From: Gammaproteobacteria bacterium
GTDB taxonomy: Bacteria > Pseudomonadota > Gammaproteobacteria > GCA-001735895
Length of the DNA: 64,000 nucleotides
Reading direction: 5' to 3'
Assembly: GCA_029862005.1 (NCBI GenBank)
Contig: JAOTYD010000001.1
Location: forward strand, 248,001 to 312,000
Program-made: the position numbers and the translations under genes
Notes under the pieces: model-generated
What the model was told of the DNA's origin: nothing
What the model saw: the letters and a program-made list of their open reading frames with translations, nothing else
Databases searched by the model: none
In this document: piece after piece, positions 1 through 64,000 of the stretch
How positions within the stretch are numbered: the stretch's first letter is position 1
Layout: each line of letters starts with the position of its first letter

Positions 1-994
1 CCAGAATAGCCTTGCGATTGTTCGCGGCGAATTCAAAATCGTTGGGGATCATTTTTTCCAGTAGGTTGGTCGGAAAATGTTCAACAGGTTTGGCAACACC
101 CGGCATGGCAACCACGGCGTAACCGGTGTTGTACATTTCATTAGCCTTGCGCGTGATTGACCAGTCGACCAGGGTCTTCGCAGCCTCGAGTTTATCGGTT
201 CCAGCGATGATCGCGGTTGCTTCCATGTCCCAGCCTACGCCCTCGGCAGGTACGATGATTTCGATCGGTGCACCCTGGGCCTTGGACTTGGCACCGCGGA
301 AAGCGAAGGAAATTCCGATTGGAATTTCGCCAGCGGCGGCTAGCTTGCAGGGCTTGGAGCCGGAATGGGTGTAGCGCGCGATATTCTTGTGTAAACGATC
401 CATGTAATCCCAACCACCCTGTTCCTTGCCGAACATTTGCAGCCAGCTGGATACGTCGAGGAATCCGGTGCCCGAGGAGTTTGGGTTCGGCATGATCAGG
501 TGCCCCTTGTACATCGGTTTGAGCAGGTCGGTCCAGGTTTTCGGCGGCTCCAGATTATGCTTGGCCGCCTCCACGGTGTTGTAACAAACCGCCGCCACCC
601 AGGCGTCCATTCCGACCCACGATGGCACTGCTCCCTTGTCAACAAACTTTTTATCCAGCTTTTCAACACCCTTGGGTTTGTAAGGTTCGAGCATGCCTTC
701 GCTCTTCAGTAGCAACAATGAGGTCGCAGCCAGGCCCCAGACCACATCGGCCTGTGGATTGTTTTTCTCCGCGAGCAACTTGGCGGTGACGATACCGGTC
801 GAATCCCGAACCCATTTAATATTGATATCCGGGTGATCCTTATTAAAAGTCTCGGCATAGCGCGTCAGATCTTCTGCCTCGACTGCCGTGTAGACTGTCA
901 GATCGACCGCGAGTACCGAGTGACTCATCGCCAGCAACGAAACACCCGCCACACAAGCAGCGAGTGAAGTTTTCTTGATCAATTTTTTTAGCAT
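1..994 (-). CDS. 2-aminoethylphosphonate-type ABC transporter substrate-binding protein (partial, C-terminus off the window)
   Basis: The reading frame starts at the ATG complementary to 992-994, has an AAGGAGA ribosome binding site just upstream (1001-1007), and runs off the window without a stop. The N-terminus is a signal peptide: MLKK..., a hydrophobic core, then a likely cut after SVLA before VDLTVYTAVEAEDL. The mature part has the fold order of iron/phosphonate-type periplasmic binding proteins (family 1 extracellular solute binding), including NNPQADVVWGLAATS and NPNSSGTGFLDVSSW. These phrases resemble the PhnS group annotated as 2-aminoethylphosphonate binding. It would capture its ligand in the periplasm for an ABC importer whose permease and ATPase should lie beyond position 1. 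Fe3+ or another small anion remains possible as ligand. Confidence 0.72.
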   Translation of the reverse strand, partial: MLKKLIKKTSLAACVAGVSLLAMSHSVLAVDLTVYTAVEAEDLTRYAETFNKDHPDINIKWVRDSTGIVTAKLLAEKNNPQADVVWGLAATSLLLLKSEGMLEPYKPKGVEKLDKKFVDKGAVPSWVGMDAWVAAVCYNTVEAAKHNLEPPKTWTDLLKPMYKGHLIMPNPNSSGTGFLDVSSWLQMFGKEQGGWDYMDRLHKNIARYTHSGSKPCKLAAAGEIPIGISFAFRGAKSKAQGAPIEIIVPAEGVGWDMEATAIIAGTDKLEAAKTLVDWSITRKANEMYNTGYAVVAMPGVAKPVEHFPTNLLEKMIPNDFEFAANNRKAIL

Positions 995-1063
995 TTCATA
1001 TCTCCTTCGATTGTTATTGTCGGAACCAAGGCGTCCCCGATTTGTTCTTTTAGATTGCAACTA

Positions 1064-1105
1064 CTCCGGGGAGCCCGGATTTATACCCGGTTGCTCCAGC
1101 CGGAG
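1064..1105 (-). promoter_or_regulatory. long GC-rich hairpin in the leader of the solute-binding protein gene
   Basis: Three nested paired blocks form a 15-bp stem: CTCCGG (1064-1069) with CCGGAG (1100-1105), GGAGC (1070-1074) with GCTCC (1093-1097), and CCGG (1075-1078) with CCGG (1087-1090). The loop is ATTTATAC, with 2-nt bulges on one side only. It lies 70-111 bases upstream of the minus-strand start at 994, in the 304-base gap shared with the divergent methyltransferase gene. No run of T follows on either strand, so it is not a simple terminator. It may be an mRNA leader structure or a protein-binding site. No other feature was recognised in this gap. Confidence 0.45.
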
Positions 1106-1298
1106 ACCTCAGGTGCATACTCTACCCTAATCCGCATATGTTAAAAACAGGTTAAATTTTGTAAGGAACATAGATTGTTTCGATATTTAGGCTTCGGGCA
1201 GGTTAATTGGTAATATATCGCCTACGGTAATCCCGGTTTCAAAGCCGACTCGCTTAACCAGCAGATTAACCAGACAACGTGTAAGGAGTTGCTTGCTC

Positions 1299-2351
1299 AT
1301 GGCGATAACAACCACCTGTATCGGGGCCTATCCCAAGCCCGATTTTGTCAGGTTGCCGGACTGGTTTAATCACCCCGACGGGCCCGATACAGCTGACCCG
1401 ACCGCGCTCTGGGAAAAAGCGATGCTTGATCTCGGACCGGATGCACCGGACATCATTGCGCGCGGCGTGGCGCAGGCGATCGATGATCAAGTCGAATGTG
1501 GCATCGACATCCCGACCGATGGTGAAATATCGCGTGAGAACTACATCCACTACCATTGTCGTCATCTGCTCGGGTTCGACTTCGTGCACCTGACGCGCAA
1601 GGAAGTGCGCGGCGGTACCTACGAAGCCGCTTTACCCACCATCAACGGCCCGGTCTCGATACGCGATCAATTCCTGGTAGCGGACTGGCAACGCGCGCAG
1701 GCCAACTGCAAGCGGCCGGTCAAGATCACGATGCCGGGTCCGATGACGATCTCCGATACCAATCATGATGATTATTACCACGATCCGAAAGCGCTAGGGC
1801 GCGATATAGCCGATGCCCTGAATGTCGAGGTACTTGCGCTGGCCGCTGCCGGTTGTATCCATATCCAGATCGACGAGCCGCTGTTTGCGCGCAAACCTGA
1901 GGCTGCGCTCGACTATGGTTTCGAAAACCTCGAGCGCGCGTTTCACGGTTGTCCGAAGAGTGTGCAGCGTACCGTGCACATGTGCTGTGGCTATCCGGAC
2001 AAGCTCGACCGCGATGACTACCCCAAGGCCGATCCTGATTCGTATCTGCAAATCGCCGACGCGATCGAGTACTCGAGTATCGACGCGGTTTCGTTCGAAG
2101 ACGCGCATCGGCATAATGATTTGTCGCTGCTCGAACACTTGCCGACGACCACAGTAATTTTCGGCGTGGTCGCGATTGCGAAAAGCCAGGTCGAAGACGT
2201 CGACGATATTCGCCAACGTCTGTCCCAGGCGCTGCATCATATCGATGCAGAGCGCCTGATTGCGGCTCCCGACTGTGGCCTCGGCCTGCTCGGCCGCGAA
2301 CTCGCCATGGCCAAGCTCAAAAATATGTGCACCGCCGCTCACTCGCTCTAA
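1299..2351 (+). CDS. stand-alone core MetE-type methyltransferase (C-terminal half of cobalamin-independent methionine synthase)
   Basis: This 350-residue protein matches only the C-terminal catalytic barrel of MetE, whose full length is about 750 residues. The family zinc ligands can be seen: His-x-Cys in TVHMCCG, Glu in SFEDAH, and Cys in APDCGLG. It should therefore bind zinc and activate a thiol such as homocysteine for methyl transfer. The N-terminal MetE half is absent, so the methyl donor is probably not the usual methyl-tetrahydropteroyl-triglutamate; known core-MetE proteins can use methylcobalamin or other donors. The ATG at 1299 is preferred because AAGGAG (1283-1288) lies 10 bases upstream; an in-frame TTG at 1293 would leave only 4. 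The gene is divergent from the solute-binding protein gene. Its substrate is not known. Confidence 0.75.
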   Translation: MAITTTCIGAYPKPDFVRLPDWFNHPDGPDTADPTALWEKAMLDLGPDAPDIIARGVAQAIDDQVECGIDIPTDGEISRENYIHYHCRHLLGFDFVHLTRKEVRGGTYEAALPTINGPVSIRDQFLVADWQRAQANCKRPVKITMPGPMTISDTNHDDYYHDPKALGRDIADALNVEVLALAAAGCIHIQIDEPLFARKPEAALDYGFENLERAFHGCPKSVQRTVHMCCGYPDKLDRDDYPKADPDSYLQIADAIEYSSIDAVSFEDAHRHNDLSLLEHLPTTTVIFGVVAIAKSQVEDVDDIRQRLSQALHHIDAERLIAAPDCGLGLLGRELAMAKLKNMCTAAHSL

Positions 2352-2616
2352 CCACCATTGTCATCCCGCGGCCTTAGCGGGCATCGCGCAGCCTTTATTG
2401 TCATCCCGCGGCTCCCGACTGTCATACCGCGGTCAAGCCGCGGTATGACAACTCTTTGCCGGGGTATGACGATTCACAGTGCAGTATGACGGGGTAAAGT
2501 CTGCCGGGTTGACGGGCCTTAGAGATACCATGGAACCCGGGTGTCTAACCTGTCACATATCCCTAAGTGTTTGATTGAATTCGGGCAAATCTAAACTAAT
2601 CTTCAATATGACCGAT
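2352..2616. repeat. intergenic region with REP-like GTCAT(C/A)CCGCGG repeats
   Basis: After the methyltransferase stop there are repeated copies of the motif GTCATCCCGCGG or GTCATACCGCGG between about 2360 and 2450. One copy pair makes a perfect 13-bp hairpin: TGTCATACCGCGG (2420-2432), loop TCAAG, CCGCGGTATGACA (2438-2450). Degenerate copies (GGGGTATGACG, CAGTATGACGGGG) continue to about 2496. The same motif recurs at 24515-24611, 26563-26646 and 43770-43892, which marks a dispersed extragenic palindromic family. The hairpin may help end transcription from the methyltransferase gene. The rest of this gap holds nothing else I can support. Confidence 0.7.
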
Positions 2617-2632
2617 AACTCTATATAGAGTT
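2617..2632. promoter_or_regulatory. 16-bp perfect palindrome upstream of the pilus regulatory operon
   Basis: AACTCTATATAGAGTT is perfectly self-complementary and ends 74 bases before the histidine kinase start at 2707. Its size and symmetry fit an operator for a dimeric helix-turn-helix regulator at the head of the long plus-strand operon. The central TATATA could also contribute to a promoter. No partner regulator can be assigned from the sequence. Confidence 0.45.
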
Positions 2633-2706
2633 GTTACAGCTCGCAGTGGCGCCCGGGCCTAAACCAAAATCAATAGCCTGATCCTATTGATAAACAGAAA
2701 TAATTT

Positions 2707-4551
2707 ATGCAGATTAACCAACGTTTTGGTTTGACCATGATAATCGCGACCCTGTTGGTCATGGTTGCGACGGTATATCTTCTGTTCGATTATCAACGCA
2801 GTAACCGAGAAGATCTGGCACGCGCCCAGGGCCTCGAGCTGGTGCGATTGTTGAGCGGTATGTCGTGGAATGAGCTGGTACCAGAGGCAGGCAGGAAAGG
2901 CATACTGGCGGTGTTAAAGCAGGGGCAAAGCAATCCTGATTTTGCCTATGCTGCAGTGGTTGACACCGAGAGTAAAGTGGCGGTCGAAGTGACGCGCTCC
3001 GGTGTCATCCTTCCTGAAGGCAAAATTGTCAATGAGCCCACCAGCTGGCTGGGGCAGCGGGTTCTGACTATAGTCGGCGCCGGCAACCAGCGAGAATTCA
3101 TCGAGTCGCATGCACCGGTGTTTGACGACGGTTTGCACATGGGATTCGTCAGACTCGGCTATCTCCGACCCGGATTGAAATTCAGCTACCACGAAATGCC
3201 GTTCCTGGCATCGGTGATGTTGCCGATATTCCTGCTGGTACCATTCTTTTACTTCATGCTGCGTCGCGAAATCAAACCGCTTAAAGAAATCAGTGAGCGC
3301 TTTGAAAGTTTAGCCGAGCAAGGGGGTTTAACCCAGATCGAAGTGCCACCCAGCGAGGCACTGAACGATTTTATGGAACAGGTCAGCAGCTATATCGATG
3401 CCACCCAAACCCGGATCGAAGTGTTAAGCCAGGAGCACGACGATTTGACAATGTCGAGCAAACTACTGACCTACAAGAATAATCGTGTCGACGCAATCTT
3501 GCAGAATTTTCCGGACGCCATCATGGTCATCGACGAAGCCGGCGAAGTCAGCTATGCCAATGGTAAAATTGAACGCTTGCTCGGTGTCGAGGCCGAAGCG
3601 ATGCTCGGCAAGAAAATCCGCGATTGGTGCGACGATCCGCAAATCATCCCGTTGCTGACTTTTGGTGACGTCAAATCGAACCTCCAGGCTAACCAGGATA
3701 CGGTTCGGGTCAGGCTGGATGGTAACAGTGAAAAATCACTGCAGTTCAGCGTCTACCCATTGTTCACGCCCAAAAATGAAAGCAAGATACTGGGTCGCCT
3801 GGTGGTTATCCGCGATGTATCCGAGAGCCACGAAATGCGTCAGCGCCAGACCGAATTTATTTCGCATATATCCCATGAATTAAAAACACCGCTCAACGTG
3901 CTGTCGATGTACAGCGAGTCGTTGTTGACCGAGGGCTCCGACAATGAAGAGTACCGCATCGAGGCGGTGAACGTGATTCATGACGAGGTCGAACGGTTGT
4001 CGACGTTGATCAACAACCTGCTCGCAATCAACCAGTACGAACTCGGTGGAGTCGTCGCGCAGCGTAATCACGTGCGCTTGCACGAGTTTCTCGAGGATGC
4101 GTTTAACAATATCGCCAAGGCCAGAGGTGTCAAAGATATTGAGTTCGACCTCGATATTCCACGTGAAATGGGCATGGTTTATATCGATAAGGACTTATTC
4201 CGAATCGCGGTCAATAACCTGCTGACCAATGCGATCAAGTACAGTAAACCCGGTGGTAAGGTCAGCCTGAGCGCCAGTGAAAATGAAGACAACATCGAAA
4301 TCGTGGTCAGCGACGAGGGTTATGGTATTGCCGAGAGCGATGTAAAACAGATATTTAATAAATTTTTCCGTTCCACGGACGACAATATAAGGAAGCAGAC
4401 CGGGCACGGCCTGGGTCTGTCGTTGGCGCGTCAGATCGTATTGATGCACCACGGTGATCTGACCTGTAGCAGCGAGCTCGGTAAGGGCAGTCGCTTTGTT
4501 ATACAGCTGGAGAAGGTTTCGACACAGATTATGGATGCCGCCGCGTCATGA
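2707..4551 (+). CDS. membrane PAS-domain sensor histidine kinase
   Basis: This 614-residue inner-membrane sensor has a first transmembrane helix at about residues 8-28, a periplasmic sensing region to about 165, and a second helix at about 168-186. A HAMP-like linker and coiled segment follow to about 255, then a PAS domain at about 258-375. The HisKA dimerisation helix carries the phospho-acceptor in HISHELKTPLN (His near residue 390). The C-terminal ATPase domain shows the N box (NNLLTNAIKY), DEGYGI and GHGLGLSLA. The stop overlaps the start of the response regulator by 4 bases, so the two form a cognate pair. Signal sensed is unknown. The position at the head of the pilus locus implies control of pilus assembly or of the c-di-GMP enzyme downstream. 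Confidence 0.9.
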   Translation: MQINQRFGLTMIIATLLVMVATVYLLFDYQRSNREDLARAQGLELVRLLSGMSWNELVPEAGRKGILAVLKQGQSNPDFAYAAVVDTESKVAVEVTRSGVILPEGKIVNEPTSWLGQRVLTIVGAGNQREFIESHAPVFDDGLHMGFVRLGYLRPGLKFSYHEMPFLASVMLPIFLLVPFFYFMLRREIKPLKEISERFESLAEQGGLTQIEVPPSEALNDFMEQVSSYIDATQTRIEVLSQEHDDLTMSSKLLTYKNNRVDAILQNFPDAIMVIDEAGEVSYANGKIERLLGVEAEAMLGKKIRDWCDDPQIIPLLTFGDVKSNLQANQDTVRVRLDGNSEKSLQFSVYPLFTPKNESKILGRLVVIRDVSESHEMRQRQTEFISHISHELKTPLNVLSMYSESLLTEGSDNEEYRIEAVNVIHDEVERLSTLINNLLAINQYELGGVVAQRNHVRLHEFLEDAFNNIAKARGVKDIEFDLDIPREMGMVYIDKDLFRIAVNNLLTNAIKYSKPGGKVSLSASENEDNIEIVVSDEGYGIAESDVKQIFNKFFRSTDDNIRKQTGHGLGLSLARQIVLMHHGDLTCSSELGKGSRFVIQLEKVSTQIMDAAAS

Positions 4552-4937
4552 AGAAAATATTAATTGCAGACGATGAGCCGCATGTGCTGCGGGTGCTGAA
4601 ACTCTCGCTCGAGAAAGAGGGCTACGCGGTGGAAACCTGTGCCAACGGCAAGGAAGCTCTGACCCGGCTCGAACAGGAACATCCCGATATCCTGATTACC
4701 GATATCCAGATGCCGCTGATGACCGGCGAGGAATTATGCCAACACATCGTGCAGGATATGCCTGAGCGCAATTTCCTGATTTTCGTGTTGACCTCGCGCA
4801 CTGAAATCGAGCACCGCGAGTGGTCACGCAATATCCACAACTTATCGTTTCTCGAAAAACCGGTCAGCATTCGCAACCTGCTGGAAAAGATTGATGGCTA
4901 CTTTAATTCGACGACCGATAGCTGGAGAGTGTCCTGA
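4548..4937 (+). CDS. single-domain (CheY-like) response regulator
   Basis: The 129-residue protein is a receiver domain with no attached output domain. Conserved residues are the acidic pair in IADDEP (Asp8, Asp9), the phosphorylation site Asp52 in ITDIQMP, Thr82 in VLTSRTE, and Lys104 in LEKPVS. The start overlaps the kinase stop (ATGA) and the stop overlaps the next start (TGATG), so kinase, regulator and GGDEF/EAL gene are translationally coupled. Without a DNA-binding or enzyme domain, the phosphorylated form should act by protein-protein contact. The adjacent GGDEF/EAL protein and the STAS-bearing ATPase are the nearest candidate partners, which is inference from context. Confidence 0.9.
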   Translation: MKKILIADDEPHVLRVLKLSLEKEGYAVETCANGKEALTRLEQEHPDILITDIQMPLMTGEELCQHIVQDMPERNFLIFVLTSRTEIEHREWSRNIHNLSFLEKPVSIRNLLEKIDGYFNSTTDSWRVS

Positions 4938-7141
4938 TGCAGGCGGCGACCGGTAACAGCGTACATTTCGATAATTATCTCGCCTTGCTGAAGGGTTTTG
5001 ATCCCGCAGTCGAGGGCATGATCGTATTTGATTATGAGGGTAGTTTCGTCTGGCAGGACAGTAGCAATACGCTCGACCTCGATGTGGTAGCACCACAATT
5101 GAAAATATTTCGCAACGGCGACAGTGATAATGCACTGACATCGCTAGAAGATGACTCCAACCTGGAGCTGGCGAACCTGCGAAATCAGCATGGCGAAGTA
5201 GCCCTGACTCTGTGCCTGTATCTCGGGGCTACCGATAAAACAGTACAAGCGGTAGCCGCTAACGAAAACATCGGCCTGCTGAATGATTTTTTACTCGCCG
5301 ATTATGAACAGAGCATGGCACTGGCCAGCAAGGAAGACGAGCTCAACCATATGACCGACGAGCTCACCCGGCGTTACGAAGAACTCAATCTGATCTACAA
5401 GGCCGAGGACCAGGCGATCAATATATACCATGGACGGGAACTGTTGCGACAACTGGTGCTGAATACATCTCGCTTCCTCAATGTCGATATTATTTTCCTC
5501 TACATCGCAGGCAAGAATATCGCGATGCATAAATACAAGAACGATAATCCGTTGTTCGAGTCGGACAAACTGTTTGACTATCTGCGTGACTCGGTCTACC
5601 CGTTACTCGAATCGGGGCAGCAATCCCTCGTCATCAATCATGTCGATGATGCAATACAGTATAATTTCACACAGAATACGCCGTACAAGCACGTGGTTAG
5701 TCCGATCGTCAACGCTGAAAGCCAGGTTATAGGGCTACTTGCAATCGCAAGCCAGAATTTCAGTGTTGATTTCTCCAATAGCGATCGCAACCTGCTCGAC
5801 GTGATGTCGAAAAAAGCCTCCAAGATCGCCCAGTCCCATTTCGATCCACTGACTGGACTCGAAAACAGCAACAGCTTTGAACTCATCATCAAGGATTTGT
5901 TGAAAGAATCCAAGGGTACCGATTTTAATCATGCCATTGCCAATGTAGATATTGATCGCATGGCGGTGGTAAACGATATCAGCGGACGTGATGTGGGTGA
6001 TCTGCTGATCAAAAAGGTTGGACAGAAACTCGCCAGCATGGTGCGTTCGCGCGACGTGGTGGCGCGTATCGGTAGCGACAAGTTCGGCGTGTTGCTGGAA
6101 AACTGTGACCTGCCGACGGCACAAATAGTCATGAAAAAAATTTCGCACGCGGTTTCTGCCATTGATTTCGAATGGGAGGGCAAGTCACACGATATCAGCG
6201 TTAGTATCGGAATTGCCCCGATCACCCCCGAGGCGCAATCGGTGACCAGCCTCATGAACGCTGCCGAAACCGCACGTAACGTGAGCAAGGAACGCGGCCG
6301 AAACACCATTCATGTGCTCGATCTTGAAGACGGTGATTTGATGGAACGTAAGGAGCAAATCCGCTGGGTTGGACAAATTCAGTCAGCGTTACGTAATGAC
6401 CACTTCATGCTGTATGCGCAATTAATCAAGCCTTTGGCGACTAAATCCGCTATACCGCATTACGAAATTCTACTGCGCATGCAGGATAGTGATGGCAGTG
6501 TGATTCCACCGGGAAAGTTTCTGCCCGCCGCGGAAAACTTTTATCTGATGTCGAGTATTGATTACTGGGTAATCGACAAGACCTTCAGTGAGCTAGCCGA
6601 TCATATCCAGGAATCCGGACAGAGGTGCCAGGTCTCGATTAACCTGTCGGGACAGTCGCTGAACGACCCGGTCAGTTTCGCTGCTTTCATCGGCAATAAA
6701 CTCGAGCAACATGAGCTGGACGCAAATGATATCTGCTTCGAAATTACCGAATCTGCCGCGATCGCCAATATCGACGATGCCCGCCTCTTTATCGACCAGG
6801 TAAGCACCTATGGCTGTCAATTTTCGCTCGATGATTTTGGTACCGGTCTGAGCTCTTTTGCCTACCTCAAAAACCTGAAGGTCAGTTACCTTAAAATCGA
6901 CGGTGGCTTTGTCACCGACATCGTCACGGACCTGGTCAGCGAAAGCATGGTCGCGGCGATCAACCAGGTGGGGCATGCAATGCAGTTGCAAACCGTCGCC
7001 GAATTTGTTGAAAACGATGCGATCAGGCAAAAGCTTGTCGAAATCGGCGTCGATTATGGTCAGGGTTATGGTCTTGGCAAGCCCGCTCCGCTCGCCGAAA
7101 TCTTGTCCAGTCTGCCAAGCACGAAATCGAAGTCGGCGTAG
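4937..7141 (+). CDS. GAF-like / degenerate GGDEF / EAL c-di-GMP phosphodiesterase or receptor
   Basis: This 734-residue cytoplasmic protein has an N-terminal region of unknown fold, a coiled stretch near residues 130-155 and a GAF-like domain at about 155-290. A GGDEF domain follows at about 300-455 and an EAL domain at about 475-725. The GGDEF site reads GSDKF, which should be catalytically dead, but the allosteric I-site is intact (RSRD, five residues before it). The EAL part keeps its catalytic residues: E in YEILLR, N in INLSGQ, E in CFEITES, DD in LDDFGTG, K in YLKIDG, E in VAEFVE and Q in DYGQGYG. It is predicted to degrade c-di-GMP and to sense it through the I-site. It is coupled to the response regulator and followed after 6 bases by the ATPase gene, similar in context to regulators of MSHA pili. 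Confidence 0.85.
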   Translation: MQAATGNSVHFDNYLALLKGFDPAVEGMIVFDYEGSFVWQDSSNTLDLDVVAPQLKIFRNGDSDNALTSLEDDSNLELANLRNQHGEVALTLCLYLGATDKTVQAVAANENIGLLNDFLLADYEQSMALASKEDELNHMTDELTRRYEELNLIYKAEDQAINIYHGRELLRQLVLNTSRFLNVDIIFLYIAGKNIAMHKYKNDNPLFESDKLFDYLRDSVYPLLESGQQSLVINHVDDAIQYNFTQNTPYKHVVSPIVNAESQVIGLLAIASQNFSVDFSNSDRNLLDVMSKKASKIAQSHFDPLTGLENSNSFELIIKDLLKESKGTDFNHAIANVDIDRMAVVNDISGRDVGDLLIKKVGQKLASMVRSRDVVARIGSDKFGVLLENCDLPTAQIVMKKISHAVSAIDFEWEGKSHDISVSIGIAPITPEAQSVTSLMNAAETARNVSKERGRNTIHVLDLEDGDLMERKEQIRWVGQIQSALRNDHFMLYAQLIKPLATKSAIPHYEILLRMQDSDGSVIPPGKFLPAAENFYLMSSIDYWVIDKTFSELADHIQESGQRCQVSINLSGQSLNDPVSFAAFIGNKLEQHELDANDICFEITESAAIANIDDARLFIDQVSTYGCQFSLDDFGTGLSSFAYLKNLKVSYLKIDGGFVTDIVTDLVSESMVAAINQVGHAMQLQTVAEFVENDAIRQKLVEIGVDYGQGYGLGKPAPLAEILSSLPSTKSKSA

Positions 7142-7147
7142 CTAATC

Positions 7148-9229
7148 GTGTCCGATGCGAATGTAGTCAGCATTGAAGACGGCTTAAGCCCGGGAACGGT
7201 CACTAAAAACCGCGTCGGGGCGATGACTCACCTGTTCCCGCGCGGAAATCTGACTGATCCCGAATTGCTCGACGCATTAAGTGCTGCGGTCGACGAAAGC
7301 ATCGCCAGCCAGGAAGTGCAGTTGATCATCGACATGGTGAGCGTATCCCTGGTTAATAGCAAAGCCCTCGAAATCCTGTTTGACCTGCGCCAGGACCTGG
7401 TCAGGGCCGGTGGCTGGTTGAAAGTTACCAATGCCAAGCCGCTGATACGAGACATATTCCTGGTCACCGGTCTGGACCAGGTCATCGATATCGTCAACAG
7501 TTTCAATATCGATAAAACCGAGGTGGCCAGGCCTAAAACGACCAGCAGCGAGGGTGTACGCATCGGTGATCTGCTGGTTAACAAGGGACTGCTATCCAAG
7601 GAGAAAGTCGAAGAGGCGATCGTACTGCAGAAAAAAAGCGGCAAGCGCCTGGGCCAGATTATCGTCAGCAAAGGCTGGGTCAGCGAAGACGTTTTTCTGA
7701 CCGCGCTCGGTGAACAGCTGGGAATTCCCCATATCGTGATGCGCCAGGGGCTGGTCGATCAGGACGTATTTAATCAGCTCGAACTCGAGGTATCGCAGAG
7801 GCTCAAGGTGGTGCCGATGTTCCTCGTGCACGGCGAGCTTACGTTGGCGACATCGGATCCACAGGCCATCGCCAGCTTCAGCGAAATCGAAGAGAAGTTG
7901 AACTGCAAGATCCGTCCGGTACTGGTGCGTAAAAGCGACATCATCAAGACCCTTAACGAAGCGGGATCCGATAATATCTACGGCGCCGAAATCATCGAGG
8001 ATCTCGAAGACGATTTCGAGTTTATCGACAACGCGCCGCCGGATGATTATACCGGGATCGATGAGCTGGCGGCGGGCAGCCCGGTCATCAACATGGTGAA
8101 CTCGATTATTCAGCGCGCGGTCCACGACAAGGTCAGCGATATCCACATCGAACCGTCGCAAAAAAAATGCCGCGTGCGCTTTCGCATCGATGGCCTGCTC
8201 TACGAAGTCATGACGCCGCGTATCGATTTGCACCCGGCGTTGGTATCGCGCCTCAAAGTCATGGCCAATCTCGATATCGCCGAACGTCGAATGCCACAGG
8301 ACGGCCGCATCCAGGTGCATACCCAGGGTCGTTCGGTCGACCTGCGTTTCAGCTCGCTGCCCGGGCTGCACGGGGAAAAAGTGGTGTTGCGGGTACTGGA
8401 CAAGAACCAGTCAATCCTCGACATTGAAAAACTCGGCATGCAAGAGCCCAATGTCGTCACCTACAAGCGCCTACTGGATCGCAGTTACGGCCTGATCCTC
8501 GTCACCGGGCCAACCGGTAGCGGTAAAACCACGAGCCTGTACTCGGCGATCAATTATCTCAACAGTCTCGAGAAAAATATCGTCACGATTGAGGACCCGG
8601 TCGAGTACCAGCTTGATATCGTTAATCAGAACCCGGTGCGCGAAAACATCGGCCTGAGCTTCGCCAAGATGCTCAAGCACGTGCTGCGCCAGGACCCCGA
8701 CGTAGTCATGGTCGGTGAAATACGCGAACGTGAAACCGCGGAGATCGCGGTGCAGGCAGCGCTGACCGGGCACCTGGTGCTGTCCACGCTGCACACCAAC
8801 GACAGTATCGGCGCGGTCACACGCATGATCGACATGGGGGTAGAACCCTACCTGCTGTCCTCGGCCCTGATCGGCGTAGTCGCGCAGCGCCTGGTGCGCT
8901 CGATCTGCCCCAATTGCAAGACCGAGTTTCTGGCGAGCCCCGAGATGATCGAGAAATACGGCTGGCAGGACCAGGGCAAGGTGCGCCTGTCCAAGGGCCG
9001 CGGCTGTGCCGAATGCTACGATGCCGGCTATCGAGGGCGCATGGGCATCCACGAAATTATCGAAACCAATCCCGAGCTGCAGCGCCTGATCATCGCCAAT
9101 GCGTCGCGCGATGAACTCACTGATTATCTGAACCAGCACGAGATCAAGCTGCTATTCGACGATGGCATCGATCGCGTGCGCGAAGGCCAGACCACGATCG
9201 AAGAAATCTGGCGCGCGGTCAATAGTTAG
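7148..9229 (+). CDS. STAS-GspE/PilB-type assembly ATPase
   Basis: This 693-residue hexameric secretion/pilus ATPase starts at a GTG. Residues about 20-115 look like a STAS domain (LIIDMVSVSLVNSKALEIL, then VTGLDQVIDIV), which is not part of ordinary GspE or PilB. Residues about 140-290 match the MshEN/T2SSE N-terminal domain (IGDLLVNKGLLSKEKVEEAI and KRLGQIIVSKGWVSE), a domain known to bind c-di-GMP in MshE. The motor domain has Walker A GPTGSGKTT near residue 453, an Asp-box, Walker B (DVVMVGEIRE) and two zinc-binding Cys pairs (CPNC and CAEC). It should power subunit assembly at the inner membrane with the GspF/PilC protein encoded 15 bases downstream. Confidence 0.92.
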   Translation: MSDANVVSIEDGLSPGTVTKNRVGAMTHLFPRGNLTDPELLDALSAAVDESIASQEVQLIIDMVSVSLVNSKALEILFDLRQDLVRAGGWLKVTNAKPLIRDIFLVTGLDQVIDIVNSFNIDKTEVARPKTTSSEGVRIGDLLVNKGLLSKEKVEEAIVLQKKSGKRLGQIIVSKGWVSEDVFLTALGEQLGIPHIVMRQGLVDQDVFNQLELEVSQRLKVVPMFLVHGELTLATSDPQAIASFSEIEEKLNCKIRPVLVRKSDIIKTLNEAGSDNIYGAEIIEDLEDDFEFIDNAPPDDYTGIDELAAGSPVINMVNSIIQRAVHDKVSDIHIEPSQKKCRVRFRIDGLLYEVMTPRIDLHPALVSRLKVMANLDIAERRMPQDGRIQVHTQGRSVDLRFSSLPGLHGEKVVLRVLDKNQSILDIEKLGMQEPNVVTYKRLLDRSYGLILVTGPTGSGKTTSLYSAINYLNSLEKNIVTIEDPVEYQLDIVNQNPVRENIGLSFAKMLKHVLRQDPDVVMVGEIRERETAEIAVQAALTGHLVLSTLHTNDSIGAVTRMIDMGVEPYLLSSALIGVVAQRLVRSICPNCKTEFLASPEMIEKYGWQDQGKVRLSKGRGCAECYDAGYRGRMGIHEIIETNPELQRLIIANASRDELTDYLNQHEIKLLFDDGIDRVREGQTTIEEIWRAVNS

Positions 9230-9244
9230 GGACCCGGATGAAGC

Positions 9245-10366
9245 ATGGCGATTAACACCAAACAGCACACGATCGTGGCGCAGGCATCGACACCGACACC
9301 CGCATCGGTGCCAAAATTTCAGCTCAGGCAGGCGGTCGGTGACAAGGAGCGTCGCTTCTTCACCGAGCAAATGTCGTTATTGCTGGAGACCGGCACTCCA
9401 CTACAGGCGAGCCTGCAGGCCATGAAAAAGCAGGTTGACAACCCGGCGATGCTCGAACTACTCGATCAACTCATCGAAGATATCGGCCAGGGGATGCAGT
9501 TCTCAACTGCGCTGGCCAAACATCCCGCGGTCTTCTCGACCACCTATACCAACCTGGTGGCGGCGAGTGAGGAGGGCGGCTTCATGCACGAAGTGCTGCG
9601 ACAGTTGCTGGCTCTGGATGAGAAACGCGAAGAGTTGCGCAAGACCATGGTTTCAGCGTTGTCATACCCGGTATTTCTGCTGGTATTTGCATTAGCCGTG
9701 GTCGTGTTCGTACTGGTGGTGGTGTTTCCAAAATTCGCCGACCTGTTTTCGCAAATCCAGGATCAATTACCGGTCACCACCAAATACCTGATGGCAACCA
9801 GCAACGTGTTGAAAGATCACTGGATCGAGTTGACGATCGGTCTGGTGGTGTCGATTAGTGGCTTCAAGTTCTGGTCCAAAACCGAAAATGGCATCCGCAA
9901 GCTCGACTGGGCCAAATTAAATTTCCCGCTGATACGGCACATATTCGTCCAGCTTTACCTGGTTAACACGATGCGGGTATTGAGCATGTCGCTCGGCAAC
10001 GGCGTCGGCATGATGGATTCGCTGCATGCCTGCAAGTTTGTCGTCAAAAACAGCTTGTTCCAGGACTTTATCGGGCAGGTCGAAAACCAGGTCGAAACCG
10101 GCGCCGGCATCGCCGCGGGTTTTCAGAACATCAGCTTCATTCCGCCGATCGTGGAACAGATGATCAGTACCGGCGAAGAAACCGGAAATTTACCTAAAGT
10201 TATGGGCCGCCTGGCCGATTATTTTGAAGGCGAGCTAGCAAGCAAGCTGCAAACCCTGTCACGACTTGCTGAACCAGTGATGTTGCTGATCATGGGGGGT
10301 GTCGTGGGCTTGATTGTCAGTTCGCTGATTTTACCGATTTTCAAGCTGACGCGGGTCGTTGGCTGA
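9245..10366 (+). CDS. GspF/PilC inner-membrane platform protein
   Basis: The 373-residue protein contains two T2SSF domains: about 50-175, opening with the FTEQMSLLLETGTPL motif, and about 245-365, with STGEETGNLPKVM. Three membrane helices sit at about 140-162, 190-212 and 340-362. It anchors the ATPase and feeds (pseudo)pilins into the growing fibre. Length is slightly shorter than typical PilC (about 400). The gene follows the ATPase by 15 bases and is separated from the pilin genes by a 119-base gap, long enough for a separate pilin promoter, although none is clear. Confidence 0.92.
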   Translation: MAINTKQHTIVAQASTPTPASVPKFQLRQAVGDKERRFFTEQMSLLLETGTPLQASLQAMKKQVDNPAMLELLDQLIEDIGQGMQFSTALAKHPAVFSTTYTNLVAASEEGGFMHEVLRQLLALDEKREELRKTMVSALSYPVFLLVFALAVVVFVLVVVFPKFADLFSQIQDQLPVTTKYLMATSNVLKDHWIELTIGLVVSISGFKFWSKTENGIRKLDWAKLNFPLIRHIFVQLYLVNTMRVLSMSLGNGVGMMDSLHACKFVVKNSLFQDFIGQVENQVETGAGIAAGFQNISFIPPIVEQMISTGEETGNLPKVMGRLADYFEGELASKLQTLSRLAEPVMLLIMGGVVGLIVSSLILPIFKLTRVVG

Positions 10367-10485
10367 GGAAAAGCGATAGTTAATGTTAATTGAATCACGG
10401 TTTTCTGCGATACAGGCAAATATTTAAAATATCGTGACTATACTCAAAAAAGTTAGATTTACGTGAATTATAAAGGGTGAGAGAA

Positions 10486-11061
10486 ATGCAACCAATCCGC
10501 AACACAATTCAGAAGGGATTTACCCTCGTCGAACTGTTGATCGTGGTTATCATACTGGCGCTGCTGGCGGCAATCGTGGTGCCGCAATTCGCTTCATCAA
10601 CCGATGATGCCAGATTGGCGTCGCTGGATACCACGTTGGGTAACGTGCGCTCGGCGATAGACCTGTATTTTCAACAACACGGAGAATATCCCGGCGAACT
10701 CACTGCGGTCGATGCGGCCTGTACGGGCACCGATGGTACTGGTACCGGTGGCGCAGGTGCGCAGGGAGCACAGGCTTTCCTTGATCAACTCAGCCTGTAT
10801 ACCGATGCTGAAGGTGGTGCCTGTAGTATCGCCGATGCCAATTTCCAATTTGGTCCGTACCTGAAGAAAAATACGCTGCCTGCAAATCCGATTACCGGCG
10901 TGGCCACGCTTGTAGTTGTTAACGATGGCGACCTGGTGATGCCCGGAGATGGTGCCAATGGCGGCTGGAAATACGATATCCTGGTCGGCAAGTTTATTGC
11001 CAACGATACCACCGACATCGATGGTGCAGGCCCAGGTACGGAAACTTACGATCAGCGCTAG
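10486..11061 (+). CDS. major (pseudo)pilin, GspG-like
   Basis: The 191-residue prepilin has a class III signal: a short basic leader ending QKG, cut before FTLVELLIV, with Glu5 in place and a 20-residue hydrophobic helix. ATG 10486 is favoured over GTG 10477 because AAAGGGTGAG directly precedes it. The C-terminal part holds a GspG-like order (LGNVRSAIDLYFQQHGEYPG, then a disulfide-capable Cys pair) and a Gly/Thr-rich loop. It is the first of five tandem pilin-like genes arranged like gspG-H-I-J-K, so it is taken as the main fibre subunit. A prepilin peptidase must be supplied from elsewhere. Confidence 0.88.
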   Translation: MQPIRNTIQKGFTLVELLIVVIILALLAAIVVPQFASSTDDARLASLDTTLGNVRSAIDLYFQQHGEYPGELTAVDAACTGTDGTGTGGAGAQGAQAFLDQLSLYTDAEGGACSIADANFQFGPYLKKNTLPANPITGVATLVVVNDGDLVMPGDGANGGWKYDILVGKFIANDTTDIDGAGPGTETYDQR

Positions 11062-11072
11062 GTTTCAACAGT

Positions 11073-11657
11073 GTGTACCGCGAGCAAAATCCTAAGATTA
11101 AACTGTATCAAAAGCAGGCTGGTTTCAGCCTGCTGGAAATTTCCATTGTAGTACTCGTTCTGGGAATCATGGCCATCGTCGTGATCCCCGATTCTTCTCC
11201 CACCAATCAGCAGAAACTCGATCTCGCCGCAGAACAGATTGCGCAGGCGTTGCGCTTTGCACACAGCGAAGCATTGCGCACTGGTGAACATCACGGCGTT
11301 ACCATCAGCCAGGTCACGCAGACCATCACGGTAAAGAAATGGGACCTGACCACGGACCCGGTCAGCACCGAGCTGGTGCCGTACCATCCGGTCGACAAGC
11401 AAAGCTTCGTCTTCGATGCCGATACCATGAGCCTCGCCCCGGGCGTATCGATTATCAACAGCAGCGATATTTTCAATTACGTGACAATCGGCCGTCGACG
11501 CAGCCTGATTTTCGATCCTGAGGGCGTGCCGGTATGGGTGCTCGGTTCTGACGATAGCATCTACCGGTTACTCGACGGGATAGTCGAACTCAGTAATGGT
11601 CAGAATCAGCGCAATATTGCAGTCGCACCGCTAACCGGCCGGGTGACGGTGCAATGA
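11073..11657 (+). CDS. minor pseudopilin, GspH/FimT-like
   Basis: This 194-residue prepilin starts at GTG, with leader ...QKQAG cut before FSLLEISIVVLVLG and Glu5 present. The soluble part is GspH/FimT-like: LDLAAEQIAQALRFAHSEALRTGEHHGVTI is the typical helix-to-sheet junction of that family. It lies 11 bases after the GspG-like gene and overlaps the next gene by 4 bases. It probably helps initiate the fibre with the I, J and K proteins. Confidence 0.82.
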   Translation: MYREQNPKIKLYQKQAGFSLLEISIVVLVLGIMAIVVIPDSSPTNQQKLDLAAEQIAQALRFAHSEALRTGEHHGVTISQVTQTITVKKWDLTTDPVSTELVPYHPVDKQSFVFDADTMSLAPGVSIINSSDIFNYVTIGRRRSLIFDPEGVPVWVLGSDDSIYRLLDGIVELSNGQNQRNIAVAPLTGRVTVQ

Positions 11658-12076
11658 AACATCGGCAAGCGGGTTTTTCCTACATGGAACTGCTGATCGC
11701 GACCCTGCTGATCGTGATTATGCTGGTGCCGGCGCTGGATGCGATGCAAAGCGGCATCCAGGGTAGTGGTATCCATACCCAACTCGCCCAGAACCAGTAT
11801 CGAATGATCTCAAAGATGGAACAGACCCTGGCGTTGCCGTTTAGCGAACTGCTGACGCAGGCCGACCTGGTTGCCGACCCGACCGTACTGATACCCGCAC
11901 CTTATTCCGATAGCGCGGGTACCGAGTCACGCCGCTTGGTATTTCTGGCACGCTACGATGGCGATAACGCCGATGCCGATGACGATCCGTTTACCGGCAT
12001 CGATGCGGGACTTTTGTGGGTGCGGGTAACCATCGAAGATAGTCCACGCGCACTGGAGACCGTGATCGTTGAATAG
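11654..12076 (+). CDS. minor pseudopilin, GspI-position
   Basis: A small 140-residue prepilin with a short leader (MKHRQAG) cut before FSYMELLIATLLIVIM; Glu5 is present. The rest is short and poorly conserved, with DGDNADADDDPF as an acidic patch near residues 108-119 that may bind calcium. Overlaps with both neighbours (4 and 8 bases) make the five pilin genes one translational unit. Assignment to GspI rests mainly on gene order and size. Confidence 0.75.
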   Translation: MKHRQAGFSYMELLIATLLIVIMLVPALDAMQSGIQGSGIHTQLAQNQYRMISKMEQTLALPFSELLTQADLVADPTVLIPAPYSDSAGTESRRLVFLARYDGDNADADDDPFTGIDAGLLWVRVTIEDSPRALETVIVE

Positions 12077-13088
12077 CTTCCCACCAACCTGGTCGTCACC
12101 AGGGTTGCTCTCCAGCCGCGACGGTTTTACCTACGTCGAACTGATGATTGCGCTCGCGATCGCGTCGCTGATTATTCTCGGTCTCACTGGCGTGGTCAAC
12201 CAGGCGCTGCAGTCGCAGGATGCCGTCTCGGAAACCAATCAGCTGACGCGCGATGCGCGCTTCGCGATGCAGCGCATGCTGCGCACGGTTGCCCATTCGC
12301 GTCGCTTGTTGCTCCCATTACGGGATAAACCGGCATCCAACTGGCCGGAAAATATCCGTGAGCAAACCGTGCCGCCGTCGCCACCGATCGGTGATAGCAC
12401 GCTCGCGACCGCGGTGCTCGCGGTGACGCTGCCGGCTTATGTCGACCTGGACAATGACGGCTTCCCGGATGCCGACGACGATCGGGATGGGCAAATCGAT
12501 GAGGACTTGCCTAACGACAATCAGCACGATTTCTTCCCCGGCATTATGCTGATCGACGACGATGGCGATGGTCAGGTCGATGAGAACCCCTCCTTCTGGT
12601 GGGATGATGACGAAACCAACGCGATTTACAACGAGGATCCGCTCAATGGTATCGATGACGAGGGTGATAATAACGTCGATGAAGATACAGCGAGCGACCA
12701 GAATGGTGATGGTTGTCCTGGAACATGCGGAGTCGATGACGATGGAGACGGGGCAATAGATGAAGGCAGCAACGATGACGATGATGAGGATGGAAATACT
12801 TTCGACGATCCCTATGACCCGGTCGTCTTTTACCTGAGCAGTGGGTCTCTGGTCGAACGCATGCCGGCACCCTGGGATACAGACGGTATCAGCGTGCCCG
12901 ATGGCCCGGTCGATGGTCGTGATTTCATCGAATCGGTGATTGCCGAAAATGTGACCCGCTTTCGCGTCGAGCGCGTGGATAACAGTAGTGCGATCGAAAT
13001 CATCGACCTCACGCTCGAACTCACCAGTCCGATCACCGGCGAAAGCGTGAGCCTGCAGAGCCAGGTACGGCTCGGGGGTGCGTTGTGA
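12069..13088 (+). CDS. minor pseudopilin, GspJ-like, with Asp-rich calcium-loop insertion
   Basis: This 339-residue prepilin uses a TTG start inside the end of the previous gene. The leader ends SSRDG, then FTYVELMIALAIAS with Glu5. Residues about 45-95 match GspJ (TRDARFAMQRMLRTVAHS). Residues about 125-249 are then a very acidic insert with at least five DxDxDG-type loops, for example DLDNDGFPDADDD, DDDGDGQVDE, DQNGDG and DDDGDGAIDE. These resemble thrombospondin type 3 or dockerin calcium loops. The J-like fold seems to resume after 250 (VVFYLSSGSLVER...). An ordinary GspJ is about 200 residues, so the insert explains the extra length. The insert likely makes fibre-tip assembly or stability calcium dependent. 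Confidence 0.8.
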   Translation: MNSFPPTWSSPGLLSSRDGFTYVELMIALAIASLIILGLTGVVNQALQSQDAVSETNQLTRDARFAMQRMLRTVAHSRRLLLPLRDKPASNWPENIREQTVPPSPPIGDSTLATAVLAVTLPAYVDLDNDGFPDADDDRDGQIDEDLPNDNQHDFFPGIMLIDDDGDGQVDENPSFWWDDDETNAIYNEDPLNGIDDEGDNNVDEDTASDQNGDGCPGTCGVDDDGDGAIDEGSNDDDDEDGNTFDDPYDPVVFYLSSGSLVERMPAPWDTDGISVPDGPVDGRDFIESVIAENVTRFRVERVDNSSAIEIIDLTLELTSPITGESVSLQSQVRLGGAL

Positions 13089-16000
13089 TCCGATTGGCAC
13101 ATCAAGCCGGCTATATCCTGATGCCGGTGATCGTCGTGATCACGCTTGTGGCGGCGATCGCGCTGCTGATGAATACCGAGAGCGCGCTCGAAAGCAATAC
13201 CGCCGGTAGCGAACTCGACGCGCAGCAGGCGCAATACGTCGCCCAGGCGGGGTTGAATAACGCCCTGTGGCTATCCCGGCAACAGGGTTGCAGCGCCTAT
13301 ACCGACCTTACTAACGTCAGTCTCGGCAATGATCAATACACTACTATCCTGACCACCGATCTCGGTACCACGACGAATTACTCGATCCCCGTGGATCAGG
13401 ATGCGTGGATCCGTAGTAGCAATCCAAGCGCCAACAATGCGATTGATGACGGATTACATACCCGGTTCGAGGACGGAGACAGTGAACGATCGTTGTTACG
13501 CTATGACCTGTCGGCATTACCGGCAAATGCCTCGATATTGTCGGCGACAGCGTGGTTTTATGTCACCAATCCCCACCCCGAAGGGCCAATCGATATTCAT
13601 GCATCAACCGCCGACTGGTTGGACACGGACGCTACCTGGAATTCGATGGGTGACAAGATGGATAAGGTGGTTTTAACCAGTATTCCCGCTCAGCCGACTA
13701 CGAATGTCTGGGTATCCGCAAACCTGACTTCACAAGTACAAGCCTGGGTTAATGGACAACCCAATTACGGCATCACGCTGGATTCGAACAGCGAGGGCAG
13801 TTTTGGCGAATACAACAGTACTGAATCGGCAAATGCACCCTATCTCGAAGTGGTCGTCGGTACGTCACCCTCTTCACCGGCCACGTTGAAAGCCGTGGGG
13901 ACGCTTGCCAATGGCGTAACCCGCTCAATTACCCGTGATGATGTTACCCTCTACCAACATCCCCCGACCATGCTTCATTTTCAGCCCGATGCCGTGGAAG
14001 GGGAAGACGCCGAAATCTGGGATCAGGCACCCAACAATAACTACGGCGCCGCGGCTGAAACCTGGGTTTCGTCCGCCAGCAACGATAAGACGCGTTCGCT
14101 GCTGCGCTTCAACCTGGACGCGATACCGGCCGGTGCCAGAATTCTGGGCGCCACGCTGTCGCTTTATCATCGTGACGGTAGCGATTCGAATGTACCGGTT
14201 AGTGCACACCGCATCACCAGTGACTGGATCGAAAGCGAAGTCACCTGGAACAATCGTGATAACACCAATACCTGGAACAATCCCGGCGGTGACTATGATC
14301 CCGATGCCGTTTCCACCACGCTGGTGGATTCTGGCGGAACGCCGGACCCGCAGCGATATGAGTGGGATATCAGCAGCCTGGTACTGGGTTGGATCAATGG
14401 CAGCTATCCAAATTTCGGCGTGGTACTGCTCGTCGAACAAGCCGGCTTTTCGGGCGAGCGCTTCGATACCAGCGATCACGCCGATCCGACCCATCATCCA
14501 CGCCTGAACATCAGTTACACCTGCGCCTGCGGCGAAGCCTGCGTCCCGCCGCAGGGTTCGGGCAAGATCGCGATGATCGGGAATTATTTTTTCGGTAGCC
14601 CAGACCCCAGGGACAGTGAAAAAGAAGCCATAATCGAGTCCTGGGGTTACGAGGTTGATATTCTGGACGACGATACAATCGCCTCCATCGACTTCAGCAA
14701 CTATGACCTGGTGTATATCTCCGAAACGGCTGCGAGCGCAACAGTGGGTACCCAACTGACCAGCCGATCGATCGGAATAGTCAACGAACAGGGTGATCTG
14801 AACGATGAACTCGAACTTGCCGATGCCAAGGCGACCAAGGTTGGTAGCACCATCGATATAGTTGATAACAGTCATTATATAACTGCTCCTTTTGCACCCG
14901 GAACCTTGCCGATTTACTCGGCCGAGATGGAACTTCTGACCGTATCCGGCACCGAAGCCCCGGGACTACAAACCCTGGCCGATGTGGATGCTGTGGGCAG
15001 CCTGGTGCTACTCGATCAGGGTGCAATAACTAGCGGTGGCGGTCCTGCAGCCGGACGTCGGGTCACGTTACCACTGGGCAGGGCTACAAATAGCAACTTC
15101 AACTGGGATCAATTGAATCATAATGGCCGCCTGATCGTGCAACGCGCACTCGCTTGGGGCATCGGCGTCGATATGGTAAGCAGTGGCAATCTGCTGCTGG
15201 TGGTGGTCAATCCTGGCAGCCTGAACACCCAGGAAAGCGCGAAAAAAGCGTTGATCGAATCCTGGGGTTATACCGTCAACCTGATCGACGAATCCGACAG
15301 CCAGGCCAATTTCGATGCGGCCGCCGCCGCTAATGACGTCGCCTATATCCCGCAGGACATCACCTCGTCGAACCTCGGCACCAAGCTGCGCGACGCCACC
15401 ATCGGCGTGGTCAACGAGGAAGGTGAACAAGTTGACGAGCTGGGTATCTCCCAGGACAAGCTGTTCAAGAGCCGGCACGAGATAGACGTCATCGACAACA
15501 CTCACTACATCACCCAGCCTTTTGCATCAGGTCTGCTAACCATTACATCGAGTGACCAGTCGGTGCACATGCTGGCCTCAAACCAGGCCCCCGGTCTCCT
15601 GACGCTGGGGCAGAGCTTCAATACAGGAGCTCTCTGGGAGCCCTCGCTGGCCGTTATAGAGACGGGCGACGATCTCTGGGGCGGTGGCACGGCCGCCGGA
15701 CGCCGCGTCCAGTTGCCCTGGGGCGGTGGCACCTTTGATATAAATCAGCTCACCGACGATGGGCGCACGATCATGCAACGAGCGATCGAGTGGGCCGCTG
15801 GCGCCGGCTGCGCTAGCTCGCCGCCGCTGCTGTTGGTTGTCGGCGACGCGGCTACGCTTTCCAGCAAGGACGCTGGCATGAAGTCCCTGATGGAGTCCTG
15901 GTGTTATAGCGTTACCCTGATCGACGACAGCGACAGCCAGGCCAATTTCGATGCTGCGGCCGCGGCGGTTGACGTTGTCTACGTGTCGGGCACTACCTCG

Positions 16001-17947
16001 GGTCCTGCATTGCTTGATAAGCTGACTGGATCACCGACACCCATCGTTAACGAGATCAACGGCAAGCTGGATAACTTTGGCTTTTCCAGTTCGACCGCCT
16101 CCAGCGTGAGCGCAAGCACTTTTAGTGCCACCGATGCGTCGCACTATATTTCCGAACCCTTCGGAGGTAGTGCGGTTACCGTATTCTCAACCAGTCTAAC
16201 GATGCCGATTCCTGGCGGCACGCTGGCGCCGGACCTGCAGATTGTCGGCGAAACCACCGGTGCGATGCCAGCGCTGGTAACCCTAGAGAACGGCGCGCAA
16301 AGATGGGACGGCAACCCGGCACCGGCGCGACGGGTACACCTGCCGTTCACCAATGCGGAACCGATCCAGCTGACCGCGGACGGGGAAACCCTGATGCAAC
16401 GTGCGATCGAGTGGGCCGTCGGTGTGGGTATGCCACCACCGGGCTATCTCGACGAATTTAACAGCCTGACCTGCGATCCTGCATCGGATTACACCGGCAG
16501 TGACGGACTGCTCGACTGGAGCCCCTGGGCCTGGACCGAGATCAATGAATCCGACGGCCCCTGCGCGGGCCAGATACAAATAGCAACCGATCCCCTGATC
16601 GACGATCCCGGTAGTCATCGATTGCGCGTCGACGGCCAGAATGTGCGCATGTACCGGACGGTCGACCTGACGGTATTGACCAATCCGGAATTGAGCTTTG
16701 ATTACCGGCTGGTGGACTATCCGCTGGACGATTTCATGCGCATTCGCGTCAGCACCAACGGTGGCATCGACTGGACCGAGCTCGACCGCTTCGAAGGTCC
16801 GTTTGACCATACCGAATACCAGTCGGCGAGCTACGATCTGTCACCTTTCGTCGCCGCCGATACCGTCGTCCAGTTCGAGTTCAACGGTGTCAGCGCGATT
16901 CGCCAATCGTACATCGATAACGTGCACATTCAGGAGTCTGTAGCCGGTCCGCCTGCCGGCCCCGGCTACACCGAAATGTACCAGCCGTGGAGTGCGACTA
17001 GCGCAGACACCTGGCAAACCGTCGATCTCGGCGCTTTCGGTGTGCCTGCCGACGCGGTGGTCGAGGTGGCGGTAACAAACATTGATACCGGCAGGGAGAA
17101 TTTTGGCGGGGTGCGTGCGCTCGGTTCGAGCCTGGAGCGGCGTTTCGCGTTGCACGAGGCAGAGAGTGGCGGTGTCGATGCAGTGACCATGCACGTGCAA
17201 ACTGATGCCAGTAGCCAGATTCAACATTACGCCGATCGGACCGACCGGATCAGTTTCATCCTGCTTGGTTACTGGACGGGAGCGAGCTATGTCGAGCGCT
17301 TCGACGCTTTCAAGGCGGGCGCGAATGCAAGCTGGCAGCCACATGACCTTGGGGCGTACGGGGTCGGCCCGAATCAGGTTGCCGAGATCGCGCTCTCGCA
17401 AACCAGCACCTCAATCGAATGGCTGGTCGGAGCGCGGCGGCCCGGTTCCGGCCTGACGCGGCTGCTCCCGCTCCACGAAGCGCAGGGCGGTGGCATAGAC
17501 ATGGTGACCCTGATGGCGGGGACCGACGCGTCGTCGATCGTCGAGGTATATGCCGAGGCGGACTCGGTCGTCGATTTCCACCTGCTCGGCTACTGGAGCA
17601 CACCACCGGGCACTTACACCGAAACCGGGAACGTACATGGGCAGGCAACGTTGGCTGGAAGCTGGGAGACTACCGATTTATCGAGTTTCGGTGTGCCGGC
17701 GGATTCCATCGCACAGTTCGTAATATCGAACGAGAGAGACGCCAATGAAAACCAGATGGGCGTGCGCGCAACCGGATCGACGATACCTAACCGACGCCTC
17801 GACCTGCAGGAAGCGGAATCGGGCGGGGGCGATCTCGGCACCATGCACGTCCAGGTCGATGCCAGCGCGCAGATCCAGTGGGCCGCCGAGTACGGTGCTA
17901 CCGAGGGTTTCTTTTACCCGGTCGGCTGGTGGGTGTTGTCGCCCTAA
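13085..17947 (+). CDS. giant GspK/PilX-position pilin fusion, putative tip adhesin
   Basis: This 1620-residue protein starts at GTG, overlapping the previous gene. Residues 1-30 are a pilin-type leader and helix (HQAG before YILMPVIVVITLV) that lacks Glu5, as GspK does. Residues 36-66 match PilX N-termini (AQQAQYVAQAGLNNALW). Two DNRLRE-like modules follow (about 101-260 and 297-478; SLLRYDLSALPA and SLLRFNLDAIPA). Three copies of an unfamiliar ~200-residue module lie at about 493-693, 702-908 and 915-1115 (IESWGY, IVNE, HYI-PF, AGRRV, MQRAIEWA). A jelly-roll-like segment spans about 1120-1287. Three ~105-residue repeats (LGAFGVPAD, HEAESGG, ending GYW) lie at 1295-1397, 1401-1503 and 1510-1618. 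It likely caps the fibre and contacts a surface or glycan; function is inferred. Confidence 0.8.
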   Translation: MIRLAHQAGYILMPVIVVITLVAAIALLMNTESALESNTAGSELDAQQAQYVAQAGLNNALWLSRQQGCSAYTDLTNVSLGNDQYTTILTTDLGTTTNYSIPVDQDAWIRSSNPSANNAIDDGLHTRFEDGDSERSLLRYDLSALPANASILSATAWFYVTNPHPEGPIDIHASTADWLDTDATWNSMGDKMDKVVLTSIPAQPTTNVWVSANLTSQVQAWVNGQPNYGITLDSNSEGSFGEYNSTESANAPYLEVVVGTSPSSPATLKAVGTLANGVTRSITRDDVTLYQHPPTMLHFQPDAVEGEDAEIWDQAPNNNYGAAAETWVSSASNDKTRSLLRFNLDAIPAGARILGATLSLYHRDGSDSNVPVSAHRITSDWIESEVTWNNRDNTNTWNNPGGDYDPDAVSTTLVDSGGTPDPQRYEWDISSLVLGWINGSYPNFGVVLLVEQAGFSGERFDTSDHADPTHHPRLNISYTCACGEACVPPQGSGKIAMIGNYFFGSPDPRDSEKEAIIESWGYEVDILDDDTIASIDFSNYDLVYISETAASATVGTQLTSRSIGIVNEQGDLNDELELADAKATKVGSTIDIVDNSHYITAPFAPGTLPIYSAEMELLTVSGTEAPGLQTLADVDAVGSLVLLDQGAITSGGGPAAGRRVTLPLGRATNSNFNWDQLNHNGRLIVQRALAWGIGVDMVSSGNLLLVVVNPGSLNTQESAKKALIESWGYTVNLIDESDSQANFDAAAAANDVAYIPQDITSSNLGTKLRDATIGVVNEEGEQVDELGISQDKLFKSRHEIDVIDNTHYITQPFASGLLTITSSDQSVHMLASNQAPGLLTLGQSFNTGALWEPSLAVIETGDDLWGGGTAAGRRVQLPWGGGTFDINQLTDDGRTIMQRAIEWAAGAGCASSPPLLLVVGDAATLSSKDAGMKSLMESWCYSVTLIDDSDSQANFDAAAAAVDVVYVSGTTSGPALLDKLTGSPTPIVNEINGKLDNFGFSSSTASSVSASTFSATDASHYISEPFGGSAVTVFSTSLTMPIPGGTLAPDLQIVGETTGAMPALVTLENGAQRWDGNPAPARRVHLPFTNAEPIQLTADGETLMQRAIEWAVGVGMPPPGYLDEFNSLTCDPASDYTGSDGLLDWSPWAWTEINESDGPCAGQIQIATDPLIDDPGSHRLRVDGQNVRMYRTVDLTVLTNPELSFDYRLVDYPLDDFMRIRVSTNGGIDWTELDRFEGPFDHTEYQSASYDLSPFVAADTVVQFEFNGVSAIRQSYIDNVHIQESVAGPPAGPGYTEMYQPWSATSADTWQTVDLGAFGVPADAVVEVAVTNIDTGRENFGGVRALGSSLERRFALHEAESGGVDAVTMHVQTDASSQIQHYADRTDRISFILLGYWTGASYVERFDAFKAGANASWQPHDLGAYGVGPNQVAEIALSQTSTSIEWLVGARRPGSGLTRLLPLHEAQGGGIDMVTLMAGTDASSIVEVYAEADSVVDFHLLGYWSTPPGTYTETGNVHGQATLAGSWETTDLSSFGVPADSIAQFVISNERDANENQMGVRATGSTIPNRRLDLQEAESGGGDLGTMHVQVDASAQIQWAAEYGATEGFFYPVGWWVLSP

Positions 17948-17997
17948 AAATCGATCGAATTGTCAATTAGGCAGATTGAACTATATAAATATCGGAT

Positions 17998-19239
17998 TTG
18001 GTTAAAAATAAGATGAAAATAAATCTACCCAGACAATTACGTTCGGTGTGGTCGAGTACGCGCTATGATTCGCCCGAACTGACCCGCTTCGCGCGACGCA
18101 AAGCGGTTGAAGAGGCGCGCAAAGGGCTTGCCGCGATGAGTATCCTGACGATCGTGATTCTGCTAATCGAAGCCATGCTCTATGTCAGGATCGTGCTCGA
18201 TCCGATGTACCTCTATACCTGCGCAATCCTGGTGTTGTTGTCGCTCAACATGGTATTCGCTGCGCGTGCGGTTAGTGATCCCCAGGCCCTGCATTTACTC
18301 GGTATCACGCTGCTGGTGATTTCCGGCAGCGCCTTCGTATTGCTGGCACACTACCAGCACGTATTTCACCCGATGCTGTTTGCCAGTGTCGCGATGCTGT
18401 TTATCGTTATACCGATGATGTCCTGGGGTCTCGGTGAGGCGCTCGCGGTTACGTTACTGATCTACACCATGTTCACCCTGTCGACGCTCGATGCCCAGTT
18501 TAATTTTGCCGATCAGAGCCTGTGGACCTTGCAGTTCATCATGCTGGGCGCGAGTGCGGTCAGCCTGTCGCTGGTGGTGCGCAACGTCAGGCTTCGCAAA
18601 CATGACGTTGAGACCCAGTTCGACCTGGTGGTCGCGCACGCGCAAATCACGGATTTGTCAAATCGCGATCCATTAACCGGTGCCTGGAATCGACGCTATT
18701 TTGACCTTGAATTCGAGCAATACCTGAAGCAGTGTCGTGAGAATCAAAATCAAATTCATTTCATGCTGCTAGACGTCGACGATTTCAAGCTGATCAACGA
18801 TGAATGCGGGCACGAAAGCGGCGACCGGGTCCTGCAGCATATTGGCCAGGCGTTCAATAGTGTGATTGATAGTAATGGCTCGCTGGTGCGTATGGGGGGT
18901 GACGAATTCGCGGTGATTTTCGCCGATCTCGATCCCAAAGTTATCGCGATACGGGGATTGAAAAATTTCTGCGCTTTAAACGCCGAGAGTAAATACGACC
19001 TGGTGGCACAGGCAAGCCTCAGTATCGGCGTCGCCAGTGTACCGCCCGATTTCGAAGTCAGCTACCGCCAGCTCTACAAACAGGCTGATCTCGCGCTGTA
19101 CCGGGCGAAAAGTCTCAAGGAAGCCAGTCCGACCCCACCGAATATTGTGATTAGCGTGCTGCAAGATCCCAATGACGTTCTCAACAGTACCCAGAGTTTG
19201 TGGACACTCCCGGCAAGCGTTGACAAGGCAGCCAGCTAG
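17998..19239 (+). CDS. membrane-anchored diguanylate cyclase (GGDEF)
   Basis: The N-terminal half (about residues 45-205) holds six hydrophobic helices with no recognised sensor name. A short coiled linker leads to a GGDEF domain at about 220-385. The catalytic motif is intact (RMGGDEF), with DVDDFKLINDECGHESGD for metal and GTP binding. No RxxD inhibition site is seen before the GGDEF motif (the stretch reads IDSNGSLV). It should make c-di-GMP, opposing the EAL protein at 4937-7141. The TTG at 17998 and the ATG at 18013 are both possible starts; neither has a strong ribosome binding site. It sits between the pilin genes and the PilM-secretin genes. Confidence 0.9.
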   Translation: MVKNKMKINLPRQLRSVWSSTRYDSPELTRFARRKAVEEARKGLAAMSILTIVILLIEAMLYVRIVLDPMYLYTCAILVLLSLNMVFAARAVSDPQALHLLGITLLVISGSAFVLLAHYQHVFHPMLFASVAMLFIVIPMMSWGLGEALAVTLLIYTMFTLSTLDAQFNFADQSLWTLQFIMLGASAVSLSLVVRNVRLRKHDVETQFDLVVAHAQITDLSNRDPLTGAWNRRYFDLEFEQYLKQCRENQNQIHFMLLDVDDFKLINDECGHESGDRVLQHIGQAFNSVIDSNGSLVRMGGDEFAVIFADLDPKVIAIRGLKNFCALNAESKYDLVAQASLSIGVASVPPDFEVSYRQLYKQADLALYRAKSLKEASPTPPNIVISVLQDPNDVLNSTQSLWTLPASVDKAAS

Positions 19240-19258
19240 CGGCTGTATTTAATGGTCT

Positions 19259-19305
19259 GATAATTAATGAAACGGCGCCCCGTGCCGATCTATTGATTAA
19301 TTATC
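19259..19305. promoter_or_regulatory. AT-rich inverted repeat upstream of the HDOD gene
   Basis: Perfect 10-bp arms, GATAATTAAT (19259-19268) and ATTAATTATC (19296-19305), flank a GC-rich centre that can itself pair (CGGC with GCCG). The structure fills the 85-base gap between the diguanylate cyclase stop and the HDOD start at 19325. It could be an operator or a terminator-like structure between the two genes; no U-tract follows directly. Confidence 0.4.
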
Positions 19306-19324
19306 TTGAGCGGAGCGCCTTCAC

Positions 19325-20188
19325 ATGAGCGATCAATGGGACAAGGTCACCATCCAGGCCAACTTGATAACGTTGCCGGATATTTACTGGCGGCTCAAGG
19401 AAATCCTCGATAGCCACGACTACTCGATGCAGGACGTGGCCCAGTTAATCGTCTACGATCCTGGCCTGACGGCGCGTTTGCTGCGCATCGTCAATAGTGC
19501 ATATTTCGGCTTTGCCGCAAAAATTGACACGGTAAACCACGCGGTCTCGATTCTCGGGGTACAGCAAATCCGCGATCTCGTGCTGGCAACCTCGATCGCC
19601 GATGCGCTCGGTGATTACGAATGCGAGCATCTCGACATCAGGCAATTCTGGATGCGCAGCGTTTACCGCGCAATTGCCGCGCGTAACCTGGCGGGGGTCT
19701 GCAGCTTGATGGACGGTGAACGCATGTTTGTCGCGGGCTTGCTGAGCGGCATCGGTCATCTGATCATCTACCAGTCGATACCCGTGCTTGCGCAGCAGGC
19801 ACAGCGCGAGGCGAAAGAAAGTGGCAAAGCACTTTACCTGGTTGAACACGACGTGATTGGCTTTGATCACACCCGGGTGGCGAGTGTGCTGATGAAAAAC
19901 TGGAATCTGCCCGACAGCCTGGTGACAGTCGTCGAAAACCACCTGGAACCTGATCCCGATGCCGAGTACCTGCTCGATACGGCGATCGTGCATGTCGCGG
20001 CAAAAATGGCTGATGCTTTTTCCGAGGATCGACCACTGGATGAAGCCCTGGTGGAGACGAATCGTCACGCCTGGGATGCCACCGGGCTCGATATCGCGGG
20101 CTGCGAAGCGGTCGGTGTCGAAGTGGCTAACCAGTTGATCAACGTCGTCAACATGTTATTTCCGAAACTACAGCGCGCGGTGGGTTAA
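19325..20188 (+). CDS. HDOD domain signalling protein
   Basis: The 287-residue protein is almost wholly an HDOD domain. It shows LPDIYWRLKEILD at the start, then DPGLTARLLRIVNSAYFGF and VNHAVSILGVQQIRDLVLATSI, and a central FVAGLLSGIGHLII segment. HDOD proteins are non-enzymatic relatives of HD phosphohydrolases and act as scaffolds in c-di-GMP, motility and stress signalling. No second output domain is attached. Its position between a diguanylate cyclase and pilM suggests a role in regulating the pilus. A 214-base gap follows, in which I see no gene and no firm promoter. Confidence 0.88.
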   Translation: MSDQWDKVTIQANLITLPDIYWRLKEILDSHDYSMQDVAQLIVYDPGLTARLLRIVNSAYFGFAAKIDTVNHAVSILGVQQIRDLVLATSIADALGDYECEHLDIRQFWMRSVYRAIAARNLAGVCSLMDGERMFVAGLLSGIGHLIIYQSIPVLAQQAQREAKESGKALYLVEHDVIGFDHTRVASVLMKNWNLPDSLVTVVENHLEPDPDAEYLLDTAIVHVAAKMADAFSEDRPLDEALVETNRHAWDATGLDIAGCEAVGVEVANQLINVVNMLFPKLQRAVG

Positions 20189-20402
20189 GCCTCGAACTCG
20201 TAGGCTCAATCCGATTAACCTGGCCTTCGTGAAGTACTTTTCGCGCCGCCGCACCGGGCCAATCGAGTGCGATTATGTTTACATCGTCCCCCTTTGCATG
20301 GTGTGTTAGATAGCAATCACAAAAGGCGGAAATACCTGTCAATATAACTGGTTTTTAGCCGATAACGGACTATAAACGGTGTAATGTTCCGCATATAAGT
20401 CC

Positions 20403-21536
20403 ATGACAATCCTAAATAAATTAAGGCGCAAGACCGAATCTCGGGCGAAGCCTGTCGGTCCCGGTATGATTGGGCTCGATATCGGCACCAATCAGATTCA
20501 CATGTGTCAGATTCGTCCACTCCAACATGGATTATTTTCGATCGTTGCCAAGGCCTCAATTGACTACCCGGGTAGCCGACAGGCTCTGCTGGAACAACCC
20601 AGGAAACTCAAGGCGCTAATCGCCCCGGCATTGAAGCAAAAAAAATTCAAGGGTAAACGTGTCGCCGCGCTGATGCCCTGGGAAGAGGTCAAGATAATTC
20701 TGCTGACCTACAAGGCCAATGTTGCCGATGTTGATAGCGAAGTCGTAAAAATGTTAGCCAAACGTATCGATGGATCGATCGATGATTATGTTGTCGACTA
20801 TGTGCCGGTGCGGTCCAACCCGTCTGACGAAGAACATATGGTTGTCGCCACGTTGGCAAAGCGCGAAGCCGTGGATCTGTTATTACAAACACTGATTAGT
20901 TGTGGACTGGAAGTAGATTCACTCGATATCGCACCGACTGCTTTGCGACGTATCGTCAGCGCATTATATACCGGGCACGCCGCTGACAACGTATTGATGA
21001 TCAACACCTATCATGACGAGTCTTACCTGACCGTGATATCGGGGCGCAGGCTGTTGTTCAGCCAATCGGTACCGTTCGGAGAATCACTGTTACTCGATAG
21101 TATCGCCCGCGAACTTGATATATCGGCCGATTCGGCCCGGACATTGATTGCTGATCACGGCCTCGAAAAGCAGGCCCAGTCACGCGCGGTTGGCGCCGAA
21201 ACAGAAACCGATGTATCGACCACGCTACTCGAAATCGTTAAACCCTGTTTTCTTGACTTAATCAATGAGATTAACCGGGTACTGGTATTTACCGCGTCGG
21301 AGACGCATGGCGTTCCGGTGAGCCGGATCTGCCTGCTCGGCAGCATCGCCCAGTGGCCGGGTGCACAACAGGTATTGCTATCGCTGCTCGATTTCGACGC
21401 TCCCGACGGTCAAACCGAGTTCACCCAGGTATTCCAGGATGAAAACGAAAACACGCGGGTGCCCTGGGAAGGTTTGTTCTCCGAAATTTCGATTGCAATG
21501 GGACTCGCGTTGCGGGGTCTGGTGGCGAATGAATGA
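20403..21536 (+). CDS. pilM: PilM/MshI-like pilus assembly ATPase-fold protein
   Basis: The 377-residue protein has the actin-like PilM fold: an ATP phosphate-binding strand (MIGLDIGTNQIHMCQI at about residues 22-37) and a later DNVLMINTYHDESYLTVISG strand pair. It is the cytoplasmic ring protein that binds the PilN N-terminus. Conservation is closer to the MshI or PilM-like group than to classical PilM, judged only by divergence from the usual motifs. The start of the next gene overlaps its stop (ATGAATGA), a sign of tight coupling with the PilN-like gene. Confidence 0.82.
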   Translation: MTILNKLRRKTESRAKPVGPGMIGLDIGTNQIHMCQIRPLQHGLFSIVAKASIDYPGSRQALLEQPRKLKALIAPALKQKKFKGKRVAALMPWEEVKIILLTYKANVADVDSEVVKMLAKRIDGSIDDYVVDYVPVRSNPSDEEHMVVATLAKREAVDLLLQTLISCGLEVDSLDIAPTALRRIVSALYTGHAADNVLMINTYHDESYLTVISGRRLLFSQSVPFGESLLLDSIARELDISADSARTLIADHGLEKQAQSRAVGAETETDVSTTLLEIVKPCFLDLINEINRVLVFTASETHGVPVSRICLLGSIAQWPGAQQVLLSLLDFDAPDGQTEFTQVFQDENENTRVPWEGLFSEISIAMGLALRGLVANE

Positions 21537-22185
21537 AATAGATCTTTTCCCCGAAGACTTTCGCAAGCGCCTGGTATTTATTCGCTGGTTCAGGTTAACC
21601 GGGTACGCGATTGTCGTTTTGTCCGTCGTGTCTTTGGTTGCGTTCGTGCTGTTGCGCGAGGCCAATGCACATATTGACGAGCAGATAAGGCACTTTCAAT
21701 CGCAGCGCGAAATCACCAACGCCAACCGTCGAGAACTGGAACTGCTGAATCAGCAAAAGAGCGATCTGAAGCAGCAGCTGGATTTATTGACCGGCCTGCG
21801 CAGTGGCGCTTCGGCCGAGCAAATGTTCCTGATGATCGATCGGTCGTTGCCCGGGCCCGAAGTGTGGCTGACCAACTGGAAGTTTCGTCGCGCCGGTACT
21901 CCGGTAGAAGATAGCCAGGAAGCGGTCAATACGGGTTACTTTATCGTGATTGCTGACGATAAAAAGGCCAAGCAAGAGGAAACCTGGAAGATCGAGACCA
22001 ATATGTCGATACAGGGGCAGGCCCTGGATCACGTCGCCATGTCGAGATTCGTATTGAACCTGACCCAACAGCCCGAGATCGAGAACGTGCGCATTGTCAA
22101 TTCGCGTCAGACCAAGGTCAACCAGGTCAAGCTGGTTGATTTCAGCCTCGATATTGTGGTCTCCGCAAGACAGGGAAGGAGCTGA
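21529..22185 (+). CDS. pilN: PilN-like inner-membrane alignment protein
   Basis: The start is placed at ATG 21529 (MNEIDLFPEDFRKR), overlapping the pilM stop; the open frame extends further upstream but inside pilM. The N-terminal NEIDLFP segment is the PilM-binding motif of PilN (usually INLLP-like). One transmembrane helix lies at about residues 22-42, then a coiled coil (about 47-82), then a periplasmic ferredoxin-like domain to residue 218. It works with PilO to couple the cytoplasmic ring to the secretin. It overlaps the next gene by one base. Confidence 0.85.
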   Translation: MNEIDLFPEDFRKRLVFIRWFRLTGYAIVVLSVVSLVAFVLLREANAHIDEQIRHFQSQREITNANRRELELLNQQKSDLKQQLDLLTGLRSGASAEQMFLMIDRSLPGPEVWLTNWKFRRAGTPVEDSQEAVNTGYFIVIADDKKAKQEETWKIETNMSIQGQALDHVAMSRFVLNLTQQPEIENVRIVNSRQTKVNQVKLVDFSLDIVVSARQGRS

Positions 22186-22757
22186 TGCAGGATTTTTTTG
22201 AAAACGCACAACCACGCGTCGTGGCGATGATGCTGATCGGCATCGTACTGCTGGTTGCACTGGTTGAGGTAACTTATTTGTTATGGCCACAGTTAAAGAC
22301 TTACCGGGAACTGTCTTCGAGCCATCAGGTTCTGCAACAGGCGGTCAGTAACAATGAAAGTCTCAATAAACAGTTACAAAAAATCGATAGCGAGGTAAAG
22401 GATTTATCACATCAGTTGCACGGCGACATGGCGCAATTGCCGGTCAAGCAAATGGAATCCTTTGTTATCGGACGCCTGCAAAAGGTTTCGTGGGCTACCG
22501 ACGTCGAACTGATGAGCGTACAACCGGGCCGCGGTAGACAGGTGCAGAATTTTCGGGAACGCCTGTTCGAGGTGAAACTGAACGCACGCTACCATGATTT
22601 CTTCGAATGGCTGCAAATTGTCAACCAGGAACTGGGCTACATCGTGGTCAAGAAGTTTGAAATCAATCCGGACGATCGGGATGCGATCAAGAATCCGAAA
22701 CTGGAACTGTCGTTGACCCTGGTATCGTATCGCATGGAGCAAAACTATGACTCCTAG
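22185..22757 (+). CDS. pilO: PilO-like inner-membrane alignment protein
   Basis: The 190-residue bitopic protein has one membrane helix at about residues 12-32 and a periplasmic coiled coil to about 80. A ferredoxin-like C-terminal domain follows (FRERLFEVKLNARYHDFFEWLQIV is a typical PilO stretch). It should form a heterodimer with the PilN-like protein. The gene overlaps both its neighbours (1 and 11 bases). Confidence 0.85.
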   Translation: MQDFFENAQPRVVAMMLIGIVLLVALVEVTYLLWPQLKTYRELSSSHQVLQQAVSNNESLNKQLQKIDSEVKDLSHQLHGDMAQLPVKQMESFVIGRLQKVSWATDVELMSVQPGRGRQVQNFRERLFEVKLNARYHDFFEWLQIVNQELGYIVVKKFEINPDDRDAIKNPKLELSLTLVSYRMEQNYDS

Positions 22758-23109
22758 CCTGCGATTTTTGCTGCCAGCGCTATGCCTGGTTTGTTCTGTT
22801 CCCGCACTTAGCGCAGAACCGTCGCTAATGATCTTACGCAATAATCCGTTCAGTCGTCCCGAGATTGTCAATGCGCCCCCGCCTCAGGTTGAATCTGAAG
22901 TGGTATTGCCACCCGAAGAAGTGAAACTCCGCGTGACCGCAACCATGGTTTCTGAAACTGCGCCGATGGTGGTTGTCGACGGTGAGCTGCTGGCCATCGG
23001 TGAAAAAATAGAGGGTATGAAGTTGATTGCTGTCAGGGAAGGGGAAGCGATATTCACCCGCGCCGGCAAGAAGTTTTCTTTCACGATCGATGACAGGGAA
23101 TCGAACTAG
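22747..23109 (+). CDS. pilP: PilP-like periplasmic protein
   Basis: The 120-residue protein has an N-terminal signal sequence (hydrophobic core at about residues 5-20, likely cut after ALSA) and a proline-rich linker (NAPPPQVESEVVLPPEEV). The short beta domain has TAPMVVVDGELLAIGEKIEGMKLIAVREGEAIFTRAGKK-like spacing typical of PilP and GspC homology regions. No lipobox cysteine follows the signal, unlike many PilP lipoproteins. It would bridge PilNO and the secretin. It ends one base before the secretin start. Confidence 0.75.
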   Translation: MTPSLRFLLPALCLVCSVPALSAEPSLMILRNNPFSRPEIVNAPPPQVESEVVLPPEEVKLRVTATMVSETAPMVVVDGELLAIGEKIEGMKLIAVREGEAIFTRAGKKFSFTIDDRESN

Positions 23110-24489
23110 GTGTCTGGTAATAGCATGAAATTAGCGTCAGAAATCTTTGTATCATCAATCTGCAGTTTGCTAAGACTGGTTGGATTGCTGGCCTTGCTGA
23201 TTTGTTCCCCGCCCCTGTTTGCAGGCAAGATTTCGCTCTCCATTCAGGAGCTCGATATCCGAGAAGTCATGCAGCTGCTGTCGCGCGAACAGCGCATGAA
23301 TATCTTTGTCGCCGAAGGGGTTAGCGGCGATGTTTCGGTTGATCTCTACGACATGGATACCGCCGAGGCAGTAAAGTTGATCGCCGAATCCGCCGGTTTC
23401 GTGGTTGAGCAGCGCAACAACAGCTTTTTTGTTATCGAGCGTGAAGACGCCGGTAAGCTGCGACAGAGTGATCGCATGGAAGTGCGCGCCTTCAAGGTAC
23501 AGTATGCCTCCGCGAGCGAAATCGAAACCATTTTGCAGGAATACATCTCCGAATATGGCAATATTAAGGCGCTAGCGGATAACGATATGATTGTCATTGA
23601 AGACTTGCCATCATTTCTCGACAGAATGGAAATGCTGCTCGGTGAAATCGATCGCGAGCCGAAACAGATCATGATCGAGGCCAAGATCCTCGAGATCACA
23701 CTGACCGACAATCAGTCCTACGGGCTCGACTGGGCCAAGCTGTTCGACAGCTCTGATGGTACCGGCAGTCTCGGTACCCAGGGGCTAGCCAATCCGAATT
23801 CAGCCGGTCTGTTTGCACAATACACCAACAGCAACGTCGACCTGGTGCTGAATGCATTGAAAGAGCGCGGGCGTCTGCGCACGATTTCGACACCGAAGCT
23901 GCTGGCAATGGAAGGGCTCGAAGCGGAGACGGTGGTTGGAACAGAAATCGGTTACAGGGTCACGACTACGATCAACAATGTTACCACCGAGAGTATCGAG
24001 TTTCTCGAGTCGGGTGTCATATTGAAGGTGACGCCAACGGTCGATCGCAGCGGGCGCATCATGCTCGATATCTTCCCCGAGGTCAGTACCGGCGTTGTCT
24101 CTGATGACGGCATTCCTTCCAAGGCAACCACGCAGGTGTCGACGCGCATGTTGGTGCCTGACGGTAAAACCGTGTTTCTTGGTGGTCTGATCCAGAACCA
24201 GATCAACAATACCCGCGAAGGAATTCCCGGGCTGGGCGATGTGCCGATTATCGGCGGGTTGTTTTCGAATCGATCGAAGAGCGTCGTCAGTACCGAAATC
24301 GTGGTGTTGATTACACCGCGCATCGTCGATTACGCCAGCGACGATCCCAAAGTGCCGGCGATCGATCGCGTCGAACTCATTAACGGAATAATTGATGCGG
24401 AGCTGGAAAGCACCGAAAAGGACATGGCACAGACCTTCGATGGTAAAACCTCGCCAGACGCGACGGACGCCAGCGATCGCCGTAGGTAA
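23110..24489 (+). CDS. short secretin, PilQ/MshL-like
   Basis: The 459-residue outer-membrane pore begins at GTG 23110 or ATG 23125, with a signal peptide whose core ends ...SPPLFAGK. A secretin STN-type domain comes first (ISLSIQELDIREVMQLLSREQRMNI), then an N1-like domain. The secretin core runs from about residue 190 to 415, with the signature IPGLGDVPIIGGLFSNRSK. It is shorter than PilQ (about 700) and closer in size to MshL-type secretins. No pilotin gene is adjacent. As the last gene of the locus it provides the exit channel for the fibre; the polar Asp/Thr-rich tail has no known role. Confidence 0.9.
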   Translation: MSGNSMKLASEIFVSSICSLLRLVGLLALLICSPPLFAGKISLSIQELDIREVMQLLSREQRMNIFVAEGVSGDVSVDLYDMDTAEAVKLIAESAGFVVEQRNNSFFVIEREDAGKLRQSDRMEVRAFKVQYASASEIETILQEYISEYGNIKALADNDMIVIEDLPSFLDRMEMLLGEIDREPKQIMIEAKILEITLTDNQSYGLDWAKLFDSSDGTGSLGTQGLANPNSAGLFAQYTNSNVDLVLNALKERGRLRTISTPKLLAMEGLEAETVVGTEIGYRVTTTINNVTTESIEFLESGVILKVTPTVDRSGRIMLDIFPEVSTGVVSDDGIPSKATTQVSTRMLVPDGKTVFLGGLIQNQINNTREGIPGLGDVPIIGGLFSNRSKSVVSTEIVVLITPRIVDYASDDPKVPAIDRVELINGIIDAELESTEKDMAQTFDGKTSPDATDASDRRR

Positions 24490-24514
24490 TCCACGTCTCC
24501 TCCGGAACAACACC

Positions 24515-24611
24515 GTCATCCCGATACTATTAAGATTCCCGCTTGCGCAGGAATGACTTAAAAAACTCCGTCATCCCCGCGCAAGCGGCCCCCCCGCGTA
24601 CGCGGGGTTGG
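24515..24611. repeat. REP-like repeat between convergent secretin and xsc genes
   Basis: Two adjacent units lie here. The first, 24515-24559, is bounded by GTCATCCCG and GGAATGAC in opposite orientation. The second, 24566-24611, contains the perfect palindrome CCCCGCGTACGCGGGG (24592-24607). Read on the minus strand, the second unit aligns over about 45 bases with 43846-43892, including GGGGGCCGCTTGCGCGG. The element fills the 152-base gap between two converging genes and may also end transcription from both sides. Confidence 0.7.
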
Positions 24612-24641
24612 CGTCCCGGGATCTTGCAACGGTGGCGTGTT

Positions 24642-26423
24642 TTAGCTGCCCTGCTGCGGACGCATGTCGGCAGGATCGATACCAGCCACCGCAACCGGCG
24701 CCTTCATCGCATCCCGGCGGAAAGGTTCACCCAGTTCCTGGTTCAGCACCACTTCGATAAACGTCGTGACATTGTCTTCCATTTGCTCCTTGACCGCAGT
24801 CTTCAACGCCTCGGTCAGGCCTTCCATGGTTTTTGCCTTCACTCCCTTGAGCCCGCAGGCCTCGGCTACCCTGGCGTACTCGACGCCAACATTGAGCTCG
24901 GTGCCGACAAAATTATCGTCGTACCAGAGCGTGGTGTTACGCTTTTCCGCGCCCCACTGGTAATTGCGGAAGATGATCATCGTGATCGCCGGCCATTCGT
25001 TGCGACCGCAGGCGGTCATTTCGTTCATCGCGATACCGAATGCGCCATCGCCGGCGAAGCCGACCGCGGGGACATCGGGGCGGCCGATCTTGGCGCCGAG
25101 AATCGACGGCAGCCCGTAACCGCAGGGTCCAAACAGGCCCGGTGCCAGGTACTTGCGGCCTTCTTCGAAACTCGGGTAAGCGTTGCCAATGGCGCAGTTG
25201 TTGCCGATGTCGGACGACATCATCGCGTTTTCCGGCATCGCCTGCATGATCGCCTGCCAGGCCTGGCGCGGCGACATGCGTTCCGGATCGCGTTTACGAG
25301 CGCGCTCGTTCCAGGTGATACCCTCGTCGTTGTCTTCCTCGTAAATCATTTCCGCCAGTTCGCGCTTCCAGTTATCCTTGGTTTGTGCGATCAAGTCGCG
25401 GCGCGCGTCCCTGCCTGCGTCGCCGGCTTTGTTGCTTAAGCTCGCAAGGATCTGCTCTGCCACCTGCTTCGCATCGCCCTGGATCGCGACATCGACCTTC
25501 TTAGTGAGTCCGATTCGGCTTGCGTTGATATCGACCTGGATGATCTTCGCGTTCTTCGGCCAATAATCGATGCCATATCCCGGTAGTGTGGAGAAGGGAT
25601 TCAGGCGGGTACCGAGCGCCAGCACGACATCGGCCCTGGCAATCAATTCCATCGCCGCCTTGGAGCCGTTGTAACCTAACGGACCGGCGGCAAGCGGGTG
25701 CGAGCCCGGGAACGCATCGTTATGCTGGTAGTTACAACACACGGGTGCGTCGAGGCGCTCGGCGAGGTGCTTCGATGCTTCGATCGCGCCGCCGAGGACA
25801 ACTCCGGCGCCGTTCAGGATCACCGGGAACTCTGCTGTAGATAAGAGTTCGGCGGCACTGGCAATCGCCTCGGCACCACCCGGTGAGCGTTCGAGCCGGA
25901 CCACCTGTGGCAGGTCGATATCGATGACCTGGGTCCAGTAATCGCGCGGGATGTTGATCTGCGCCGGCGCACTGCCGCGCCAGGCGTTTTCAATGACGCG
26001 GTTCAGCACCTCGGCAATGCGCGTCGGATCGCGCACTTCTTCCTGGTAGCAGACCATGTCTTCGAACAGCGCCAGCTGCTTGACTTCCTGAAAGCCGCCC
26101 TGGCCGATGGTCTTGTTCGCAGCCTGCGGGGTGACCAGCAGTAGCGGGGTGTGGTTCCAGAAGGCGGTGATGATCGGGGTAACGAAATTGGTAATGCCCG
26201 GGCCGTTCTGTGCGATCGCCATCGACATCTTGCCGCTTGCGCGGGTGTAGCCATCGGCGCTCATGCCGGCGTTACATTCGTGCGCGCAATCCCAGAACTT
26301 GATGCCCGCCGCGGGGAACAGGTCTGAAATCGGCATCATTGCCGAGCCTATAATGCCGAAAGCATGCTCGATACCATGCATCTGCAGAACCTTGATGAAT
26401 GCCTCTTCAGTCGTCATTTTCAT
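24642..26423 (-). CDS. xsc: sulfoacetaldehyde acetyltransferase
   Basis: This 593-residue thiamine-diphosphate enzyme cleaves sulfoacetaldehyde with phosphate to give acetyl phosphate and sulfite. The N-terminal domain has HGIEHAFGIIGSAMMPISDLFP and the acidic residue region AHECNAGMSADGYTRASGK. The middle domain has PVILNGAGVVLGG. The C-terminal ThDP motif GDGAFGIAMNEMTACGRN...ITMIIFRNYQWG fits Xsc. The start at 26423 (MKMTTEEAF) has GAGG at the right spacing; an upstream extension to 26483 would add 20 unlikely residues. It is encoded next to tauR and tpa, which supports the taurine role. Confidence 0.93.
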   Translation of the reverse strand: MKMTTEEAFIKVLQMHGIEHAFGIIGSAMMPISDLFPAAGIKFWDCAHECNAGMSADGYTRASGKMSMAIAQNGPGITNFVTPIITAFWNHTPLLLVTPQAANKTIGQGGFQEVKQLALFEDMVCYQEEVRDPTRIAEVLNRVIENAWRGSAPAQINIPRDYWTQVIDIDLPQVVRLERSPGGAEAIASAAELLSTAEFPVILNGAGVVLGGAIEASKHLAERLDAPVCCNYQHNDAFPGSHPLAAGPLGYNGSKAAMELIARADVVLALGTRLNPFSTLPGYGIDYWPKNAKIIQVDINASRIGLTKKVDVAIQGDAKQVAEQILASLSNKAGDAGRDARRDLIAQTKDNWKRELAEMIYEEDNDEGITWNERARKRDPERMSPRQAWQAIMQAMPENAMMSSDIGNNCAIGNAYPSFEEGRKYLAPGLFGPCGYGLPSILGAKIGRPDVPAVGFAGDGAFGIAMNEMTACGRNEWPAITMIIFRNYQWGAEKRNTTLWYDDNFVGTELNVGVEYARVAEACGLKGVKAKTMEGLTEALKTAVKEQMEDNVTTFIEVVLNQELGEPFRRDAMKAPVAVAGIDPADMRPQQGS

Positions 26424-26562
26424 TGTGTTGTCCTCGGGACCGGGTCTAAATTTTTGTGGCCGGCTAAAATAAGCCAACTGCACTTCCGTGGTAGTACCAG
26501 TTAGGTGTTATTGTTGATACCAACCGGTGCATGAGTCAATATTTAGCACTATCTTTACGTCC

Positions 26563-26646
26563 GTCATCCCGCGGCTCGCCCGCGGGATCCAGTCTCAAGA
26601 GATATGCCAGTTATTACTGGATACCGCGGTCGAGCCGCGGGTTGAC
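26563..26646. repeat. 84-bp REPIN-like double hairpin
   Basis: Two 30-base arms (26563-26592 and 26617-26646) are inverted copies of each other with 27 of 30 positions matching. Each arm is itself a hairpin built on CCCGCGG...CCGCGG. The spacer is 24 bases. The whole element is bounded by GTCA and TGAC. It sits in the 263-base gap between xsc and tauR (both minus strand) and belongs to the same family as the repeats at 2352-2500. No transposase is encoded here. Confidence 0.75.
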
Positions 26647-26686
26647 AAATTAACTGCAGAATGGCAAGGAATCGGATGACAGCGGG

Positions 26687-28177
26687 CTAAATCATCTCGT
26701 GGATCAGGGCGGCAAGCTTTTTGATGCCGGGTTCGATCCGTTTCGCTGCGATTGACGAATAGCCTAGACGGATAAAATTTTGCGGCGGCCTGTCCTGCAT
26801 GAAATAGATGTCGCCCGATTCGATCAGGATGCCGGCCTCGCGTGCACGCTCCTTGAGCTTGCGCGTATCGAGCTTGGCGGGGCCTTCGACCCAGTATGAG
26901 GTGCCGCCGAACGAAGGGATGCGCGACGACTCCGGTAAATGTCGATTGAGTGCCTTGCCCATAACTTGCCAGCGTTCCTTGTAGGTTTGACTGAGGCGAT
27001 GTATCAGCGAATCATGGTGACCCATCGACAGAAACAGTGCCACGATGCGTTGATTATTAGCGGGTGGATGTCGCACCATCAGCCGGCGCAGTGCCCGTGC
27101 CTCCTGTATCAACGGCTTGGGCGCAACCATGTAGCCAAGACGCAGACCCGGCGCGAGCGTTTTTGACAGGCTGCCAACATAGACGACGCGGTCGCTGCCG
27201 TCGAGGCTTTTTAATGCCGGTGTCGGCTCGCCGATAAAATTTATTTCACTCTCGTAGTCGTCCTCGATAATCAGGAAATCGCTCTGCTCGGCCTGCTTGA
27301 GCAAGTGCTCGCGGCGTTCCAGCGGCATCGTCACCGTGGTCGGAGACTGGTGGCTCGGCGTGACGTAGACAAATTCACAGGCATTCAGGTCGGCGCCCGG
27401 AATGATCCCGTTTTCATCGACCGCGAGTGGTACCACCGTCGGTGATTTGAGCTCGAAGATATTACGCGCGTCGGGATATCCCGGGTTTTCGATACCGACA
27501 TGGGTCCCTTTCTGGATCAACAGGTCGGCGAGGATGTACAGCGCCTGTTGCGCACCCATCGTGATCAAAATCTCGTCACGCGCGGCCCAGACGCCACGAC
27601 GTGGCAGAATACGCGCCTGGATCTGCTCGATGAGTAACGGATCGTCGATATCGATCGCGTCGGGAGTGACATCCTGAATGTCGCTGACGCTGAGTGCCTG
27701 GCGGCAGCACTCGCGCCAGTCAGCCACCGGGAACAAATCCGGATCGAGTTGTCCGAACAAAAACGGGTACGGATACTTTTTCCAGTCCATGGGTTTGACG
27801 ATGTTGCGCTGTTGCGAGGGATGAAACTTGATGTGCTGCTGCCAGTCCGGTGGCTTGTGTTTACCTTCGAACTTGAGGGGTTCCACCCGGACTCGACCGT
27901 CGAGCATGGTTTTATCGATATAGTAGCCGCTGCGTTCGCGCGCCACCAGGTAACCCTCGTCGATCAGTTGCTGATAAGCGAGCACCACGGTGTTGCGTGC
28001 AATACCGAGGTGGCGGGCGAGTTCGCGTGACGAGGGCAGTGCGATTTCAAGCGGTAGCTTGTCATCCAGGATCGCGCTGACAATCATTTCGCGTAGCTGG
28101 CGCTGGTAACTGATTTTACGGTCCTTGCGGATGTGAAATAGCTGGTTCCACATCATGTGATCGGTTCGGCTCTGCAT
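26687..28177 (-). CDS. tauR: MocR/GabR-family PLP-dependent transcriptional regulator, TauR-like
   Basis: This 496-residue regulator has an N-terminal winged helix of the GntR family (LPSSRELARHLGIARNTVVLAYQQL at about residues 47-71) and a fold-type I aminotransferase domain from about 125 to the end. The PLP-lysine region is YVGSLSKTLAPGLRLGY and the Asp-containing strand is IIEDDYESE. Homologues such as Rhodobacter TauR activate taurine catabolic genes. It is divergent from tpa across a 119-base gap containing a 10-bp inverted repeat. Both TTG 28180 and ATG 28177 could start it, and a downstream ATG pair near 28156 is also possible. Confidence 0.88.
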   Translation of the reverse strand: MQSRTDHMMWNQLFHIRKDRKISYQRQLREMIVSAILDDKLPLEIALPSSRELARHLGIARNTVVLAYQQLIDEGYLVARERSGYYIDKTMLDGRVRVEPLKFEGKHKPPDWQQHIKFHPSQQRNIVKPMDWKKYPYPFLFGQLDPDLFPVADWRECCRQALSVSDIQDVTPDAIDIDDPLLIEQIQARILPRRGVWAARDEILITMGAQQALYILADLLIQKGTHVGIENPGYPDARNIFELKSPTVVPLAVDENGIIPGADLNACEFVYVTPSHQSPTTVTMPLERREHLLKQAEQSDFLIIEDDYESEINFIGEPTPALKSLDGSDRVVYVGSLSKTLAPGLRLGYMVAPKPLIQEARALRRLMVRHPPANNQRIVALFLSMGHHDSLIHRLSQTYKERWQVMGKALNRHLPESSRIPSFGGTSYWVEGPAKLDTRKLKERAREAGILIESGDIYFMQDRPPQNFIRLGYSSIAAKRIEPGIKKLAALIHEMI

Positions 28178-28194
28178 CAATTAATCAATTGGTC

Positions 28195-28227
28195 TATACA
28201 ATAGGCATCATCTGGCTCTATTGTATA
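28195..28227. promoter_or_regulatory. candidate TauR operator between tauR and tpa
   Basis: Perfect 10-bp inverted arms TATACAATAG (28195-28204) and CTATTGTATA (28218-28227) are separated by 13 bases. TGGTCTAT (28190-28197) and TGGCTCTAT (28213-28221) also form an imperfect direct repeat, loosely like the CTGGACYTAA direct repeats reported for Rhodobacter TauR. The site lies in the divergent gap, where both tauR and tpa promoters must be. Assignment to TauR is inference from position. Confidence 0.55.
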
Positions 28228-28296
28228 TCGTTCGATTCAAATTAGCCTCTGTTTCCCTGAGCCAGTGCATGGTTATGCCGTTAAGCGGAGAGTCCG

Positions 28297-29667
28297 ATGA
28301 AACCTGAAAACATAAATGAAATCGTAGGCAGCGACAGAAACCACCTGTGGCATCACCTGATACAGCACAAACCGTGGCAGACGACTGATCCGATGGTCAT
28401 TGTCGAAGGCAAGGGCCTGCGCGTTAAAGATCACAACGGGCGTGAGTACCTGGATGCGGTTTCCGGTGGTGTGTGGACCGTAAATGTTGGCTATGGCCGC
28501 GAGGAAATAGCAGACGCGGTTCGCGACCAGATCGTGAAGATGTGCTACTTCGCCAATTCTGCGGGTAATATCCCCGGGGCGCTGTTTGCCGAGAAGCTGA
28601 TCGACAAGATGCCCGGACTGAGTCGCGTTTACTACGCGAATTCGGGATCGGAAGCCAACGAGAAAGGATTCAAGCTGGTGCGCCAGCTCGCCGCGCTCAA
28701 GAACGACGGCAAAAAACACAAGATCATTTACCGTGATCGTGATTATCATGGCACCACCATTACGACTTTAAGCGCCGGTGGCCAGGCGCAGCGGAAAGAC
28801 CAGTATGGTCCTTTCACCCCGGGTTTCGTCGAAATTCCGCACTGCCTGGCTTATCGCGATTCGCGCGGTGGCGATCCTGATTATGGCGTACAGGCAGCGA
28901 AAGACCTCGAGAAGGTTATCCTTGCCGAAGATCCCGATACCGTGGGTTCGGTTTGCCTCGAGCCCATAACTGCCGGTGGCGGTGTCATCGTGCCGCCCGA
29001 GGGTTACTGGGAAACGGTCCAGGAAATCTGCACCAAGTATGGTGTGCTGATCCACATCGACGAAGTTGTCTGCGGTATGGGCCGCACCGGCAAGTGGTTC
29101 GGTTACCAGCACTATGGCGTCAAGCCGGACATGGTCACCATGGCCAAGGGTGTTGCCAGCGGATACGCGGCAATCTCGGTGCTCGCGACCACGGAAGACC
29201 TGTTCAACGAGTTTCTCGCCGAGCCGAGCGACAAGCTGCATTATTTCCGTGACATCAGTACCTTTGGTGGTTGTGCCGGCGGCCCCGCCGCGGCGCTCGC
29301 CAACATGGAAATTATCGAACGCGAAAACCTGCTCGAAAACGTCAACCAGATGGGTGATTACCTGATGGAACGACTGAACGAGCTGATGGAAAAGCACGAA
29401 ATGATCGGTGAGGTGCGTGGCAAGGGCCTGTTTGTCGGTGCGGAACTGGTCAAGGATCGCAATACGCGCGAGCCGGTTGATGAGTCAGTTGCTGCCGCGG
29501 TGGTCGGGGACTGTCTCAAGCAGGGTGTCATGATCGGGCGCACCAATCGTAGTCTGCCCCGGTACAACAACACGCTGTGCCTGAGCCCGGCGCTGATTTG
29601 TACTCGCGATGATATCGATGAAATCGTGACTGCAATTGACGTTGCGTTGGGTAATGTCGCGCAGTAA
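28297..29667 (+). CDS. tpa: taurine-pyruvate aminotransferase
   Basis: This 456-residue class III aminotransferase moves the amino group of taurine to pyruvate, giving sulfoacetaldehyde and alanine. Family motifs are VSGGVWTVNVGYGREEI, YYANSGSEANEKGFKLVRQ, IHIDEVVCGMGRTGKWF and the PLP-lysine in MVTMAKGVASGYAAIS (near residue 285). The GGAG ribosome site is 8 bases ahead of the ATG. It is divergent from tauR and 14 bases ahead of tauA. Its neighbours xsc and tauR make taurine the most likely substrate, though hypotaurine or beta-alanine cannot be excluded by sequence alone. Confidence 0.9.
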   Translation: MKPENINEIVGSDRNHLWHHLIQHKPWQTTDPMVIVEGKGLRVKDHNGREYLDAVSGGVWTVNVGYGREEIADAVRDQIVKMCYFANSAGNIPGALFAEKLIDKMPGLSRVYYANSGSEANEKGFKLVRQLAALKNDGKKHKIIYRDRDYHGTTITTLSAGGQAQRKDQYGPFTPGFVEIPHCLAYRDSRGGDPDYGVQAAKDLEKVILAEDPDTVGSVCLEPITAGGGVIVPPEGYWETVQEICTKYGVLIHIDEVVCGMGRTGKWFGYQHYGVKPDMVTMAKGVASGYAAISVLATTEDLFNEFLAEPSDKLHYFRDISTFGGCAGGPAAALANMEIIERENLLENVNQMGDYLMERLNELMEKHEMIGEVRGKGLFVGAELVKDRNTREPVDESVAAAVVGDCLKQGVMIGRTNRSLPRYNNTLCLSPALICTRDDIDEIVTAIDVALGNVAQ

Positions 29668-29681
29668 CCCACGATATCGAT

Positions 29682-30686
29682 ATGTTTAAATCCTTCATCG
29701 TGAAGTTGACGAGCAACTTCACGATTGCGGTGTGCGCACTTTTTACGGCGTTGTCGGTTAACGCAGCCGGACCGAAGCCCACCGAGATCACGGTTGCCTA
29801 CCTCGAGCGATGGCCCACCCCGAGCCAGTTCGCGCAGGCAAAAAAGATTTTTGATGGAGCGCTCGGGCTCAAGGTTAACTGGGTGCCCTTTGCCAACGGC
29901 AACGAGGTGAATGCGGCCATGGCCGCGGGCGAGGTGCAGATTGCATACTCGCAGGAGCATTTACCTTTCCTCGCCGGGATTACCGACGGACTCGATTTGA
30001 ATATGATCGCTATCGCGGTCAGTTACCCGGAAAATGATAACTGTATCGTGCACAACGATGTCAGCATTACCCGGGCCAGTGCGGTGCTGCTCGAAGGCCG
30101 CAAGATAGCAGTCCGGACGGGTAGCGTTAGCCACTACCGAATGCTGAAAATGCTGAACCACCTGGGCGTCGACCCGGTGAATGTCGAGATCGTGCCGATG
30201 CCGGATGACACCGCGTCGGCTTACGCGCTGCAGAATGGTTATGTAGCGATGGCCTGTGGGTCCGGTAGCGCCTTGCACAGCATGCTCAATTCCGGCAGAC
30301 CACTGATGACCGGTGCCGAACTGGAAGCCATAGGGCTCCGCTTATTTGACATTGTTGCGGTGCCAACCAGTTTTGCCAACGAGTACCCCGAGATCGTGCA
30401 GGCTTTTATCGACGTCACCGAGGCCTCCAACAAACAGTGGAAGAAAAATCCCGATGCCATGCAGGCGGCCATCGCGCACACCGCCGGATTGAACCTGCAG
30501 ACAACAGAACGTGTCCTGCGAAAACTTGATTTTCCACCGGCCGAGGAACAGAAATCGCTTGCCTGGATGAACGGCCTGGTAGCGGCCTATACGCGGGATC
30601 TTGCCAATTTCTTCGTGCAACAGGGGCAACTCGACAAGTCGCTGGATAGTTATGATCGCTATATCACGACTCGTTTTTTGCGTTAA
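29682..30686 (+). CDS. tauA: taurine ABC transporter substrate-binding protein
   Basis: The 334-residue periplasmic protein has a signal peptide (hydrophobic core TIAVCALFTALSVNA, cut before AGPKP). The NMT1/TauA-like domain starts ITVAYLERWPTPSQFAQA and contains NGNEVNAAMAAGEVQIAYSQ and SYPENDNCIVHNDV. The family binds taurine or related sulfonates. No tauB ATPase or tauC permease gene follows, so the import partners must be elsewhere. The first codons contain a strong 12-bp hairpin (see 29697-29725). It is probably cotranscribed with tpa (14-base gap). Confidence 0.85.
   Translation: MFKSFIVKLTSNFTIAVCALFTALSVNAAGPKPTEITVAYLERWPTPSQFAQAKKIFDGALGLKVNWVPFANGNEVNAAMAAGEVQIAYSQEHLPFLAGITDGLDLNMIAIAVSYPENDNCIVHNDVSITRASAVLLEGRKIAVRTGSVSHYRMLKMLNHLGVDPVNVEIVPMPDDTASAYALQNGYVAMACGSGSALHSMLNSGRPLMTGAELEAIGLRLFDIVAVPTSFANEYPEIVQAFIDVTEASNKQWKKNPDAMQAAIAHTAGLNLQTTERVLRKLDFPPAEEQKSLAWMNGLVAAYTRDLANFFVQQGQLDKSLDSYDRYITTRFLR
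29697..29725 (+). promoter_or_regulatory. 12-bp hairpin inside the first codons of tauA
   Basis: ATCGTGAAGTTG (29697-29708) pairs perfectly with CAACTTCACGAT (29714-29725) around the loop ACGAG. The stem begins 16 bases into tauA. In mRNA such a stem would slow ribosome entry or protect against decay, and could set the ratio of Tpa to TauA. No U-tract follows, so it is not an intrinsic terminator. Confidence 0.6.
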
Positions 30687-30716
30687 TCGTCCGCGAAACA
30701 GCCGTCGTGTGATCCG

Positions 30717-31469
30717 GTGATCACAAACGAGATTCCCGAATTGCAAATCGCCGATGTCACTACCGGGCTCGGCGTCGATGACTTCCTGTTTATCGAATCC
30801 AAACGGGCAATCGGTTTACTGTCGTCGATCGCGGGAATCCCGATTGGCGATGACCAGGTATTTCTCGACAGCTGGGATCGGCTCGAGGAGGATCAGTACA
30901 TGGCTGATGGCGGCAAGTATCGCAAACGGCGACACGCAACCTACGCCATCTTGAAGCCCGGTGATCGGGCCCAGCTGATGCCGTATCAGCCCCACTATCA
31001 AACCGTCGATTACAATCCCCTGAACGGCGGGGTGGCGCGTTACTTCGCGCCGATCCTGGATGATCTGCACCAGAGTCAAACCCTGTCAGCCCTGCTTGAA
31101 TTCGGTAACCAGGTGTTTAGCCAGATTTCAGGCCTGCACCCGTGGCATATCGAGCTGCACCAGTTTCGTATCGAGGCGCGCGATGGGCGCCTGGGCAAAC
31201 CGACGCCCGAGGGTGCGCACCGGGACGGGGTCGATTTCGCCATCGTCGTTATGATCAAGCGTGTGAATATCGACAGCGGTGGGACCACCATATTCAACCT
31301 CGACAATAACCTCGTCGGGGAGTTCATGTTGCGCGAACCTTTTGACATGGTGTTGGTAAACGATCGCCAGGTGTACCACGGGGTGACTCCGATTACCCAG
31401 ATCGATCCCGCACAGGAAGCTTATCGCGATGTTCTCGTTATCACCTTCAAGATCCCGGATAAGTTGTGA
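30717..31469 (+). CDS. 2OG-Fe dioxygenase family protein
   Basis: The 250-residue protein resembles the bacterial 2-oxoglutarate/Fe(II) dioxygenase group that includes L-isoleucine 4-hydroxylase. Iron ligands are the HxD pair in EGAHRDGVDF (about residues 165-175) and the distal His in QVYHGVTPI; the 2OG-binding Arg is probably in YRDVLVITF. It is not TauD, which has a different sequence family. It uses a GTG start, 30 bases after tauA, in the same direction. It may hydroxylate a free amino acid or a sulfonate; substrate is unknown. Confidence 0.78.
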   Translation: MITNEIPELQIADVTTGLGVDDFLFIESKRAIGLLSSIAGIPIGDDQVFLDSWDRLEEDQYMADGGKYRKRRHATYAILKPGDRAQLMPYQPHYQTVDYNPLNGGVARYFAPILDDLHQSQTLSALLEFGNQVFSQISGLHPWHIELHQFRIEARDGRLGKPTPEGAHRDGVDFAIVVMIKRVNIDSGGTTIFNLDNNLVGEFMLREPFDMVLVNDRQVYHGVTPITQIDPAQEAYRDVLVITFKIPDKL

Positions 31470-31563
31470 CGTTTTTCGCCCGGGATACTTTTACCAGTGC
31501 TCTCTTTTGCGTCCAACACGACTGTGATAAATTGACTGCTCAATCCCTGTCCCCGATCGTTTC

Positions 31564-32433
31564 TTGACTGAATATCTCACCACCAAAGAACTGGCCGAGC
31601 TCCTGCGCATCAAGGAACGCAAGGTTTACGACCTGGCCGCGTCCGGGGCCGTGCCGTGTACGCGTGCCACCGGCAAACTGTTATTTCCCCGCAGGGCAGT
31701 CGATGAATGGCTGGCGAGTAACGAATCCAGCCCCGCAACGACCCTGGCGCGGCCGTTGGTTATCGTCGGTAGTCATGACCCGTTGCTCGAGTGGGCGCTG
31801 CGCGAATCGCGCTGCGGACTGGCCAGCTATTTTGACAGCAGCGTGGACGGCCTGGAACGTTTCGCCAATGGCGAGGGTATTGCCACCGGTTTGCATATTT
31901 ACGGTGCGGAAACCGGCAGCTGGAACAAGCTCGTCGAGTCGAGGTTCGCGCGTGCGCGCGTGGTCCTTGCAGAGTGGGCAAAACGTTCGCGCGGCATCAT
32001 CGTAGCGCAGGATAAGGAGCGAGACTGCTCCGGGTTGGTCGATCTGGCCGGGAAAACTGTTGTCCCGCGCCAGCCCGAGGCCGGTAGCCAGGTCCTGCTC
32101 GAAGCGCTGCTGCAGCGCGAGCAGATAGACCTGGCCGACATAAACTGGACCTCGCCGGCACGTAGCGAGGTCGATGCGGTTGTCGAGGTCGTCGAGGGTC
32201 GCGCGGACGCGACTTTCGGTCTTGCCACGCTGGCGGTTCAGTATCGCCTCGGTTTCGTGCCACTCATCGACGAACGTTACGACATACTGGTCGAGAGAAG
32301 GGAATGGTTTTCAGCGACCTGGCAGTCCCTGTTAAAATTTTGCCAGACGTCAGCGTTTCATGATCACGCGCGGGAGCTCGCCGGATATGATATTGGCGGG
32401 CAGTTCCAGATTCATTTTAACGGCGCCGCGTAA
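31564..32433 (+). CDS. excisionase-type HTH regulator with periplasmic-binding-like domain, probable tungstate/molybdate regulator
   Basis: This 289-residue cytoplasmic protein starts at TTG. Residues 1-50 are a MerR/excisionase-type helix-turn-helix (LTTKELAELLRIKERKVYDLAASGAVP, then FPRRAVDEWLA). Residues about 60-285 are a PBP-like ligand domain (RPLVIVGSHDPLLEWALRES at the start, then EAGSQVLLEALL). Proteins of this design control molybdate or tungstate transporters. It converges with the tupBCA genes, leaving 21 bases between the stops. It probably binds the inverted repeat at 34767-34821, which is an inference. Confidence 0.82.
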   Translation: MTEYLTTKELAELLRIKERKVYDLAASGAVPCTRATGKLLFPRRAVDEWLASNESSPATTLARPLVIVGSHDPLLEWALRESRCGLASYFDSSVDGLERFANGEGIATGLHIYGAETGSWNKLVESRFARARVVLAEWAKRSRGIIVAQDKERDCSGLVDLAGKTVVPRQPEAGSQVLLEALLQREQIDLADINWTSPARSEVDAVVEVVEGRADATFGLATLAVQYRLGFVPLIDERYDILVERREWFSATWQSLLKFCQTSAFHDHARELAGYDIGGQFQIHFNGAA

Positions 32434-32451
32434 GCTTTCTCCCGCGGCGCC
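32422..32451. terminator. possible bidirectional terminator between convergent regulator and tupA
   Basis: Perfect 9-bp arms GGCGCCGCG (32422-32430) and CGCGGCGCC (32443-32451) enclose a 12-base loop that contains the regulator stop codon. On the minus strand the stem is followed by TTAAAAT, on the plus strand by no T-run. It overlaps the 3' end of the regulator gene and the gap to tupA. A role in stopping both transcripts is plausible but the U-tract is weak. Confidence 0.4.
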
Positions 32452-32454
32452 TGC

Positions 32455-33276
32455 CTAGTTGGCGTTCGGGAAAAACAGCTGTTGCCCGTCAAGCTGGTAG
32501 GCGGCGATGGCTGACTGTCCTTTCTCTGATACCATCCAGTCGACAAATTTTTGTGCTGCCTCGCGCTTGACCTGACTGCACTTGGCCGGGTTGACCATGA
32601 TGATGCCATACTGGTTGAACAGCTTATCGTCACCCTCGACCTGGATTTGGTAATCCTGCTTGTTGTTGAAACTGATCCAGGTGGCGCGATCGGTCATGGT
32701 ATAGGCGCCGATACCCACAGCGGTGTTAAGCGTTGCGCCCATACCCGAGCCGGTTTCGAGGTACCAACCGCCACTCTGCTTTATTGGGCTCGTGCTGGTT
32801 TGCTGCCACAGGGTCATCTCTTTCTTGTGCGTGCCCGAATTATCGCCGCGCGATGCAAACTTCGACTTGCTGCTGGCAATGCGGGTCAGCGCGTCAATCG
32901 CGGCATTGCTGCCGGCGATAGAGGCCGAATCATCGGGCGGTCCGACGAATATGAAATCGTTGTACATGACATCATGACGTGAAACGCCGTAACCCTCGGC
33001 GACAAACTTTTCTTCATCGGATTTGGCGTGAACCAACAGCACATCACCATCACAATTCTTCGCGTTCTTGATCGCCTGTCCGGTACCGACTGCAACCACG
33101 TGTACCGTAATACCCGTGTCCTGCTTGAACATCGGCAGCAGGTGATCGTAGAGCCCCGAGTTTGCAGTTGATGTGGTCGACTGAACCACGATCGAGATGC
33201 CCGCGGCGAGGGCCGGCGCAGCGCTGCAGATTGCCAGAAAAGTGGCAAAAAGGACCTGTTCGAAATACTTCAGCAT
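32455..33276 (-). CDS. tupA: tungstate ABC transporter substrate-binding protein
   Basis: The 273-residue periplasmic protein has a signal peptide (core ATFLAICSAAPALAAG). The oxyanion-binding TTSTANSGLYDHLLP motif of TupA follows, then AKNCDGDVLLVHAKSDEEKFV and RGDNSGTHKKEMTLW. These are standard TupA features; WtpA or ModA would look different. It binds tungstate tightly, for loading tungsten enzymes or for scavenging oxyanions. It is the last gene of tupBCA, 39 bases after tupC. Confidence 0.9.
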   Translation of the reverse strand: MLKYFEQVLFATFLAICSAAPALAAGISIVVQSTTSTANSGLYDHLLPMFKQDTGITVHVVAVGTGQAIKNAKNCDGDVLLVHAKSDEEKFVAEGYGVSRHDVMYNDFIFVGPPDDSASIAGSNAAIDALTRIASSKSKFASRGDNSGTHKKEMTLWQQTSTSPIKQSGGWYLETGSGMGATLNTAVGIGAYTMTDRATWISFNNKQDYQIQVEGDDKLFNQYGIIMVNPAKCSQVKREAAQKFVDWMVSEKGQSAIAAYQLDGQQLFFPNAN

Positions 33277-33315
33277 AAAATTTTTCCGTGGGAAACGATT
33301 CAGGTTGGCGGATTG

Positions 33316-34053
33316 TCAGATAACAATTTTTCCCCCGAGGTAGGCCTGTGCCTGGGCACTTGACGGGGACTCAAAAAACGCGCTGGCAGGCTGGTATTCG
33401 AGGATGCGGCCGTGGTGCATGAACACCACGTCGTCCGCCAGGCGCCGCGCCTGACCAACGTCATGGGTAACGAGAATAATTTTCAATCCGCGCTGGCGCG
33501 CCTGCTGCAACTGGTTTTCTATTTGCAAGGTGGTGGCCGGATCGATACTGGCACAGGGTTCGTCCAGCAGCAACACGTCGGGGTCCGTAGCCAGCGCACG
33601 CGCCAGGGCGAGGCGCTGCTGTTCGCCGCCGGAGAGCAGCCGCGCGGGTTGACTGCGCTGCCGGAATAATCCGGCCTGGTGCAGAACATGGTCGCGCTGC
33701 TGCCGGTATTGACCGCCACGCGGTTTCAATACGAAATCGATGTTCGCGGCGACCGAGCGGCGCATTAACACGGGCTTTTGAAAAACCAGCGCCTGGTGCT
33801 TACGTGTTGACGGATTGAGCAGTTTTCGGTGCCACAGAATCTGGCCCGAACTGGGTTCGAGCAGGCCGTGAATGAGGCGCAGGAAAAGGCTTTTGCCGGC
33901 ACCGTTGGGCCCCATGATGACGGTTGCGCCCGCGCTTTCCACGGTGATGCTGATATTGTCGAGCAGCCTGTCCGGTCCCACCTGGTAACACAGTGAGTCA
34001 ACTTCGAGCGGCAACAGTGATGCAGCAGTCATTGGCGCGGAAGCGTCAGGCAT
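33316..34053 (-). CDS. tupC: tungstate ABC transporter ATP-binding protein
   Basis: The 245-residue ATPase has Walker A GPNGAGKSLF, the ABC signature LLSGGEQQRLALARALA, Walker B VLLLDEPCASID and the H-loop LVTHDVG. A short N-terminal extension rich in Ala and Leu precedes it. The start overlaps the end of tupB by 8 bases. It drives tungstate import together with TupB and TupA. Confidence 0.9.
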   Translation of the reverse strand: MPDASAPMTAASLLPLEVDSLCYQVGPDRLLDNISITVESAGATVIMGPNGAGKSLFLRLIHGLLEPSSGQILWHRKLLNPSTRKHQALVFQKPVLMRRSVAANIDFVLKPRGGQYRQQRDHVLHQAGLFRQRSQPARLLSGGEQQRLALARALATDPDVLLLDEPCASIDPATTLQIENQLQQARQRGLKIILVTHDVGQARRLADDVVFMHHGRILEYQPASAFFESPSSAQAQAYLGGKIVI

Positions 34054-34753
34054 AGGCGAGGCGACTGGCGCTGCTGCGCAGGCCGTACACCGCGGCGTTT
34101 ACCGATAACGCCAGGATTAAAAGTATAAAGCCAAGCGCCATCGCCATCGCGAGATTGCCTTTGGACGTTTCCAGCGCGATCGCGGTCGTCATGACACGAG
34201 TCAGGTGATCAATATTACCGCCGACGATAATCACCGCACCAACCTCGGCGATGGCACGACCAAAGCCCGCCAAAGTCACCGTCAGCAGGCTATAGCGGGA
34301 ATCCCAGACCAGCGCCGTAATCACCCGGTGTTGTGGAATGCAAAGCGAGCGCAGCTGTTCGTCATACTCCTTGTGCATGTCTTCCACGACCTGCCGCGTC
34401 AGCGCAGCAATGATGGGGGTTACCAGGATTGCCTGCGCGATAATCATTGCCGCAGGTGTATAAAGCAGGTTCATCCAGCCCAGCGGTCCGGCGCGCGATA
34501 TCGCCATGTAAACCAGCAGGCCGACCACCACCGGCGGCAGGCCCATCAACGCATTCAGCGTTACCGCGATCATCTGCCTGCCTGGAAACCGCGCCACCGC
34601 CGTTAGTGCACCGAGCGGAAATCCGATCAACATCGAGAGCAGCACCGCGCTGATGCTGACGCGCAGTGAAAGGCCGATGATTTCGATCAGGTTGGCGTCG
34701 GCGCTTGTTATCAGCGAAAGCGCAAGTCCGAAAGATGCGGCAAAATCCTGCAT
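34046..34753 (-). CDS. tupB: tungstate ABC transporter permease
   Basis: The 235-residue membrane protein has five to six helices and the permease EAA-type loop (SLCIPQHRVITALVWDSRYSLLTVTLAGFGRAIAEVGA). Length fits TupB. It is the first gene of the minus-strand operon. No clear Shine-Dalgarno precedes the ATG (GACATATTAAAAC), and the AT-rich inverted repeat just upstream suggests tight control at this point. Confidence 0.88.
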   Translation of the reverse strand: MQDFAASFGLALSLITSADANLIEIIGLSLRVSISAVLLSMLIGFPLGALTAVARFPGRQMIAVTLNALMGLPPVVVGLLVYMAISRAGPLGWMNLLYTPAAMIIAQAILVTPIIAALTRQVVEDMHKEYDEQLRSLCIPQHRVITALVWDSRYSLLTVTLAGFGRAIAEVGAVIIVGGNIDHLTRVMTTAIALETSKGNLAMAMALGFILLILALSVNAAVYGLRSSASRLAYA

Positions 34754-34766
34754 GTTTTAATATGTC

Positions 34767-34821
34767 TTTTATTGCATTATTTACATATATACTATTAATT
34801 ATTGTAATTAATGCAATAAAA
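34767..34821 (-). promoter_or_regulatory. near-perfect inverted repeat upstream of tupBCA, candidate operator
   Basis: Arms TTTTATTGCATTATTTAC (34767-34784) and GTAATTAATGCAATAAAA (34804-34821) match at 17 of 18 positions when one is reverse complemented, with a 19-base AT-rich spacer. The site ends 14 bases from the tupB start, so a bound regulator would block the promoter or ribosome entry. The spacing of 37 bases between arm centres suggests two dimers or a looped dimer. The rest of the gap to the next gene (34822-35037) shows nothing I can support. Confidence 0.65.
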
Positions 34822-35037
34822 AACCCACTTGCGTCTGTCCTTTGGCCAGTGTTGAATCGTCGCTTCGGGCTGCTCAGAAGACGCTCTGCGACAACATATG
34901 CCAATGTCGTTTCTCAATAAGAACTGCGCAGAAGCCGGGTATATTGTGCGGGTCCGTATCTAGGCTAAAGCCGCCGCGTAACTTATAATTCGCCGGCCTT
35001 TCGAGACGAACCGGGGATAACCGTGGAAAGAGAAGCT

Positions 35038-36669
35038 ATGAATTTTGACGTGGTCATCGTCGGTGCCGGGCCGTCGGGATTGACCATGGGTATTCGCCTC
35101 GCACAGCTGGCGCAGGAACAGGAGCGCGAACTGACGATCTGTATTCTCGAAAAAGGTGCCGAAGTCGGGGCGCATATTCTTTCCGGTGCGGTGGTCGAGA
35201 CGCGCACGCTGACCGAGTTAATCCCCGACTGGAAGGAAAAAGGCGCGCCTTTAAACGTGCCGGTCAAGTCCGACCAGTTCAAGTACCTGACCGCTTCGGG
35301 TTCGATCCCGATGCCAACACCGCCACAGATGCATAACGAGGGTAACTATATTATCAGCCTCGGCAACCTGTGCCGCTGGCTCGCTGAGCAGGCCGAGGGA
35401 CTGGGTGTCGAGATATTTCCAGGATTCGCCGCAGCCGAAGTGCTTTACGATGACAGCGGTGCGGTGCGGGGTGTCGCGACCGGTGATATGGGCATCGGCA
35501 AGAATGGTGAACCGACCGAAAACTATGAGCCCGGGGTCGAATTGATTGGTCGCCAGACTATTTTTGCCGAGGGTTGTCGGGGCTCGCTCACCGGCGAGCT
35601 GATGCAAAAGTACAACCTGCGGGACGGGGTTGAGCCGCAAACCTACGGTATCGGCATCAAGGAAATCTGGGAAGTCAGGCCCGAGGTGCATGACGAGGGC
35701 GCGACCCTGCATACCATCGGCTGGCCACTCAAGTCCGATACCTACGGCGGTTCATTTCTCTATCACAACGATAACAACCAGGTCGCCGTTGGCTTTGTTA
35801 TCGGGCTCGATTATCGCAATCCGCATTTGAGCCCGTTCGATGAGTTCCAGCGCTTCAAGAACCATCCGGATATACGCCCGATCTTTGAAGGCGGAAATCG
35901 TGTCTCCTACGGCGCGCGCGCCATTTCCGAGGGTGGGTTGCAGTCGATCCCGAAACTGACTTTCCCGGGTGGGTTGCTGGTCGGCGATACCGCCGGCTTT
36001 CTCAATGTACCCAAAATCAAGGGTACCCATACCTCGATGAAATCGGCAATGCTTGCGGCCGAGGCCGTATTCGAACTGTTACCGGCTGAATACGATGAGG
36101 AGAACCCGGGCGCCGCACTCGAGGCAACCGCGTACCCGGAAAAATTAAAACAATCCTGGCTGTGGCAGGAATTGTACAAGGTGCGCAATATACGTCCCGC
36201 TTTCCAGAAAGGCCTGTGGTGGGGATTGTTCAATGCCGCGCTGGATACCTATATTTTTCGCGGCAAGGCGCCCTGGACCCTGGGTCATCATGCGGACCAT
36301 GAGCAGATTGGCAATAAGAACGATTACCCGGGTATTGATTACCCCAAACCCGATGGAGTCGTCAGCTTCGATCGTTCGTCGTCGGTGTACCTGTCCGGTA
36401 CCTATCACGAAGATAACCAGCCCGCGCACCTGCAATTGCGCGACGATAGCGTACCTATCAAGCTGAACCTGGAAAAATACGACGCACCGGAACAGCGTTA
36501 CTGCCCGGCCGGAGTATATGAAATTGTCAAAGTTGACGGCGACCCGGCCCTGCAAATCAATGCCCAGAACTGCGTGCACTGCAAAACCTGCGATATCAAG
36601 GATCCCAGCCAGAACATACACTGGACCGTGCCGGAAGGTGGCGGTGGACCTGCTTATCCCAACATGTGA
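35038..36669 (+). CDS. electron transfer flavoprotein-ubiquinone oxidoreductase
   Basis: This 543-residue enzyme passes electrons from reduced ETF to ubiquinone at the membrane. FAD is bound by DVVIVGAGPSGLT at the N-terminus and by GGLLVGDTAGFLN. The C-terminal ferredoxin-like domain holds the 4Fe-4S ligands (RYCPAGVYE and NCVHCKTCDIKDPSQNIHW). ATG 35038 is preferred to GTG 35023 because GGAAAGAGAA lies directly before it. Length and domain order match the human and bacterial enzyme. The etfAB genes are not in this window. It supports fatty acid, amino acid or sarcosine/choline oxidation. Confidence 0.94.
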   Translation: MNFDVVIVGAGPSGLTMGIRLAQLAQEQERELTICILEKGAEVGAHILSGAVVETRTLTELIPDWKEKGAPLNVPVKSDQFKYLTASGSIPMPTPPQMHNEGNYIISLGNLCRWLAEQAEGLGVEIFPGFAAAEVLYDDSGAVRGVATGDMGIGKNGEPTENYEPGVELIGRQTIFAEGCRGSLTGELMQKYNLRDGVEPQTYGIGIKEIWEVRPEVHDEGATLHTIGWPLKSDTYGGSFLYHNDNNQVAVGFVIGLDYRNPHLSPFDEFQRFKNHPDIRPIFEGGNRVSYGARAISEGGLQSIPKLTFPGGLLVGDTAGFLNVPKIKGTHTSMKSAMLAAEAVFELLPAEYDEENPGAALEATAYPEKLKQSWLWQELYKVRNIRPAFQKGLWWGLFNAALDTYIFRGKAPWTLGHHADHEQIGNKNDYPGIDYPKPDGVVSFDRSSSVYLSGTYHEDNQPAHLQLRDDSVPIKLNLEKYDAPEQRYCPAGVYEIVKVDGDPALQINAQNCVHCKTCDIKDPSQNIHWTVPEGGGGPAYPNM

Positions 36670-36740
36670 CCTGGTCAGCCCAGCGTGTCCGGGATCTCGA
36701 AAAGGTCTGTCGCTGAACGGGCTTTGAGTCGGTACAAAAA

Positions 36741-36789
36741 AAGGGAACTGACCCCCATAAGGGGCCAGCTCCCAGTAGTATGTTCCCTT
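36741..36789 (+). promoter_or_regulatory. alternative hairpins in the leader of the CHMI gene
   Basis: AAGGGAAC (36741-36748) pairs perfectly with GTTCCCTT (36782-36789), which abuts the ribosome binding site GGAGAG (36791-36796). A second hairpin, GGGAACTGACCCC (36743-36755) with GGGGCCAGCTCCC (36761-36773), uses the same left arm with two mismatches, so the two structures are mutually exclusive. This may be a switch, or part of a dispersed repeat. Ligand unknown. Confidence 0.4.
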
Positions 36790-36800
36790 AGGAGAGAACA

Positions 36801-37142
36801 ATGCCTCACTGTATTATAGATTACTCCTCGGAGGTTGCAGGCCAGATCGAAATCGATGCCCTGATCGATGCCGTCCACCAGGGCGCAATGGAGTCGGAAC
36901 TGTTTGCTGAATACGACATAAAAACTCGCGCCCTCGGTTACCCGGACCATCGTACCGGGCAAACCCCTGATTCCTTCGTGCACGTGGCGCTGCACCTGCT
37001 GTCGGGGCGCAGCGATGCACAAAAAGCGATGCTCAGCGAATGCGTCCTCGGCCGAATCGAACCGCTATTACCCCGGGTTGCCAGCGTCAGTGTCGAAATT
37101 CTGGATATTCATCGCGACAGCTATCGCAAGCGCGTGCTGTAA
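36801..37142 (+). CDS. 5-carboxymethyl-2-hydroxymuconate isomerase (CHMI) family protein
   Basis: The 113-residue protein starts MPHCIIDYS, which after loss of Met exposes the catalytic N-terminal proline of the tautomerase superfamily. The GVHRFLRI-type centre is replaced by FVHVALHLLSGRSDAQKAMLSE, typical of CHMI. CHMI acts in homoprotocatechuate degradation, but no other hpa gene lies nearby, so its role may be different here. GGAGAG precedes the ATG. It converges with the kinase gene on the minus strand, leaving only 6 bases between the stops. Confidence 0.8.
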   Translation: MPHCIIDYSSEVAGQIEIDALIDAVHQGAMESELFAEYDIKTRALGYPDHRTGQTPDSFVHVALHLLSGRSDAQKAMLSECVLGRIEPLLPRVASVSVEILDIHRDSYRKRVL

Positions 37143-37148
37143 CTGTTG

Positions 37149-38174
37149 TCATTCCGGACGGCAGGCGGTCCGCATGGCTTCGAGCGCTTCGGCGTAGCTG
37201 ATACGCTGCAAATTGTCGAGCAGGTTCCAGCTTTGCTGCTCGTCGATACTGAGGTACTCGTTGCCAGGTTCGAGCCGGCGCTGGTGGGCACAAATACAGA
37301 CGCTCATGCAAAGGCGCATGCAGACCAGGTCGAACAGCAGGCTGATCTCGGTTTCTTCTAATGGCAGGGTCTGATGGTAACCCCGTACCAGTGCCTGCGC
37401 CGCGCGCATCGGATCAGCCTCATCAAGCATCGCGTAAGCGGCCGCGATTGCGGGTTCGACGACCAGCCAGATATTCAGCATATCGCCAAAGTCGATAATG
37501 CTGATCACACGCTCAGCCATGTCGTCGACAATAACATTTTGCCGGTTGGCGTCATTATGGATAATCGCACGTCTCAATCCGTCTTGCACCGGCAGCACGT
37601 GTTCCCGAAAACTGCTTTCGAAGTGCTCGACCAGTCCGCGTTCGGTCGCGTTTGCGAGTAGCGGTTTGTAGGCATCCAGCACTGGTAGTGCCGATTCCAT
37701 GTTCCATAGCAGGGGCCGTTCGAGTCCGGGGTGCGAGAATCCTGCAAGCGCCTGGTCGAGCAACGCCAGTCGCTGGCCAATGTCAGCCAGCAATTCCGGT
37801 TTCGACCCGGCTACGTCTGCCCACAGACGCCCCTCGACAAACGGTAGAACACGACAGCAATGTTTATTGCCGTGCGCGTCGTACAGGGTTTCAATGTACT
37901 GTCCATTAACGGATACCAGCGCCGTCACTACACCGGGAAAAACCTGCGCATCAGCCAGCCGCTGAAACACCTGGTGTTGACATTCGAGGATCGCCGGTGA
38001 TTCCTGCAGGTTGGCAATTTTGAAAACGAATTTTCCGCGCGCGTCATCGACCAGGAAATTCAGGTCGCGTTCGCCATGCAGTTGTTGCATCGGTCCCTCG
38101 AGCGCAAAAAGTCGCCGTGCATTATCGGTCACCGCGGCCGTATCAAATTCAGGCAATAGGCAACTATCGGACAT
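37149..38174 (-). CDS. APH-fold small-molecule kinase
   Basis: The 341-residue protein belongs to the aminoglycoside phosphotransferase/choline kinase fold. The ATP lysine is in GKFVFKIAN, the catalytic loop is IIHNDANRQNVIV (Brenner-type HxDxxxxN), and the metal Asp is in ISIIDFGDML. It resembles the hydroxylysine kinase group (AGPHD1-like) and the kinase part of fused kinase-aminotransferases more than antibiotic resistance enzymes. Substrate is probably an amino alcohol or hydroxy amino acid. It is divergent from the hydantoinase-type gene across 299 bases. Confidence 0.75.
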   Translation of the reverse strand: MSDSCLLPEFDTAAVTDNARRLFALEGPMQQLHGERDLNFLVDDARGKFVFKIANLQESPAILECQHQVFQRLADAQVFPGVVTALVSVNGQYIETLYDAHGNKHCCRVLPFVEGRLWADVAGSKPELLADIGQRLALLDQALAGFSHPGLERPLLWNMESALPVLDAYKPLLANATERGLVEHFESSFREHVLPVQDGLRRAIIHNDANRQNVIVDDMAERVISIIDFGDMLNIWLVVEPAIAAAYAMLDEADPMRAAQALVRGYHQTLPLEETEISLLFDLVCMRLCMSVCICAHQRRLEPGNEYLSIDEQQSWNLLDNLQRISYAEALEAMRTACRPE

Positions 38175-38236
38175 GAGTAATGGATTGAGGATCGATCGTC
38201 ATGGAATTGTGTGTCTTTAGAAAAACAGGATTCAAT

Positions 38237-38271
38237 GCGATTTCAGAATGATTCGATAATTTTGAAATCGC
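38237..38271. promoter_or_regulatory. inverted repeat in the divergent gap upstream of the hydantoinase-type gene
   Basis: GCGATTTCA (38237-38245) and TGAAATCGC (38263-38271) are perfect 9-bp inverted arms with a 17-base spacer. The site lies 63 bases upstream of the APH-fold kinase start and about 200 upstream of the hydantoinase-type start. It may be an operator serving one or both divergent genes. GGAG near 38462-38465 is the ribosome site of the latter; nothing else was recognised in this gap. Confidence 0.4.
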
Positions 38272-38473
38272 TGGCACAGGGGCGCAGTTTACACCTGCGT
38301 AATAAAAGATACGACCGATATGGCAGGGCAGCAAGATGCCGACAGGTTAATCGTAAAAAATAAGACTATTCTTACAGAGATCTTGTCGCAAATGGTTAAC
38401 TGGCGGTCGTAGACTGCTGGTTGCGGTAAATATATAGTCCGAAGAAATCAGCGGTAACAACAGGAGTTTTTTA

Positions 38474-40504
38474 ATGTCGCTTCGTCTTGGGATCGACACC
38501 GGCGGTACCTATACCGACGCGGTGCTGGTCGATGACAACAAGCAAATCGTCAGTGCCGAGAAAAGCCTCACCACGCGTTTTGATTTAAGCCTGGGGATTG
38601 GTGATGTAATCGCTAAACTTCCGGCTGACGTGCTGGCCGATGTTTCCATGGTTTCGCTTTCCACGACGCTGACCACCAACTCGGTGGTAGAAGACCTGGG
38701 CGCACCCGTGTGCGTGCTGTTGCCGGGTTACACCGATGAACAGGTCAGGCAAAGCGGGTTGCTGGATATACTGCCGAAGCAGTTGGTAGTGACCCTCGAA
38801 GGCGGCTATGATGCTGTTGGCCGAGAGCACAAGCCACTGGATGAAGACCGGGCCCGGGAAGCGATTGAGAAGTTACAGGATCAGGTCTCGGCATTCGCAA
38901 TATCAGGCATGTTTGGCACACGCAACTCGAGCCATGAAAACCGTCTCAAGCGACTCGTCACCGAGCTGACCGATATGCCGGTAATCTGTGGGCACGAGTT
39001 GGCTTCGAACCTGGGTGCGCCGCGCCGCGCGCTTACCGCGGCCCTGAATGCACGCATGGTGCCACCGATCAGGGAACTCATTACCTCGGTGCAGAAAATT
39101 CTCGCGCGTCACGACATCGACGCGCCGCTGATGCTGGTGAAAGGTGACGGCTCGCTCGCAAGCCTCGAAAACGCGATCGAGAAACCGATCGGAACCGTGC
39201 TCTCGGGTCCCGCGGCGAGCGTTATCGGTGCTTGCCGATTGTCGGGGCTCGACAACGCGATTGTTGCCGACATGGGCGGCACCACGACCGATATCGCGAT
39301 CGTCAGTAACGGCCAGCCGCAGCTGTGCGAAGATGGGGCGAGGATTGGTGAGTGGCAGCCGATGGTCGAAGCGGTACGCGTTAATTCGATTGGCCTCGGC
39401 GGCGACAGTGAAATTCATTTCGGTGGCCACCGGGGACTGTCGCTCGGTCCGCGCCGGGTGGTACCGACCAGCCTGTTGGCGCATCTTTTTCCCGAGGTTA
39501 TACCGAAGCTGGAAGCGCAGCTGGGGGGTATGGTCAGTGCCCGTAGTAATCGATTCGTCATGCGCCTGGAAAACAACCGGGCGCTGTTGCAGCAGCTTAA
39601 CGCGGTTGAACTCGAGGCCTGGGAGTTGTTATCGGACAAGCCGATCGAACTCGACGCGATCGTAGAGCAGGATCGAACCTACGCGCGGGCACTCGCCAAG
39701 CTGAAACGGCTTGGACTCGCGATTTACAGCGGCTTTACACCCACCGATGCGATCCATGTGCTCGGCATCAATTCACACTGGGACGGCCATGCGGCAGAAC
39801 TGTCGGCACGCATCTGGATGCGCCAGATGCGTTTTCTATACGGTTACGGCAAGTGGGACAGCGATGATGTCGAAACTGCCTGTAGCCAGGTTTATGATCT
39901 CGTCATCTCGACCATCCGGCGTCTGCTGGTCGAGGTGGGTTTGAACGAATTCGATCAGAGCGGCAAATCGGGCAAGACCAGCGGTATTGTCGACACCATT
40001 ACACGCATGGTGATCGGCAGCCACCAATCGAAGGGACACAAGCCGTTATTCAAGCTTGATTTTGCCAGTGACTACCCGATCGTTGCGGTTGGTGCACCGG
40101 CCGCAAGTTATTATCGGGATGTCGCCGACAGCATGTTTATCGGCCTACACCTGCCCGAGTATGCCGATGTCGCTAATGCGTTTGGTGCCGTCATGGGTAG
40201 CGTCATTCAGCGTGCGCAGGTGACGGTGACACAACCCCAACACGGTACTTTTTGCCTGTTTCACCAGGATCAACCAAAACATTTCGACAACCTGGAAGAT
40301 GCCAAGCGGGAGGCAGAACAGATCGTTTCGCTCGCGGCGCAACAAATGGCTCTGGAGGCCGGTGCCATCGATCCGACGGTGACGCTCGCATTCGACGATA
40401 TCCACGTGCAGGACGACATCGATGGTGAGTTATTTCTCGAATCGACCGTGATTGCGACCGCGATCGGTCCGGCCTGCAACTGGCGTACGGAGACCAGTGC
40501 GTGA
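38474..40504 (+). CDS. hydantoinase/oxoprolinase family protein (HyuA type)
   Basis: This 676-residue protein has the actin/hexokinase-type nucleotide fold of HyuA. The N-terminal phosphate loop is LGIDTGGTYTDAVLV, the second is IVADMGGTTTDIAIVSNG, and the motif GTVLSGPAASVIGACRLSG lies near residue 235. Related enzymes use ATP to open hydantoins or 5-oxoproline or to carboxylate ketones. No HyuB partner follows; instead the next gene encodes an Fe-S protein that overlaps by 4 bases. The C-terminal third (after about 520) is divergent. Substrate unknown. Confidence 0.82.
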   Translation: MSLRLGIDTGGTYTDAVLVDDNKQIVSAEKSLTTRFDLSLGIGDVIAKLPADVLADVSMVSLSTTLTTNSVVEDLGAPVCVLLPGYTDEQVRQSGLLDILPKQLVVTLEGGYDAVGREHKPLDEDRAREAIEKLQDQVSAFAISGMFGTRNSSHENRLKRLVTELTDMPVICGHELASNLGAPRRALTAALNARMVPPIRELITSVQKILARHDIDAPLMLVKGDGSLASLENAIEKPIGTVLSGPAASVIGACRLSGLDNAIVADMGGTTTDIAIVSNGQPQLCEDGARIGEWQPMVEAVRVNSIGLGGDSEIHFGGHRGLSLGPRRVVPTSLLAHLFPEVIPKLEAQLGGMVSARSNRFVMRLENNRALLQQLNAVELEAWELLSDKPIELDAIVEQDRTYARALAKLKRLGLAIYSGFTPTDAIHVLGINSHWDGHAAELSARIWMRQMRFLYGYGKWDSDDVETACSQVYDLVISTIRRLLVEVGLNEFDQSGKSGKTSGIVDTITRMVIGSHQSKGHKPLFKLDFASDYPIVAVGAPAASYYRDVADSMFIGLHLPEYADVANAFGAVMGSVIQRAQVTVTQPQHGTFCLFHQDQPKHFDNLEDAKREAEQIVSLAAQQMALEAGAIDPTVTLAFDDIHVQDDIDGELFLESTVIATAIGPACNWRTETSA

Positions 40505-41169
40505 AGCTCGAAGAAATCCTGCAATCCTACGGGTTGTTCGTGCGCGGCATTACCGAGATCAACAAAGCCGAGATCGAAACCTATGGATTTCCCGCAGACA
40601 AGCCGGCGCTTGCCCTGGTTGGAAATATCGGCTCGAGTTACTGGCCGGTATTCAGCCGCTCGCCGGAATTTCTCGATGGTCAACCGCATCCGCTGGATCG
40701 CTGGAGCCGGCGCGTCGCCGAGGCGCTTGCCGCCGAGCTGCTGGTGCGGCCGGTCTATCCTTTCGAAGGACCTCCCTACTACCCGTTTCAGCAGTGGGCG
40801 CAGCGTGCCGAGGCGCTCCAGCAGTCGCCGATAGGCGTTATGATTCATCCCGAGTTCGGGCTTTGGCACTCGTATCGTTTCGCACTGCTCGGTGCACAGT
40901 TCGAGACGATACCGGCGTGCTCACCAGCGGATTCTCCCTGTCTCGGCTGTGAAACCAAACCCTGCCTGCATCGCTGCCCGGTCGACGCATTTGATACCAG
41001 CGGTTATGACGTCGAGCGCTGCCGGAAATACCTGCAGCAAACCCCGCAGGCCGGGTGCCATGCAACGGGCTGCCTCGCGCGCTATGCCTGCCCGATTGCA
41101 CCTGGCCTGGCCTATACGGCAGACCAGGGGCAATTCCATTTAAAAGCCTTCCTGAACCTCGATAATTAA
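40501..41169 (+). CDS. ferredoxin-like Fe-S protein coupled to the HyuA-type gene
   Basis: The 222-residue soluble protein starts at GTG, overlapping the HyuA-type stop (GTGA). The N-terminal half has the pattern LALVGNIGSSYWPVFSRSPE, then HPLDRWSRRV and GVMIHPEFGLWHSYRFALL. The C-terminal half has CLGCETKPCLHRCPVDAF, and later CHATGCLARYACP, so eight or so Cys could bind one or two 4Fe-4S clusters with unusual spacing (CxxCxxxxCxxxCP). Redox partner of the HyuA-type enzyme is an inference from coupling. Family function is unknown. Confidence 0.7.
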   Translation: MKLEEILQSYGLFVRGITEINKAEIETYGFPADKPALALVGNIGSSYWPVFSRSPEFLDGQPHPLDRWSRRVAEALAAELLVRPVYPFEGPPYYPFQQWAQRAEALQQSPIGVMIHPEFGLWHSYRFALLGAQFETIPACSPADSPCLGCETKPCLHRCPVDAFDTSGYDVERCRKYLQQTPQAGCHATGCLARYACPIAPGLAYTADQGQFHLKAFLNLDN

Positions 41170-41354
41170 TGCATTGCGTCATTTTGTAAGACCTTGATTT
41201 AAAAGGCTTGCAGCGGTGCGGGTACGACCAAAAAAAAGTAGTTTTTTGCCGCTTTTGTTTCTGGATTCTAATCTATACTTAGACTGTTGATTTAACGACG
41301 AATTTAGCGGAAAAGAGTGCGGACTGACGAGTCTGCGAGGTTTTACTGTTCCAT

Positions 41355-43754
41355 ATGGCAAAAATCGGAAACATTTTTTTCAACCGAACGCTCAACCATT
41401 TTCTCGAATGCGATGACCTCAAAAGCAAGAAAGCTTTGTCGTTGATGGAGAAAATTCGGGCGTCGGCAGGCGATAACCTGGAAAAGGTGTTGGAGACAAT
41501 TACCCAGACCGAAGAGCCTCATCGGGAGGCGCTGAAGACTATCTGTCGCGAGTCGGTCGAGGGATTCTCGGAAGAATACTTCCTCGACGTGCTGGCGCAT
41601 GATCAAACAGAGTTCCGTGCCGCCGCCAGCGACATCCTGTCGCATAATACTGCCATCGATGCGACTAAACTGTTCCAGCGACTGCACGACCCGAAGTCAT
41701 CCCCGGTCGAGGTCATCGAAGTGCTCGAAGCGCAGAAACATCTGCTGAAGCCGGAAGATATCATCAACCACTCGCTAAAACTGGAATCGGACGATGCCAT
41801 CCAGCTGCTAAAACTGGTCGAAGGCAGCCAGCAGCCGGTTGACTTATCGCGCCTGAGTTTTCAGCTCGACAAGATCAAGAGTCCGGTTTACAAGATTAAC
41901 CTGCTGCATTATTTCGGTAGCGTTAACGAACCGAAGATTCCGCTAATCGTTGTCCGCTTCCTGGATGATTCCAACAAGGTCGTTGTACTCGAAGCGCTCA
42001 AAACCCTGGATCGAATGCAAATTAATTTCGATGCATCGGCGTTGCTGCCCTTTACCGAGTCGATGACGGGTGTTGAACTCGATCTTCTGCTCAAGATTAT
42101 CGCCAAGCAGGCCGATGCCAGCCTGGTACCGCACCTGTCGGCCTACCTGACTTTGAAGTCGGACGAGCTCAATGAGTTCTTTGGGCGTATCGTCGTCGTT
42201 AACGCGGATAAAGAGAACTTTGAAAAATTTCTCAAGCGCCTGAGTATCGAGGACGACTGGACCCAGCAGCAGTCGGTTGCCTGCGTACAAAAGTATGCCG
42301 ATGAGAATCTCTCTGAAGTGGCGCGCGAACTGACTGACCACGAACAGGAATTCGTGCGTAATACGGCACAAACGCTGGTGATGAAACTGATCGGCGACGA
42401 GGATCTCGGAAAAATCGAGGAATATGCGCTTAGCGAAAACTGGCAGGTGCGTGAACGCGCCATTCAGTCCCTGGCCAAGTCGTCGAATCGGGGCGCGATA
42501 CCAATTCTCAAGAAATTGGTCGCGACCTATCCGGATGATTTTGTGCTGGCCCTGCGTGCAGTCAAAAAGCTGGGCATGGGCAAGGGTCTCGAAATTGCCT
42601 TCGAAGGACTGAAGAATTCCGAGCCCAACATACAGCGTGCGTCGCTAGAGACGATCGAGGCGATCACCACCGAGAAACACGCTACCGATGTGCGTGACAA
42701 TATCCTGTGGAACCTCCCGGTACTGACCACCGAAATGCGGGAATTTGGCAAAATGCTGATGTCGCAGATCACCAAGGATTTCAACCTGCCCGATATTCAA
42801 ATCGACGAAGAGTCGAATACCAGCACCGGCGTGGTTGATCTACCGTTGTTTGGTGGCGGAACCGGTACCGTCAGACCCGACGAAAGACTCTCACCTCTGG
42901 ACCAGCTGAAGCCGGGCTCGGTGTGGATGGACCGCTACCATATCACCAAAGAGATCGGCCGCGGTGCAATGGGACGCGTGATGCTGGCCGAAGACGACAT
43001 GGTTGACGAATCGCTGATACTGAAATTTATGCTGCCCGAGCTAACTGTCGACCAGAAGTCGACCGAACGCTTCAAGCGCGAAGTCAAATACGCACGTAAG
43101 GTGAGTCATCGTAACGTGATTCGCGTGCATGATATCTTGCAGAAAGACAGGGTCTGTGCGATCTCGATGGAGTATTTCAAGAGCCGCGGTCTCGAAGAAG
43201 TTCTCGATGAGGTGGTAGTATTCGAGACGCTTGACGGACTCAAGATCCTGCATCAGATTGCGAGCGGCATGGCGGCCGCGCACGAACAGGAAGTGATACA
43301 CCGTGACCTGAAACCCAGTAACATCCTGATCGACGACAAGTGGCACGTGAAGATCGTGGATTTCGGTATCGCCTCGGCTGGCACGGCCTCGGAGGCCACG
43401 CTGACCCAGACCGGCTCGATTATCGGCAGCCCGGCCTACCTCGCACCCGAGCGTGCGGAAGGCGTCGATGCGGACGAGCGCAGCGATATCTACTCACTGG
43501 GTGTCATTGCCTATTACATGTTCAGCGGCCAGTTACCCTACAGCGGTAAGCCGATGGAAGTGCTGGCAAAGCATCGCGAGGGAAATGCGCTACCAATTAT
43601 GAAGGTCTATGACGAAGCCGCGCCGGAAGTTTCAAAACTCATTGTTAAAATGATGGCGGTTGATCCGTCGGCCCGTCCGCAATCGATGGACGAAGTGCGC
43701 GACGAAGCCAAGGCTCTTGTCGATCAGTTCACCCTGCCCGAAGAAATCACGTAA
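41355..43754 (+). CDS. HEAT-repeat protein fused to Ser/Thr protein kinase
   Basis: The 799-residue protein has an alpha-helical N-terminal part with HEAT-like repeats (about residues 60-490; for example VARELTDHEQEFVRNTAQTL and NWQVRERAIQSLAKSSNRG). The C-terminal Hanks-type kinase runs from about 525 to 785. Kinase motifs are complete: EIGRGAMGRV, the ATP Lys in LILKFM, HRDLKPSN, DFG in IVDFGIAS, and APE in YLAPERAEG. No transmembrane segment or PASTA domain is seen, so it is cytoplasmic. The HEAT part probably binds the partner or substrate. It stands alone between intergenic regions. Confidence 0.88.
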   Translation: MAKIGNIFFNRTLNHFLECDDLKSKKALSLMEKIRASAGDNLEKVLETITQTEEPHREALKTICRESVEGFSEEYFLDVLAHDQTEFRAAASDILSHNTAIDATKLFQRLHDPKSSPVEVIEVLEAQKHLLKPEDIINHSLKLESDDAIQLLKLVEGSQQPVDLSRLSFQLDKIKSPVYKINLLHYFGSVNEPKIPLIVVRFLDDSNKVVVLEALKTLDRMQINFDASALLPFTESMTGVELDLLLKIIAKQADASLVPHLSAYLTLKSDELNEFFGRIVVVNADKENFEKFLKRLSIEDDWTQQQSVACVQKYADENLSEVARELTDHEQEFVRNTAQTLVMKLIGDEDLGKIEEYALSENWQVRERAIQSLAKSSNRGAIPILKKLVATYPDDFVLALRAVKKLGMGKGLEIAFEGLKNSEPNIQRASLETIEAITTEKHATDVRDNILWNLPVLTTEMREFGKMLMSQITKDFNLPDIQIDEESNTSTGVVDLPLFGGGTGTVRPDERLSPLDQLKPGSVWMDRYHITKEIGRGAMGRVMLAEDDMVDESLILKFMLPELTVDQKSTERFKREVKYARKVSHRNVIRVHDILQKDRVCAISMEYFKSRGLEEVLDEVVVFETLDGLKILHQIASGMAAAHEQEVIHRDLKPSNILIDDKWHVKIVDFGIASAGTASEATLTQTGSIIGSPAYLAPERAEGVDADERSDIYSLGVIAYYMFSGQLPYSGKPMEVLAKHREGNALPIMKVYDEAAPEVSKLIVKMMAVDPSARPQSMDEVRDEAKALVDQFTLPEEIT

Positions 43755-43769
43755 CATCCTCCGTCTCGA

Positions 43770-43892
43770 ATAGTGTTATTCCCGACTTGCGTGCCCGCTT
43801 ATCGGGAATCTTGAAATAGCGGCATCATTGCGAGTTCCCGATACGTCAACCCAGCGTGCGCTGGGGGGCCGCTTGCGCGGCGATGACGTCAG
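43770..43892. repeat. REP-like repeats between the kinase and pta genes
   Basis: The gap between converging genes holds ATTCCCGA...TCGGGAAT at about 43785-43808 and a second unit at 43846-43892. The second contains the hairpins CCCAGCG-TG-CGCTGGG and GCCGC-TTGC-GCGGC and ends GATGACGTCAG. It aligns along about 45 bases with the minus strand of 24566-24611. Both copies sit in convergent gaps, which suggests a common role or a common tolerance for insertion at gene ends. Confidence 0.65.
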
Positions 43893-43898
43893 AATGAG

Positions 43899-44894
43899 TC
43901 ACCCCCGTGACTGCACCGCGGTAAGCGCAATCAGGTAATAGACATCATCCGTATTACAACCACGCGAGAGATCATTGGCCGGGCGGCTTAACCCTTGCAG
44001 GATCGGGCCGATAGCAACTGCTCCGCCGAATCGCTGGGTCAATTTATAGCCAATGTTGCCGGCATTCAGGTCAGGAAAGATCAGCACGTTGGCGCGCCCG
44101 TCAATGCGGGATTTGGAAATCTTCTGTGACGCGATTGCGGGTATGATGGCCGCATCGAGCTGAACTTCGCCTTCGACCGCGACGCCGGGCATTTGCTTGC
44201 GCGCAAGTTCGGTAGCCTCGCGTACTTTCTCGACTAGCGGATGATTGGCACTGCCGTCGGTAGAAAACGACAGCATCGCAACGCGCGGCTCATCGCCGAT
44301 CAACTGCCGTGCCGACTGCGCGGCCGCGACCGCGATCTCGGCCAGTTGTTCCGCGTCCGGGTCGACGATCAGGCCGCAATCGGCAAACACCATGGCTTGC
44401 CTGGGATTATGATGTTCGGCTTCGAACAGCATCAGCATGAAACTTGAAACCGAGTTGAATCCGGGCATCACACCCACGATCTGCAGCGCCGACCGAACGC
44501 GATCGCCGGTGGTATAAACCGCACCTGCGATTGAGCCATCGGCATCGTTGGCGCGCAGCATCAGGTCGGCGAAACACAGCGGATCCAGCGCCTGCTGCTG
44601 CGCCTGCTCGAGCGCCATACCCTTGTGCTTACGCAGGCGCCAAAGTTCCTTACTATATCTTTGGTGGTATTGTGAAGCGCTCGGATCTTCGATTCTAATA
44701 CCGTTTAAATCAAAACCTGATGCATTGGCCTGTTCGTGGATTGCGGCCTCGTTGCCAACGAGTACGCAATTTGCGATCCCATTCTCGGTGGCGCGTTGTG
44801 CGGCCTCGATAATGCGCTTGTCCTCGCCTTCTGCGAGCACGATCGTTTGCCGATGGGTTTGAGCCTTGCGGATGATGGAATCTAGAAATTGCAT
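43899..44894 (-). CDS. pta: phosphate acetyltransferase (short, single-domain form)
   Basis: The 331-residue enzyme is only the catalytic PTA_PTB domain, the EutD/Pta short form. It exchanges phosphate and CoA on acetyl groups. Motifs are IVLAEGEDKRIIEAAQRA at the start, MVFADCGLIVDPDAEQLAEIA, and the C-terminal ANVLIFPDLNAGNIGYKLTQR and GPILQGL. No acetate kinase gene is adjacent. In this genome it can convert acetyl phosphate from Xsc into acetyl-CoA, as in known taurine degraders, although it is 14 kb from xsc. It is divergent from pntA (194-base gap). Confidence 0.92.
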   Translation of the reverse strand: MQFLDSIIRKAQTHRQTIVLAEGEDKRIIEAAQRATENGIANCVLVGNEAAIHEQANASGFDLNGIRIEDPSASQYHQRYSKELWRLRKHKGMALEQAQQQALDPLCFADLMLRANDADGSIAGAVYTTGDRVRSALQIVGVMPGFNSVSSFMLMLFEAEHHNPRQAMVFADCGLIVDPDAEQLAEIAVAAAQSARQLIGDEPRVAMLSFSTDGSANHPLVEKVREATELARKQMPGVAVEGEVQLDAAIIPAIASQKISKSRIDGRANVLIFPDLNAGNIGYKLTQRFGGAVAIGPILQGLSRPANDLSRGCNTDDVYYLIALTAVQSRG

Positions 44895-45088
44895 GGTCTA
44901 AATTGAAATTTTCCATGGTCGGGGGCAAAGAAGTGCTGCAGAATAATGCACCTATAACGAAAGGGTGTCTACGAGAACCGTTCTACAGGACCTTGGTATA
45001 CTATAAGCCAAGACTTTTTCTGAGCCCTGTCAGTAAGTTCTTGAACTCGCCATACAATAATTTTTAGCCAACCGGGGGCGACAAAAAC

Positions 45089-46684
45089 ATGAGGATCGCA
45101 ATACCTGCAGAAATCCATCGCGGTGAAAAGCGTGTTGCCACCTCACCCGAGGTGGTTCGAAAGCTGATTGCGGCTGGATTCGAAGTCACGGTCGAAACAG
45201 GCGCGGGCGCGGGCGCAAATTTTAGCGACGACGTCTTTCTCGGAGTGGGTGCCGCAATTGCAGATGACGCCGAATCGGCCTGGGCTGCGGGTGACCTGGT
45301 CCTCAAGGTCCGACCGCCGGAATATAATGAGGCACTTGGCCGTCACGAAACTCAACTGATGTCCGAGGGCGCCTGCCTGATCAGTTTTATCTGGCCCGCA
45401 CAAAACGAAGACCTGCTAAAGCATCTTACTGCCAAGAAGGCGACAGCGCTCGCGATGGACAGCATCCCGCGTATCTCGCGGGCACAAAAACTCGACGCGT
45501 TAAGTTCGATGGCGAATATTGCCGGTTACCGTGCCGTGATCGAGGCTTCGCATCATTTTGGCCGTTTTTTTGCCGGCCAGATTACCGCCGCCGGTAAAGT
45601 TGATCCTGCCAAAGTGCTCGTAATCGGGGCAGGCGTAGCAGGGCTTGCCGCGATCGGCACCGCCAAATCCCTGGGCGCGATCGTGCGCGCCTTCGATACC
45701 CGTCCCGAGGTCAAGGACCAGATCCAGAGCATGGATGCCGAGTTTCTCGAACTCGATTTTGAAGAGGATGGTTCGGGCACAGGTGGCTATGCCAAGGTTA
45801 TGAGCAAGGAGTTCATCGAAGCCGAAATGGAGTTGTTTGCCGAGCAGGCGCGCGAGGTCGATATCATCATCACAACCGCGTTGATCCCGGGCAAACCGGC
45901 TCCCAAGCTGATCACCAATGCGATGGTGTTAAGCATGGCGGACGGAAGCGTTATTGTCGACCTCGCGGCCGAGCAAGGTGGCAACTGTGAGGAAACCGTG
46001 CCCGGCAAGGTAGTAACTCGATACGGAGTACATATCATCGGTTATACCGATCTGACCAGTCGACTGGCGACCCAGGCAAGTCAACTCTACGCGACCAATA
46101 TCTATAACCTGATCATGGAGATGTGTCCGGAGAAGGACGGCAACATCGCCGTCGATATGGAAGACGATGTTATTCGCGGCGCTACCGTCGTCAACCAGGG
46201 CGAAATCACGTGGCCACCGCCGGCGATTGCGGTTAGTGCGGAACGCAAGCCAAGCTTTGGTGGCCAGGCGTTCAAACCCGAAGAACAGGCTGGCGGGGAC
46301 AAGGCCCCGGAGGTCGCCATTAAAGCGCTGGAAATCTCCCGTTTCGTCCGCAGTGTCTGGTTCCCGATGATATTGGGTGGCCTGGCATTATTCGGCCTTG
46401 GCCAGGTGGCTCCGCCGTCTTTCATGGCGCATTTCACCGTGTTTGTATTGTCGTGTTTCATTGGTTACATGGTGATCTGGAACGTCAGCCCCAGTTTGCA
46501 TACACCGCTGATGAGTGTCACCAACGCGATCAGCAGTATCATCATACTGGGTGCGTTGACGCAGATATCGAGCAACGACAGTCTGATTTATGTACTGGCC
46601 GGAATTGCGGTGTTTATTACCTGCATCAATATCGTGGGTGGATTTTCCGTAACGCAGCGCATGCTGCAGATGTTCCGGGGATAA
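45089..46684 (+). CDS. pntA: NAD(P) transhydrogenase subunit alpha
   Basis: The 531-residue subunit has the NAD-binding domain I ([23 protein letters not shown], and the [30 protein letters not shown] fingerprint). Four membrane helices follow from about residue 415 to 525. Length matches the fused alpha subunit of E. coli (about 510). The proton-translocating enzyme makes NADPH from NADH using the proton gradient. It is followed after 5 bases by pntB. The upstream gap has TATACT and an inverted CTTGG/CCAAG pair near 44994-45014, but no firm promoter call. Confidence 0.94.
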
Positions 46685-46689
46685 GCGTT

Positions 46690-48078
46690 ATGTCTCCCAG
46701 CCTGATTACGGTCTCCTATCTCGCCTCCGCGGTGCTGTTCATCCTGGCACTGGGAGGACTGAGTACCAACGATACCGCCCGCCGTGGCAACCTGTTCGGC
46801 ATGATCGGCATGGCCATCGCGGTGCTGGTCACGGTTATCGCTTTCGTCAACCGAAACTTCGAAATACTGTTGGTGCTGATGGTGGCCGGTGGGGCAATCG
46901 GTTTCGTGCTGTCGCGCCGGGTTCAGATGACGCAAATGCCGGAACTGGTGGCCATATTGCACAGCCTGGTAGGCCTGGCCGCGGTTTTGATCGGCTTTGC
47001 CACCTTCCTGGATCCCGCGATCGAATACGTCGGGGTCGAGAAAACCATCCACGAAATTGAAATCTATATCGGGATCTGTATCGGTGCGCTGACCTTTACC
47101 GGTTCGGTCATCGCCTACGGCAAGCTTAGCGGCATGATCGGTGGTGCGCCGATGATGTTACCAGCCCGTCACTGGCTAAACCTGGCACTGTTCATCGCCG
47201 TGGTGGTGATAGCGGTGCGCTTCGTCGGTGAACCCGATCATAGCCAGGCCATGCTGTTACTGCTCGCGATGACCGTTATTGCGTTATTGTTTGGTGTTCA
47301 CATGGTGGCGGCAATCGGGGGTGCCGATATGCCAGTTGTCATCTCGATGTTGAACAGCTATTCCGGTTGGGCTGCTGCCGCCACCGGTTTCATGCTGTCG
47401 AATGATTTGCTGATCGTGACCGGTGCCCTGGTGGGCAGCAGTGGCGCGATCTTGAGCTACATCATGTGCCGTGCGATGAATCGTCATTTCGTCAGCGTCA
47501 TCGCCGGTGGTTTCGGTACCTCGGGGGGTTCATCTACTGGTCCCAGTTTCGAGGGCGAAGTGCAGACCATCGATATCCCGGCAATGGCAGAGCTTCTCAA
47601 TGGTGCCAAACAGGTCATGGTCATTCCCGGTTACGGGATGGCCACGGCACAGGCGCAGCACGCGGTTGCCGACATCACCAGGACTCTAATCAACAAGGGG
47701 ATCAAGGTTCGCTTTGGCATCCACCCGGTAGCAGGGCGCATGCCCGGTCACATGAACGTGCTGTTGGCCGAGGCGAAGGTGCCGTACGATATCGTGTTTG
47801 AAATGGACGAGATCAATGACGATTTTCCCGACATCGACGTCTCGATCGTGGTTGGTGCCAACGATACGGTTAATCCGCTGGCCCAGGAAGACGTCGACAG
47901 CCCGATCTCGGGTATGCCGGTGCTCGAGGTCTGGAAAGGTCACACTACCGTGGTGCTCAAGCGCGGCATGGCGGCCGGCTATGCCGGGGTCGATAATCCG
48001 CTGTTCGTCAAGGACAACACACGCATGCTGTTCGGCGATGCGCGCGCAAGTCTCGAGGCGCTCTCCCAGGCGCTCTAA
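46690..48078 (+). CDS. pntB: NAD(P) transhydrogenase subunit beta
   Basis: The start is set at ATG 46690, five bases after the pntA stop; the frame is open further upstream but only inside pntA. This gives 462 residues, the same as E. coli PntB. Eight to nine membrane helices (about residues 5-255) precede the NADP-binding domain III, with [20 protein letters not shown] and [15 protein letters not shown], and the [16 protein letters not shown] segment. With PntA it makes the complete proton-pumping transhydrogenase. About 500 bases without a protein gene follow. Confidence 0.95.
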
Positions 48079-48392
48079 CTGGGCCCTCGAGCCGATGCGT
48101 CGGACCGTACAATCTTTGCGGACGACACCAGGGAAAGTAATACGAATAGCCCGGCGGATTTCCGTGAACCATCAAGTCGGGCACGATGGCTGCCTGCAGG
48201 AATTGTGAGCCAGTTCACAATACTCATGAAAACTTGTCTCTAACTCACTGAAATCTAGATGATTTACCCTGTTTGGGTGATTCGTTTATGCAACCAGGAT
48301 CCTAGTATTTCAACAGGCACCGGTTTAATGCTTTTTTGCACTAGTAATGAAGTATTTGCTAACGCAATTGATTATCCAGTGCTGATACGGCT

Positions 48393-48453
48393 CCTGGTGC
48401 AGTTGTTCGGCTCAGCACTTCCAGGCTTTATCGGTAAGAGCTGAGATACCAGG
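48393..48453 (+). ncRNA. candidate small RNA or 3' UTR with nested stems upstream of a terminator
   Basis: In the 498-base gap between pntB and the AAA+ gene, CCTGGT (48393-48398) pairs with ACCAGG (48448-48453), and inside it CTCAGC (48411-48416) pairs with GCTGAG (48440-48445). A plus-strand intrinsic terminator follows at 48480-48507. Because the terminator is 400 bases after pntB, either pntAB has a long 3' UTR or a separate small RNA is made here. I matched no known RNA family, and no strong promoter is seen. A 61-codon frame at 48259-48444 overlaps but looks non-coding. Confidence 0.35.
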
Positions 48454-48479
48454 ATTCAGGCCGTCCGAGCCCGAAGATT

Positions 48480-48507
48480 AAGCAGCCCAAAGGGCTGCTT
48501 CTTTTTA
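48480..48507 (+). terminator. intrinsic (rho-independent) terminator
   Basis: The stem AAGCAGCCC (48480-48488), loop AAA, GGGCTGCTT (48492-48500) is a perfect 9-bp hairpin followed by CTTTTTA. This is a classic intrinsic terminator for transcription on the plus strand. It would end pntAB transcripts or a separate RNA, before the converging AAA+ gene. Confidence 0.85.
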
Positions 48508-48576
48508 TGCCCCGGTCATTTTAATTCGAAAAGGTAATCCTGGTACGGGCTCGATGACGCCGGGAAAGGATGCCGA

Positions 48577-50058
48577 TCAATCAACCGAAACGGTGCGCTC
48601 GCTCGCCCAATGGCGTAACGCGGCCAGTTTTTCCGCCATAACGACCGACAGTGGCCGGGTGCGTTCAATTTCTGCGACCAGGTTCGCGTTATCGAGCGTA
48701 CCGCTGCCGGTGGCATAGACCGCGGACACTACCAGCTGCTCGATCTCGGCACCGGAAAAACCATCGGTGAGTTGTGCCAGTGCGTCGATATCCAGTTTCG
48801 ATTTGTCCAGGTTGCGCTTGTCGAGATGTATCTTGAGAATTTCCCGGCGGATCTCGGGCGTGGGCAGGTCGACAAAAAATATTTCGTCAAGCCGGCCCTT
48901 GCGGATCAACTCGGGCGGTAACTGGTCGATATTGTTCGAGGTCGCAACGATAAAGACCGGGTGCGTATTCTCCGCCATCCAGGTCAACATTGTCCCCAGC
49001 AGGCGTTGCGAGGTACCGTCGTCGTTATCGTTGGTCGCGATGCCCTTTTCCAGTTCGTCGATCCACAGCACGCACGGGGCCATGACCTCCGCGGTTTGCA
49101 GGGCCTTGCGGATGTTACGCTCGGTCTCGCCATAGTACTTGTTATACAAACGACCGATATCGAGACGTAACAACGGTATATTCCAGACACCGGCGACTGC
49201 TTTCGCGGCGACACTTTTACCGCATCCCTGCACACCGAGCAGCAAGATTCCGCTGGGGCTGTCCATGCCGGGCATTTTTACCGACTGGTGGAAAAACTTT
49301 TCCCGCTGCATCAACCATTGCTTCAGTTTATTCATGCCGGCAAGTTCGGCGAAGCTGCTGGTTTCGGCTTCACAGGACAGTACTCCATCGAGATTGAGCA
49401 AGCGGTACTTGGAGCGCATCATCTCGGGGATATCGGTTTCCGTGATGGCGCCGTCGTCGGCGATCGCCGCGTGAATCAGGCGGCGTGCGTCGGCAAACGA
49501 TAGTCCCTTGACGTTGCGCATCAGCAATTCAAGTGCCTTTTCGTTGAACTGAACCTGTTTCCCCTGGTTGCTGTTGGTGTAATTAATCGCTTCCTCGCGG
49601 ATTATCTCCGTTAGTTCGGTCTCGTCCGGAGTGTCGAGTTCGAAGCCGATGGAAAGTTTTCTGAACTCGTCCGGTATTTCAATTTCATGGCTGACCAGCA
49701 CAATCTTGCTGCGTCCCTTGTCGAACGACATCGCCAATTCCTTCAGCTGGCGCACATGCAGTGGATCCTTCAGGAAGGGGTGGAAGTCGAGCAGAATATA
49801 AATGCTGTCGAATCCGGTCGACTTCATATAGGCCAGCGCCTCGTCTGGCTTCTTGAGATCGCGCCCTGTTTCGAGATTGAAATCCATACGCTGCATGCCG
49901 CTCGCGACCGACCAGGTAGAGACCGGTATGCCCATCGATATCGCAATATTTTTAAGCAGGGTAATCGCGCGACGCTCCTCGTGGGTTTCGAGGATCAGCA
50001 CCGGAGTACTTGACTGGAGCAAGCGCTCGATCCCGTTCTTATCCAAAACAGTTGTCAT
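48577..50058 (-). CDS. AAA+ ATPase, Ycf46-like
   Basis: The 493-residue protein has an N-terminal inactive ATPase-like domain (VLILETHEERRAITLLKNIA, with no Walker A) and a C-terminal AAA+ domain at about residues 250-480. The latter has Walker A GVQGCGKS, Walker B CVLWIDELEKG and the ATSNNIDQLPPELIRKGRLDEIFF sensor/arginine finger segment. This design matches the Ycf46/Ycf46-like group known from cyanobacteria and chloroplasts. In cyanobacteria the family is linked to inorganic carbon use; here its role is unknown. It stands alone on the minus strand. Confidence 0.82.
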   Translation of the reverse strand: MTTVLDKNGIERLLQSSTPVLILETHEERRAITLLKNIAISMGIPVSTWSVASGMQRMDFNLETGRDLKKPDEALAYMKSTGFDSIYILLDFHPFLKDPLHVRQLKELAMSFDKGRSKIVLVSHEIEIPDEFRKLSIGFELDTPDETELTEIIREEAINYTNSNQGKQVQFNEKALELLMRNVKGLSFADARRLIHAAIADDGAITETDIPEMMRSKYRLLNLDGVLSCEAETSSFAELAGMNKLKQWLMQREKFFHQSVKMPGMDSPSGILLLGVQGCGKSVAAKAVAGVWNIPLLRLDIGRLYNKYYGETERNIRKALQTAEVMAPCVLWIDELEKGIATNDNDDGTSQRLLGTMLTWMAENTHPVFIVATSNNIDQLPPELIRKGRLDEIFFVDLPTPEIRREILKIHLDKRNLDKSKLDIDALAQLTDGFSGAEIEQLVVSAVYATGSGTLDNANLVAEIERTRPLSVVMAEKLAALRHWASERTVSVD

Positions 50059-50144
50059 TTAAATTCCTCGTCATGTACCCATCTTAGTAGGAAATGTGGC
50101 ATTGTCGATTGAATGTTAACCACGGAATGAGTAAATTTTTAGCT

Positions 50145-50795
50145 ATGTTGAATATGCAATTTGAGCAAGCCGTCGTCGTCGATACCAACGAGATGGAATG
50201 GGAGTCTAGCCCGATGACCGGGGTGTGGCGCAAACCACTCGCGCGCGAGGCCGCGGAGCACGGACATACCACCAGTGTAGTGCGCTACGATGCCGGTTCC
50301 CGTTTTTCGGCGCACCCGCATCCGCTGGGCGAAGAAATCTTTGTGCTCGAAGGCGTATTTTCAGACGAGCACGGCGATTACCCGGCGGGCACTTATCTGC
50401 GTAATCCACCGGGTTCGAAACATTCGCCCCGCAGTGAGCCTGGCTGCGTGCTGCTGGTCAAGCTCGACCAGTTTGATCCTGCGGATGACACCACGCTGCG
50501 TATCGATACCAACAGCACCGCCTGGATGCCAGGTGAATCAAGGCTCGAGATCATGCCGCTACACGATTATGAACAGGAATCAGTGTTCCTGATCAAGTGG
50601 CCGGCCAGCACGCGCCTGCGTACCCACCGCCATTATGGCGGGGAAGAAGTCTTCGTACTCTCCGGGGCCGTGTTTGACGAGTATGGTCGCTATCCCGCTG
50701 GAACCTGGATACGCAACCCACACAATAGCGAGCATTGTCCCTACGTTGAGGAAGAGACGGTAATCTGGATCAAGACCGGTCATCTGCTTCCTTAA
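50145..50795 (+). CDS. double-cupin (ChrR-like) protein
   Basis: The protein has two cupin domains in tandem: HPHPLGEEIFVLEGVFSDEHG and RTHRHYGGEEVFVLSGAVFDEYG, each with the metal-binding His and Glu. The same AGT(Y/W)(L/I)RNP motif follows in both. Related ChrR cupins bind zinc or iron in stress sensing, but the anti-sigma N-terminal part is absent. Possible starts are 50094, 50127, 50145 and 50154; none has a good ribosome site. The gene is divergent from the AAA+ gene. Enzyme or sensor function not resolved. Confidence 0.75.
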   Translation: MLNMQFEQAVVVDTNEMEWESSPMTGVWRKPLAREAAEHGHTTSVVRYDAGSRFSAHPHPLGEEIFVLEGVFSDEHGDYPAGTYLRNPPGSKHSPRSEPGCVLLVKLDQFDPADDTTLRIDTNSTAWMPGESRLEIMPLHDYEQESVFLIKWPASTRLRTHRHYGGEEVFVLSGAVFDEYGRYPAGTWIRNPHNSEHCPYVEEETVIWIKTGHLLP

Positions 50796-50892
50796 TCACG
50801 GTCGAATCAGTTAAACTTTTCTCCCCCAAAGGGACTCTAAAGCGCGCATACTGCGCGGTGTTCAATAATTTTGCTAGTTGAGAGATCGAGAC

Positions 50893-51858
50893 TTGTCACA
50901 GCAGGAAATTATCAATTTAAGGCAGGCCGTGAGCGCCAAGATCATTGGTCAGCGGGGGCTCATCGAACGCCTGCTGATCGCGATACTTGCCGATGGTCAT
51001 TTACTGGTCGAAGGTGCGCCCGGACTGGCCAAGACTCGCGCGATCAAGGTTCTCGGCGACGGGATCGAAGGCGATTTTCACCGCGTCCAGTTCACGCCCG
51101 ACCTGCTGCCGGCCGACCTGACCGGTACCGAGATCTACCGGCCGCAGGATGGCAGTTTCAATTTCCAGCGTGGCCCGTTGTTTCACAACCTGATTCTTGC
51201 CGATGAAATCAATCGTGCGCCCGCCAAGGTACAGTCGGCATTACTCGAAGCCATGGCCGAACGCCAGATTACCGTCGGCACCGAGACTTACCCGTTACCC
51301 CGGATCTTCCTGGTCATGGCCACGCAAAACCCACTCGAGCAGGAGGGTACTTACCCGTTGCCCGAGGCGCAGCTCGATCGTTTCCTGATGCACGTACGTG
51401 TCGGCTACCCTTCCGGGGAGGATGAAAAGGCGATCCTGGCCCTGACCCGCAGCGAGGCACGTTCGCAGGCGGCTAACGAACCGCCGCCGGGCGCGATGAT
51501 CAGCCAGCAAAGTCTGCTCGAGGCGCGCGATGCCGTGCTCGACATACATCTCGACAGCAGCCTCGAGGATTACATTGTTGAAATTGTGCTGGCGACGCGC
51601 AGCGCCGAACGTTATGGCGATGAACTGGCCGGCTGGATTCAGCACGGTGCCAGCCCGCGCGCGACCATGGCGCTGGATCGCTGCGCGCGCGCATATGCCT
51701 GGCTTAACAACCGCGACTATGTTGTGCCCGAGGATATCCAGCTGATTGCGCCCGACGTGTTGCGTCACCGAATCATTTTGAGTTTTGAAGCCGAGGCCGA
51801 AGGCAAGACTGCCGATAGCTGCATCGATGCCGTGCTGGCCCGGGTTGCCGTGCCCTAG
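50893..51858 (+). CDS. MoxR-family AAA+ ATPase
   Basis: The ATPase (about 320 residues) has IIGQRGLIERLLIAILADGHLLVEGAPGLAKT (Walker A), LILADEINRAPAKVQSALLEAM (Walker B), VMATQNPLEQEGTYPLPEAQLDRF (sensor) and the C-terminal lid. MoxR proteins act as chaperones for metal or von Willebrand partners. TTG 50893 is preferred to TTG 50878 because GAGAG precedes it at 8 bases. It heads a six-gene operon of DUF58, DUF4381 and VWA genes, the usual neighbours of MoxR. Confidence 0.92.
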   Translation: MSQQEIINLRQAVSAKIIGQRGLIERLLIAILADGHLLVEGAPGLAKTRAIKVLGDGIEGDFHRVQFTPDLLPADLTGTEIYRPQDGSFNFQRGPLFHNLILADEINRAPAKVQSALLEAMAERQITVGTETYPLPRIFLVMATQNPLEQEGTYPLPEAQLDRFLMHVRVGYPSGEDEKAILALTRSEARSQAANEPPPGAMISQQSLLEARDAVLDIHLDSSLEDYIVEIVLATRSAERYGDELAGWIQHGASPRATMALDRCARAYAWLNNRDYVVPEDIQLIAPDVLRHRIILSFEAEAEGKTADSCIDAVLARVAVP

Positions 51859-51865
51859 GTTAACC

Positions 51866-52789
51866 GTGGAAACAGGGGATGACATAGCCCGGGTTAAACT
51901 GTCGACGCTGATCGGTTTGAATCGTGATGCGCGCAGCCTGCCGTTGATTTCAAACTCGGTCAAAGCGCAGATGGTGGGTGGTCACCTGTCCGCGTTTCGC
52001 GGACGCGGCATGGAATACCATGAATCGCGCCCCTATCAACCCGGTGACGATATTCGCGCCATCGACTGGCGCGTCACGGCGCGCAGCGGTCGTACCCACA
52101 CCAAGATTTATCGCGAAGAGCGCGAACGTCCCGTGCTGCTATGGCTCGACCTGTCGCGCTCGATGTTTTTCGGCACCCGCAACTGTTTTAAATCCGTGCT
52201 GGCATCAAAGCTCGCGGCGCTGTTGGCCTGGAGCAGTGTGCAACATGGCGACCGGCTCGGCTACCTGGTGTTTTCCGAACAGCAGCATATCGAGTTCCGT
52301 CCGACCCGGGGTAAACGCAGTGCGCTGCAGTTTATCCAGCAACTGGTCGCACACCGCGCCTGGGACATGGCCGATGACAGCGAGCAGGAGCACAAGGCCG
52401 GACTCAAGGCACTGACGCGTTTACGCCAGGTTACACGTCCGGGCAGTCTCGTTATCCTGTTCAGTGATTTCCGCTTCCTCGATGCCGATTGCCGTGGTCA
52501 GCTGGTCGAACTGTCGCGTCATAACGACGTGGTCATGATACACACCCATGATCCGTTCGAACGTGTACTGCCGCCGCCGGGTTACTACCGCGTCACCGAT
52601 GGCAATAGCAGCATCGATATCAATACCGCGAGCAATGAAATCCGTGAGCGTTACCGCGAACGATACGACCAGCACCAGCAGTCGCTGGAAAGTATTTGCA
52701 ACGAGCTGGATCTGTACCTGATCGATATTGCCACCGATGACGATATGCTGACCGAGTTGAAAACCGGCCTGGGGTTACAGGGGCGATGA
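51866..52789 (+). CDS. DUF58 domain protein
   Basis: The 307-residue protein starts at GTG 51866, 7 bases after the MoxR stop; the open frame upstream overlaps MoxR. It has the DUF58 core GRGMEYHESRPYQPGDDIRAIDWRVTARSG, then a von Willebrand-like MIDAS stretch LWLDLSRSMFFG. It is the standard second gene of MoxR-Bat operons and is predicted to work with MoxR. It overlaps the next gene by 4 bases. Confidence 0.9.
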   Translation: METGDDIARVKLSTLIGLNRDARSLPLISNSVKAQMVGGHLSAFRGRGMEYHESRPYQPGDDIRAIDWRVTARSGRTHTKIYREERERPVLLWLDLSRSMFFGTRNCFKSVLASKLAALLAWSSVQHGDRLGYLVFSEQQHIEFRPTRGKRSALQFIQQLVAHRAWDMADDSEQEHKAGLKALTRLRQVTRPGSLVILFSDFRFLDADCRGQLVELSRHNDVVMIHTHDPFERVLPPPGYYRVTDGNSSIDINTASNEIRERYRERYDQHQQSLESICNELDLYLIDIATDDDMLTELKTGLGLQGR

Positions 52790-53268
52790 ACGAGCTGGAA
52801 CTGAGAGACATTCACCTGCCAGATGCCAGTTTATGGTGGCCTCCCGCTCCGGGCTGGTGGGTCACACTGGCGCTGCTGGTGTTGCTGGCAGTGATGATAC
52901 CCTGGCTGATCCGGCGACTTCGGCAAAAACCGGTTAACCGCCTGTGCCTGCAGGAACTGAAAACGATTCGACAGCGTTTTGCCGCGGGCCAGCGTAACAA
53001 TGACGTGGTCAGGGATACCGCGGCGCTGCTGCGCCGGACATTGATCGCCTACCGCGGACGCGAGGGATTTGCGGCATCCACGGGCGACGCCTGGGTAAAC
53101 CAGCTGCAGGCGCTGGCGGACGACGAGAGCTTCAGCCAGGCACAGCTGGAATTACTGGGCCATCGGCGTTATCAGCGTGATAGTGATAGCGACATCGACA
53201 ACCTGTTACAGGCCTGCGAACGCTGGATTCGCGCACTGCCGCGGAGAGAGGCGTATGTTTCAGATTGA
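52786..53268 (+). CDS. DUF4381 domain protein
   Basis: The 160-residue protein has one transmembrane helix at about residues 23-43, after IHLPDASLWWPPAPGWW, the usual DUF4381 N-terminal motif. A cytoplasmic helical domain follows with ALLRRTLIAYRGREGFAASTGDAWV. Overlaps with both neighbours (ATGA at its start, 14 bases at its end) show it belongs to the Bat operon. Molecular function is not known for the family. Confidence 0.85.
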   Translation: MNELELRDIHLPDASLWWPPAPGWWVTLALLVLLAVMIPWLIRRLRQKPVNRLCLQELKTIRQRFAAGQRNNDVVRDTAALLRRTLIAYRGREGFAASTGDAWVNQLQALADDESFSQAQLELLGHRRYQRDSDSDIDNLLQACERWIRALPRREAYVSD

Positions 53269-54241
53269 ATTGCCGCTGGTGCTGATGCTAATACCTCTGC
53301 CGTTACTGGTTTACTTCCTGCTGCCGGCACGCAGCCTGCAACAGGAGGCAGCGTTGAGGGTGCCGATGATCGAGGATTTTCAGCTCGGTGGTGGGCAGGT
53401 GGAGGATGCCAATCCCCACCGCTGGCGCCAGTACTTAAGCCTGCTCGCATGGTTGCTGCTGGTGTTTGCGGCGTGTCGTCCGCAGTGGCTCGGTGAGTCG
53501 ATCGCGATCCCGATTAGCGGGCGAGACCTGATGTTGGCGGTTGATCTATCTGACAGCATGCGCACTGCGGATTTCAAAATCGAGGGCAAGCAGGTAAATC
53601 GACTGCAGGCTACCAAGCGCGTTGCAAGCCAGTTCATCGAGCGTCGCCGCGGGGATCGCCTCGGCCTGATTCTGTTTGGTACCCAGGCTTACCTGCAGAC
53701 CCCGCTGACCTTCGACAGCAAGACGGTCAATCGACTGCTGCAGGAGTCCGCAATTGGTCTCGCCGGTGAGCGTACCGCGATCGGTGACGCAATCGGGCTT
53801 GCGATCAAGCGCCTGGACCTCGAGTCGGAAAATTCGAGGGTCTTGATATTAATGACCGATGGTGCCAATACCGCGGGTGAGGTCACGCCGTTAAAGGCCG
53901 CGCAACTGGCCGCACGGCGCGGGCTCAGGATTTATACCATTGGCATCGGTGCCGATGAGCAAATCGAATCCACATGGTTTGGCTTGCGTCGCGTTAATCC
54001 ATCGGCGCAACTCGATGAAAAGACGCTACGTGCCATCGCAGACTTAAGCGGTGGGCGTTACTTCCGTGCGCGCGATACCGACGAGCTCGCAAAGATCTAT
54101 GACTTGCTCGACGAGCTCGAGCCTTTGCCAGGTGATACCCAGAGCCTGCGCCCGGTGAGGGCATTGTTTGTATGGCCACTTGCGCTGGCACTGATACTGA
54201 CGGCGCTACTGGTGCTGCCGCGCCTGTGGAGGCGGTGGTGA
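53255..54241 (+). CDS. VWA domain membrane protein, BatA-like
   Basis: The 328-residue protein begins at ATG 53255, which has GGAGAGAGG just upstream; an in-frame upstream start at 53177 would lie inside the DUF4381 gene. A membrane helix is near the N-terminus, another near residue 60, the von Willebrand A domain spans about 85-290 and a last helix lies near 305-322. The metal-ion site is intact (DLSDSM, then TDGANTAGE). BatA proteins are thought to form a membrane complex with BatB-D and MoxR for stress or envelope functions. Confidence 0.9.
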   Translation: MFQIELPLVLMLIPLPLLVYFLLPARSLQQEAALRVPMIEDFQLGGGQVEDANPHRWRQYLSLLAWLLLVFAACRPQWLGESIAIPISGRDLMLAVDLSDSMRTADFKIEGKQVNRLQATKRVASQFIERRRGDRLGLILFGTQAYLQTPLTFDSKTVNRLLQESAIGLAGERTAIGDAIGLAIKRLDLESENSRVLILMTDGANTAGEVTPLKAAQLAARRGLRIYTIGIGADEQIESTWFGLRRVNPSAQLDEKTLRAIADLSGGRYFRARDTDELAKIYDLLDELEPLPGDTQSLRPVRALFVWPLALALILTALLVLPRLWRRW

Positions 54242-56022
54242 TCGAACAGTTTCACTTTTTGCGGCCGGCATGGTTGCTGCTGTTGGTTCCGCTGGCCATG
54301 GTGATGTGGTTGCTAGTGCTGCGTCGCTTTGAAAGTGGAAGCTGGCGCGGCGTGATCGATGAACGCCTGCTACCATTCCTGCTCAGTGCCGGTGGTCAGC
54401 AACGCCGCGAAGGGATGCGCTGGATTCCTGCCGCTGTCGCGTTGATGGCCATAATCGCGCTCGCCGGCCCGACCTGGGAGAAGCTTCCGCAGCCGGTATA
54501 TTACAAGGAGACGGCGTTGGTGATCGCACTCGATATGTCGCGCTCGATGGATGCAACCGATATCAAGCCGAGTCGCCTGGCGCGTGCACGACACAAGATT
54601 GCTGATATTCTGAACTTGAGAAACGAAGGCCAGACCGCGCTTGTCGTCTATGCCGCAGATGCCTTTGCCGTTACGCCGTTGACCAGCGATGTGGATACGA
54701 TCCTGGCAATTTTGCCGGATCTCGAAACCGGATTGATGCCGGCGCAGGGTACACGCGCTGATCGTGCGCTCGCGCTGGCCCTGGAGCTGTTCGAGAACAG
54801 CGGGATTGCACGCGGTGACGTACTGCTGGTCAGTGATGGGCTCAGCGACCTGGAACTGAGCCGGATCGAAGCCCTGCTGGACGGCAAACCGGGGCAGCGG
54901 GTTTCGGTACTCGTGATCGGTACCGAAGAGGGTGGGCCGATACCGTTAAAAAATGGTGGCTTTCTCAAAGATCGCGAGGGCGCGATCGTGATTTCGAGCC
55001 TGCAGGAGAATAACTTGCGTCGTGTTGCGCAAATTGGAGATGGTGTTTATGCGACGCTCAGCGCCGGTGATATCGATATCAACACGCTCGCCTACATGAT
55101 GGAGACATCGATTGACGAGCGCGAGGCTCGTTTGAGCGATCGATCGACCGACCTGTGGCGCGAGCTGGGTCCGCTGCTGGTGCTGTTTACGCTACCGTTT
55201 GCCGCGCTCGTGTTTCGTCGCGGATTGATCTGGCTGTTTCCGCTGTGCATACTGGTCGGACCACCCGATGCGCAGGCACTCGACTGGCAGAACTGGTGGC
55301 AAAACGATGATCAACGTGCCAGCCGGTTGTTTACGCAGGGCGAACACGCGTCGGCAGCCGAGCTGTTTGATAACCCGGACTGGAAGGCCTCGTCAAACTA
55401 TCGCGCAGGTGATTTCGCGTCGGCACTGGACGGCTGGGAGCAGATCGACGGCGAAGCCGCCGCTTACAATCGCGCCAACGCACTGGCGAAGCTGGGTCGA
55501 TTCGACGACGCACTTGCCGCCTATGACGAGCTGCTGCAGCAAAATCCGGGGCATGAAGATGCGCGCTACAACAAGCAGGCAATCGAAGAGTGGCTGCAGC
55601 AGCAACAGCCTGAGCAACAACAGGGTGAGCAGCAGGGCAGCCAGCAGCAACAGCAACAGGGAGACCAGCAGCAATCGGACCAGGGTGAATCACAACCAGG
55701 CGAGACCGAGCAGTTGGCGCAAGCCGGCCAGGCGCCGTCGGAAAGCGGCGAGCAGGAAGAAAGCCGGCAGCAGGCGCAACAACAACCAGCACCGGATGAA
55801 GCGCAGCAGCAACAGTCAGAGGCACAGGAACAGGCGAGTGACCAGGACGCGCAAGCAGCCGAGAATGAAATGCTGGCCGATCTCGATCAACAAATGTCCG
55901 AGCAGGCAGCCGAGCAATGGCTGCGTAAAATTCCGGATGACCCGGGCGGTTTACTGCGGCGCAAATTCGTATACCAGTATCGCAAGCGTGGTGGTGTCGA
56001 TGCGGAGGCACAATCCTGGTGA
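54238..56022 (+). CDS. VWA domain and TPR protein with Gln-rich linker, BatB/BatC-like
   Basis: The 594-residue protein starts at GTG 54238, overlapping the BatA stop (GTGA) and preceded by GGAGG. Two N-terminal helices flank a VWA domain (DMSRSMDATDIK, DGLSDLE). A third helix lies near residue 320. TPR-like repeats at about 345-450 (YNRANALAKLGRFDDALAAYDELLQQNPG) resemble BatC. Residues about 455-550 are a low-complexity region rich in Gln, Glu and Ser, followed by a helical tail. It thus joins BatB and BatC in one chain. Confidence 0.88.
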   Translation: MIEQFHFLRPAWLLLLVPLAMVMWLLVLRRFESGSWRGVIDERLLPFLLSAGGQQRREGMRWIPAAVALMAIIALAGPTWEKLPQPVYYKETALVIALDMSRSMDATDIKPSRLARARHKIADILNLRNEGQTALVVYAADAFAVTPLTSDVDTILAILPDLETGLMPAQGTRADRALALALELFENSGIARGDVLLVSDGLSDLELSRIEALLDGKPGQRVSVLVIGTEEGGPIPLKNGGFLKDREGAIVISSLQENNLRRVAQIGDGVYATLSAGDIDINTLAYMMETSIDEREARLSDRSTDLWRELGPLLVLFTLPFAALVFRRGLIWLFPLCILVGPPDAQALDWQNWWQNDDQRASRLFTQGEHASAAELFDNPDWKASSNYRAGDFASALDGWEQIDGEAAAYNRANALAKLGRFDDALAAYDELLQQNPGHEDARYNKQAIEEWLQQQQPEQQQGEQQGSQQQQQQGDQQQSDQGESQPGETEQLAQAGQAPSESGEQEESRQQAQQQPAPDEAQQQQSEAQEQASDQDAQAAENEMLADLDQQMSEQAAEQWLRKIPDDPGGLLRRKFVYQYRKRGGVDAEAQSW

Positions 56023-57686
56023 CTGGATTCTTCGCAAAAATACTCGGGGTATCGGTGTTGCTGATGCTCGCGGGTGTGCAGCAGGTCATGGCCGAAGTCG
56101 AGGTCAACATCGATCGCAACCCGGTGCAGGTAAACGAATCGTTCCAGCTGGTGTTCTCTCTCGATCAAAGCCCCGATCGCGAACCTGACTTTTCCATCCT
56201 GCAGCAGCATTTCCTGATCCTGTCCAACAATCGCAGCAACAGCATCAGCATCATCAACGGCGAGTACCAGCGCAGCGTCAAGTGGACCCTGCAGCTGATG
56301 GCCAAGCAGATCGGTGAATACATGATCCCGGCGATTCGCTTTGACAAGGAGCGCAGCAAGCCATTCCAGATCAAGGTGCTACCGTCAAGCCTGGCCTCGG
56401 TACCGCAAGATCAGCTGGTGCTCGAGCTGCTGGTCGATAAACCGGAAGCTTACGTGCAAAGCCAGGTAATCGTGACGCTGCGATTGCTGAGCGCAACCAA
56501 TGTCTCCGCCTACAATTTCGGGGATATTTCGACCGATAACCTGGATGTCGTCATCGAACCCCTTGGTGATGAACGTCAGTACCAGACGCGCATCGCCGAC
56601 AAATCCTACCTCGTGCTCGAAAAACAGTTTGCGCTGTTTCCGCAACAAGCTGGCCGACTGGGCCTGGAGCCAGTGATGGCTGAGGTGCGTTTGTCGTCGA
56701 GCTCTGCCTTCGACCCGTTCCGGACAGGCGGTGAAATCAAACGCCTGCGCTCGCAGCCGGTGTTTATCGATGTCGAACCGATTCCGCCCGAATTTGCGGG
56801 TTCCTATTGGCTACCGGCGTCCGGGCTTGAGCTGCGTGAAGCGTGGCAGTCTGACCTGGACAATCTCGTCGCCGGCGAACCCATCACCCGCAGCCTGACG
56901 CTGGTTGCCGACGGTTTGACCGCGGCTCAACTTCCGGAGCTGGAGCTCGCGCGAATCGACGGTATCAAGCAGTACCCGGATCAACCGGTATTACTGAACA
57001 GACGCTCCAACCAGGGCATTTCGGGTAAACGCGAGCAAAAGGTAGCACTGATTCCGGGTGCCGGGGGTACTTACCGGGTACCTGAAATCAGCCTGTCCTG
57101 GTGGAATCTCGAGAGCGGAAAACCCGAAACGGCGACGATCCCCGCCCGTGAGATAAGCGTCAACGCTGCGGCCAGTGTTGCGGTTGCGCCTCCGGTCACG
57201 GGGCAATCGATACCGGAGGTGGCACCCCCGGTCGCGGCAAACAATAAATTCTGGCTCTGGTTGAGTCTGCTGCTCGCCTGTGGCTGGCTGTCGAGCGGGC
57301 TTTACTGGTGGTTTAAATCGCGCACATCCGGTAGCCCGGATTCGCGGGCAGTCGAGCAACCGGGCTTACGTGCAGCGCGTAAACAGCTGCGGCAGGCCTG
57401 CGAAGCCGATGACCCCACCCACGCCCGTCATGCGCTGCTCGATTGGGGGCGGGCTTTGCTGGACCCGCGCGAAGTGAACAACCTGCACCAGCTGGGACTT
57501 TTACTGGGTGATGATCTCGCGCGCCAGGTCGAATGGCTGAATCAAAGCCTCTATGCCGGGGAAAGCATCGGCTGGCAGGGGCGTGAACTCTGGCTGCTGT
57601 GCCAGCAGCTCGAGGAAACCGGGGCCCCGGGAGGTGATCGCGACATCGACGAACTGTTACCGCTTAATCCGACGCGCTCGCAGTAG
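56019..57686 (+). CDS. BatD-like protein
   Basis: The 555-residue protein starts at GTG, overlapping the previous stop. A signal peptide (core ILGVSVLLMLAGVQQVMA) is followed by BatD-type beta domains beginning VEVNIDRNPVQVNESFQLVFSLDQSPDREPDFSIL. A membrane helix is near residue 412-432, and a short cytoplasmic tail ends the chain. BatD is the large periplasmic member of the Bat complex. It is the last gene of this operon; a weak hairpin (GGGGT/ACCCC near 57702-57718) follows. Confidence 0.88.
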   Translation: MTGFFAKILGVSVLLMLAGVQQVMAEVEVNIDRNPVQVNESFQLVFSLDQSPDREPDFSILQQHFLILSNNRSNSISIINGEYQRSVKWTLQLMAKQIGEYMIPAIRFDKERSKPFQIKVLPSSLASVPQDQLVLELLVDKPEAYVQSQVIVTLRLLSATNVSAYNFGDISTDNLDVVIEPLGDERQYQTRIADKSYLVLEKQFALFPQQAGRLGLEPVMAEVRLSSSSAFDPFRTGGEIKRLRSQPVFIDVEPIPPEFAGSYWLPASGLELREAWQSDLDNLVAGEPITRSLTLVADGLTAAQLPELELARIDGIKQYPDQPVLLNRRSNQGISGKREQKVALIPGAGGTYRVPEISLSWWNLESGKPETATIPAREISVNAAASVAVAPPVTGQSIPEVAPPVAANNKFWLWLSLLLACGWLSSGLYWWFKSRTSGSPDSRAVEQPGLRAARKQLRQACEADDPTHARHALLDWGRALLDPREVNNLHQLGLLLGDDLARQVEWLNQSLYAGESIGWQGRELWLLCQQLEETGAPGGDRDIDELLPLNPTRSQ

Positions 57687-57829
57687 CGCTGCTCTCTGCC
57701 AGAAGGGGTTCCAGCACCCCGCAACAATAATTAAGGACCTGGTTGATCGTGTAATCGGCAAAACTAAGGTCTCGCGACAGGAATCCATCTCGGTTAGACT
57801 GCGGTGATTTATGAATCCATGTAAATGCA

Positions 57830-59188
57830 ATGGAAGCGATCGGAAACGCTGACTTAATCTGGACAATTGTCGGGCTTGCCGGCCTCGTGCTTGCCGGTCT
57901 GCTGTATGGTTTGCGCCAATACCACGTTGCCAACCGCGAGCTGAAGGCTCGCCTGGAAACAACCCTGCAAACCGAGTTCTCACAGCGCGAACAGCTGCAT
58001 GTGGCCGACAAGAAGACGCAGGCCCTGCAACTCGAGCTGGAGAAAGAACGGGCGCTCGCTTCACAGAAAATCGAACAATTCGAACAGAACCGAAAACAAT
58101 TGAAAATCGAGTTCGAGAATCTTGCGAACCGTGTTCTGGATGACAAGACCCGCGTTTTCGATAAGACCAGCCGCAACTCCCTCGAAGCATTACTGAAACC
58201 CTTTCGCGAACAGGTCGAGGGCTTCCAGAAACGCGTCAACGACGTGCATAGCGAATCCATCAAGGGTACTACCCGGCTTGAAAGCGAGATCAGGAAAGTT
58301 CTCGAAGTCGGCTTAAAAATGGGTAGCGATGCCAGGAACCTGACCGAGGCGCTCAAGGGCGACTCGCAGCGTCGTGGCAGCTGGGGTGAAACGCAGCTCG
58401 AAAAGACGCTGCAGCTAAGCGGCCTGATCGAGCATGATCACTACGAAAAGCAAACCTCGATGAAAGATGCGGAGGGCAAACGCAAGCAAACCGATTTTCT
58501 GATCAAGCTGCCGGATGACAAGCACATTATTATAGACAGCAAGGTTTCGTTAGCGGCCTACGATCGGTTAGTCGCGGCCGAGACCGACGACCAGCATCAG
58601 CAGGCACTCGCCGAGCACGTGAAAGCCGTAAAGAGCCATATTGACGATCTGCAGAGTAAGGACTACGCCAGTCTCACCGGGATTCGGAGCCCCAGTTTTG
58701 TGCTGATGTTCATGCCGATCGAACCGGCCTACATCGAGGCGCTCAAGTACGAGAAGGACCTGTTCGCCTATGGTTACGAGCGTGGAATCGTGCTGGTGTC
58801 ACATACCACGCTGATCCCGATCCTGACCACGGTGGCCAATCTCTGGGCGATGGAGCGCAGCACGCGCGAGGCACGTGAACTCGGCGACAAGGCCGGTGAT
58901 ATTTACAATCAGGTGCGCAAGGTCACCGAACGCCTTGCGAAAATCGGCGGTAGCCTCGGTGCCGCGACCAATCACTTCAACGAGACAGTCATCGCGTTAA
59001 CGGGTCGCCAGGGTTTGCGCGGCAAGGTGGAACGCTTTGCCGAAATATCGAGCAAGGTCACCAAGGCTATCCCCGAAATAGAACCCCTGCATAACGATTT
59101 GCAAAGCGAAAAACTGGAGTTGCTGGCCGAGCCACTGGTATCTGAAAAGGAACCGGAAAAGGAAAAGGACGAGGCCCCGACACCTTGA
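57830..59188 (+). CDS. rmuC: DNA recombination protein RmuC
   Basis: The 452-residue protein has an N-terminal membrane helix (LIWTIVGLAGLVLAGLLYGL), a coiled coil to about residue 110 and the RmuC nuclease-like domain at about 110-420. Typical motifs are GSWGETQLEKTLQLSGL, IIDSKVSLAAYDRLVAA, and FVLMFMPIEPAYIEAL. RmuC limits inversions at short inverted repeats. The C-terminal tail is Glu/Lys-rich. The gene lies 143 bases after BatD and 52 bases before cbpA. Confidence 0.93.
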   Translation: MEAIGNADLIWTIVGLAGLVLAGLLYGLRQYHVANRELKARLETTLQTEFSQREQLHVADKKTQALQLELEKERALASQKIEQFEQNRKQLKIEFENLANRVLDDKTRVFDKTSRNSLEALLKPFREQVEGFQKRVNDVHSESIKGTTRLESEIRKVLEVGLKMGSDARNLTEALKGDSQRRGSWGETQLEKTLQLSGLIEHDHYEKQTSMKDAEGKRKQTDFLIKLPDDKHIIIDSKVSLAAYDRLVAAETDDQHQQALAEHVKAVKSHIDDLQSKDYASLTGIRSPSFVLMFMPIEPAYIEALKYEKDLFAYGYERGIVLVSHTTLIPILTTVANLWAMERSTREARELGDKAGDIYNQVRKVTERLAKIGGSLGAATNHFNETVIALTGRQGLRGKVERFAEISSKVTKAIPEIEPLHNDLQSEKLELLAEPLVSEKEPEKEKDEAPTP

Positions 59189-59240
59189 AAAACCTTACAA
59201 TACTCCTATGTATTAAGGACTATAGCCGACTGTTGCCTCC

Positions 59241-60170
59241 GTGAAATACCAGGATTATTACCAGATTTTAGGCGTCCAGCGTGACGCCGATAAAAGCGAT
59301 ATCAAGAAAGCCTATCGCAAGCTTGCGCGCAGGTATCATCCTGACGTTAACAGCGAGGCGGACGCGGAAGAAAAATTCAAAGAGGTCAACGAGGCCTACG
59401 AAGTACTAAAGGATGCCGAAAAGCGGCAGGCTTATGACCGCTTCGGTGCCGACTGGAAACACGGCCAGCAATTCGATGGTGGTGGATTTGGTGGTTTTCA
59501 GGGCGGTTTTCAGGGCGGCTACAGTGGTGGCGGATTCAGCGGCGGTGACTTCAGCGATTTTTTCGAATCGATTTTCGGCGAAGGCTTCCATCAATCCCAG
59601 GGATCACCTTTTGGGCAAGGTCAGCGCCAGCCCCGCGGTGCCGATCTGCAGTTGAAACTCGATATCAGCCTTGAAGAGGCATTCAAAGGCGGCAGCAAGA
59701 CAATCCAGTTTGCCAAAACGCCGGGCTCGAGCGAAATGAAAAAGCTCAAGATCACGATCCCTAAGGGCGTCAGCCCGGGTCAGAAGATCCGCCTTGCGAA
59801 GCAGGGGCAGGCATCACCCCACGGCGGTGAATCCGGGGACCTGTACCTCGAGATGAGTATCCTGCCGCATCGGCTGTTCAAGCTGGACGGTCGTGACGTG
59901 ATCCTGCGCCTGCCATTAACGCCCTGGGAAGCGGCCGCAGGCACCAGTTTGAAAGTGCCGACGCTGTCCGGCCCGGTCGAACTCAAGATCAAGCCGGGCA
60001 TGCAGTCCGGCCAGAAAATGCGGCTCAAGGGCAAGGGACTGGCGGGACCGCCGGCGGGCGATCAATTCGTCGAAATCATGATTCAAACGCCGCCCGCGGA
60101 CGACAGCGCAGCAAAACAGTTTTACCAGGACATGAAGGCCCAGTTTGATTTCAATCCGCGTTCGTTCTAG
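59241..60170 (+). CDS. cbpA: curved DNA-binding protein CbpA, DnaJ-class co-chaperone
   Basis: The 309-residue protein starts at GTG. A J domain at about residues 4-68 has the HPD motif (RRYHPDVN). A Gly/Phe-rich linker spans about 75-130 ([13 protein letters not shown]). C-terminal DnaJ substrate domains follow ([19 protein letters not shown]). The zinc-finger domain is absent, which separates CbpA from DnaJ. It should stimulate DnaK and bind curved DNA. The cbpM modulator gene is not next to it. Its last 26 bases overlap the protease start. Confidence 0.93.
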
Positions 60171-61542
60171 ACATCTCGCTTTTTTCCCAGCTGTTATTGC
60201 ACTACTGCTATTTATGCTGAATGCGCCGCTGCAGGCTGCCCTGCCGGTCGCCGCAGACGGCCAGAAGTTGCCCAGTCTCGCGCCGATGCTGGAGCGCACC
60301 ACCGCGGCGGTGGTCAACATCGCAACCCGCGGCAAGGCCCGTCGGCGCGTCGAGCTGCCGCTACCACGCGATCCGTTGTTCAGGCGTTTTTTCGAAGTGC
60401 CAAGCATTGAACGCGTGCAGGAAACCGCGAGCCTGGGATCGGGCGTTATCGTCGATGCCGAAAACGGCCTGATCCTGACCAATTACCACGTGATCAAGGA
60501 TGCTTACGAAATCAACGTGACCCTGAACGACGGTCGTGAACTGCGCGCCGAAATAATCGGCCGCGACCCCGATACGGATGTAGCGGTCATCCAGGTTTCG
60601 GGCGAAAACCTGACCGATATACCAATGGCTGACTCGAGCGCACTACGCGTGGGCGATTTCGTAGTTGCGATCGGTAATCCGTTCGGGCTCGGACAGACCG
60701 TTACCTCGGGTATCGTGTCCGCACTCGGTCGCTCCGGTCTCGGGGTCGAATCGATCGAGGATTTCATTCAGACCGATGCATCGATCAACCTGGGTAACTC
60801 GGGTGGCGCACTGGTCAACCTGCGTGGCGAACTGGTCGGCATTAACACCGCGATTTACGGTGCGGGAAATACCGGCAACATCGGTATCGGATTTGCAATC
60901 CCGATCAACATGGCGCACGACATCATGCAGCAGCTGATCAGTTACGGTGAAGTCAAGCGCGGCCGGCTCGGCGCACAGGGCCAGGACCTAACGGCGCAAC
61001 TGGCCCAGGCATTCGGCATTAACCGTAGCAACGGCTTCATCGTGACCCAGATCGAATCCGGCTCGCCGGCCGACAAGGCCGGGATCCGTGTCGGCGACGT
61101 GATCGTGTCGGCGAATGACAAGGCGATTCGTTCGGCGCGTGACATGCATAACCTCGTCGGCCTGCAACGCCTGGGGCAGACCATCGAACTGGTACTGTTT
61201 CGCAACGGCACTGAGGTCATGCTGCCCGTGCTGATTCAGCCGATCGAAATCAACAAACTCGGTGGCGGCGTTATTCACCCCAAGCTCGCCGGTGCAACCA
61301 TCGGTGAAATCAGGGAACAGCACCTGCAGCGAGGGCGCGTCGATTATCTCGAAGTTCTGAAAGTTGACAGAGGCTCCAACGCAGATGCTGCCGGGTTCCT
61401 GACAGGTGACATCATTTACTCGATCAACAAGCAGCTGACGCGTACATTCGATGAAGTCTTTGCGCTGGTTGAAACCAACGGCAAGGCCATGGTGATGAAT
61501 ATCCAGCGCGGTAACCGGGAGCTTTATATCCTGTTAAAGTGA
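60145..61542 (+). CDS. degQ: DegQ/DegP-type periplasmic serine protease (Do-like)
   Basis: The 465-residue protease begins inside the cbpA end at TTG 60145. A signal peptide (core [19 protein letters not shown]) leads to a trypsin-like domain with His in [10 protein letters not shown], Asp in [10 protein letters not shown] and Ser in [11 protein letters not shown]. Two PDZ domains follow (about 260-350 and 370-460). It degrades misfolded envelope proteins. The tandem with cbpA is a stress or protein-quality group. The start is less sure: no good ribosome site is seen inside cbpA. Confidence 0.92.
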
Positions 61543-61555
61543 TAGAATTCCGCAC

Positions 61556-62032
61556 ATGAGTAAATTAACTCATTTCAACCAGGCCGGCGAAGCGCACATG
61601 GTCGATATCGCCGACAAGCCGTCGAGTGCGAGGCGCGCGATCGCCCGTGGTCGTATTGTAATGCAGGCTGAAACCCTCGAACTGATCCAGCAGGGCGGGC
61701 ACAAGAAGGGTGACGTGCTCGGCGTGGCGCGCGTCGCCGGCATCATGGCGACCAAGCGTACCGCGGACCTGGTACCGATGTGCCATCCGTTGGCGCTGAC
61801 CCGCGTGGCGGTCGAGTTCAAAACCGATCTCGACGCTTGCGCGATCGACTGCACCGTCACGGCCGAGACCACCGGCCAGACCGGTGTCGAAATGGAAGCC
61901 CTGACCGGGGTGCAGGTCACCCTGCTGACGATTTACGACATGTGCAAGTCGGTCGATCGCGGTATGGTCATCAGCGACGTGCGCCTGCTCGAAAAATCCG
62001 GCGGCAAGTCCGGCCACTGGAAGCGCGACTAA
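61556..62032 (+). CDS. moaC: cyclic pyranopterin monophosphate synthase
   Basis: The 158-residue enzyme converts 3',8-cyclo-GTP to cyclic pyranopterin monophosphate in molybdenum (or tungsten) cofactor synthesis. Motifs are [20 protein letters not shown], the conserved [11 protein letters not shown] metal/His segment and [11 protein letters not shown]. Length matches MoaC (about 160). No other moa gene is adjacent. It links to the tungstate uptake genes at 32-35 kb in supplying pterin-based cofactors. It converges with the next minus-strand gene across 54 bases holding a short GC hairpin (CGGCTC/GAGCCG, 62047-62073). Confidence 0.95.
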
Positions 62033-62086
62033 CCTGCCCGTCATTCCGGCTCTCGACTTCGAGCGTGGAGCCGACCGCGCGGGGTC

Positions 62087-62656
62087 TCAGATCTCGCTGA
62101 TCGACTGGAGAAACGCATCGGTGTCGGCCTGGGTCGCACCGACGTCTAGAGTGATATTCGTGATTACGGTGCGCAGGTCGCCTTCGGGATTGGCCAGGTG
62201 TTCCTCACAGACCATCGCCCCGATCGGGCCGAAATGATGCACCGCGGCAGCTTTGATTGCCCGCTTCAAGCGCCCATCGATCTGACGCCGCTCAGACGCC
62301 GACCCCTCGCGCTCCAGGATGCCCACGTTGCTGATTTCCGTCGTGGTGGTATCGTCGATCGTATCTGTGGTCAGTTGCGACAATATCGCGCTGGTATCGA
62401 GTTTTTCCGTGACCGACTGCGAGATATCCAGCGCCAGGTGGTTGGTTATCTTGACGCGCTCGATCCGCATGATGAACGGCAACGCGTCAATGCCTTTTAT
62501 GACGCGGTAGGTCAGCAGGACGATATCACCGTGATCGAAACCGATCTGGAACGAGTGCTGGCGATCGCAGAGGCCGGTGACCAGGCCGCTGTAGGCTTCA
62601 CGATGGTGGCTTCTCACCAGGTCGACAAGTTGGTCGTATAAGATCCAGTTGCTCAC
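62087..62656 (-). CDS. protein of unknown function, acidic, with possible DUF8082-like C-terminus
   Basis: The 189-residue cytoplasmic protein has no signal or membrane segment. Residues 1-80 look like a small effector-like domain (LVDLVRSHHREAYSGLVTGL...IGFDHGDIVLLTYR). A Thr/Asp/Ser linker is followed by a helical C-terminus (LKRAIKAAAVHHFGPIGAMVCEEHL) whose pattern is like the DUF8082 tail seen in some signalling proteins; I am not certain of this. The stop is 54 bases from moaC and the start is 46 bases from the HAMP gene. It may act with the sensor next to it. Confidence 0.6.
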   Translation of the reverse strand: MSNWILYDQLVDLVRSHHREAYSGLVTGLCDRQHSFQIGFDHGDIVLLTYRVIKGIDALPFIMRIERVKITNHLALDISQSVTEKLDTSAILSQLTTDTIDDTTTTEISNVGILEREGSASERRQIDGRLKRAIKAAAVHHFGPIGAMVCEEHLANPEGDLRTVITNITLDVGATQADTDAFLQSISEI

Positions 62657-62702
62657 GGTCGCGTCTGTTGTTCAAGCCTGCAGCTTCGATCCCGCTGCAC
62701 CA

Positions 62703-63434
62703 CTATGCGGCTTTCTTGGCCCGGGCGTAAATCCGCTTGAACGCAACCCGCAAGCTGACCTGCATGCGCTGAAAGGAATCCGCAAGCTGGCCGATCTCAT
62801 CGTTCGATTCACTCACGATGTTCTGTTTCAGATCGCCGTGGCTGATCGTGTCGGCGTGTTTTGCCAGGCGGGTAATCGGGCCAACGATAACCTGGTTCAT
62901 GACGATCGCCATGATCGCGACCAGCACGACGATCAGGATCAGTAGCGTGATAACGTTGGCGAGGGTGGCGGTGGCCAGTTGCCGCGCCAGCTGCCTCTTG
63001 GATACAAAAACCGCAATCTGGCCGATTGACTTGTTGCCGTTGTTGACGTCGTTTTGCGCCTTGATCAGGTCACCGGCAATGGCACCGTTTGATGGCACCG
63101 GCAGACCCGCGGAATTACGTTCACGCGCCGAGAATATCGACTTGCCGCCCTCATCCCAGACCACGATTGCGTGGATATTGTCTTCCAGCATTTCGGCCTC
63201 GAGGGTCGAGTCGACCAGGTCCCGGTCGAGGTCCCACATCGGCCCGATCAAGTGCTTGGACAGGCGTTGCGAGGTCACCTGGGCCAGTTTCTCCAGGTCG
63301 GCGGCCAGCTGTCTTTGATCGTTGAACGTGTTATATGCGCTCAGCCCCCCGAGTACCAGCGTACAGGAGATGACGATCACGACGACGAGCTTCATGCGAA
63401 TCGTGCTGTACCAGCGAATGTCTTTAGTTGCCAT
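62703..63434 (-). CDS. two-helix membrane receptor with HAMP domain and no output domain
   Basis: The 243-residue protein has a transmembrane helix at about residues 14-36, a periplasmic sensor of about 120 residues (GPMWDLDRDLVDSTLEAEML, IFSARERNSAGL) and a second helix at about 160-183. A HAMP domain follows (VIVGPITRLAKHADTISHGDLKQNIVSESNDEIGQLADSFQRM). Only about 20 residues follow HAMP, so a kinase, cyclase or methyl-accepting output domain is missing. This may be a truncated receptor or a partner for a separate protein, such as the adjacent gene product. It is 21 bases after the solute-binding gene in the same direction. Confidence 0.82.
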   Translation of the reverse strand: MATKDIRWYSTIRMKLVVVIVISCTLVLGGLSAYNTFNDQRQLAADLEKLAQVTSQRLSKHLIGPMWDLDRDLVDSTLEAEMLEDNIHAIVVWDEGGKSIFSARERNSAGLPVPSNGAIAGDLIKAQNDVNNGNKSIGQIAVFVSKRQLARQLATATLANVITLLILIVVLVAIMAIVMNQVIVGPITRLAKHADTISHGDLKQNIVSESNDEIGQLADSFQRMQVSLRVAFKRIYARAKKAA

Positions 63435-63455
63435 TGTTGATTCCCAATTTCAGGA

Positions 63456-64000
63456 TTACTTGCGTAACCGGTTGACGATGCGATCGAACTCGCCGTTCTG
63501 GCGTATCTTTGCCAGCCCGCGATTGAAGTCCGCGATCACTTTTTTGCCGTCGGCAATATTGCGCGATGCCATCAGATATAACCCGTGCGTTTCCAGCGGT
63601 GGCTCGACGAATTCGACGTCGCCGATGCAAAAGCCTTCTTTCCTCGCCTCGTAACGAAACAGGTCGAAGTTCATCACCGCCATGTCGATGCGTCCACGGA
63701 ACAACTTGCGGATATTCAGGTTGGGGAAGCTCGCGACTTGCTTGTCGAGATAATTGGCCGCATCGAATTCCTCGCTGTTGGCAAAACCACGTGAAATGCC
63801 GATGCTGTAGGGCGCCAGTTCGCGCAGGGAGTCATAACGGGTAATCCCGAGCCCCGGGCGCGCGATCAGGCCGAGCTGCAGAAAATAAATCGGATCGCTG
63901 AAGATATACGTTTGTTCGCGTTCCTTGTTGTGGTACGCGCCCATGACGATATCGGCCTTGCCTTCCTCCACTTCCTTGAGCGCGCGGGTCCAGGGAATGA
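63456..64000 (-). CDS. family 3 extracellular solute-binding protein (partial, N-terminus off the window)
   Basis: The frame is open to the window end, so only the C-terminal part (about 180 residues) is seen. It contains ADIVMGAYHNKEREQTYIFSDPIYF and YDSLRELAPYSIGISRGFANSEEF, typical of periplasmic amino-acid-type binding proteins, and SRNIADGKKVIADFNRGLAKIRQNGEFDRIV at the end. The start codons inside the frame, such as GTG 63971, are probably internal. It may be a transport protein, or a sensor lobe feeding the HAMP receptor gene just downstream. Confidence 0.8.
   Translation of the reverse strand, partial: IPWTRALKEVEEGKADIVMGAYHNKEREQTYIFSDPIYFLQLGLIARPGLGITRYDSLRELAPYSIGISRGFANSEEFDAANYLDKQVASFPNLNIRKLFRGRIDMAVMNFDLFRYEARKEGFCIGDVEFVEPPLETHGLYLMASRNIADGKKVIADFNRGLAKIRQNGEFDRIVNRLRK

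Follow-up and report, generated by a model that had tools for sequence, protein, structure and literature searches.

In this study, which was based on comparative genomics and predicted models of a 64,000-nucleotide window of a gammaproteobacterial contig (JAOTYD010000001.1, assembly GCA_029862005.1), we propose that a very large pilin, K, probably serves as the exchangeable, glycan-binding tip of a c-di-GMP-linked type IV filament. This reading draws on the conserved synteny of the locus, the absence of Glu5 from K, a module inserted into its pilin sheet and the mosaic of modules in its head. The locus would encode a dedicated type IV filament, the extension ATPase of which is probably switched by c-di-GMP. 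K would cap an I-J-K tip complex with its N-terminal helix entering the fibre first, and its head of ~1550 residues would lead the way out through the secretin. The head would combine DNRLRE/CBM96 modules of a glycan-binding type with non-catalytic ThuA/GATase-like modules; its lectin-type slot would be exchangeable, and it would terminate in three repeats that are folded as a single-chain C1q/TNF-like trimer. It may tether the cell to polysaccharide surfaces such as particles and algal or bacterial polymers, and its target may be retuned through module swapping.

The K gene and its locus

The K gene (Table 1) is one unbroken ORF of 1620 codons encoding 1620 amino acids, and its GTG start codon overlaps the stop of the J-like gene as GTGA. 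The reading frame, the DNRLRE profiles and the internal homology confirmed the original prediction of a 1620-residue chain that is built of modules and repeats. The surrounding genes lie in an operon-like order, i.e., a histidine kinase, a receiver, a GGDEF-EAL protein, an ATPase with STAS, MshEN and T2SSE domains, GspF, the G-H-I-J-K pilins, a GGDEF protein, an HDOD protein, PilMNO, a PilP-like protein and a secretin; no retraction ATPase was found in the operon. The c-di-GMP domain of the ATPase scored above the cut-offs of both PF05157 (MshEN; 46.8 against 23.1) and NF053729 (62.5 against 38). Together with the GGDEF, EAL and HDOD genes, it links the filament to c-di-GMP in the proposed reading. 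An ORF at 24543-25439, which lies opposite a TPP enzyme and overlaps it, was judged to be spurious.

Table 1. Features of the K locus and parts of the K protein (positions in the window)
Feature	Position	Strand	Basis
PAS-histidine kinase	2707..4551	+	profile match
Response regulator receiver	4548..4937	+	profile match
GGDEF-EAL protein	4937..7141	+	profile match
Assembly ATPase, STAS + MshEN (c-di-GMP-binding type) + T2SSE	7148..9229	+	profile match
GspF/PilC platform protein	9245..10366	+	PF00482
G-like pilin, probable main fibre subunit	10477..11061	+	N_methyl, TIGR02532
H-like pilin	11073..11657	+	GspH, N_methyl Pfam
I-like pilin	11654..12076	+	weak sub-threshold N_methyl; synteny
J-like pilin, D-rich calcium-motif insert	12069..13088	+	profile; conserved in orthologous loci
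K, 1620-aa modular tip-type pilin	13085..17947	+	ORF and homology
K residues 1-68: short leader, Gly(-1) motif AG^YILMPV without Glu5, long N-terminal helix	13085..13288	+	alignment, model, motif
K residues 69-100: pilin beta-sheet part 1	13289..13384	+	alignment and AlphaFold model
K residues 101-256: DNRLRE1/CBM96, within pilin sheet	13385..13852	+	profile, alignment, structural match 8wab
K residues 257-292: pilin beta-sheet part 2 (strands 266-273, 279-287)	13853..13960	+	alignment and model
K residues 297-482: DNRLRE2/CBM96	13973..14530	+	profile; structural match 7vbo, Z 17.8
K residues 490-695: module A1, class-I-GATase/ThuA-like fold, no cysteine	14552..15169	+	model, internal homology
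K residues 700-908: module A2	15182..15808	+	homologous to A1, 42% identity
K residues 912-1116: module A3	15818..16432	+	homologous to A2, 42% identity
K residues 1121-1285: jelly-roll-like segment; slot holds LamG lectin in same-genus orthologues	16445..16939	+	orthologue comparison
Repeat R1	16961..17275	+	internal homology and model
Repeat R2	17276..17596	+	internal homology and model
Repeat R3	17597..17944	+	internal homology and model
GGDEF protein	17998..19239	+	profile match
HDOD protein	19325..20188	+	profile match
PilM-like	20403..21536	+	profile match
PilN-like, true start probably more downstream	21361..22185	+	profile match
PilO-like	22185..22757	+	profile match
PilP/GspB-like	22747..23109	+	sub-threshold match
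Secretin	23110..24489	+	PF00263

The gene order recurs in 22 loci, either whole or up to the contig limits, with small variations. The G-H-I-J-K genes keep their order with GspE and GspF in nearly all of the loci in view, as do the PilMNOP-secretin genes where that flank is present. Within the family, J was found in 12 of the 41 genomes, and K in the same 12 and in one more whose contig begins inside K. Nine further genomes of the sampled class, from eight families besides the window's own, had K-like matches (E ≤ 1e-15), all of which sit in this cluster. Outside the class, one genome of the phylum carries H, I, a K of 333 aa and a J with the calcium motif. In every locus that shows J, across about nine gammaproteobacterial families and the one genome of another class, K adjoins a J of this calcium-motif kind, and the J orthologues have four to seven motifs of the DxDxDG type (21 of 21 loci with J in view). 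Because J and K occur in few of the 41 family genomes and in scattered families, the system is patchy.

The pilin part and its position at the tip

AlphaFold models cover residues 1-705 of K and, separately, the C-terminal repeats (334 residues). In the former (pLDDT 83.9, pTM 0.79), a 56-residue helix spans residues 12-67, and strands precede the insert and resume after it; the fold matches listed for this model were filled by other domains, with no pilin domain among them. The N-terminus had been predicted to be of the PilX/GspK type. The PilX_N profile did not reach E<1 on the K of the window, but the short orthologue L078, which is homologous to it at the N-terminus, scored 35.6 against the Pfam cut-off of 25.5. 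The motif and the model point to a class III signal peptide that is followed by a pilin helix. Prepilin cleavage of K is predicted from the motif, and a prepilin peptidase is encoded in the genome.

Both of the predicted DNRLRE modules scored above the curated cut-offs, but the first is not appended to the pilin; it sits inside its beta-sheet. In an alignment with 18-20 relatives, DNRLRE1 was a clean insertion, which is lacking in six shorter relatives whose pilin strands run uninterrupted (e.g., '...TPTQGSPVSISATGTL...TRAGIAVYQ'). The smallest family members (three proteins of 311-333 residues, L078 among them) consist of the pilin and one DNRLRE.

Glu5 is missing from every intact K N-terminus of the window and the orthologues, a count in which two rows (L029 and L038) were pattern errors that came from one overlong upstream frame and one truncated protein. 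It is present in all of the G pilins and, in the window, also in H, I and J; automatic matching missed some of the orthologues of these last three. Type 4 filaments begin to assemble at a tip complex whose capping subunit has no Glu5 (PMC10191384). Because K is the only one of the five pilins without this residue, the mark of a capping subunit, its predicted position at the tip is supported; its gene also follows G, H, I and J, as in the GspK type, and travels together with the calcium-motif J. A K that is targeted as a pilin but then shed or anchored to the surface, rather than linked to the fibre, would suit a head that is very large for a tip. This alternative is, however, very improbable, given that the orthologues keep an intact pilin helix and sheet, that J and K are strictly paired in a conserved gene order and that Glu5 is absent as in capping pilins.

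Composition and exchange of the head modules

K reached 183.1 bits with the DNRLRE profile NF033679 (cut-off 34) and 109.2 bits with the CBM96 profile (cut-off 26), and the Smith-Waterman score between DNRLRE1 and DNRLRE2 was 22 SD over shuffles. In the predicted model, DNRLRE1 matched 8wab, a chondroitin-sulfate CBM (Z 22.5), and DNRLRE2 matched 7vbo, an alginate CBM96. Such fold matches are no proof of the ligands of this putative glycan binder. Solved CBM96-type modules bind acidic polysaccharides, and Arg36 is central to the binding of alginate (PMC9971899). In a search for the alginate residues (Arg36 and the Lys set), the profile matched 8wab only, and the Arg36 column had no confident placement. 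K passes the curated profile cut-offs of this family and is predicted to have the fold of alginate- and chondroitin-binding CBMs (PMC9971899), but the known case is on a lyase, whereas here the modules are on a pilin. No paper joining DNRLRE and pilins was found in the open-access literature, which misses most subscription journals.

The three modules of about 200 residues that had been predicted next are real homologues of ~206 aa (33-42% identity, 34-59 SD over shuffles), and orthologues have from zero to three copies. The predicted model of A1 resembled class I GATases and ThuA-like proteins (Z 13-14.6). Of the catalytic Cys of class I GATases there was no trace, as A1 and A2 have no cysteine and the single one in A3 lies off the nucleophile elbow. 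The jelly-roll-like segment was also present, although its profile matches (Reelin_subrepeat-B and InhA-like_MAM) stayed below the threshold and were seen in homologues. In five same-genus orthologues that share the three-repeat end, L002 and L029 among them, a Laminin_G_3 lectin occupies this slot; two further loci have two LamG domains, and elsewhere LamG is found at other positions, or, in one locus, an LDLR-B-type propeller is present.

In the comparison with the nearest orthologue, L002, the identity of the machine genes was 80-96% (96% for GspE), that of PilP 66% and that of K 56-58%. The nearest relative of L002 differed from module to module: A1 was closest to L029 (91%) and A2 to L040 (75%), while A3 was closest to the window (88%). 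Synonymous differences along K (pS) were 0.30 in the helix, 0.72-0.73 in DNRLRE1, A1 and A2 and 0.41 in A3; the contrast was milder at four-fold sites (0.26 to 0.62). Given these jumps within K, rapid point substitution was rejected as the sole cause of its divergence. Because the nearest relatives differ per module and the synonymous differences jump, module exchange is the simplest account, in which the head of K would be a mosaic of modules that were swapped between close relatives. Such swapping points to a sticky tip that can be interchanged and would serve attachment.

The three predicted repeats of ~105 residues were likewise real homologues (31-48% identity, 16-39 SD over shuffles). 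Over 305-314 of the 334 residues, their AlphaFold model (pLDDT 90.3, pTM 0.91) aligned with the single-chain trimers of APRIL-BAFF, the C1q head, adiponectin and Cbln1 at a Z of 12.3-13.6 and an rmsd of 5.1-5.5 Å for this predicted structure; the next unrelated structural match had a Z of 5.7. The single-chain trimers that they resemble are laboratory constructs; R1-R3 are predicted to pack as a natural one, which would be notable on a bacterial fibre if true. The C1q/TNF Pfam profiles had no match on K, the repeats had chance-level matches only and no sequence relative in the PDB, and a sequence search of solved structures with the whole K found nothing. Sequence searches of phages, of plasmids and of a further 368 sampled genomes from the class found no relatives of the repeats, and a viral fold search with them returned only broad jelly-roll matches. 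The CBM96-fold modules, the lectin swaps and the predicted C1q-like terminus argue for the ligand-binding head that had originally been proposed.

The module swaps and the per-module nearest relatives would also fit pressure from phages or competitors, in which case the exposed tip would be used as a receptor, its modules would be swapped to escape and adhesion would be secondary; alternatively, the tip may recognise other bacteria (kin or prey), like the mosaic adhesive trimer (MAT) fibres of Bdellovibrio. Each repeat, taken singly, is similar to the trimeric tip on the Bdellovibrio fibre Bd2133 (Foldseek prob 1.00; PMC10769870). However, the ligands of the solved CBM96-type modules (PMC9971899) speak against this explanation, as does a sequence search that revealed no relation to phage proteins, and we consider it quite improbable.

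Relation to known filaments and secretion systems

The original prediction spoke of an undescribed attachment system, and the machine is indeed distinct from the curated T2SS, T4aP and MSHA. The ATPase and the secretin scored below the cut-offs of T2SS (577.4 against 630.25 for GspE and 192.8 against 351.35 for GspD) and of T4aP (571.1 against 675.65 for PilB and 211.7 against 284.35 for PilQ), and the secretin was also below that of MshL of MSHA (154.5 against 250.2). Five sampled orthologous ATPases scored in the same band below the cut-offs. Other ATPases of the same genome pass the GspE, PilB and TfpB cut-offs, and two other secretins pass that of MshL; therefore, the cut-offs are usable for this lineage. 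One branch (94/99) of a tree with 22 ATPases parted the orthologues from five further ATPases that the genome encodes, with long branches that leave the deeper placement unsure.

The main rival is T2SS-like secretion, in which the pseudopilus would be short and periplasmic, and the oversized K would reach through the secretin and either anchor the cell to the substrate on which secreted enzymes act or select the cargo. The G-H-I-J-K set matches T2SS, and since the same set is found in T2SS pseudopili, the filament may be short and periplasmic; moreover, the homology scores of GspF and GspE are near T2SS. On the other hand, the ATPase and the secretin remain below the T2SS cut-offs, a separate ATPase of the genome (L081) exceeds the T2SS cut-off, the inner-membrane parts are of the PilM/PilN/PilO type and not GspL/GspM, and the operon contains no cargo gene, all of which make secretion an unlikely reading. 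Beyond the preferred reading of a filament with a glycan-binding tip, we only tentatively suggest that the system may be a distinct c-di-GMP-controlled filament class. Its capping pilin would be a receptor-binding protein of mosaic build, the counterpart on a pilus of phage tail fibres and MATs, and would end in a single-chain C1q/TNF-like trimer of natural origin.

By 2021, 264 architectures of the widespread modular pilins were known, the most extreme multi-domain case having 860 residues (Raynaud et al. 2021, PMC8179133). Like those proposed for K, the adhesive modules of PilB and PilC of Streptococcus sanguinis are grafted on a pilin and probably exposed at the tip (PMC8179133). Known modular pilins are mostly bimodular, whereas K, at 1620 residues, carries about nine added modules, including the one inside the pilin sheet, and has a predicted C-terminal pseudo-trimer and extensive module exchange. 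It also has putative functional modules as they do, with CBM96/DNRLRE above the cut-off in K and LamG in the orthologues. Because modular pilins were already known (PMC8179133), the K system is a variant of that kind, and the proposal of an undescribed attachment system finds only partial support. If true, this would be a clear case from uncultured Gammaproteobacteria of pilus specificity that is set by an exchangeable string of modules on the capping subunit, and it would open to testing the size of folded head that can cross a secretin and the way in which the target of a tip is changed.

GspK, which belongs to the GspI-GspJ-GspK tip of T2SS, follows G-H-I-J, has no Glu5 and carries a large insert in the pilin sheet, as does K. 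The insert of GspK is, however, an alpha-domain (PMC8179133), while that of K is a CBM96 module, with a head of ~1300 residues coming after it. The MAT fibres of Bdellovibrio resemble the head of K in their exchangeable tips, their trimeric beta-sandwich/TNF-like tips and their glycan binding, features that are predicted for K (PMC10769870). Nevertheless, the MATs are true homotrimers and non-pilins, whereas the three repeats of K belong to a single pilin chain.

The machine of K has the MshEN c-di-GMP-binding ATPase and the PilMNO-type parts in common with MSHA. The components of the MSHA pilus include MshO, MshP and MshQ beside MshE and MshL. In Vibrio, this pilus plays a role in attachment (PMC7096442). 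The K system differs from it in its secretin, which falls short of MshL while separate MshL-type secretins are encoded in the genome, and in a putative adhesive part that is fused to the pilin.

Variation of the locus and related filament machines

The orthologue of the modular tip-type pilin (K) in genome G166 was encoded in two overlapping frames of 834 and 414 aa, which may result from a frameshift, phase variation or an assembly error. A GGDEF-type gene was located between the G-like and H-like pilins in G060, which differs from the usual order. Outside the class, the L099 locus had the order H-I-K-J, in which K precedes the calcium-motif pilin J, and its K comprised only 333 aa; this form is perhaps close to the ancestral one. 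Relatives of the ~206-residue module A were encoded on Phycisphaerae/Planctomycetota contigs with 38-52% identity.

The assembly ATPase of the window carried an N-terminal STAS domain (PF01740; 30.0 bits, cut-off 22.6) ahead of MshEN, which is an unusual additional domain. Two additional MSHA-type machines were found outside the window on one contig of the same genome (G000), ~14 kb apart, each with its own ATPase and an MshL-type secretin that scored over the cut-off. Including the T2SS, T4aP and TfpB ATPases, G000 encodes six or more motors for the assembly of type IV filaments, in addition to three PilT-like ones.

Coordinates of the compared features
Feature	Location
K orthologue, G166	L072:9344-12966
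GGDEF-containing locus, G060	L076:4111-6342
H-I-K-J locus	L099:525-2496
Module A relatives	L006:8040-8813; L007:3397-4044; L008:2455-3114
Assembly ATPase	window 7148-9229
MSHA-type machine genes	G000:C1:69635-70549 (L091); 83262-84119 (L092); 73339-74487 (L084); 86862-88004 (L086)
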